IMG/VR virus record: IMGVR_UViG_3300034061_004692
Span: 1-27,172 of that record
Strand: one strand, 5' to 3'
Source of the DNA: a virus
Length of the DNA: 27,172 bases
Position 1 is the stretch's first letter; the number at the start of each line of letters is the position of its first letter. The notes below the pieces were generated by a model, which was given only the letters and a program-made list of their open reading frames with translations, ran no database searches and was not told where the DNA came from. Shown here piece by piece: positions 1-27,172 of this stretch. A program made the translations under genes and the position numbers.

Positions 1-590
1 CTCTGACGGCCGCCCACGTCGCCGCCGACATCGCCTCGTGCACGCTGGCCAGCGGCAACAAGACCGTGCCGGTCCGTCAGGTCTGGGTGCACGGCGAGTG
101 GCAAGACACCAACCTGGGCGTGGCCGATATCGCGATCTTGCGGACCGGCGAGGCGTTCGGGCTGGGCTTCTACCCGCCTCTCTGCGATGGTGGCGAAGAG
201 GTCGGCGAGGTCGTCAGCATCGCGGGCTGGGGCATCACGGGGCGGCTCTCGACGGGCCACACGCACACCGACGGCCGCCTACGGGCGGGCACGAACACGA
301 TCGAGCGATTCGAGCGGGCGGTGATCGTCTGCCTCGCGAAGCCCGGATCGTCGCCCCTCGAATATTGCATCGCTCCAGGCTGCAGCGGCGGGCCGCTGTT
401 TGTGGGCGGGCGACTCGCGGGCATCAACTCGTTCACGTCGCGAGACGCTGGCACGGGCAAACTCCGTAGCGGCACCGGCGAGGAGAGCGGGCACACGCGG
501 GTGAGTCTGTACCGCGAGTGGATCCTGTCGGTCGTGGGCGCGGAACTTGACGCCGCTTCTACCGTGGCGGCATGGAACAAGACGCAATAG
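1..590 (+). CDS. Trypsin-like serine protease, 5' truncated by window edge
   Basis: The open frame enters the window at base 3 with no start codon, so the N terminus is missing. The chymotrypsin-fold triad is visible: LTAAHV with His at 15-17, DIAIL with Asp at 126-128, and GCSGGPLF with the nucleophile Ser at 384-386. Spacing of 37 residues from His to Asp and 86 from Asp to Ser fits family S1. The residue before the catalytic Ser is Cys, where trypsins have Asp194. That Asp pairs with the freed N terminus in activated trypsins, so zymogen-type activation is unlikely here. It lies upstream of replication and glycosylation genes in a phage context. A role in envelope degradation or virion maturation is inference. 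The protease identification is firm; the substrate is unknown. Confidence 0.85.
   Translation, partial: LTAAHVAADIASCTLASGNKTVPVRQVWVHGEWQDTNLGVADIAILRTGEAFGLGFYPPLCDGGEEVGEVVSIAGWGITGRLSTGHTHTDGRLRAGTNTIERFERAVIVCLAKPGSSPLEYCIAPGCSGGPLFVGGRLAGINSFTSRDAGTGKLRSGTGEESGHTRVSLYREWILSVVGAELDAASTVAAWNKTQ
547..571 (+). promoter_or_regulatory. Candidate promoter, TTGAC-N8-TACCGT
   Basis: TTGAC at 547-551 is followed after 8 bases by TACCGT at 560-565, then six bases and the ATG at 572. The same arrangement recurs before genes at 3035/3044, 10578, 11285 and 13551. If TACCGT acts as a -10 box, transcription would begin at or next to the start codon. It overlaps the end of the upstream protease gene. 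Promoter function is inferred from recurrence only. Confidence 0.35.
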
Positions 591-736
591 CCGCCGTGCT
601 TGCGCAAGTGCTCTTGGCGATCCGCAATCGCCTGGAGCACGGCAACCCGTCGGCGATCGTGCGGCACGAGCTGGAGACGCTCCTCCGCGTCGCGCACGAC
701 GAGGCGAGCCTTCAAGGTGTGGAGTTGCCGCAGTGA
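572..736 (+). CDS. Small hypothetical protein (54 aa)
   Basis: The frame starts at ATG 572, right after a promoter-like motif, and ends at TGA 734-736, which overlaps the GTG start of the RusA-like gene by four bases. The product is almost entirely helical and charged, with heptad-like leucines (AVLAQVLLAIRNRLEHG and RHELETLLRV). There is no signal peptide or membrane segment. It fills the only gap between its neighbours and the stop/start overlap suggests translational coupling, which supports it being real. It is not recognised; a small regulatory or structural phage protein is possible. Confidence 0.6.
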   Translation: MEQDAIAAVLAQVLLAIRNRLEHGNPSAIVRHELETLLRVAHDEASLQGVELPQ

Positions 737-1131
737 ATCCGATCACGTTCAGCGTGCCAGGGCAGCCCGTGCCGCAGCCAAGGCAGCGTACTACACGCAC
801 CGGGCACACCTACTACCCGGACAACGGGATCGTTGAGTATCGGGCAAACATAGCCAAGGCGGCCCTAGAGGCTGGCGCAACGCCTACAACGGAATCCCCG
901 CTAACGATGATTCTGGATTTGGTTTTCGTGCGACCTCCGAGCCACTTTCGGAAGGACGGCACGATTCGTCCAGGGAAACCAAACCTTCCGCGTGGAGACA
1001 ACAAGAACATCCTGAGCGGGGTTGAGGACGCACTGAACGGGATTGCCTACAAGGATGATGGCCAAATCGGAAAGCACATCATCGAACGGTCATGGGGCCA
1101 GGAGGCACGGACCACCGTGCGGATTTTCTGA
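733..1131 (+). CDS. rusA: RusA-family Holliday junction resolvase
   Basis: This 132-residue protein matches the RusA endonuclease family in length and motifs. The N terminus has the family strand pattern (ITFSVPGQPVPQPRQR). The active-site region reads KPNLPRGDNKNILSGVEDAL followed by YKDDGQI at 106-112. RusA dimers cut Holliday junctions symmetrically, and phage copies resolve recombination intermediates before packaging. The canonical P-D-x-D-N motif reads P-R-G-D-N, so the first acidic residue is Arg87 while Asp89 and Asp108/109 remain. The start is GTG 733, overlapping the previous stop by four bases, with purine-rich sequence upstream. The next gene overlaps the TGA by one base. Confidence 0.85.
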   Translation: MNPITFSVPGQPVPQPRQRTTRTGHTYYPDNGIVEYRANIAKAALEAGATPTTESPLTMILDLVFVRPPSHFRKDGTIRPGKPNLPRGDNKNILSGVEDALNGIAYKDDGQIGKHIIERSWGQEARTTVRIF

Positions 1132-1709
1132 TGCCAACGTGGTCAGACGTTTTAGACATTCACGGTTTCTCGTCTGTCGCCAACCGGATGCTGCTCAATC
1201 AAGTGGTCGCCACGGTGCCGCAGGCCCGCATCCTCGAAGTCGGCTCGTACAAGGGCTCGACAGCCGCGGCCATGTGTTTCGGCAATCAAGTCGAGTGCAT
1301 TCACCTCGTGGACAATCACAGCGAGTTTGGCGACACGCGGGCCGCGCTGCGAGGGACGTGCGAGCGTTTCGGGATGCCCGCGACGATTCACGACCTAGAT
1401 TGGCTCGCCCCGCTGCCTCACGACGCATTCGGCGGCACGAGGTTCAACGTGTACCTCTACGACGGTTCGCATGATGAAGAGCACCACTCCCGCGAGCTTG
1501 CGATCGCTTGGCCGCATCTAGCGGACGCGTTCGTCTACATCGTGGACGACTACTCGTGGGAACAGGTGCACCGCGGATGCGATGCCGGTCTGCTTGCGTT
1601 GGGTGACAAGATCAACGTCGTGAGTCGCAACGTGTATCCAAGCGACCGGCTGAACGACGCCGACGGCTACTGGAACGGGTTGCTCGTGGCGTGGTGCGAG
1701 AAGACGTGA
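1131..1709 (+). CDS. Class I SAM-dependent methyltransferase (Methyltransf_24-like)
   Basis: The product has 192 residues. A glycine-rich SAM-binding motif I is clear (ARILEVGSYKGSTAAAM), followed by an acidic strand end (CIHLVDNHSE). The later segments LYDGSHDEEHHSRELAIAW and YIVDDYSWEQV match the D-G-x-H and H/D-D-Y features of the Methyltransf_24/CmcI-like group, which usually methylates sugars or small molecules. There is no DNA-methylase N/D-PP-Y/F motif, so DNA is an unlikely substrate. The start ATG overlaps the previous TGA by one base, and the stop overlaps the next GTG. Its place at the head of three glycosyltransferase-like genes suggests methylation of a glycan made by that set. 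Confidence 0.75.
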   Translation: MPTWSDVLDIHGFSSVANRMLLNQVVATVPQARILEVGSYKGSTAAAMCFGNQVECIHLVDNHSEFGDTRAALRGTCERFGMPATIHDLDWLAPLPHDAFGGTRFNVYLYDGSHDEEHHSRELAIAWPHLADAFVYIVDDYSWEQVHRGCDAGLLALGDKINVVSRNVYPSDRLNDADGYWNGLLVAWCEKT

Positions 1710-2404
1710 ACATCACCATCAGCGGATACAACCGGCCTGACTACCTCGCCCGCACGTGCGAGGCCGTGTCAAAGTGCGTCGGCGTTTCGAGCTGCCGTGT
1801 CGCCGTACTCCTCGACCCGTGCGAGGAGACGGAGCGGTCAAAGGAAATCGCCGCCCGGTTCGGCTTTGAGTGCCTGACCTACACTGAGCACGCGGGATGC
1901 AACGACGCGATCTACACGTGCATGAGGTACGGGTTTGAAGTCATGCAGAGCGAATTTCATCTGCACTTCGAGGACGACACGGTGCCGACCCGTGATGCGT
2001 TGCTGTGGTTCAGTTGGGCTCGCGACAAGTACCGCCACGATCCGCACGTGATGACGGTGAGCGGATACCAGCAGCAGAGTAACGGCAAGCCGGAGCAATG
2101 CGGCACGCGGCGGTGGTTCACACCGTGGGGGTGGGGCACGTGGGTGGATCGCTGGGTCGAGATCGCCCCGCGCTGGACGAGCAAGGAAGGCCCGTCGTGG
2201 GACATCATCTTGAACAACGTCATTCGCGGCACGCGGTGGGAGGCGTTCCCGACCGTGAGCCGGATTCAAAACATCGGGGCCGAGAAGGGCACGCACGTCT
2301 CCGGGCCTGAGTGGCACGCGAAGTACCACCACGTTCCGCAGACCTCCGATGACCTGGGCGGCGAGGTGATCCGCGACTTCGTGGAAGTGGAGCCGCTGCT
2401 GTGA
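1706..2404 (+). CDS. Glycosyltransferase, GT-A fold
   Basis: The protein has 232 residues. It begins with a GT-A-like first strand and nucleotide-binding loop (ITISGYNRPDYLARTCEAV). It has an acidic metal-binding motif in FHLHFEDDTVPTRDALLWF and a distal WFTPWGWGTWVDRW segment typical of bacterial family-2/13-like transferases. It likely moves a sugar from a nucleotide donor to an acceptor in the cytoplasm; donor and acceptor cannot be told. GTG 1706 was chosen over GTG 1691 because it forms the GTGA overlap with the preceding stop that recurs through this genome. No signal peptide or membrane segment is seen. Confidence 0.72.
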   Translation: MNITISGYNRPDYLARTCEAVSKCVGVSSCRVAVLLDPCEETERSKEIAARFGFECLTYTEHAGCNDAIYTCMRYGFEVMQSEFHLHFEDDTVPTRDALLWFSWARDKYRHDPHVMTVSGYQQQSNGKPEQCGTRRWFTPWGWGTWVDRWVEIAPRWTSKEGPSWDIILNNVIRGTRWEAFPTVSRIQNIGAEKGTHVSGPEWHAKYHHVPQTSDDLGGEVIRDFVEVEPLL

Positions 2405-3021
2405 TCCTGCTGGTCGAGCACTACAAGCCGAGCGACCCGGAGCGGATCGCCGAATTGGACGGCACGCTCAAGGCAAACATAGAACTTGGCGTCTTCGAGG
2501 ACATCGTGCCGGTGAGCGCTGGCGAGGACCGACTGCGGTATGGCCACGTGTTCCGCATGTGCGCCAGCAAGTTCGCGGGTCGCGTCTGCGTACTGGCGAA
2601 CGCCGACATCCAGTTCGACTACACGGCGCGGCTCTTGGGGAGCGTTGTCACAGCGAAACGTCTCGTGACGTTGACGCGCTGGGAATCGCCTGCGACGCCC
2701 CGCATGATGGGCCAGTACCGCGACGAGCGTTTCTATTCCGGCTCGCAAGACGTGTGGGCGTTTCTCGGCGGCGAGTTGGTCGGGGTAGGCGACCGGATCC
2801 CACTCGGCTACATCGGCTGCGACAACGCGCTCGCGGGCGAGGCGATGAATGCGGGCTATGTCGTTGTGAACCCCGCTCTCTCGATCCGCACGTGGCACAA
2901 CCACAAAAGCACGGGCCGCAGCGAAACAGAGGCGAGCGTGCCGGGCACGTACGCGTATCCCGAATTGACGACGATGGCGACCACGGGGCGGGTGATGCAC
3001 CACGAGTGGCCGCAGGCTTGA
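2401..3021 (+). CDS. Glycosyltransferase-like protein
   Basis: This 206-residue protein starts at GTG 2401, overlapping the preceding TGA by four bases. It contains VCVLANADIQFD, GSQDVWAFLGG and GYIGCDNALAGEAMNAGYVV, followed by NPALSIRTWHNHKSTGRSE. This order (an N-A-D-I strand, a [S]-QDVW segment, a C-D-N motif and a terminal H-x-H near an Arg) is typical of a group of predicted nucleotide-sugar transferases with a degenerate GT-A core. It is the third gene in a coupled methyltransferase and glycosyltransferase run. Assignment as a glycosyltransferase is moderately supported; the product is unknown. Confidence 0.6.
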   Translation: MILLVEHYKPSDPERIAELDGTLKANIELGVFEDIVPVSAGEDRLRYGHVFRMCASKFAGRVCVLANADIQFDYTARLLGSVVTAKRLVTLTRWESPATPRMMGQYRDERFYSGSQDVWAFLGGELVGVGDRIPLGYIGCDNALAGEAMNAGYVVVNPALSIRTWHNHKSTGRSETEASVPGTYAYPELTTMATTGRVMHHEWPQA

Positions 3022-3043
3022 CGCTGCCGGGACGATGAGCGGC
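3018..3043 (+). promoter_or_regulatory. Candidate promoter, TTGAC-N8-GACGAT
   Basis: TTGAC at 3018-3022, straddling the previous stop, is followed after 8 bases by GACGAT at 3031-3036, then GAGCGGC and ATG 3044. The layout mirrors the motif at 547-571, including the shared GGCATGG. The hexamer is a poor -10 match, so this is the weakest of the five copies. Confidence 0.25.
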
Positions 3044-3952
3044 ATGGCAACCATCACGCTAGACGAGATCGAGCGGCACCACCCCGACGTGCTGCTCCCG
3101 CCCGACCCGGAGTTCGCGGAGGCTTACGCCTATGCGGTGCGCGAGGGCCGCGAGGTCGCAAAGACGCAAAGCGTTGCGATGGTGGCCATCTGCCGCAACG
3201 CGATGCCGTGGCTCCCTCGCACGCTGGAACTTGTCGAGCGGACCGGCGCGATGTTCCGCGAGTGGTCGGCGTTCATCTACGAAAACGACTCGGCCGACGA
3301 GACAAAGGACGCGCTCGCCGCGTGGCAAGACGGGCAGCAGCGGCACGCGTCGCTGAATGTCAACGGCCGCCCGCACCTGAACTACACGACCGCGCCGGTG
3401 CGGACGCACGCGCTGGCGGAATACCGGGCAGCGTGTCAGACGTTCGTGCGGCACGGCGATAGGCCCGACTATGTGATCGTGTTTGATACAGACCCGTGGG
3501 GCGGGTGGAGCGTAGACGGCATCGCCACGTCGGTCTTCCACATGGAGTACGACCGCAGCCTCTACGCTCTGGCGAGCTATTCGTGGGCGGAGGTTCAGCA
3601 ACTAAAGGGCACCGGGCCAATCCACTACGACGCGTTCGCGTGTCGCCTGAATCACTGGCGGCAGCGAGATCAAGATTGGTTCCACCTCTGGCACCCGGCG
3701 ATCGGCTCACCGCCGGTCGAGGTCAATTCGGCCTTCGGCCAGTTGGCGATCTACGACGGGCGGCGGTTTCTGCAGGGTCGCTACAGCGGCGAGGACTGCG
3801 AGCACGTGTGCCTGCATCGCAGCATCAAGGCGCTGGCCGCCGAGAAAGACGACGACCACTACGACGGACCAAGCAACACCCGGATGGCGATCAACCCGTC
3901 GATGCGATGCGTGTCCTTCTGGGTTCCCGACGAGGTGAAGCGTGGCGGGTAA
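3035..3952 (+). CDS. Glycosyltransferase-like protein (305 aa)
   Basis: The core begins with SVAMVAICRNAMPWLPRTLE, a nucleotide-sugar-transferase-like first strand. It is followed by FIYENDSADETKDALAAW, where an E-N-D-S-x-D-x-T motif marks eukaryote-like GT69 and related transferases. A DxD-type motif sits in YVIVFDTDPWGGW. It also holds a Trp/His-rich segment (DQDWFHLWHPAIGSPP) and no membrane anchor. ATG 3035 is used; ATG 3044 gives the same protein less three residues and sits at the expected distance from the promoter-like motif. The last bases overlap the next gene by 11. It completes the methyltransferase/glycosyltransferase run; the acceptor is unknown. Confidence 0.62.
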   Translation: MSGMATITLDEIERHHPDVLLPPDPEFAEAYAYAVREGREVAKTQSVAMVAICRNAMPWLPRTLELVERTGAMFREWSAFIYENDSADETKDALAAWQDGQQRHASLNVNGRPHLNYTTAPVRTHALAEYRAACQTFVRHGDRPDYVIVFDTDPWGGWSVDGIATSVFHMEYDRSLYALASYSWAEVQQLKGTGPIHYDAFACRLNHWRQRDQDWFHLWHPAIGSPPVEVNSAFGQLAIYDGRRFLQGRYSGEDCEHVCLHRSIKALAAEKDDDHYDGPSNTRMAINPSMRCVSFWVPDEVKRGG

Positions 3953-4343
3953 CACTTCCAGAATCGACATTGCGGTGCTCAAGATTCAGTGGGCCAGCCA
4001 CTCGTCTTACGCATCGCTCTGCACGTTCTGGACGGTTACTCGCGACCAACTAGTGCGGCTCCGCGACGTGGTGCCGCTGCCACCTAGGCACGACCGGAGG
4101 CTGCGATTCAAACCGCCGCGTCCGGAGAAGCCGACGCCGGAGGAAATCGCGGCGAGCGAGGCCAGCCTTGACCTCGCCCCGATGGTCGCCGCCAGGGCGA
4201 CGAACGAATCGTCCCTGTGGACGGAAGATGTCCGGGCGCAGCGGCAAGTGAAGAAGCCGACGGCCTTTGAGCTTCGCCCTATCGAAGTTCCGCCGGAGGC
4301 CCGCGACCTGTTCGATGACTTGAACCGGGAGGCGCAGTGGTGA
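3942..4343 (+). CDS. Hypothetical protein (133 aa)
   Basis: The start is GTG 3942, preceded by a good ribosome-binding sequence (GAGGTGAAG) and overlapping the glycosyltransferase stop by 11 bases. The N-terminal half (KIQWASHSSYASLCTFWTVTR) is followed by a proline- and arginine-rich stretch (LPPRHDRRLRFKPPRP) and an acidic C terminus. No domain is recognised, and no signal peptide or membrane segment is seen. Its stop overlaps the next GTG by four bases, so it is part of the same transcript. Confidence 0.65.
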   Translation: MAGNTSRIDIAVLKIQWASHSSYASLCTFWTVTRDQLVRLRDVVPLPPRHDRRLRFKPPRPEKPTPEEIAASEASLDLAPMVAARATNESSLWTEDVRAQRQVKKPTAFELRPIEVPPEARDLFDDLNREAQW

Positions 4344-4561
4344 GCGATCCCGTGCTCGGCAAGGTGATCGTAGAGTTTTCCCAGAAATACATTTCCGTGT
4401 ATCTCTGCGAGGGCGACGGGACGATCAAGGACGCCGATCATTTCCGGTGGCCGGTGCGGCTGGAAGTAAAAGACGCGCGGCAGGAAACGCGGGATTGCTA
4501 CCACTTGCTCTACGACTACTCAAACAAGTCGGTCAACCCGGAATCTGCAAGTGACGGCTAG
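4340..4561 (+). CDS. Small hypothetical protein (73 aa)
   Basis: The start is GTG 4340, forming a GTGA overlap with the preceding stop, with GGGAGG about eight bases upstream; GTG 4337 is an alternative one codon earlier. The sequence alternates beta-type segments (KVIVEFSQKYISVYLCEGDG) with a charged C terminus and has no membrane segment. No family is recognised. Its stop codon (TAG) lies in a short gap containing a TACCGT hexamer at 4570-4575 before the next gene. Confidence 0.6.
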   Translation: MSDPVLGKVIVEFSQKYISVYLCEGDGTIKDADHFRWPVRLEVKDARQETRDCYHLLYDYSNKSVNPESASDG

Positions 4562-4593
4562 CCTCCCCTACCGTGAAGGGAGAGGAGACCGCC

Positions 4594-4902
4594 ATGCAAC
4601 ACCCGTCCTATTCCGCGACGCCCGAAGAGTACGCCAAGTACGGCACCAACTTGAATGTGTGGGAGCAGATCCGCCTGCTCTCCCAGTGGGCTCCGCTGCT
4701 CGCCTACGGGCAGGCGTTCGTCCAGGCCGTTGACCCATACCGTAAGTCGCTCGTTGTGGCCGACGCCGCCGAGTGGGTCGCGAGCAAGACGAACGCACAG
4801 GTGGACGACCAGCTTGTGCGGCTGCTGGCCGACATCCTCAAGACTCCGCAAGGCGAAGCCCTCGTGCGGTGGTGCCTGCTGCGAGCCGAGGAGGCAAAGT
4901 GA
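4594..4902 (+). CDS. Hypothetical helical protein (102 aa)
   Basis: ATG 4594 was chosen because a strong purine-rich ribosome site (GGGAGAGGAG) ends about five bases upstream; the in-frame GTG at 4573 lies inside that site. The product is predominantly helical (QVDDQLVRLLADILKTPQGEALVRW) with no membrane segment or Cys motif. A TACCGT hexamer at 4570-4575 could serve as a -10 box, giving a short leader. Its stop overlaps the GTG of the next gene. No family is recognised. Confidence 0.65.
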   Translation: MQHPSYSATPEEYAKYGTNLNVWEQIRLLSQWAPLLAYGQAFVQAVDPYRKSLVVADAAEWVASKTNAQVDDQLVRLLADILKTPQGEALVRWCLLRAEEAK

Positions 4903-5177
4903 ACCTCGATGTTGTTATTCGTGCCGTCGCCGCGGTGGCGGCAGTTGGTCTCCTCACTGGCCCCGCGCTTGCCGCCCTGGTTGCAAAAGCCAAAGCCGGT
5001 TGGAAAGACAACCCGCTGGAAGCCGCAACTGAAAAAGCCGCAGTCGTGACGGCGAGGGATCTGCATATCGTCCTCGACCTCGCGACTCGCTTGAAGGCGG
5101 CGCAGTGCATGGAAGGCGTCTCGCTCTGCCAGCAACTCCTTGACGTGATGCTGGGCAACACGAAGGGCAAGAAATGA
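4899..5177 (+). CDS. Small membrane protein (92 aa)
   Basis: The start is GTG 4899 in a GTGA overlap. An N-terminal hydrophobic stretch (VVIRAVAAVAAVGLLTGPAL) could be a membrane anchor or signal peptide. It is followed by a charged, helical domain with two Cys residues (AAQCMEGVSLCQQLLDVML). It ends in a basic tail and overlaps the next ATG by four bases. Small size, one membrane segment and position ahead of an enzyme and other membrane proteins suggest a lysis or envelope role, but no holin or spanin family is recognised. Confidence 0.6.
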   Translation: MNLDVVIRAVAAVAAVGLLTGPALAALVAKAKAGWKDNPLEAATEKAAVVTARDLHIVLDLATRLKAAQCMEGVSLCQQLLDVMLGNTKGKK

Positions 5178-5653
5178 GCGTCCGTACTCGGATCGTTGTC
5201 GCGATCGTACTCGGCTACGTGGCCGCGTTCGGCGTGCCGTCGTTGCCGAGCCTGCCGCGTGTCGCCGTTTCCGTCACCGACCCGAGTCCTGAGATGAAAG
5301 CCAAGGTTGCCGGGATCGCCGCCGCCCTGCGTTCAGCGTCACCCGTTGATCGTGCCGTGTGGGCCTCGACGTGGGAGAAGGCAGCCATCGTCGTCGCGGG
5401 CGATGCCGTCACGACCGAGGTAGCGTTCACCGACACGCGGGCTCTGCGGCAGTTCACCGTCCTGGCTCTCGACATCGCGTGGCGGCGGCTCGCCGCCAAC
5501 CAGCCCGGCAAGTACGCCGGTCTGCGTGAGGCGACGGAGGCCGTGCTGCTGGAAGTGGTGGGCGAAGAGGTTGTGCCGGTCACGCCCGACATGCGCCGCG
5601 CCTACAGCGATGCCGCCAAGGCAATCGCGTGGGCTGGCGTGAATGGGGGGTAA
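5174..5653 (+). CDS. Membrane-anchored or secreted hypothetical protein (159 aa)
   Basis: ATG 5174 overlaps the previous stop (ATGA). Residues 1-25 (RTRIVVAIVLGYVAAFGVPS) form a basic-then-hydrophobic signal-anchor. The remainder is a soluble alanine-rich helical domain containing WASTWEKAAIVVAGD and TVLALDIAWRRLAANQPG. No catalytic motif is visible. It precedes the papain-like protease by two bases and could work with it at the envelope. The function is unknown. Confidence 0.6.
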   Translation: MSVRTRIVVAIVLGYVAAFGVPSLPSLPRVAVSVTDPSPEMKAKVAGIAAALRSASPVDRAVWASTWEKAAIVVAGDAVTTEVAFTDTRALRQFTVLALDIAWRRLAANQPGKYAGLREATEAVLLEVVGEEVVPVTPDMRRAYSDAAKAIAWAGVNGG

Positions 5654-5655
5654 GC

Positions 5656-6576
5656 ATGGCCGCTCACGCCTTCGGATACGAGCCCGACCCGCACGGTGCC
5701 GCCGCGTTCGTGAAGACGCTTGCGCGGCCCACGCTCGCGCAAGCTGGGCCTGACCTCGCCACCGACGAGAAGACCGACGTGTTTCTGTACGAGGCGTTGC
5801 TCAAGTGTCAGCCGTCATGGCAGCGCGGCTCGCAGGGTTCGGTGGGTTCGTGCGTCGGCTGGGCCGCAGCCCTTTGCGTGGACGTTCTCGCTGCCTCGGA
5901 CATCGTGTACCGCAAAGAGCCGGAGGTGTGGGCGGGCCGCACCATCGAAGGCAGTCTGTATGCGCTGTCGCGGGTCGAGGCTCGCGGGTTGCAGCGTAAC
6001 AACGGAGGGGACGGAAGCACCGGATTCCACGCGGCCAAAGCGATCCGCGATTACGGCTGCCTGCACTACGGCGTTGACTACGGCGGCGTGAAGTTCGACG
6101 CCCACTCGTCGCAGCGTGAGCGTGATTGGGGCCGCAACGGATTGCCCGACACGCTGGAGCCGTTTGCCAAGGAACGCCGCGCGAGCGAAACCACGCTTAC
6201 AACGTCGTTCATGGACGTGGCCCGCGCCGTCTCCAATGGGTATGGCTGCGTGGTCTGTTCGCTCCAAGGCTTTTCGATGAGCCGCGACTCGGAGGGCTTC
6301 TGCAAGCCCGGCGGGACTTGGCCGCACGCGATGTTTATCGGTGGAATCCGCTGGGGCAAGCGACCCGGTGCGTTGATTCTCAATTCGTGGGGCGCGTCGA
6401 ACACAACGGGCAAACACTTCCCCGAGAACATTCCCGAGCCCGTTCGCGTCTGCTCATTCTGGGCCGACGCTGACGTTGTTGACAGGATGGTGAAGGGCGA
6501 GGACTCATACACCTACGCGGGATACTCCGGCTTTCAGCGGACGACGATTGAGAACTGGACCGGAGGCGTCTTGTGA
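5656..6576 (+). CDS. Papain-like (C1) cysteine protease
   Basis: This 306-residue protein carries the full papain active site. The oxyanion Gln60 and nucleophile Cys66 are in QGSVGSCVGWAAA. His224 is in WPHAMFIGGIRWG. Asn243 is in LILNSWGA, the classic N-S-W-G motif. There is no propeptide and no obvious signal sequence. ATG 5656 is preceded by a G-rich ribosome site (GGGGGG); an in-frame GTG at 5629 lies inside the previous gene. Canonical C1 proteases are rare in phages, where papain-fold lysins are usually CHAP or NlpC/P60 amidases lacking N-S-W-G. The neighbouring membrane and lipoprotein genes suggest lysis or entry through a proteinaceous envelope. The fold is firm; the substrate is inferred. 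Confidence 0.85.
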   Translation: MAAHAFGYEPDPHGAAAFVKTLARPTLAQAGPDLATDEKTDVFLYEALLKCQPSWQRGSQGSVGSCVGWAAALCVDVLAASDIVYRKEPEVWAGRTIEGSLYALSRVEARGLQRNNGGDGSTGFHAAKAIRDYGCLHYGVDYGGVKFDAHSSQRERDWGRNGLPDTLEPFAKERRASETTLTTSFMDVARAVSNGYGCVVCSLQGFSMSRDSEGFCKPGGTWPHAMFIGGIRWGKRPGALILNSWGASNTTGKHFPENIPEPVRVCSFWADADVVDRMVKGEDSYTYAGYSGFQRTTIENWTGGVL

Positions 6577-6863
6577 AAACCGCGGCCCTCGTCACCGGCA
6601 CGTTCCTGTTGTTCGCCAACGGCTGCGGCTCGCAGCCAACGGACGATGCCGCGATCACGGCAGACCTCGCGTGCGAGACGGCGAGGATGGCGGTGAAGCT
6701 CTCGCAGGAAATCGCCCCCTCGCCGCCGAAGCCCGTGCCCGCTGGCAAGTGCTTGAACTGTGCCGGAACCGGTGTCATCGGTGATGGAAACTCAATCCGA
6801 ATGCAATGCCCCATCTGCAAAGGCACAGGCAAAGCCTGCACGGACGGGAGGTGCAAGCCGTGA
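6573..6863 (+). CDS. Lipoprotein with two DnaJ-type CxxCxGxG motifs
   Basis: The start is GTG 6573 in a GTGA overlap. Residues 1-18 form a lipoprotein signal (LVTGTFLLFANGC) with Cys18 as the probable acylated residue. A proline-rich stretch (APSPPKPVPAGK) leads to two CxxCxGTG motifs, C60-C63 and C79-C82, plus C89 and C94. These match the zinc-binding repeats of DnaJ. Four such cysteines can hold one zinc ion. The pairing of lipoprotein signal with chaperone zinc motif is unusual. Proline richness and position before two membrane genes make an outer-membrane spanin-like role one option; superinfection exclusion is another. Confidence 0.7.
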   Translation: MKTAALVTGTFLLFANGCGSQPTDDAAITADLACETARMAVKLSQEIAPSPPKPVPAGKCLNCAGTGVIGDGNSIRMQCPICKGTGKACTDGRCKP

Positions 6864-7219
6864 AGCTCGCCGACCTCCAAGACTACGTTTGGCGTCGCGC
6901 GCCGCTGGGCAAGCACATCGTCGGCCGCCGCGTGTTCGCGGACCTCGTGCAACTCACGGTCGAATCGTGGGAGCCGATGAACCTGAACCACGCCACCAGC
7001 GACGACGCCACCGCGGCCGTCTGCGGCAGCATTGAGCGGTCGGTGAAGCGAATGCACCAAGTGATGAGCGGTAAGGAACCGCAAGAGTACGGAATCTTCT
7101 GGGCGTTCATCCTGCAACTGATGGTGTCGGTCATCATCAAGATCATGTTGGAGTGGTGGCAGGAACGTGCAAGCAATCGGGTCTGGCTGGTGACAATGCA
7201 ATCGGAGTTGACGAAATGA
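6860..7219 (+). CDS. Membrane protein, possible holin or lysis accessory (119 aa)
   Basis: GTG 6860 forms a GTGA overlap with the lipoprotein gene. The N-terminal two thirds is soluble. A single hydrophobic segment (GIFWAFILQLMVSVIIKIML) lies near residues 74-93, followed by a short tail with charged residues. No holin family is recognised. The stop overlaps the next ATG by four bases. Context with a lipoprotein, another one-pass membrane protein and a protease supports a role in lysis; this is inference. Confidence 0.6.
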   Translation: MKLADLQDYVWRRAPLGKHIVGRRVFADLVQLTVESWEPMNLNHATSDDATAAVCGSIERSVKRMHQVMSGKEPQEYGIFWAFILQLMVSVIIKIMLEWWQERASNRVWLVTMQSELTK

Positions 7220-7539
7220 CGAGCGAGGAACTCAAGCAAGGCGTGCTGGATTCCCTGTTGCGGATTGCCGAGCGATTCGGCGTGCCGGTGGTGCTCCTCG
7301 CGGTCATCATCTGGCTGGGCCGCGAGGCGGCGATCACGCTGCACGGCTCGCTGGTCGAGCCCGTCGTGAAATCGCATGTGGAGTTTCTTGAGACGACGAG
7401 CGAGACGCTGCGGGAGATTTCTTCCGTGCAGACCCAGCAAGCCGCGACGCTGGAAGAACTGGCACACGGTCAGCGAGAGTTGACGGATCGTGTAAAGACG
7501 GTGACGGCGCGGGCCGTCGAGACGCCCCCGCAAAACTAG
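7216..7539 (+). CDS. Single-pass membrane protein with coiled coil (107 aa)
   Basis: ATG 7216 overlaps the preceding stop. One hydrophobic segment (VPVVLLAVIIWLGREAA) at about residues 23-39 is followed by a long heptad-rich helix (residues about 50-95, including LREISSVQTQQAATLEELAH). Inner-membrane anchor plus periplasmic coiled coil is the layout of i-spanin (Rz-type) proteins and some holin-like proteins. The lipoprotein two genes upstream would be the natural partner. No sequence family is recognised, so the lysis role is inferred from topology and place. Confidence 0.6.
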   Translation: MTSEELKQGVLDSLLRIAERFGVPVVLLAVIIWLGREAAITLHGSLVEPVVKSHVEFLETTSETLREISSVQTQQAATLEELAHGQRELTDRVKTVTARAVETPPQN

Positions 7540-7547
7540 GTGAGCCA

Positions 7548-7865
7548 ATGCCCTCCTACGATCAGACGCCTGGGACGCTCAGTTTGTCGCTCAAGCGAGC
7601 CGACGACTTTAGCGTACTTATCGACTTCAACCCGCTCACGATGACGGGGTACACCGTCACGGCGTCGATGACGAGCCTCGTCAGCGGGGCCGAGGTCCAA
7701 GCGTTCACCGTGACGGCCGCCAACGCTGCGAGCGGGCAGTTCAATATCTCGCTCACCGACACGCAGACCGCCGCCCTGGCCCGTGGCACCTACGGCTGGC
7801 AGATGCGTTGGACGGAGAACAACGCCACCCGTACGGCCCTCACCGGCTTCGTGGAGGTCATCTAG
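7548..7865 (+). CDS. Tail-fibre or baseplate-associated protein, beta-sandwich type
   Basis: This 105-residue protein begins at ATG 7548 with AGGTGAG just upstream. The pattern ADDFSVLIDFNPLTMTGYTV followed by SASGQ-type turns and GTYGWQMRWTENN resembles the small N-terminal beta domain of phage baseplate upper or fibre-connecting proteins. Its stop TAG shares its last base with the GTG start of the large fibre gene. It probably joins the fibre to the tail tip or forms part of it. Family assignment is by pattern, not by a strong motif. Confidence 0.55.
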   Translation: MPSYDQTPGTLSLSLKRADDFSVLIDFNPLTMTGYTVTASMTSLVSGAEVQAFTVTAANAASGQFNISLTDTQTAALARGTYGWQMRWTENNATRTALTGFVEVI

Positions 7866-9451
7866 TGGCGATCAACGCGAACGTCAGCGGCGGGCAGCAG
7901 ATCACGGCGAACGTCGGCGAGACGAAGATCGACGTTGCCGTGTCGGGTGGCGTCGGCCCTACAGGGACCGCAGGCGCGGCCGCATCGGTTCAGGTCGGCA
8001 CCGTGACGACGGGTGCGCCTGGCTCGTCGGCCTCGGTGGTCAACGCTGGCACTTCGAGCGCGGCGGTCCTGAACTTCACGATCCCCGCAGGGGCCACGGG
8101 TGCGCAAGGCCAAGCCGGGGCCACCGGAGCGCAGGGGATTCAAGGAATCCAAGGCCCGGCGGGACCGGCGGGGGCCACGGGTGCCACAGGCCCAGCAGGC
8201 AGCAATGCCACGGCGACGACCGACGCTTCGGCGCTAGTGTCTGGCACATTGGACGCGGCCCGACTCCCCGGCTCGGTTGTCCTCACGACCGACGCGAGGC
8301 TCAGTGACGCTCGCCAGCCGCTCACCCATACCCACACGGCCAGCCAGATCAGCGACTTCACGGCGGCCGTCATCGCCGCAGCCCCGCCGACCACCAATGC
8401 CAGCCTGCTGACCTCTGGCACGCTCCCCGATGCTCGGCTCTCATCGAACATCGCCCGCACCAGCGACATCACGACTGCCGTGGCGAACGTGGTGAACGCG
8501 GCCCCGGCTGCGTTGGACACGTTGAACGAGCTTGCGGCGGCACTCGGTAACGACGCATCGTTTGCCACGACCGTGACGAACAGCCTCGCAGGCAAGGCGA
8601 ACGTCAGCCACACGCACACCGTTTCGGCGATCTCCGACGCCGGGACCGCCGCGACCCGCAACGTGCCTGCCACGGGCAACGCTGGGACGACTGAGGTGGT
8701 GCTGGGCAGCGATACGAGGCTCACAGACCAGCGGGTTCCGACTGACGGCAGCGTGACGACGGAGAAGTTAGGCTCTCTGACACACGTTTCCGCTGGAAAC
8801 ATGGCGGCTGGCAGCGGCGGCATTAGCACCATCGGAACGATCCGGCAAAACGCTTTTACTGGGACTGCGCAGTTCAGTGTTTCCACATCCGGCGTTGTCA
8901 CCGTTGGCACATGGCAGGCAACGGCGATTGCCGTCGCCTTCGGTGGCACGGGCGCGACGGACGCCGCAGGGGCGCGGACGAATCTGGGGCTTGTAATCGG
9001 CACCGATGTACCTGCCCTCTCTCATACGCATAGCGCAGCGGACCTGACGAGCGGCACCGTCGCTACGGCCCGGCTCGGCACCGGCACGGCGAACAGCACA
9101 ACCTTCCTACGCGGCGACCAGACTTGGCAGCTCATTAGCACGACTCCCACCGTCGCCTCGCCTTCGCAGATTACCGCGAACCAGAACGACTACGCGGGCG
9201 CGACTGCGGACATCAACCGGCTCTCGTCGGACGCAGCGCGCGACATCACCGGGCTTTCCGCTAGAACCAGCGGTCAGACCGTCGTGCTGGTAAACGTCGG
9301 CAGTGCGACGATCACGCTCAAGCACCAAAACACAGGCAGCAGCGCCGCCAACCGGATCATCGTGCCGTGGGCGGGCGATTACATTCTCGCGGCTGACGGA
9401 GCCGCCGTCCTTGTCTATGACGCCACGGCCAGCCGCTGGAGGGTCATATGA
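7865..9451 (+). CDS. Collagen-like tail fibre protein
   Basis: The product has 528 residues from GTG 7865. The N-terminal region carries the common fibre motif VGTVTTGAPGSSASVVNAGT. Residues 76-114 form about 13 uninterrupted Gly-X-Y triplets. The rest contains repeated SGT(L/V)xxARL units at about residues 126, 184 and 396, each linked to a D-A-R-L or T-R-L motif. It also has three H-T-H segments (THTHTASQI, SHTHTVSAI, SHTHSAADL) like the metal-binding HxH sites of trimeric fibres. Together these mark an elongated homotrimeric receptor-binding fibre. The next gene overlaps by four bases and may be its tip or partner. Confidence 0.9.
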   Translation: MAINANVSGGQQITANVGETKIDVAVSGGVGPTGTAGAAASVQVGTVTTGAPGSSASVVNAGTSSAAVLNFTIPAGATGAQGQAGATGAQGIQGIQGPAGPAGATGATGPAGSNATATTDASALVSGTLDAARLPGSVVLTTDARLSDARQPLTHTHTASQISDFTAAVIAAAPPTTNASLLTSGTLPDARLSSNIARTSDITTAVANVVNAAPAALDTLNELAAALGNDASFATTVTNSLAGKANVSHTHTVSAISDAGTAATRNVPATGNAGTTEVVLGSDTRLTDQRVPTDGSVTTEKLGSLTHVSAGNMAAGSGGISTIGTIRQNAFTGTAQFSVSTSGVVTVGTWQATAIAVAFGGTGATDAAGARTNLGLVIGTDVPALSHTHSAADLTSGTVATARLGTGTANSTTFLRGDQTWQLISTTPTVASPSQITANQNDYAGATADINRLSSDAARDITGLSARTSGQTVVLVNVGSATITLKHQNTGSSAANRIIVPWAGDYILAADGAAVLVYDATASRWRVI

Positions 9452-10287
9452 CTGTTTCGTATCAAGCGATGCGCGGTCTGGCCAATGTGCCGTGGTTTTG
9501 GGCAACGTCGCAGTACGAGGTAGCAAACTCTACGCCTGGCCTCGTCTTGACAGCATCAGCGACAAGTCACGCAAAGGGCGCGTGGACCCAGGTGTTTTCG
9601 TCAACGGCCTCAGAATCTGCGCTGTTGTTTTTTGCTGTTTCGGCTGTCGCCACTGCCGCGACTGAAACGTCAATGCTTGTAGACCTTGCCGTAGGAGCAT
9701 CCGGCAGCGAGCAGGCGATTCTCTCAGGGCTTGCCGTTGGTGGTGCGCCAGTAGCTAGCGCTGTTGCTCTCGGTATCGGAGCGCCGCTGCCTGTGCGTAT
9801 ACCGGCTGGATCGCGAATATCTGCGCGAATTCAATCGCTGATTCCCTCTGATACGGCAACTTTAGCCTGCGCTGTCGTGAGCCTGCCCGGCAGGGCGCTG
9901 TTGCCTACGTCCGTTGACGTGTTGGGAACAAGCGCGGCAACAAGTCGCGGCACCGCATTGAGCGGGGCTTCTGGGTCGTGGACGCAAATCACAGACTCAA
10001 CCCCGCAGCGGTATCGCGGTGTGTTTGTTGTACCAAGTGTTATCGGAACTGATCTCGTCAACCAATTCAGCGCGACGTTATCAATAGGCGTTGGAGCGGC
10101 TGGAAGTGAGGTAACGCTTGGGACGCAGCGGATGCAATACAGAGATACGGAGTCTGCGTTTATTGAGGCTAACGTCCCGCAATTCCCAATTGCGTGCGAC
10201 ATACCGGCTGGCTCGCGCATCGCGGTTAAACACAACATCGCTGCTAACCCAGATCGCTACGGCGTGTGCCTCGTAGGAATCCCGTGA
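9448..10287 (+). CDS. Tail-fibre-associated protein with two tandem domains
   Basis: This 279-residue protein starts at ATG 9448, overlapping the fibre stop. Two halves align: each has G-x-WTQ(V/I) near its start, then a (V/I)GA(S/A)GSE motif, then IPAGSRI followed by A, and each ends in L/V-x-G-P/I-P-like sequence. Copy one spans about residues 38-150 and copy two about 160-279. The protein is nearly all beta, rich in Ser, Ala and Thr, and suits a jelly-roll fibre tip or carbohydrate-binding head. Base composition is lower in GC than its neighbours: 27 of 60 at 10021-10080. It was probably acquired or exchanged separately, as receptor-binding proteins often are. Confidence 0.7.
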   Translation: MTVSYQAMRGLANVPWFWATSQYEVANSTPGLVLTASATSHAKGAWTQVFSSTASESALLFFAVSAVATAATETSMLVDLAVGASGSEQAILSGLAVGGAPVASAVALGIGAPLPVRIPAGSRISARIQSLIPSDTATLACAVVSLPGRALLPTSVDVLGTSAATSRGTALSGASGSWTQITDSTPQRYRGVFVVPSVIGTDLVNQFSATLSIGVGAAGSEVTLGTQRMQYRDTESAFIEANVPQFPIACDIPAGSRIAVKHNIAANPDRYGVCLVGIP

Positions 10288-10496
10288 TGAACTGGCATAT
10301 CGTCTTCCACCGCGAGACCGGCGAGGCGTATTCGGTCGGCACCGTCCTAGCCGACCCGATGCCTGCGGAGTTTGTTGTCGTTCCGCTGCCGGACGCCGAC
10401 GCCGACGCGCTCAACCAAGGGCGTGGCTATTGGGACGCGGCGAGCCGGACGGTTGTGATGCGACCGGAAGCGGAGTGGCCGGTGCTGCCGGGCTGA
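10287..10496 (+). CDS. Small tail-fibre-linked protein (69 aa)
   Basis: ATG 10287 shares one base with the previous TGA and has AGGA ten bases upstream. The protein holds two short beta-hairpin-like stretches (HIVFHRETGEAYSVGTV and YWDAASRTVVMRPEAEW). It closes the fibre cluster; similar short proteins after fibre genes act as assembly chaperones or connectors in other phages, but no specific family is recognised. The last gene of this transcript run is followed by an 81-base gap with a promoter-like motif. Confidence 0.6.
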   Translation: MNWHIVFHRETGEAYSVGTVLADPMPAEFVVVPLPDADADALNQGRGYWDAASRTVVMRPEAEWPVLPG

Positions 10497-10516
10497 GTTG
10501 CCGTACACCCACAACC

Positions 10517-10523
10517 TAGCGCA
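10517..10523 (-). repeat. Inverted copy of the post-stop TGCGCTA motif
   Basis: TAGCGCA here is the reverse complement of TGCGCTA found just after or at four stop codons (11185, 12531, 13481, 14224). It lies 20 bases after the stop of the preceding gene. A seven-base match alone is weak; position is what makes it notable. Confidence 0.3.
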
Positions 10524-10543
10524 ATTCGCTCTCGGAAATACTG

Positions 10544-10577
10544 TTGCCAGATTTGGCTATGCGCGTAGGCTCGGGGA
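10544..10577 (+). promoter_or_regulatory. Candidate promoter before methyltransferase-like gene
   Basis: TTGCCA (10544-10549) and TAGGCT (10566-10571) are 16 bases apart, an acceptable sigma-70 layout. TTTGGC-N8-TAGGCT also matches the recurrent motif seen at 13525-13544 and 11241-11259, with GCGCGTAG shared exactly. ATG 10578 follows the hexamer by six bases, which would give a leaderless or near-leaderless transcript. Confidence 0.5.
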
Positions 10578-11186
10578 ATGGCACGGGTACTCATCGCCTG
10601 CGAATACAGCGGCAGCGTCCGAGACGCCTTCTTGGCTCTCGGGCATGAGGCGATGTCTTGCGATCTCCTGCCCACCGAGACGCCCGGCCCCCACTACCAA
10701 GGCGACGTTCGTGACGTTCTGGATTACCCGTGGGATTTGATGATCGCCCACCCGCCCTGCACCGACCTGTCGGTGAGCGGTGCTAGGCACTTCCAGGCGA
10801 AGCGGATGGACGGCAGGCAGCAGGCGAGCGTGTCGTTTTTCATGCGGCTGGCGAAGGCCGACATTCCGCATATCGCCATTGAAAACCCGGTCTGCATCAT
10901 GTCATCGCTCTGGCGGAAGCCCGACCAGACGATCCAGCCGTGGCAGTTCGGCCACCCAGAGTCGAAGGCCACCTGTCTCTGGCTGAAGGCATTGCCGCCA
11001 CTGCGGCCCACCAGCGTCCTTGAGCATCGGGATAGGTGGGAGAACCAGACCGCCAGCGGGCAGAACAAGCTGGCCCCGTCGCCCGACCGCTGGAAGATTA
11101 GAAGCAAGACATACGAAGGGATCGCCAGAGCTATGGCCGAGCAATGGGGCGCGGCCATCGACCTTCCGCTATTGGCGGCAATGTAG
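10578..11186 (+). CDS. DNA cytosine methyltransferase-like protein
   Basis: The protein has 202 residues. RVLIACEYSGSVRDAFLALGH is a SAM-binding first strand of the C5-methylase type. AHPPCTDLSVSG (Cys61) corresponds to the catalytic P-C motif, and IAIENP at 100-104 corresponds to the E-N-V motif. The segment IQPWQFGHPESKATCLWLK is characteristic of a phage subgroup. At 202 residues it lacks room for a target-recognition domain, being about half the length of typical C5 enzymes. It may methylate host or phage DNA, or act on nucleotides. It has its own promoter-like element and a short hairpin at the stop codon, so it appears to be a single-gene unit. Confidence 0.65.
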   Translation: MARVLIACEYSGSVRDAFLALGHEAMSCDLLPTETPGPHYQGDVRDVLDYPWDLMIAHPPCTDLSVSGARHFQAKRMDGRQQASVSFFMRLAKADIPHIAIENPVCIMSSLWRKPDQTIQPWQFGHPESKATCLWLKALPPLRPTSVLEHRDRWENQTASGQNKLAPSPDRWKIRSKTYEGIARAMAEQWGAAIDLPLLAAM

Positions 11187-11198
11187 TGCGCTAGGCAC
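11185..11198 (+). repeat. Post-stop motif AGTGCGCTA with small hairpin
   Basis: AGTGCGCTA begins within the TAG stop codon. GTGC (11186-11189) pairs with GCAC (11195-11198) around a five-base loop. The motif also occurs at 12531, at 13481 (without the leading A) and at 14224, in each case at or within seven bases of a stop. Confidence 0.45.
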
Positions 11199-11226
11199 CT
11201 TAGAGAGCGTATTCCGCGACGTTTGA

Positions 11227-11263
11227 GGGCATTTCAGAACTGGACGCCGCGCGTAGTATCGGG
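11227..11263 (+). promoter_or_regulatory. Repeated 37-base promoter-like element, copy 1
   Basis: 34 of 37 bases are identical to 13512-13548. The element contains GGGCATTTCAGAA, then TGGAC-N8-TAGTAT. TAGTAT (11254-11259) is a good -10 box; no strong -35 is seen at 16-18 bases. A 25-base leader with a perfect AAAGGAGG ribosome site follows before ATG 11285. Confidence 0.55.
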
Positions 11264-11284
11264 ATTACGCGAAAGGAGGCGCTC

Positions 11285-11662
11285 ATGTACGGGGCTGCGA
11301 CACGCATCCAGGCTGATCCGCAGGCGGAACCAGGCGAAACCGTCCTGCACGAACCGACCAGAGTGGTCGAAGTCTTCATGGCGGGCGACATCGACCACGC
11401 CAAGCGAGTGATCCGGCGTTTCTGCCGTGACGTAGCGTGCTGCGTCACAGTGACGCCGACGACGTTCATCTACAAGGGCGGCGAGGAGGCGGGCTTCGTT
11501 GTGGGCTTCCGCAACTACCCACGCTTCCCCGCAGACGGCTACACGCTGCGGGAAACGGCCCGCGACCTCGCCGAGCGGCTGCGTGAGGAGCTGGGCCAGG
11601 ATTCCTACATGACCGTGGACGCTGGCGGAATGACCACCTGGAGCACGACTCGCGATGCCTGA
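11285..11662 (+). CDS. Conserved-type phage hypothetical protein (125 aa)
   Basis: ATG 11285 follows an ideal ribosome site (AAAGGAGG) six bases upstream, so translation should be strong. The core segment runs CCVTVTPTTFIYKGGEEAGF and then GFRNYPRFPADG, followed by a helix (LRETARDLAERLREELGQ) and a final beta segment. The N-Y-P-R-F-P signature resembles small conserved phage proteins of unknown function. There is no membrane segment or catalytic motif. It overlaps the next gene by eight bases and so shares its transcript. Confidence 0.7.
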   Translation: MYGAATRIQADPQAEPGETVLHEPTRVVEVFMAGDIDHAKRVIRRFCRDVACCVTVTPTTFIYKGGEEAGFVVGFRNYPRFPADGYTLRETARDLAERLREELGQDSYMTVDAGGMTTWSTTRDA

Positions 11663-12530
11663 ACACCGCTTTCTGAATCTTGGGGCTGGCGTGCAATCGA
11701 CGGCCCTGTATCTCATGAGCATCGACGGCGACGAGCCAGAGGTGCCAAAGTTCGACGCGGCGATCTTTGCTGATGTGCAAGAGGAGCCGGACGAGGTTTA
11801 CAAGCACCTCGACTACCTGAAGACGCTCGGCGGACCTCCGATCATCGTGACAACTGCCGGAAGGCTCGGAGACGCTCTGGATCAGGGCTCCGATGCCAAG
11901 GGCAACCAGCGAACAGACGGCGGCCACTACATCTCCATTCCGGCCTATACGCTCAATCCGCAGACCGGAGACAAGGGCATCATTCAGCGGCAATGCACGG
12001 CAGACTTCAAGGTAAAGCCGATTGAACGGCTGATCCGCGAGCAGTGCGGCGGGCAGTTTGGGAGGCCGCTGCCAAAGGATGTCATCGTTCATCAATACAT
12101 GGGCCTGTCGTTTGACGAGCCCAAGCGGGTGATACGGGTGAAGCAGCGATTCCTCGCGAAGCCATCAAACTGGAAGGTGCATTTTCCTCTCTGGGATATG
12201 CAGATGACGCGCGGCGACTGCATCGCATACCTGAAAACCAGACTCCCATACGAGGTACCGCGATCCGCTTGCGTCTTCTGCCCTTTCAAGTCTGACTCGG
12301 AGTGGCGCAGGCTCAGGGACGAAGACCCAAAGGGCTGGGAAAGGGCCGTCCACATCGACAAGGTATGCCGCACCGGCACGGGCCTGGACGCTCACCGCTA
12401 CTTGCACAAGGCATGCGTGCCGTTGGATCAAGTGGACCTGCGGCCTGCCGACGAGAAGAGCGGTCAGGTGAATATGTTCTCGCACCTTCGCGGCTTCCAA
12501 GACGAGTGCGAGGGGTATTGCGGGAACTGA
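11655..12530 (+). CDS. PP-loop / PAPS reductase-like protein
   Basis: The protein has 291 residues. LNLGAGVQSTALYL at 7-20 is a variant PP-loop that binds the ATP pyrophosphate in adenine-nucleotide alpha-hydrolases. QRQCTADFKVKPIERLIRE at 111-129 and SACVFCPFKSDSEW at 204-217 match the phage PAPS-reductase-like subgroup. Cysteines 114, 206, 209, 285 and 289 could carry an Fe-S cluster or zinc. Related enzymes activate or transfer sulphur (CysH, DndC, tRNA thiolation) or modify bases (QueC). Association with a methyltransferase-like gene makes nucleic-acid modification plausible, but this is inference. The overlap with the previous gene couples their expression. Confidence 0.75.
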   Translation: MPEHRFLNLGAGVQSTALYLMSIDGDEPEVPKFDAAIFADVQEEPDEVYKHLDYLKTLGGPPIIVTTAGRLGDALDQGSDAKGNQRTDGGHYISIPAYTLNPQTGDKGIIQRQCTADFKVKPIERLIREQCGGQFGRPLPKDVIVHQYMGLSFDEPKRVIRVKQRFLAKPSNWKVHFPLWDMQMTRGDCIAYLKTRLPYEVPRSACVFCPFKSDSEWRRLRDEDPKGWERAVHIDKVCRTGTGLDAHRYLHKACVPLDQVDLRPADEKSGQVNMFSHLRGFQDECEGYCGN

Positions 12531-12545
12531 AGTGCGCTATCGCAC
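12531..12545 (+). repeat. Post-stop motif AGTGCGCTA with hairpin
   Basis: The motif starts at the base after the TGA stop. GTGCG (12532-12536) and CGCAC (12541-12545) form a perfect five-base stem with loop CTAT. No T-run follows, so intrinsic termination is doubtful; it is one of four such post-stop copies. Confidence 0.45.
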
Positions 12546-12593
12546 CAGAAGACGGCCAAGGTAGTTACGAACAAGTACCGAGCATTTGTCGCC

Positions 12594-12619
12594 AAAACGT
12601 ATCAAAAACGACACGTTTT
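12594..12619 (+). promoter_or_regulatory. Operator-like inverted repeat AAAACGT...ACGTTTT
   Basis: AAAACGT (12594-12600) and ACGTTTT (12613-12619) are perfect inverted arms around a 12-base spacer. A further direct AAAACG lies at 12606. The repeat sits just upstream of the TACAAT box at 12635, where a repressor or activator would act. No regulator gene is in the window. Confidence 0.4.
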
Positions 12620-12634
12620 CCGTATGAGTTCGGA

Positions 12635-12640
12635 TACAAT
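12635..12640 (+). promoter_or_regulatory. Candidate -10 box TACAAT
   Basis: TACAAT is the best -10 match among the intergenic gaps. A clear -35 at 16-18 bases is absent; GACACG-like sequence lies further upstream. Transcription would begin about seven bases downstream, which is the base of the leader hairpin at 12646. Confidence 0.5.
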
Positions 12641-12645
12641 CTGGG

Positions 12646-12703
12646 CGATCCCGGCGGACAGCGACCGGACAGATAAACCGGTTTTGCGACCCCGCCGGGA
12701 TCG
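12646..12703 (+). ncRNA. Structured leader RNA, 12-bp stem with inner hairpin
   Basis: CGATCCCGGCGG (12646-12657) and CCGCCGGGATCG (12692-12703) are perfectly complementary. The stem extends by G-U, G-U and G-C pairs on the outside. Inside it, ACCGG (12664-12668) and CCGGT (12678-12682) form a second stem with a nine-base loop. The structure starts where the transcript from TACAAT would begin and ends 23 bases before ATG 12727. No T-run follows, so it is not a standard terminator. It may be an RNA switch, a protein-binding leader, a stability element or a DNA cruciform site. Confidence 0.5.
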
Positions 12704-12726
12704 TTCGCAATTCGCGAAAGGCGAAA

Positions 12727-12945
12727 ATGGCACACGCTCTCCTGAAGTTCGACCTCGCTGACCCCGACGACGAGCGGGAGCATCGCTACGCCCTCGCGGG
12801 GCGCGAGGCTCTGATCGCACTAGAGGCGATTGAGCAGCACCTTCGCGGGAGGTTGAAGCACGGCGACCCCAGCGACCTAGAACGAATCGGCCTGAAAGAA
12901 ATACAGGCCATGATTCCTTACGAGTTGACGAGCCTGTTGCAGTAG
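12727..12945 (+). CDS. Small hypothetical protein behind structured leader (72 aa)
   Basis: ATG 12727 has AAAGG six bases upstream. The product is acidic and helical, with two long helices (YALAGREALIALEAIEQHLRG and LERIGLKEIQAMIPYELTSLL). There is no membrane segment or recognised family. It is the first gene after the operator-like repeat, TACAAT box and long hairpin, so its expression is the most elaborately controlled in the window. A small regulator or inhibitor would fit, but nothing in the sequence proves it. Confidence 0.65.
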   Translation: MAHALLKFDLADPDDEREHRYALAGREALIALEAIEQHLRGRLKHGDPSDLERIGLKEIQAMIPYELTSLLQ

Positions 12946-12957
12946 CACTACACGCCG

Positions 12958-12975
12958 CAGAGAGGGACGCGATGA
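12958..12975 (+). repeat. 18-base direct repeat covering a ribosome site, copy 1
   Basis: CAGAGAGGGACGCGATGA is identical to 13239-13256. Each copy contains the ribosome-binding sequence and ATG of a small gene (12972 and 13253). The following codons differ, so the duplication covers the initiation region only. Confidence 0.7.
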
Positions 12976-13226
12976 GTGACGTACCGGAACTAGATCGACT
13001 GCTAGAGGAGCATGAGACGCTCCGCAGGAACGTAGGCTGGATGCGGCGAGAGCATCAGCACTACTTGGGGTTTGTCTGCATGGTTTCTGCGGTCGGCATC
13101 GCTGTTCTCTATGGCTGTTTCGGTTTCGCTGCCGTTGCGTTGTTTCCGCTCGTCTGGCGGCTGGCTGAGTACGTTGTGCCAAGGCCAGTTCGACGCGACC
13201 CGTTTCGGCGGTACATGGTGAAGTGA
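12972..13226 (+). CDS. Small membrane protein (84 aa)
   Basis: ATG 12972 follows GAGAGGGAC, part of an 18-base repeat. The first 30 residues are charged and helical (LDRLLEEHETLRRNVGWMRR). A hydrophobic region of about 35 residues (YLGFVCMVSAVGIAVLYGCF and the following FAAVALFPLVW) could form one long or two short membrane segments, with a basic C terminus. No family is recognised. Possible roles are superinfection exclusion or a holin-like function; the sequence does not decide. Confidence 0.65.
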   Translation: MSDVPELDRLLEEHETLRRNVGWMRREHQHYLGFVCMVSAVGIAVLYGCFGFAAVALFPLVWRLAEYVVPRPVRRDPFRRYMVK

Positions 13227-13238
13227 CGCTACTGAAAT

Positions 13239-13256
13239 CAGAGAGGGACGCGATGA
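13239..13256 (+). repeat. 18-base direct repeat covering a ribosome site, copy 2
   Basis: It is identical to 12958-12975 and supplies the ribosome site and ATG 13253 of the next gene. The copies are 281 bases apart. Confidence 0.7.
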
Positions 13257-13489
13257 CGAAAATCGAACTGCTGAAAATGCTGACCGAAAGCGCCAGGGAG
13301 TTCCGCAAGGATTCCGGCCACTACGCACGCAATTCACACATGCACGCTGTCACCGACTGCCCTTCGCAGGACGCTATCGACGCCGTGCTGACGGGCTTCA
13401 TCAACCACGTCGGTGGCTTGCAAGGCGTGGACTACGGCCTGTATGCCCGCGACCTTGCCGCCGAGTCTGCGGGCGAGCCGGTGCGCTAG
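13253..13489 (+). CDS. Small hypothetical protein (78 aa)
   Basis: ATG 13253 was preferred over GTG 13223 because it lies at the end of the duplicated ribosome-binding repeat, spaced exactly as in the preceding gene. The protein has an N-terminal helix (KIELLKMLTESAREFRKD) and a central segment CPSQDAIDAVLTGFINHVGG, with no membrane segment. No family is recognised. The stop codon is embedded in the GTGCGCTA motif. Confidence 0.6.
   Translation: MTKIELLKMLTESAREFRKDSGHYARNSHMHAVTDCPSQDAIDAVLTGFINHVGGLQGVDYGLYARDLAAESAGEPVR
13481..13488 (+). repeat. Post-stop motif GTGCGCTA at gene end
   Basis: GTGCGCTA here supplies the last two sense codons and part of the TAG stop. It corresponds to AGTGCGCTA at 11185, 12531 and 14224. 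It is followed by GC to make the palindrome GCTAGC. Confidence 0.35.
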
Positions 13490-13511
13490 CGAGCGAACAT
13501 CGCGTCGTTAG

Positions 13512-13548
13512 GGGCATTTCAGAATTGGACGCGGCGCGTAGCATCGGG
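13512..13548 (+). promoter_or_regulatory. Repeated 37-base promoter-like element, copy 2
   Basis: 34 of 37 bases match 11227-11263, in a gap where no coding constraint explains it. TTGGAC (13525-13530), eight bases, then TAGCAT (13539-13544). ATG 13551 lies six bases after the hexamer, so a transcript starting at the usual distance would be leaderless. Confidence 0.55.
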
Positions 13549-13550
13549 GG

Positions 13551-14003
13551 ATGGCCCAGCCGAAGCTATCCGTCGTGCCTTGTGACTTCGATGAGGCCGT
13601 TGCTTTCGTTGCTCGCCACCATCGGCACCACAAGCCGCTGAAGTTCCACAAGTTCTCGTTGGCCGTTGCCGACGAGGGCGGGACAGTGCGGGCCGTGTGC
13701 ATGGTCAATCGGCCGACCGCAAGGATGCTCGACGACGGGATGACGCTCGAAGTCACGCGGCTCGCCAGCGACGGCTGCCCCAATGCCTGCTCCTGCCTTT
13801 ACGGGGCCGCCTGGAGGGCCGCCAAGGCTCTCGGGTACGGCAGGCTCATCACATACATCTTGGACGACGAGCCGGGCGTAACGCTCAAGGCTGCGGGCTG
13901 GAAATGCCTTGGACAGAGAGGCGGCGGCAGTTGGTCAGTGCCGAGCCGTCCGCGAGTGGACAAGCACCCGCTACAGAAGAAGCTCCTATGGGAAGCAGGG
14001 TAA
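13551..14003 (+). CDS. XF1762-family protein (GNAT-like fold)
   Basis: The 150-residue protein shows the conserved series of this phage/plasmid family. HHRHHKPLKFHKFSLAVAD lies near the N terminus, NRPTARMLDDGMTLEVTRLA at about 54-73, and GCPNACSCLYGAAWRAAKALGY after it. The C terminus has ITYILDDEPGVTLKAAGWKC and GGGSWSVPSRPR. The pattern of strand, N-A-C-S-x-L-Y-x-A helix and E-P-G-x-(S/T)-L-x-A-A-G-W is related to GNAT acetyltransferases, but no substrate is known. It has its own promoter-like element. Family assignment is good; biochemical role is unknown. Confidence 0.8.
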   Translation: MAQPKLSVVPCDFDEAVAFVARHHRHHKPLKFHKFSLAVADEGGTVRAVCMVNRPTARMLDDGMTLEVTRLASDGCPNACSCLYGAAWRAAKALGYGRLITYILDDEPGVTLKAAGWKCLGQRGGGSWSVPSRPRVDKHPLQKKLLWEAG

Positions 14004-14010
14004 CACGACA

Positions 14011-14217
14011 ATGCCTCACGCAAACGGCGACGAGACGCTTGGAGAGTTGGCCGACCGCATGATCCGCGAGTGCGCCATGTGGCGTGAGCGGGCAATGCGG
14101 CTGGAGATGACGCCAGAGGAACGGGATGCCTTGTCTTGGTTCACTGGTGGCAAAGGGCCAGTTTGCCCCCGCAACCTAGCGATCATTCGCGGGCTTGTTG
14201 AGAGACACAGGCAATGA
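14011..14217 (+). CDS. Small hypothetical protein (68 aa)
   Basis: ATG 14011 lies seven bases after the previous stop, with AGCAGGG about 12 bases upstream as a modest ribosome site. The protein is helical: DETLGELADRMIRECAMWRE, then a short loop containing TGGKGPVCPRN and a final helix (LAIIRGLVERHR). No membrane segment or known domain is present. It is followed by a copy of the post-stop motif and a long hairpin, so it probably ends this transcript. Confidence 0.6.
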   Translation: MPHANGDETLGELADRMIRECAMWRERAMRLEMTPEERDALSWFTGGKGPVCPRNLAIIRGLVERHRQ

Positions 14218-14223
14218 CCAGCC

Positions 14224-14237
14224 AGTGCGCTATAGCG
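14224..14237 (+). repeat. Post-stop motif AGTGCGCTA with palindrome
   Basis: AGTGCGCTA lies seven bases after the TGA. It overlaps the perfect palindrome CGCTATAGCG (14228-14237). It is the fourth copy of the motif found at gene ends in this zone. Confidence 0.4.
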
Positions 14238-14241
14238 GCGA

Positions 14242-14276
14242 GAGCGGGCCATGCCTGACAAAGCATGGCCCTGCTC
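14242..14276 (+). terminator. Strong hairpin, possible terminator without T-run
   Basis: GGGCCATGC (14246-14254) and GCATGGCCC (14263-14271) are perfect nine-base arms around an eight-base loop. With a single bulged T at 14272 the stem extends four more pairs (GAGC/GCTC). No T-run follows, so it may be a factor-assisted terminator, an RNA-protection hairpin or a boundary element ahead of the packaging operon. Confidence 0.45.
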
Positions 14277-14319
14277 ATTGATTGGCTGGCATTGCTGCAA
14301 GCCCTGCTGCCTGCGGCTC

Positions 14320-14325
14320 TAGGCT
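14320..14325 (+). promoter_or_regulatory. Possible -10 box TAGGCT for packaging operon
   Basis: TAGGCT is identical to the box at 10566-10571. It precedes a 30-base leader with a CAGGAAGAG ribosome site before the HNH start. No convincing -35 was seen, so support is weak. Confidence 0.25.
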
Positions 14326-14355
14326 GAAGAGACAGCCACTCAGGAAGAGCTAGCC

Positions 14356-14670
14356 ATGCCGCTGCGGGTGCCACGCTACAAGGCTCCAAGGATCAAGGCT
14401 TTCAGCCTGGGCGAGCAGCGGCCCAACGCTGCGGCCCGCGGCTATTGCGACCTCAAGCATCGAGCATGGCGAGAGGCTGTGCTCTTGGCTGATGGGTATG
14501 TGTGTCGCGAGTGTGGTCGGGTGTGTGGCCGCAAAGGCGAGGCTCACGCTGACCACAAGATCCCGGTGAAGGTCAGGCCAGACCTCCGCTATGAAGTATC
14601 GAATGGCCAATGCTTGTGCCCATCATGCCATCAGCGGAAGACCAATAAAGAGGCACGGCAGCCGCTGTGA
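14356..14670 (+). CDS. HNH endonuclease (packaging-associated)
   Basis: The 104-residue protein has the HNH fold residues in order. A zinc knuckle C50-C53 sits in GYVCRECGRVCG. The catalytic D66-H67 is in AHADHKIPV. N83 is in EVSNGQCLC, and C88-C91-H92 in LCPSCHQRKTNKE. HNH proteins encoded next to terminase genes are a known part of HK97-type packaging and support specific cleavage at cos ends. ATG 14356 has CAGGAAGAG upstream. It lies upstream of the small and large terminase genes with a 181-base gap between, which fits a packaging function rather than a mobile homing enzyme. Confidence 0.88.
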   Translation: MPLRVPRYKAPRIKAFSLGEQRPNAAARGYCDLKHRAWREAVLLADGYVCRECGRVCGRKGEAHADHKIPVKVRPDLRYEVSNGQCLCPSCHQRKTNKEARQPL

Positions 14671-14851
14671 ACCTTGGCAAAATAGGCCGACCGGATACCC
14701 CCTGGCGACGCTTTTTGCTTGTACGAGAAAAACCAACTGCTCTGGGGTCAAGGGTCGCTTGCAAGTAATGCCTTGGGGGTAGGTCTGGCGGCTTGACGCG
14801 CTGCCGATTCTGGTGGCAGCAAAAACACGCCTGAAATCACCGAGCGAAAAC
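14671..14851 (+). other. Non-coding gap with dyads, candidate cos or terminase-binding region
   Basis: No credible gene is seen in these 181 bases. They hold a palindrome CTTGCAAG (14758-14765) flanked by CAAGG (14749-14753) and CCTTG (14771-14775), and a small hairpin GCTGCC/GGCAGC (14800-14820). TTGAC at 14793 resembles the left part of the recurrent promoter motif, but the hexamer after it is poor. In HK97-type phages the cos site often lies close to the terminase genes, so this gap is a candidate. Confidence 0.3.
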
Positions 14852-15343
14852 ATGGGCAAGCGCGGACCGCGTCCGACTCCGACACAACTCAAGATCGTGC
14901 GAGGCAACCCCGGCTGCCGCCCGCTGAACAAGCAAGAGCCGAAGCCGCCAGCGGACGGCATCGTCATGCCGCCGCACCTGGGCGAAGTCGCCGCCGCTCG
15001 CTGGCGGGAACTGCTCCCGATGCTCGAAGGCGTTCGCGTGATGACCCGGGCCGATGTCGAGGCGCTCGCCCGGTATTGCGACACGTGGGAGTGGTGGCTT
15101 GCAGTGCGCGAGAAACTGAAGAAGGAAGGCGATACCTACCCGATCCTCAACGACGGCGGCGAGGTGAAGTACATCGCCCAACGGCCAGAGGTTTCGATCG
15201 CTCACAAACTGGCCCAGCAGTTGCGGCAACTGGAGGCGGATTTCGGCTTGTCGCCAGCCGCCCGGGCGTCGCTAAAGGTGGAGCCGGATGCCAAGCAAGA
15301 AAGCAAGCTCGCTTCGTTCCTTGCCAGAAAAAAGGCGACGTGA
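14852..15343 (+). CDS. terS: Terminase small subunit, P27 family
   Basis: The protein has 163 residues from ATG 14852. The N terminus MGKRGPRPTPTQLKIVRGNP with following CRPLN is the signature of P27-type small terminases, and family members usually begin exactly there. An in-frame GTG at 14813 would add 13 residues but lacks a ribosome site. The helical middle (RWRELLPMLEGVRVMTRADV) and C-terminal LEADFGLSPAARASL are also typical. The small subunit recognises the packaging site and loads the large subunit. The gene overlaps terL by 56 bases, so the pair are translated together. Confidence 0.92.
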   Translation: MGKRGPRPTPTQLKIVRGNPGCRPLNKQEPKPPADGIVMPPHLGEVAAARWRELLPMLEGVRVMTRADVEALARYCDTWEWWLAVREKLKKEGDTYPILNDGGEVKYIAQRPEVSIAHKLAQQLRQLEADFGLSPAARASLKVEPDAKQESKLASFLARKKAT

Positions 15344-16910
15344 GGCCGTCAAGGGCTTCACGTACAACGACGAACAGCCGAAGCTCGTGCAGCAGTTCCT
15401 TGAAGCGGTCTGCTGCCACACGAAGGATTCGCCAACCGCACGTGCGGGCGATCCGATGCGTCTGCTCAAGTGGCACATCGAAGACGTGATTGAGCCGCTC
15501 TATGGGTGGCAGGGTGCCGACAACAAGCGTCGCTATCGCTTGGCGTATATCGAGGTGCCGAAAAAGAACGCGAAGAGCACGCTGCTCTCCTGCCTTTCCG
15601 TCTGGCACCTTCTGATGGAGGGCCAGGGCGAGTTGGGTTGCATCGCCGCAAAGGACCGCAACCAAGCGGCGATCATCTTTGACGAAACGGCCGCGATGGT
15701 GAAGCGGTCGCCTGAACTGAAGTCGGTGCTTGAAGTCATCGACAGCCGCAAGACGATCTACTGCGCCGCCACCGACTCCAATCTGCGGGTGATCTCCCGA
15801 GACGCCGGTGCCGCCGAAGGCCCGTCGTACTCGTTTGTGTTTTGCGACGAGCTGCACGCGTGGCCCGACAGGCGTCTATTCGAGGCGCTTCGGTATTCCG
15901 GTCGATCCAGACCCGAGCCGCTGCTCTGCACGATCACCACGGCCGGAGACCGCCGCGACACGATTTGCTGGGAACAGCACGAGTACGCGGAACAGGTGAT
16001 CGCCGACGCGAACTACGACCCCCGGTTCTACGGCAAGATTTTTGCGGCGAAGGCCGACGGGACCGACGACTACTTTGACCCAGCCGTGTGGCGGCGCTGC
16101 AATCCCGGCATGGGTATCACCATGACCGAGGAGTCATTCGCCGCGGATGCCCAGGAGGCCAGGAACAAGAGTACGAAACTCAACGGGTGGCTGCGTTACT
16201 CGCTTGGCGTCTGGGTCGAGAGTTCGCAGCGGTGGATTGACCCGGAGAAGTGGGCGGCGTGTTCGGGCGAGCCGGTCGAGCCGCTGGCCGGGCGGAAGTG
16301 CATCATCGGCATGGACTTGTCGAAGAGCACCGACTTGTCGGCGTGCGTGGCGTTGTTCCCCAACGAAGACGGCACGTTTGACATTGACCCGATGTTTTGG
16401 GCTCCCCGCGATTTGATCATGGAGCGGGAGCGGACGGATCGGCAGCCGTTCCAGCACTGGGTCAATCAAGGCTGGATCAAGGCGACGGACGGCAACGTCA
16501 TCGACCACGCCTCGATCCGCGAATACGTCCTCGAATACTCAAAGAAGCACCAAGTGCAAAAGGTTCTGATGGACATCAGCGGAGCCGTCCAGTTGTCGGT
16601 GGAACTGCAAGGGGCCGGGCTGGACGTGGAATCATACGGACAAGGGTTTCGGCACATGAGCAGTCCCACGAAGCTGCTTGAGTCGCTGACGCTCCAACAG
16701 AGGATCCGCCACGGCGGCAACCCGGTGCTCTCGTGGATGGCCGGTTGCGTCACGGTGGAGACAAACGCGTTCGAGGACGTTCGCCCCGTGAAGAAAAAGA
16801 GCACCGGCCGCATCGACGGCGTCGTGGCCTTGATATTCGCTCTGGGCTATTGGGAAGCAAACAGCATCACGAACGCGGCCGGTAACGGCCCAGAAATCTT
16901 CTTCATATGA
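15288..16910 (+). CDS. terL: Terminase large subunit, HK97-type
   Basis: The 540-residue protein has both motor and nuclease domains. Walker A is the variant VPKKNAKST at 90-98, typical of Terminase_1. Walker B FVFCDE lies at 183-188 with catalytic Glu188. CTITTAG at 214-220 is the coupling motif. The RNase-H-like nuclease carries Asp343 in IIGMDLSKSTD, Asp429 in VLMDISG and Asp510 in GRIDGVVAL. It pumps DNA into the prohead and cuts concatemers. Length is normal for the family and no truncation is seen. The start ATG lies inside terS, and the stop overlaps the portal start by four bases. Confidence 0.95.
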   Translation: MPSKKASSLRSLPEKRRREAVKGFTYNDEQPKLVQQFLEAVCCHTKDSPTARAGDPMRLLKWHIEDVIEPLYGWQGADNKRRYRLAYIEVPKKNAKSTLLSCLSVWHLLMEGQGELGCIAAKDRNQAAIIFDETAAMVKRSPELKSVLEVIDSRKTIYCAATDSNLRVISRDAGAAEGPSYSFVFCDELHAWPDRRLFEALRYSGRSRPEPLLCTITTAGDRRDTICWEQHEYAEQVIADANYDPRFYGKIFAAKADGTDDYFDPAVWRRCNPGMGITMTEESFAADAQEARNKSTKLNGWLRYSLGVWVESSQRWIDPEKWAACSGEPVEPLAGRKCIIGMDLSKSTDLSACVALFPNEDGTFDIDPMFWAPRDLIMERERTDRQPFQHWVNQGWIKATDGNVIDHASIREYVLEYSKKHQVQKVLMDISGAVQLSVELQGAGLDVESYGQGFRHMSSPTKLLESLTLQQRIRHGGNPVLSWMAGCVTVETNAFEDVRPVKKKSTGRIDGVVALIFALGYWEANSITNAAGNGPEIFFI

Positions 16911-18760
16911 TCGCCAAGAACAAAGAACACCGCATCCTCTGGCTCCCCGGCGAGGCCCGCATGTGGGATGAGGACGGCGACTCGCGGAGTTCGTCGGGCG
17001 TCCGCATCGACTCGAACAACGCCCACCAAGTCGCGGCGGTGTTCGCGTGCCTGCGGGTGATCGCGGAGACGGTGGCCAGCCTGCCGCTGCACGTCTTGGA
17101 GCGGACGCCTGGGGGCGGCAAGCGGGTCGCCCGCGAGTTGCCGCTCTACCGCCAACTGCACAGCCAGCCGAACGGGTGGCAGACATCTTTCGAGTGGCGT
17201 GAGCAGGCCGTCTTTCACATCGGCCTCTGGGGCAACGCGTTTTCGGAATTGAAAGCCGGGCAGATCGTGCCGCTGCATCCCAGCCGGATGAAGGTCGAGC
17301 GGATCGAAAACGGCAAGATTCGCTACAAGTTTCGCGAAGACAAGGGCACGGAGACGGTCTACTCGAACGAGCAGATCCTCCAGATTCGCGGCCCCTCCGA
17401 CGACGGCATCAACGGGATGTCGATCGTGGAGGAGTGCAAGGACGCGATCGCACTAGCCCGGGCTTGCGAGTTGCACGGGGCTCGATTTTTCGCAGCCGGT
17501 GCCCGCCCCGGGTTTGTACTCTCGACTGACGGCAACTTAAACGCGGAGGCCCGCGAGGCGCTGCGGTCGCAGTGGGACCGGCGTCACGGCGGCGTGGGGA
17601 ATTCCCACAACACGGCCGTACTCACGGGCGGGCTCAAGCCATACGAAATTCCGCAGTCGAGCAATTCTGATGCGCAGTTTTTGGAACTGCGGCGTTACCA
17701 GTTGGACGAGATCGCCCGGCTCTTCCGGGTGCCCGGTCATCTACTCGGGTCTGGTGCGGGCAGTGCGCAGGCCGACATTGAGTTCGTGCAGCACACGATC
17801 CTGCCGTGGCTGCGGCGGTTCGAGTCGGCGTTCATGCGCGACCTCATCGAGGACGACGACCGCTATCTGATCGAGTTCGACGTGCGCGGGCTCCTCCGCG
17901 GCGACTCTTCGAGCCGGTCGGCCTACTACCGGGCCATGTGGGACATCGGCGTCTTGAACACCGACGACATCCGCGAACTGGAGAACATGGACCCGGTTGA
18001 AGGCGGCGACGTGCGTTATCGCCCGCTGAACATGGGCACGCTGGGCGAGAAGCCGACCGAAGGCGACGTGCTGGCCCAGCAGCAACCGGGCAGCGGCATC
18101 GACGGGCAGGCGGTCGAGGGCGGGCTGGCCGCTGCGGCTGGCGAGCCGGTGGTGCCCGCGACGCCGGGCGAGTCGGCGGAAACAAGCCTGACGACGGCGG
18201 AGGTCTCGTCGCTCCTGACCGTGGTCAAGCAAATCACCGACGGGCTCCTGTCGGTGGACGCCGCCAGGGCGATCATCGCTGCAGCGTTCCCTGTGCTGTC
18301 TGCGGCCCGTGTCGAGACGATCCTGCAAGGGGTCGCGGTGAAGCAAGAGGAGCCCGCACAGGCTCCCGTGCCGCCTGCAGCAGCGGCCCCTGCGGCCCGC
18401 TCGCAGCCGGTGGAGTCGCGGGCCATGACGATCAGCATCGACTTCGACCGCACGTTTGCGGCCGACCCGACGATGTGGGGAGAGTTCGCCCGCAAGGCGG
18501 TGTCCGAAGGCAACACGGTCGTGATGATCTCGCGACGCCCAGAGGAGGACCGCCAGACCGTGACGGACGCGCTGGGCGACTACGCGGAGGCGTTCTCTCA
18601 GGTATTGCTGGTGGGTGGCGACACGCTCAAGGCCGACGCGGCCCAGGCGGCTGGCATCGACGTTGACGTGTGGGTGGATGACTCGCCGCAGACGATCACG
18701 CCCGCGAAGCCGTGCGACGAGTGCGAGGACAAGCCGAGGTCGCGGAGCCGCCGTAAGTGA
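16907..18760 (+). CDS. HK97-type portal protein with C-terminal HAD-like domain
   Basis: Residues 1 to about 400 are an HK97-type portal, the dodecameric channel at the head vertex. Supporting segments are VAAVFACLRVIAETVASLPL, FEWREQAVFHIGLWGNAFSE and DEIARLFRVPGHLLGS. Residues about 400-505 are an Ala/Pro-rich linker. Residues 507-600 look like a HAD-superfamily phosphatase: motif I ISIDFDRTF (Asp512, Asp514), motif II MISRR (Ser542), Lys575, and motif IV WVDDSPQT (Asp591, Asp592). The 617-residue length is well above a typical portal of about 400. Met507 (ATG 18425) has GGAG about nine bases upstream and might also start a separate HAD protein. A portal-HAD fusion is unusual. Confidence 0.88.
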   Translation: MIAKNKEHRILWLPGEARMWDEDGDSRSSSGVRIDSNNAHQVAAVFACLRVIAETVASLPLHVLERTPGGGKRVARELPLYRQLHSQPNGWQTSFEWREQAVFHIGLWGNAFSELKAGQIVPLHPSRMKVERIENGKIRYKFREDKGTETVYSNEQILQIRGPSDDGINGMSIVEECKDAIALARACELHGARFFAAGARPGFVLSTDGNLNAEAREALRSQWDRRHGGVGNSHNTAVLTGGLKPYEIPQSSNSDAQFLELRRYQLDEIARLFRVPGHLLGSGAGSAQADIEFVQHTILPWLRRFESAFMRDLIEDDDRYLIEFDVRGLLRGDSSSRSAYYRAMWDIGVLNTDDIRELENMDPVEGGDVRYRPLNMGTLGEKPTEGDVLAQQQPGSGIDGQAVEGGLAAAAGEPVVPATPGESAETSLTTAEVSSLLTVVKQITDGLLSVDAARAIIAAAFPVLSAARVETILQGVAVKQEEPAQAPVPPAAAAPAARSQPVESRAMTISIDFDRTFAADPTMWGEFARKAVSEGNTVVMISRRPEEDRQTVTDALGDYAEAFSQVLLVGGDTLKADAAQAAGIDVDVWVDDSPQTITPAKPCDECEDKPRSRSRRK

Positions 18761-19797
18761 TCGCCGTCTTTCGCCCAACGCGACAGGGAGACGCCGACGC
18801 CGTGCTGCGGTGCGTCCGCATTCTGCGGGCCGTGCAGGCGGTGATTGAGCGGCGCGGTTTTTGCCCCACCGGCGAAGGCGGCGGGATCGACAACTCCTGC
18901 GGGACGAATAAGGGCGGGGGCGGTGGTGGCGAATCTTCTGCGGGCAGCGATTCCGGCGAGCCATCGCAGAGAGACCTTGAGCGGGTATTCCGTGGAGCCT
19001 CAAAGGAGGCTCTTAGTTTGGCTACAGGCAGCGATCCAGAACAGGTTCGCGAAAGAGCTGAGATCAAGAAGGAAGTCGCAAAACTGCTTCTGCAAAAGCT
19101 CGACAAGGTCGGGATGGAAGAGAGTAGCGTGCCGGACACGCTACTGGCGGCCACTGGATTCAATCACGAGCGATACAGGGAGGGCGCCTCCCCGGGGTAC
19201 GAGAAAAGGCACGCGCTAGTCAGGGGTATTGTTGACACCTGGGCGAGCACGTCAGGAGACAGCGAGCCAGTTGCAGTTGGGGTTCAAAAGGCTATCGCAA
19301 AAGAACTCGCCTACGAATTCCCTGAACTGGCCAAGGCTGACGTTGGGCACCTAGGCAAGTACGACGCGTCCCCTTTGCTCGGTCCCGCAGAAGTCTCGCG
19401 AATGAAAGGCGTTGAGGAAATCGTCGCGAACAGCAGCGCCGTCAGGGAAGTTATCCGCGCCAAATACAACGCAACGCAGGACTACTTTGAGCAGCAGGGT
19501 ATCAAAGAACTAACGCTGCACCGGGGATTTATAAGTCAGCAAGGCGCTGTCAAATCGTCCGATAGCGAAGATATTTCGCTGCAGCCCGCTTCGAGTTTTT
19601 CGATGAACCGAAAGACTGCAGAGATGTTCGCCGACGACATGAGTTCCGACATCGGCGGTCTTGTTACCGTGAAGGTTCCCGTTTCGCGCGTGCTGTGCAC
19701 GGCAAGCACTGGCATGGGGTGTGTCACCGAGCAGGAGATTGTCGTCCTCGGCGGCGTCATCAAAGGCAAGGTCGTCGCCGGGGGGAAACGGAAATGA
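18757..19797 (+). CDS. ADP-ribosyltransferase (R-S-E type), head-module encoded
   Basis: The 346-residue protein starts at GTG 18757, overlapping the portal stop. Residues 230-327 carry the R-S-E class signature in order: an upstream helix KYNATQDYFEQQGIKELTLH, Arg256 in LHRGF, the Ser motif PASSFSMNRKTAEMF (279-282), and the E-x-E pair Glu325/Glu327 in VTEQEIVVLGG. These enzymes move ADP-ribose from NAD to a protein, usually an Arg side chain for E-x-E. The N terminus (1-60) is a basic helix plus FCPTGEGGGIDNSC and a Gly run, also present in the next gene. GC falls from 40/60 at 18841-18900 to 30/60 at 19261-19320. Position suggests a virion-internal, injected effector; no immunity gene is evident. 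Confidence 0.78.
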   Translation: MIAVFRPTRQGDADAVLRCVRILRAVQAVIERRGFCPTGEGGGIDNSCGTNKGGGGGGESSAGSDSGEPSQRDLERVFRGASKEALSLATGSDPEQVRERAEIKKEVAKLLLQKLDKVGMEESSVPDTLLAATGFNHERYREGASPGYEKRHALVRGIVDTWASTSGDSEPVAVGVQKAIAKELAYEFPELAKADVGHLGKYDASPLLGPAEVSRMKGVEEIVANSSAVREVIRAKYNATQDYFEQQGIKELTLHRGFISQQGAVKSSDSEDISLQPASSFSMNRKTAEMFADDMSSDIGGLVTVKVPVSRVLCTASTGMGCVTEQEIVVLGGVIKGKVVAGGKRK

Positions 19798-21119
19798 TCG
19801 CACTGGATGCTGTCCTATCTAACGCCGATTGGACGAAAAGAACTCCCGACACGCTTGACCAGTTGAGCAAGTCAGGGCCGACATCCCGCGCTTGGTGCAA
19901 AGGCGCTTCGCCTCCGGACAACTCATGCCCTCCATCAAATAAGGGCAAGGGCGGAAAGGGCTCTGGCGGCGGTGGGGCTAAGGGAAAGAGCAAGGGCGAC
20001 AAAGGCGGCAAGGGCTCGAAGGGCCGTAAGTCATCAAAGGGTTTTGATCCCGACAAGTCTTCCGCCGCGATCGTGAAGAAACTCGCCTCCGTAGACGCGA
20101 AGGTCTCGAAGAAGATCGATGCGGCTACGAAGAAAGAGGAAAAGGCGAAGGTTGCTACCGCCAAGGCATTCGACAAAATACGTTCGTTTGATACGGCGTG
20201 GGTTGCCGCTAGAGATGCGCTTGATAAAGATCCAGGCAACGCATCAAAGAAGCGAGCACTTGATCGGATAAACAAGCAGATGCAGGCTGCGGCAGATGCG
20301 CACGCAAAGAACAAAGATGCGTATCAGACCGCAAGGCAGCAGCGAGAACTTGCCGTACAAGACCGAGCCAAGGCAGGCCGCGAAGTGCTGCAACAAGAAA
20401 TCTCTCGGGAGATTCTGGAGATCGCAGGCACAGACGGCCTCGCGACCATCTACGAATCATCCAAGGCGACGATCCAGAAGACTCACGCCGACAGGCTCAA
20501 GAAGGTCAGAGACCCAGAAGCCAGGGCTAGAGTGGCAGACGCCTACGCTTTCATGCTTGAGCACACCAATCCGGCTATCCATGCTGGGGCGTTGCAGCCA
20601 AAGCTCTCGATGCGAGGCAACGTGCGGGCCTACGCAAGACGCGGCGGCTTTGACAGAGAGACGTTTGAGCCTACCGGAGTTCCCGAGGTCGTCGTATCCT
20701 CTCGCGAATCGCCAGGCGTGATCGCCCACGAGATCGGGCACTGCGTTGAGTACAACCCGGAGGCCACCCGGTTGGCTCAAGAGTTCAGGACGCGACGCAC
20801 GGCTGGATCGCAGGAGGTCTCATTCCGCAGCAAGCTTGGCCGCGGCTACAAGAGCGACGAGCGCGGTGCACCGGACGATTTCAAGAAGGCGCACCTTGCG
20901 GCCGGGTATGACGACAAGGAAGCAGAGCACCGGGCTCACTACACCGGAAAGCGATACGTAAGCGGCAGCACCGAAGTGATTTCGATGGGCGTGGAGTTGC
21001 TCAAGAAAGATCCGGCCGCGTTTGCGAAATCCGACCCTGAATGGTTTGCCTTCACTACTGGCATAATGACGGGACGGCTACTGAACGAGTCCAGGCAAAA
21101 GAAAAAGGCAAGAGCGTGA
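19794..21119 (+). CDS. Zinc metalloprotease (HExxH) with Gly/Lys-rich N terminus
   Basis: The protein has 441 residues from ATG 19794, which overlaps the preceding stop. GVIAHEIGHCVEY at 308-320 contains the zincin motif H312-E313-x-x-H316, and Glu394 in GSTEVISMGVELL is the likely third zinc ligand. Residues 90-245 are a long coiled-coil-like helix region. The N terminus holds WCKGASPPDNSC followed by PPSNKG and a Gly/Lys-rich linker (about 46-84), echoing the preceding gene. A minor head protein that is packaged and ejected is the favoured idea; a head-maturation protease is less likely because a standard prohead protease follows. The fold is well supported; target and delivery are inferred. 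Confidence 0.8.
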   Translation: MIALDAVLSNADWTKRTPDTLDQLSKSGPTSRAWCKGASPPDNSCPPSNKGKGGKGSGGGGAKGKSKGDKGGKGSKGRKSSKGFDPDKSSAAIVKKLASVDAKVSKKIDAATKKEEKAKVATAKAFDKIRSFDTAWVAARDALDKDPGNASKKRALDRINKQMQAAADAHAKNKDAYQTARQQRELAVQDRAKAGREVLQQEISREILEIAGTDGLATIYESSKATIQKTHADRLKKVRDPEARARVADAYAFMLEHTNPAIHAGALQPKLSMRGNVRAYARRGGFDRETFEPTGVPEVVVSSRESPGVIAHEIGHCVEYNPEATRLAQEFRTRRTAGSQEVSFRSKLGRGYKSDERGAPDDFKKAHLAAGYDDKEAEHRAHYTGKRYVSGSTEVISMGVELLKKDPAAFAKSDPEWFAFTTGIMTGRLLNESRQKKKARA

Positions 21120-21382
21120 AGGCTGTAATCACTGCCGGTGAAACAGTGATCGAACTGTCGGAGTCCGTCGCCGAGACGGGGCCGCGTTTCGTCGTCTCCG
21201 GCCGCATCTCGCCGCAACTGAAAGCCGCTGTTGAGTCGATGGTAGAGGCGGCCGATGCGTCTTACGACTCGCCCGCCTACGGCACTCGAATCGGCTGGGC
21301 TGCGTCTAGCGTTGTGGATTTCTTGGGAGGCACGTTTGCGATTGAAGACGAGCCGCCAGAAGAAGACGGGGTCGTGTACTGA
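21116..21382 (+). CDS. Small hypothetical protein (88 aa)
   Basis: GTG 21116 forms a GTGA overlap with the metalloprotease gene. The protein begins with beta strands (KAVITAGETVIELSESVAET), then a helix (LKAAVESMVEAADASYDSP), and ends with an acidic tail (EDEPPEEDGVVY). There is no membrane segment or known motif. Its coupling to the metalloprotease makes an accessory or inhibitor role conceivable, for instance protecting the producing cell, but this is not shown. The stop shares one base with the ATG at 21382. Confidence 0.6.
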   Translation: MKAVITAGETVIELSESVAETGPRFVVSGRISPQLKAAVESMVEAADASYDSPAYGTRIGWAASSVVDFLGGTFAIEDEPPEEDGVVY

Positions 21383-21411
21383 TGGCAAGCGGCAACAACA
21401 GGAGCGAGAGA

Positions 21412-22071
21412 ATGAACATCGAACGCCGATCCCTAATCCTTGACGAGATCGAATCCGACACGCCGCTGCTCGCGGTTGAGGCGCGGAGCGAGGAAGGCGG
21501 CAACGAGTCCCGCGAGTGGATCGTCGGGTACGCCGCCAAGTTCGGCGTCTTGTCCCTCGACCTGGGCGACTTCGTGGAGCGACTCGACCCCGGCGCGTTC
21601 GGCCTTGTCTCCGAGCGGCGCGGCCGCAAGAAGCCGCTCCAGACCCGGGCTTTGTGGAATCACGACCCCAACTTCCCCCTCGCCCGCTACCCCGAGACGC
21701 TGCGGCTGACGGTGGACGACATCGGGCTCCGATACGAGTTCCCGGTGCCCGACACGACCTACGGCCGCGACATCGCCGCGAACATTCGGGCGGGAATCGT
21801 GAAGGGCTCGTCCTTCGCGTTCCAAGTCTCGTCAGGTGGCGACGAGTGGAGCATGGAAGAGGGCCGCAGCGTGCGGACGATCAAGCGGGTCGATTCGCTG
21901 ATCGACGTGTCGCCGACCACGTTCCCCGCCTACCCCGATAGCGACGTGGCGGTTGCCAAGCGTTCCTATGATCAGTTCCTCAAGCGGCAGGCCCACGTGA
22001 TTGCGAAGCACACTGCCGCCATTGGAAAGATCGGCGAGATCAAAGACTTCTTGAGGACGCATGGCCGCTAA
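21412..22071 (+). CDS. HK97-family prohead protease
   Basis: The protein is 219 residues from ATG 21412, chosen because AGGAG lies seven bases upstream; ATG 21382, overlapping the previous stop, would add ten residues. Family S78/U35 features are present: WIVGYAAKFGVLS, the catalytic His84 in RALWNHDPNFPLAR, and the nucleophile Ser (133/134) in GIVKGSSFAFQV. The distal DVSPTTFPAYPDSDV segment is also typical. It cleaves the capsid delta domain and itself during head maturation. Position just upstream of the capsid gene is standard. It overlaps the next small gene by 11 bases. Confidence 0.92.
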   Translation: MNIERRSLILDEIESDTPLLAVEARSEEGGNESREWIVGYAAKFGVLSLDLGDFVERLDPGAFGLVSERRGRKKPLQTRALWNHDPNFPLARYPETLRLTVDDIGLRYEFPVPDTTYGRDIAANIRAGIVKGSSFAFQVSSGGDEWSMEEGRSVRTIKRVDSLIDVSPTTFPAYPDSDVAVAKRSYDQFLKRQAHVIAKHTAAIGKIGEIKDFLRTHGR

Positions 22072-22234
22072 GAGCGGGGATTCCTGCCCCAAGTGCACTG
22101 CGGGCCGTTTGCTGGTCGCATCCAGCCAGCGGCAGGGGGAGTACCAAATTCGGTACTTGCGCTGCCGCGATTGCGGCTGCACCGACAAGCACGTGCTGCC
22201 CGCGGTCGAGGTTCGCCGCGCGAAGGCGGGCTAG
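22061..22234 (+). CDS. Small zinc-ribbon protein (57 aa)
   Basis: ATG 22061 has GAGGA four bases upstream and overlaps the protease stop by 11 bases; the frame ends at TAG 22232-22234. The 57 residues contain CPKC near the N terminus and CRDCGC in the middle, a four-cysteine zinc ribbon, with a basic C terminus (VRRAKAG). Zinc ribbons of this size often bind nucleic acid or act as small adaptors. It lies between protease and capsid genes, where scaffold or accessory proteins are usual. Function is unknown; the coding call is supported by overlap, ribosome site and the Cys pairs. Confidence 0.65.
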   Translation: MAAKSGDSCPKCTAGRLLVASSQRQGEYQIRYLRCRDCGCTDKHVLPAVEVRRAKAG

Positions 22235-22287
22235 GGTTCGTTTACTGCCCGCCCATCTTTTTCTGCAAGGGTTGGGGCGTGTCTCCA

Positions 22288-22327
22288 TAGCGTGAGGGTA
22301 TCGGCGGCATCGGTCGCCGGAATACCC
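22288..22327 (+). promoter_or_regulatory. Candidate capsid promoter -10 and leader hairpin
   Basis: TAGCGT (22288-22293) is a possible -10 box, without a clear -35. GGGTATCGGCG (22296-22306) pairs with CGCCG (22315-22319) and ATACCC (22322-22327) around an eight-base loop with a two-base bulge. The hairpin ends a few bases before the CAGGAG ribosome site of the capsid gene. It may stabilise the abundant capsid message. Confidence 0.4.
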
Positions 22328-22346
22328 GAACACAGGAGACGCTCAC

Positions 22347-23702
22347 GTGGCTGTCGAAAAGCTCAAGGCTCTGCTCGATGAACTGGCTGCCGTTGTCGCC
22401 GAGATGGAGGCGATGACCGAAGACGCCCCCGAGGGCGAAGACGCGGCCCCGATGACCGAGGAGCAGGAGGCGTCGCTCCGCTCGCTCGAAGTGAAGGCCG
22501 ACAAGCTGAAGGAGAAGATCGAATTCCTCCAGCGCGTGCAGACCAAGGAACTGGAACTCCGCTCCGTGTTGGAGCGGGCCGCACCCGTCAAGGCGATCGA
22601 GACCCCCACTGAGGAGAGCGTCGTGGAAAAGCGTACCGTCCCTGCCGTGCCGAAGGGCCACGGCGTCCTTCGCGCGTTCAAGGATTCCGAGACCGCGTAC
22701 CGTGCCGGTATGCACCTCCGCGGCTATGTCTTCGGCGATGCCGAGGCCCGTCGGTGGTGTGTCGATCACGGTGTCGAGCAGCGTGCCCAGGCCGGTGGCA
22801 TCAACAGCCTCGGCGGCGTGCTGACCAGCCCGGAAATGTCTTCTGAGATCATCCGTTTGGTCGAAGAGTTTGGTTCGTTCCCGGCGAACGCTCGCCGGGT
22901 GTCGATGAACTCCGACACGCTCGTCGTGGCCCGTCGGACCGGTGGCCTTGCGGCGAGGCCCGTCGGTGAAAACGTCGAGGTGTCGGCGAGCGACGTGACG
23001 TTCGACAACATCGAACTGAACGCGAAGATTTGGGGCGTGGCCAACCGCGTGCCCAACTCGCTGCTCGAAGACTCGATCATCGACCTCGCCGACGCGATGG
23101 CGGTGGAGATCGCCCAGGCTTACGCCGAAGCGTTCGACAACGCGGGCTGGGCTGGCGACGGCTCCTCGACCTACCACGGTGTCGAGGGCGTGGCCACGAA
23201 GATCCTGAAGTCGGGCTACTCGAAGTCGGTCGTCACCGCCCCGAGCGGCGACAACGTCTTCGCGGAGCTGGAGCTGAAGTCGTTCACGGACCTCGTGAGT
23301 CGCCTCCCGCTCTTTGCCCGTCGGCAGGCGAAGTTTTACGTGAGCCCGGCCGGTTACGGTGCGTCGATGCTGCGGCTCATGGTGGCCTCGGCTGGCAACA
23401 ACGTGGCCGACATCGCGGGCGGTGCTGGCCTCCAGTTCCTCGGCTTCCCGGTCGTGCTCGTTCACTCGCTCACCAGCGACCTCGCTGGCACGGGCGGCAA
23501 GGTGGCGTGCCTGTTCGGCGACCTCTCGCAGGCCGCGACGTTCGGCGAGCGGCGGGCCGTCTCGATCCGTACCGCCAGCGAGCGGTACATCGAGTTCGAC
23601 CAGACGTTGACCTTTGCGACCACCCGCAACGCGATGGTGGTGCACGACCTCGGCTCGACCACGGTGGCCGGTCCGATCGTCGCCCTCAAGTTCGCCGCCT
23701 AA
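22347..23702 (+). CDS. Major capsid protein, HK97 fold
   Basis: The protein has 451 residues from GTG 22347, with CAGGAG ten bases upstream. Residues 1 to about 90 are an acidic coiled coil (delta/scaffold domain), removed by the prohead protease in relatives. The mature part has the HK97 pattern: LGGVLTSPEMSSEIIRLVEE, VGENVEVSASDVTFDNIELN, VANRVPNSLLEDSIIDLADA, FVSP-type segment FYVSPAGYGASML and FLGFPVVLVHSL. It forms the icosahedral shell. It is preceded by a leader hairpin and followed by a decoration-like gene and a strong terminator, an arrangement giving a short abundant transcript. Confidence 0.95.
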   Translation: MAVEKLKALLDELAAVVAEMEAMTEDAPEGEDAAPMTEEQEASLRSLEVKADKLKEKIEFLQRVQTKELELRSVLERAAPVKAIETPTEESVVEKRTVPAVPKGHGVLRAFKDSETAYRAGMHLRGYVFGDAEARRWCVDHGVEQRAQAGGINSLGGVLTSPEMSSEIIRLVEEFGSFPANARRVSMNSDTLVVARRTGGLAARPVGENVEVSASDVTFDNIELNAKIWGVANRVPNSLLEDSIIDLADAMAVEIAQAYAEAFDNAGWAGDGSSTYHGVEGVATKILKSGYSKSVVTAPSGDNVFAELELKSFTDLVSRLPLFARRQAKFYVSPAGYGASMLRLMVASAGNNVADIAGGAGLQFLGFPVVLVHSLTSDLAGTGGKVACLFGDLSQAATFGERRAVSIRTASERYIEFDQTLTFATTRNAMVVHDLGSTTVAGPIVALKFAA

Positions 23703-23732
23703 CCTCGACCCCCTCAAGGAGACCCTGACCCT

Positions 23733-24182
23733 ATGAACCACGTTGCTTCCACCAAGAGCGTCGAGAAGGTCGAGACGAACGTCGCCTCGTCCGCTACTCA
23801 CTCGCTCGAAATCGACACGCTGGGATTTGCCTACGCGTCGATTGACGTTGCTTTCAGCCCCTTCGCCGGTGCAAGCGGCCCCACGGCTGCCGCCACGGTG
23901 CTTCGTCTCGCTCAGTCCGACGTGTCGGGCAGCGGGCAGACGAACATCAGCGGCATGGTCGGCGGGACCGACTACACCGTGGCCGCCGGTACGACCGCGA
24001 CGGGCGGCGTGGGTTACTCCCACCGCTTCGACGTGGATCTCCGCGGCAAGAAGCGTTACCTGACGGTCTACGCGACGCCCGCCAGCGCGTGCGGCGTCGT
24101 GACCATCGCTCGCCTGTCGAAGGGCGAGGTGGGTCCGGTTGACGCGACCAGCAAGGGTGTCAACACGCAGGCCGTCGGCTAG
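23733..24182 (+). CDS. Probable capsid decoration or head-stabilising protein (149 aa)
   Basis: The gene starts 30 bases after the capsid stop with AAGGAG upstream of ATG 23733 (a long spacing of about 11 bases). The protein is beta-rich with many Ser, Gly, Ala and Thr (SSATHSLEIDTLGFAYASID and YLTVYATPASACGVV), without charge clusters or catalytic motifs. Small beta-rich proteins directly after the capsid gene are usually decoration or head-fibre proteins. Assignment rests on position and composition. Transcription then meets a strong terminator. Confidence 0.6.
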   Translation: MNHVASTKSVEKVETNVASSATHSLEIDTLGFAYASIDVAFSPFAGASGPTAAATVLRLAQSDVSGSGQTNISGMVGGTDYTVAAGTTATGGVGYSHRFDVDLRGKKRYLTVYATPASACGVVTIARLSKGEVGPVDATSKGVNTQAVG

Positions 24183-24206
24183 TCGCTTGACAGCGTGAAC
24201 AAAGTG

Positions 24207-24249
24207 AACGGCGGGGTAGGCAATCGCCTGCCCCGCCGTTTCTCTTTTT
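24207..24249 (+). terminator. Strong intrinsic terminator after capsid genes
   Basis: AACGGCGGGGTAGGC (24207-24221) and GCCTGCCCCGCCGTT (24226-24240) form a 15-pair stem, with one T-G pair, around a four-base loop. TCTCTTTTT follows. This is a standard rho-independent terminator, separating capsid expression from downstream head-tail genes. Confidence 0.92.
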
Positions 24250-24259
24250 GGAGCGATCC

Positions 24260-24997
24260 ATGCTTGTGCAAGTTGGCGGCTCGTCGGTCGAAGTGCGGTG
24301 CGAGGCGATCCTGTCGGGGCCGCGATTCGGGCCGCTGATCAACGTCTTCGGGTTCATCGAGTCGATGATGCCGCTGCACATTCGCCCCACGCTTGGACAA
24401 GGGGCGTTTTGGAGTCAGGTGCTCACGCGGATGCTGGAGCAGTTCCAAGACACGACCGAGTACATCATTACGCTAGATATGGACAGTTTCGTAAGTCGCG
24501 AGTCGATCGAGCACCTCTTCGCGATGGCGATGACCTTCCAGTGCGACGCGCTCGCCCCTCTGCAGACGAAACGCGAGGACGGCAGGCCGATGCTCACGCT
24601 CCTCGACACGCTCGACAACCCGCCGGAGGGCGGCACGACGAGCCTGCCGATGGAGTGGTTCGGTGCCCCCGTCCAGCAAGTCGATACGGCGCATTTCGGC
24701 TGCACGATCATCAGCACCGCCGCCCTAAAGCGGATGAAGAAGCCGTGGTTCGAGGAAAAGCCCGATCCGAATGGTTCCTGGCATGACGGCAGGACCGACG
24801 CTGATATTGGCTTCTGGAGGCAATGGAAAGCGTCGGGCAACCGGCTCTACGTGACGCCGCGGGTGTGCATCGGTCACGGCGAATACGTGGTCACGTGGCC
24901 CGGGAAGAACTTCGCCTCGCCCGTCTTTCAGTACACGACCGAGTGGCAAGAGACAAAGAAGCCGCCGAAAACTGCATGGAGCCTGCCGCAGGAATGA
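24260..24997 (+). CDS. Glycosyltransferase, GT-A type, within head module
   Basis: The protein has 245 residues from ATG 24260, with GGAG six bases upstream in the terminator tail. A DxD metal/nucleotide-sugar motif lies in YIITLDMDSFVSRESIEHLF (Asp73, Asp75). It also has a hydrophobic HFGCTIISTAALKRM segment and DADIGFWRQWKASGNRLYV, followed by IGHGEYVV, as in family-2-like transferases. Its place between capsid and connector genes suggests sugar addition to a virion protein, which is inference. It differs from the three transferases at 1706-3952. It overlaps the next gene by four bases. No promoter was found after the terminator, so read-through is likely. Confidence 0.72.
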   Translation: MLVQVGGSSVEVRCEAILSGPRFGPLINVFGFIESMMPLHIRPTLGQGAFWSQVLTRMLEQFQDTTEYIITLDMDSFVSRESIEHLFAMAMTFQCDALAPLQTKREDGRPMLTLLDTLDNPPEGGTTSLPMEWFGAPVQQVDTAHFGCTIISTAALKRMKKPWFEEKPDPNGSWHDGRTDADIGFWRQWKASGNRLYVTPRVCIGHGEYVVTWPGKNFASPVFQYTTEWQETKKPPKTAWSLPQE

Positions 24998-25185
24998 AAA
25001 TAAAAATGGTCAAGGCAGTCAGGTCGTACCGCAAGGGCGACGTGATCGAGATTGAGGATGCGGCCGGGCGGCTCTTGATCGCCGACGGCTACGCGGTCGA
25101 GGAGCGGCAGCGGAATCTGATCGAGACGGCGACCGTCGAGGAGCGCTCCGAGACGGCCGACCTGAACCCCCGGAGAAAGCCGTGA
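24994..25185 (+). CDS. Small head-module protein (63 aa)
   Basis: ATG 24994 overlaps the glycosyltransferase stop (ATGA), with GCAGGA just upstream. The sequence begins KIKMVKAVRSYRKGDVIEIE and continues AAGRLLIADGYAVEE, a small SH3-like beta pattern common in short phage proteins located beside head-tail connector genes. The remainder is charged. The function is unknown but location is conserved in HK97-type modules. It overlaps the next GTG by four bases. Confidence 0.65.
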   Translation: MKIKMVKAVRSYRKGDVIEIEDAAGRLLIADGYAVEERQRNLIETATVEERSETADLNPRRKP

Positions 25186-25751
25186 GATACCGCAGCCTGA
25201 AACGCACGACCGCCCCGGTGGTCGAGCCCGTGTCGCTGGCCGACGCCAAGGCCCACTGCCGCGTGGACTCAAACGCCGACGATGCTCTGATCGTGGGCTA
25301 CATCCAGACGGCTCGCGAGCTTGTCGAGGACTATCTCGACCGCAGCCTCGTGACCCAGCAATACGTCATGCGGCTGGACTCGTTCCCGCCGGAGATCGAA
25401 CTACCCCGCCCGCCGATGAGCGCGACGACGACCGCCGTCACCGTCACCTACACCGTCTCGACCGGCGAGACCGTGACGCTGCCGCCCACCGAGTACCGGG
25501 TGGATCGCGACGCCACGCCGGGGCGGATCCGCACGCTCTACAACGGCTCTTGGCCCTCGCACCTCTTGGACACCAACTCTGTCACGGTCACGTGGTGGGC
25601 GGGCTACGGCTCGTCGGCTGACGTTCCGCAGCGGGTGAAGTCGGCCATGCTGATGACGATCCTGGCCCTCTACGACGGCCGTGGGGATGCCCAGTTGCCG
25701 CCCGGGGCGAAGGCTCTACTCGACACCGTGTCGTGGGGGTCTTACACGTGA
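25182..25751 (+). CDS. Head-tail connector, phiE125 gp8 / HK97 gp6-like
   Basis: The 189-residue protein starts at GTG 25182 in a GTGA overlap. The N-terminal half carries the family signature: VEPVSLADAKAHCRVDSNAD, then LIVGYIQTARELVEDYLDRS. The middle contains PPMSATTTAVTVTY and the TVTWWAGYG segment before a final helix (RVKSAMLMTILALYDGRGD). These proteins form the ring under the portal that receives the tail. Order relative to portal, capsid and the following closure gene is standard. Confidence 0.88.
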   Translation: MRYRSLKRTTAPVVEPVSLADAKAHCRVDSNADDALIVGYIQTARELVEDYLDRSLVTQQYVMRLDSFPPEIELPRPPMSATTTAVTVTYTVSTGETVTLPPTEYRVDRDATPGRIRTLYNGSWPSHLLDTNSVTVTWWAGYGSSADVPQRVKSAMLMTILALYDGRGDAQLPPGAKALLDTVSWGSYT

Positions 25752-26065
25752 TAAACGCCGGGCAGATGCGCGAGCGGGTGACGGCCCAAGTCGCCACGCA
25801 GACCACCAACACGCTCGGCGAGCCCATCCCCACGTGGAGCGAGTTCGCGACCGTGTGGGCCAGCGTCGAAGGCGTGACGGCTCGCGAGTTGCTCCTGGCG
25901 GGCCAGCAGCAGACGGAGATTTCGCACCGCGTTCGGATGCGGTATCTGCCCGGGCTCACCGGCCAGATGCGGCTCCTGTGGCGGGGCCGCACGCTTGAGA
26001 TCATGTCGATTCTGGAGCACGACAACCGCAGCGTTCACGAGTTGATCTGTCAGGAGACGAGCTGA
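25748..26065 (+). CDS. Head closure / head-tail adaptor protein
   Basis: GTG 25748 forms a GTGA overlap with the connector gene; the protein has 105 residues. The pattern MRERVTAQVATQTTNTLGEP, TWSEFATVWASVEGVTAREL and TLEIMSILEHDNRSVHELIC matches the SPP1 gp16-like head-tail joining family. It seals the portal-connector after packaging. An alternative GTG at 25733 adds five residues but lies within the upstream gene. Its stop shares one base with the next ATG. Confidence 0.85.
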   Translation: MINAGQMRERVTAQVATQTTNTLGEPIPTWSEFATVWASVEGVTARELLLAGQQQTEISHRVRMRYLPGLTGQMRLLWRGRTLEIMSILEHDNRSVHELICQETS

Positions 26066-26919
26066 TGGCTGTCGCCGGTGCCAAGATCACGGTCGAGTTC
26101 CCCGAGTTACAGAAGCTCCGCGAGGGGATTCGGAATCTGGGCGACAAGGCCGCCGCGGCCAAACTCCTCGGCGATGCCCTCTACAAGGCTGTCTATCCGG
26201 CGTTTCTCCGGCTGGGCGAGGTGACGCCTATCGGCCCGACGCGTAATCTGCGCGAGGCGACGGACCTCAAGGTAGTGACCTATGCTCGTAGCGGGGCGGC
26301 GGTCGCGCTATTCGGGTATCGCCGGGCTGGTGATGCGCCGAAGCAAAGCGCACAGGGCGGAACGATCCAGGCCGGGCCAGACCGGGCGTTCCATCAGTGG
26401 TGGTTGGAGTTCGGGACCAAGCAGCGTGTGATTTCCGAACCGACGCCGCCGAAGCGGTATTTCCGCAGCAGTTACGTCAAGGGCGGATTCCTGCGTAAGG
26501 AGCACACGCGGATTCGCAACGGGAAGCCGGTGCGCGTCCGCGCTCATCCAGTGACGGCTCACGCGGTCAGTGCCCACAACGTGACGGAGATGAAGCCCAG
26601 TTACTTCGCGAGCAGCTTCAATGAACTGGGGCCGTTCGAGATTCAGAAAATTCGCGGCCAGCGCGGCAAGTTCACGACCAATCCGCCGATCCCGAAGGCG
26701 TTTTTCAAGCGGTCATCGACCCCGATCATCCTGCCCGCCATGCGGCCGGGTGGTCAGGCCGGGCTGCCTCCGGTCCAGACGGCATGGAACCAGACGAAGG
26801 GGGTGGTGGCCGAGCGGCTGCAGTCGGAGTTGCGTATTTCGCTGGAGGCGGCGGTCAAGACGCTCGTCTTCCGCGGGTCTGGGTCGATCACCGGCGCGCT
26901 GACGAACGCCGGGGGCTGA
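26065..26919 (+). CDS. HK97 gp10-like tail-completion protein, enlarged
   Basis: The protein has 284 residues from ATG 26065, with CAGGAGACGAG upstream. The first half shows the gp10 pattern: a helix, TPIGPTRNLREATDLKVV, then an FG(Y/T) strand and AFHQWWLEFGTKQR. The end (IILPAMRPGG and then VQTAWNQTKGVVAERL) also fits. Typical members have about 110-160 residues. Here an added region at about 130-230, rich in His, Arg and Lys (RNGKPVRVRAHPVTAHAVSA), roughly doubles the length. It likely joins the tail to the connector. The extra region has no recognised domain. Confidence 0.75.
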   Translation: MAVAGAKITVEFPELQKLREGIRNLGDKAAAAKLLGDALYKAVYPAFLRLGEVTPIGPTRNLREATDLKVVTYARSGAAVALFGYRRAGDAPKQSAQGGTIQAGPDRAFHQWWLEFGTKQRVISEPTPPKRYFRSSYVKGGFLRKEHTRIRNGKPVRVRAHPVTAHAVSAHNVTEMKPSYFASSFNELGPFEIQKIRGQRGKFTTNPPIPKAFFKRSSTPIILPAMRPGGQAGLPPVQTAWNQTKGVVAERLQSELRISLEAAVKTLVFRGSGSITGALTNAGG

Positions 26920-26946
26920 CGCTGCAAGCATTACGGCCCGATCGGT

Positions 26947-26958
26947 CATGCTGCGGGT
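26947..26958 (+). promoter_or_regulatory. Weak promoter-like hexamer before DUF3168 gene
   Basis: CATGCT (26947-26952) followed by six bases and ATG 26959 repeats the spacing seen at 10566-10578 and 13539-13551, with a similar G-rich interval. No -35 or upstream TTGAC box is seen, so it is a marginal member of that set; GCGGG may simply be the ribosome site. Confidence 0.2.
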
Positions 26959-27172
26959 ATGTCGTTCAAAAGCCCCGAGGTCGTGATCCGCAACGCCCTG
27001 GTGGCGAACACGGCCGTCGCGGCCGTCGTGGGCACGCGGGTGTTCCCGGTGCTCGCCCCCGCCAGCGCCGACATCCCGTTCCTCACCTACCGCCGCAGCG
27101 GCGTCCAGCGTCAGCACACGCTTTCCGGCCCGATGGGGATGCCGACCGTCATTCTGTCGCTCGATATGTACG
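26959..27172 (+). CDS. Tail terminator-like protein (DUF3168), 3' truncated
   Basis: ATG 26959 opens a frame that runs off the window. The visible 71 residues include SPEVVIRNALVANTAVAAVV, then GTRVFPVLAPASADIPFLTY and RRSGVQRQHTLSG. This matches DUF3168/HK97 gp11-like proteins, where G-x-R-V-(Y/F)-P and the P-F-(V/L)-x-Y strand are conserved. These proteins cap the tail tube. It follows the gp10-like gene as expected in the HK97-type order, after a 39-base gap. The C terminus lies outside the window. Confidence 0.8.
   Translation, partial: MSFKSPEVVIRNALVANTAVAAVVGTRVFPVLAPASADIPFLTYRRSGVQRQHTLSGPMGMPTVILSLDMY

Follow-up and report, generated by a model that had tools for sequence, protein, structure and literature searches.

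Introduction

Papain-type proteases are already known, as are phage lysis cassettes and lysin domains of the papain family, each separately. In the lambda-type lysis cassette, a holin, an endolysin and the Rz/Rz1 spanins are encoded in a compact operon. A literature search for phage lysis enzymes of papain type resembling the one described here yielded only one example, namely the papain-family N5 domain that lies inside peptidoglycan-cutting mycobacteriophage endolysins (PMC3314691). Walls of SDS-resistant protein had earlier been described for planctomycetes (PMC3422733), and a protein S-layer is present in an anammox member of the group (PMC5088730). The view that these bacteria have a wall of protein only was considered and rejected, since planctomycetes possess lysozyme-sensitive peptidoglycan (PMC4432640). 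One cultured planctomycete phage was reported to exit without lysis (PMC10945688), and the literature searched held no description of the route by which phages exit Planctomycetota.

The locus presented here was found in a phage from fresh water (IMG/VR virus record IMGVR_UViG_3300034061_004692), of which a stretch of 27,172 bases, hereafter the window, was analysed. It carries a stand-alone C1-type protease within a conserved lysis-like module that includes an anchored partner and, recurrently, a thioredoxin, and that occurs in the phages of one phylum as far as tested. This combination was not found in the literature searched.

The Phage and Its Probable Host

The window belongs to a phage of the siphophage type, with genes for TerS, TerL, an HK97-type portal, an S78 prohead protease, the capsid and head-tail proteins, from 14.8 kb rightward in the window. 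Integrase and LexA-type genes were found in its close relatives, which indicates that the window phage is probably temperate. The portal protein (16907-18760) has a C-terminal HAD-phosphatase-like stretch (ISIDFDRTF...) that is missing from the 510-aa portal of a relative (G002), and the head-region protein encoded at 19695-21119 carries a zincin motif (HEIGH).

When GTDB genomes were scanned with the portal, a Planctomycetota MAG proved to have a portal that is 73% identical; the contig carrying it is 3.3 kb long and may have been binned wrongly. On a second contig of that MAG, homologues of the window genes at 3035-3952 and 3942-4343, 66-69% identical, stand beside a protease of the family. 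A search with the protease-family HMM gave strong matches in 14 of 392 Planctomycetota genomes and in none of 388 Verrucomicrobiota genomes. Several of the 14 are chromosome-scale assemblies; two further genomes, whose matches were too weak to count, are not among them. Taken together with the portal in the MAG, these counts make Planctomycetota the likely hosts, and the window phage itself probably infects a member of this phylum. One complete 7.4-Mb Planctomycetota chromosome (G363) has five lambda-type portal genes, several with near-equal scores, and multiple related prophages.

The Seven-Gene Operon

The preliminary description, made from the sequence alone, had placed a lysis-like module at 5656-7539. 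These bounds were too narrow, as the coupled operon begins at 4594 and comprises seven genes, of which the protease gene is the fourth (Table 1). The genes are joined by 4-nt ATGA or GTGA stop/start overlaps; the one exception is the protease, whose start lies 2 nt past the stop of its partner. The lipoprotein, the one-pass membrane protein and the membrane coiled coil that had been noted after the protease all exist, and better starts were found for the latter two at 6860 (GTG) and 7216 (ATG), both of which yield 4-nt overlaps. Membrane segments in the operon proteins were assigned by hydropathy. The Pfam search of the window gave no match to a holin family, the candidates being the membrane proteins 4899-5177 and 6860-7219. 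Neither was a spanin family matched; the layout of the lipoprotein together with the coiled-coil protein fits a spanin pair. The lipoprotein occupies the place that is held in other lineages by a ribbon plus thioredoxin-fold protein.

Table 1. Positions of the features discussed in the text, in the window unless a locus is named.
Feature	Position	Strand	Basis or remarks
Trypsin-like serine protease, cut by the window edge, outside the operon	3..590	+	Pfam PF00089, E 6.7e-10
Methyltransferase and glycosyltransferase-like genes	1092-3952		Upstream of the operon, kept in relatives
First operon gene, 102-aa soluble helical protein	4594..4902	+	86-100% identical homologues, same place in relatives
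92-aa small protein, N-terminal membrane segment	4899..5177	+	GTG start overlaps preceding stop; conserved in relatives
Partner gene, 159 aa, N-terminal membrane anchor and ~110-aa helical domain	5174..5653	+	Adjoins protease upstream; 4-nt overlap with preceding gene
C1 papain-type cysteine peptidase, 306 aa, without signal peptide	5656..6576	+	Alignment, AlphaFold2, Foldseek/VIA-align, profile against PDB
Catalytic residues Q60, C66, H224, N243	5833-5835, 5851-5853, 6325-6327, 6382-6384	+	N243 within N-S-W-G
Putative lipoprotein, lipobox FANGC, CxxCxG...CxxCxG cysteine pairs	6573..6863	+	Sequence; ribbon pattern downstream of protease in relatives
119-aa tail-anchored protein, one C-terminal membrane segment, holin candidate	6860..7219	+	Hydropathy; similar genes downstream in relatives
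107-aa protein, membrane segment then coiled coil (i-spanin-like layout)	7216..7539	+	Sequence
Fibre genes	7548-9451		Directly after the module in the window clade
S78 prohead protease	21382-22071		Separate enzyme from the C1 protease
Trypsin and thioredoxin fusions	L325:7958-9406, L327:7260-8756		Planctomycetota prophages without C1 protease

The trypsin-like protease that had been seen at the left edge was recovered by Pfam. Its full-length relatives carry a signal peptide, and it is a second secreted protease, encoded outside the operon. The protein has GCSGGP in the window and in two other genomes (G001, G004), and the usual GDSGGP in a third (G003).

The C1 Protease

The complete C1 signature that had been read in the protease stands, with all four residues as placed. 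They are kept in the 16 aligned close sequences, and Q60, C66 and H224 are kept in every one of the homologues from Planctomycetota chromosomes, which are 23-40% identical. The open reading frame has a GC3 of 0.79 and no internal stops. Among 255 loci with relatives, the Cys motif was found in 253, the His motif in 252 and NSWG in 243; three motif exceptions are reading frames cut by contig ends. The variants of NSWG are QSWG (7 loci), DSHG (2) and NSHG (1), so that Asn is replaced by Gln or Asp in nine distant loci.

The single protease sequence had no match when searched with HMMER against Pfam, PF00112 included. A family profile built from 55 diverse members, searched against the PDB, found xylellain (E 3e-4), silicateins, papain and cathepsin H. 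The AlphaFold2 model made from the 55-sequence alignment reached a pLDDT of 93.4 and a pTM of 0.92; this alignment was needed, as the 16 close relatives by themselves gave a pLDDT of 38. Foldseek placed xylellain first (E 1e-9), with cathepsins and papain next, and VIA-align superimposed the model on xylellain (3ois) with a Z of 23.1 and an rmsd of 3.0 over 237 residues. By its sequence and its modelled structure, the protein is a papain fold with a C1A active site, for which proteolytic activity is predicted.

The main rival to a role in lysis or egress by proteolysis is peptidoglycan as the substrate. As N5 domains of the papain family form part of mycobacteriophage endolysins, the window enzyme may cut peptidoglycan peptides instead; it would then be a papain-fold endolysin acting on stem or cross-link peptides, that is, an ordinary endolysin of an unrecognised family. 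The presence of peptidoglycan in planctomycetes is in keeping with this, as are the structural matches of the model, which include two Lysin A proteins as well as phage proteins that bear the names N-acetylmuramidase and peptidoglycan-binding-like. However, the other structural matches listed are cysteine peptidases of papain/cathepsin type; the closest folds are those of protein-cutting C1A enzymes, and the motifs are of the N-S-W-G kind and not those of NlpC/P60 or CHAP. No known peptidoglycan hydrolase domain of Pfam was found in the protease, and neither a wall-binding domain nor a CHAP-type fold was recognised in the family search or among the fold matches listed, although absence from the latter carries no weight. 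The thioredoxin partners described below also better suit a protein substrate. We regard an endolysin of this kind as unlikely.

Spread and Conservation of the Module

IMG/VR scans with different starting sequences confirmed 189, 182, 395, 56 and 4 contigs, in overlapping sets. By tblastn, none was found with three protease sequences among the INPHARED phages, and none with the window protease among the PLSDB plasmids; a scan of genome contigs with the protease found none. The preliminary description had raised the question of whether phages of related hosts share the protease, and the 255 loci with relatives, which include unrelated Planctomycetota prophages, show that they do. A partner homologue (E<1e-3) is present in 235 of these loci, and in 227 it immediately precedes the protease gene, while none was found in ten protease-negative prophage regions. 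The lineages differ downstream of the protease, where many keep a cysteine-pair lipoprotein or membrane protein, tail-anchored proteins and membrane coiled coils.

The phages that carry the module are unrelated. Some have an HK97-type portal and capsid, others a gpA-type terminase with a lambda-type portal, and others an SU10-type capsid with Terminase_6. Since it recurs in this way, the module is separable from the structural genes, and its being the element common to the carriers argues against a role in the tail or head. Several prophages have it just before the terminase gene (G350, G132, G344) or before terminase-like and portal genes (G205, G388). The site just before the terminase and portal genes is the place of the lysis genes in lambda.

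In the window, the module stands among glycosyltransferase and tail-fibre genes, so that an envelope-modifying or a virion role is possible. As a virion or assembly enzyme, the protease would process the fibres or serve in envelope penetration at entry, and the fibre genes do follow the module directly in the window clade. Across clades, however, the position of the module relative to the tail genes varies, its members bear membrane anchors and lipoboxes, and the prohead protease is the separate S78 enzyme. Such a role is very improbable in our view.

That the module serves instead to alter the envelope or surface of a living host, through receptor removal, superinfection exclusion or lysogenic conversion, is favoured by the methyltransferase and glycosyltransferase-like neighbours. 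The integrase and LexA-type genes of the relatives, which make lysogeny likely, point the same way, and so do stand-alone chromosomal copies of the module. The latter, in the chromosomes G372 and G163 (L160, L161), consist of just the protease, the lipoprotein and the thioredoxin, lack phage genes in the surrounding 10 kb on either side, and are a remnant or domesticated copy; they are counted against a role in lysis. Against envelope modification stand the position before terminase and portal genes in several prophages, the occurrence of the module on contigs of >100 kb, and the resemblance of the tail-anchored and coiled-coil partners to lysis proteins. On balance, modification of a living host is distinctly unlikely.

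Thioredoxin Partners

A thioredoxin-fold reading frame was found in 20 of the 255 loci, several of them near-identical. In all 20 it directly follows the protease, and it occurs nowhere else in the loci; 8 of 11 chromosomal loci have it. When four of these proteins were compared with Pfam, two scored over the cut-off for thioredoxin families, one matched weakly and one had no match. Two protease-negative planctomycete prophages (G035, G302) encode a secreted fusion of a trypsin-like protease with a thioredoxin (Trypsin_2, E 1.8e-11 and 1.4e-16; Thioredoxin_2, E 3.8e-7 and 6e-10, respectively), and the G035 fusion gene lies close to a membrane coiled-coil gene. The pairing of two unrelated proteases with thioredoxin in the phages of one phylum suggests a shared task, which may be the opening of a disulfide-stabilised protein structure.

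At L325, the next genes after the fusion encode a protein of 210 aa, which may have permuted papain-like motifs but matches no family, and a membrane coiled-coil protein. Elsewhere in planctomycete prophages, secreted thioredoxin-like proteins with a weak match are encoded between head genes (L331:19163-19942, L333:9530-10321).

Search for Peptidoglycan Hydrolases

The preliminary description had recognised no lysozyme, amidase, transglycosylase or CHAP motif, and the search of the window with all Pfam families likewise gave no muralytic domain. The same holds outside the window. No muralytic enzyme was found with all Pfam families in a 50.6-kb relative (G005), whose record looks complete since its ends fall between the prohead protease and capsid genes. 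Five diverse prophages searched with all of Pfam had no muralytic family, for two of them among the matches listed. In 44 long virus records, PF00959 (lysozyme), PF01464 (SLT), PF01520 (Amidase_3) and PF05257 (CHAP) had no match, nor did PF01510 (Amidase_2) in ten; control genomes gave matches in each muralytic-family search.

Protease-negative planctomycete prophages were considered as possible carriers of a canonical endolysin, and by Pfam none was found within 14 kb of the portal at ten portal loci. This weakens the argument that the protease has displaced an endolysin. As these prophages also have no muralytic domain, the absence is not specific to carriers of the protease and is weak evidence; hydrolases of an unrecognised kind may be present.

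A Proposed Lysis Cassette

We lean, by a little, towards the operon 4594-7539 being the lysis (egress) cassette of a Planctomycetota phage, in which the C1 peptidase takes the usual place of the muralytic endolysin. The lipoprotein, tail-anchored and membrane coiled-coil neighbours, the terminase-adjacent site and the recurrence in unrelated phages all favour it, as do the conserved active site, the partner kept beside the protease, the recurrent thioredoxin and the lack of recognisable muralytic enzymes; the cultured phage reported to exit without lysis speaks against it. We infer every functional step and the substrate as follows. The membrane proteins (6860-7219 or 4899-5177) would permeabilise the inner membrane. 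The protease, which is cytoplasmic in the window clade and membrane-anchored in others, would then reach the periplasm, with the anchored partner encoded upstream holding or restraining it. There it would cut peptide bonds of the envelope, either in wall or surface protein or in the stem peptides of peptidoglycan. The cysteine-pair lipoprotein, which carries a thioredoxin domain in other lineages, might open disulfides or keep the catalytic cysteine reduced. Finally, the lipoprotein and the membrane coiled coil could work in a spanin-like manner at the outer membrane.

The preliminary description had suggested that proteolysis of a protein-rich envelope could replace or supplement peptidoglycan cleavage. 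A lysis-like operon with a C1 protease and with no recognisable muralytic enzyme agrees with this, and the thioredoxin partners fit it too; however, the lysozyme-sensitive peptidoglycan of planctomycetes means that protein breakdown alone may be insufficient. A broader idea, which we hold to be doubtful, is that Planctomycetota phages lyse by reductive proteolysis. A thioredoxin-type reductase and a protease, of the papain type here and of the trypsin type in other prophages, would together dismantle a disulfide-containing protein layer, without any peptidoglycan hydrolase of the phage.

A protease in the endolysin position, if lytic, would represent a different route by which bacteria are lysed. 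In metagenomes, the module could also serve to recognise Planctomycetota phages as a marker at the family level, and it would bear on how much of the load the disputed protein layer of planctomycetes carries relative to their peptidoglycan.

Comparison with Known Systems

The window protease shares its fold, the Q-C-H-N active site and N-S-W-G with xylellain and the C1A papain/cathepsin peptidases (MEROPS family C1), although it is only about 9-18% identical to the solved C1A structures and, as a single sequence, matches no Pfam family. Unlike these peptidases, it is encoded by a phage, has a fixed membrane-anchored partner gene, and has no classical propeptide that could be recognised. With the CHAP and NlpC/P60 endolysins it has the papain-like superfamily in common, whereas the motifs and the family differ.

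In mycobacteriophage Lysin A with N5, a papain-family peptidase serves phage lysis, as is proposed here. However, N5 is one domain of a protein that also has a wall-binding domain and a glycosidase or amidase, whereas the window protease stands alone. Like the present operon, the lambda-type cassette is compact. In both there is a single soluble enzyme, accompanied by small membrane proteins, by a lipoprotein and by a membrane coiled coil, and, as in lambda, the module adjoins the terminase genes in several prophages. The module differs from lambda in that the enzyme is a C1-type protease and not a recognised peptidoglycan hydrolase, that anchored proteins are encoded upstream of it, and that some lineages add a redox partner.
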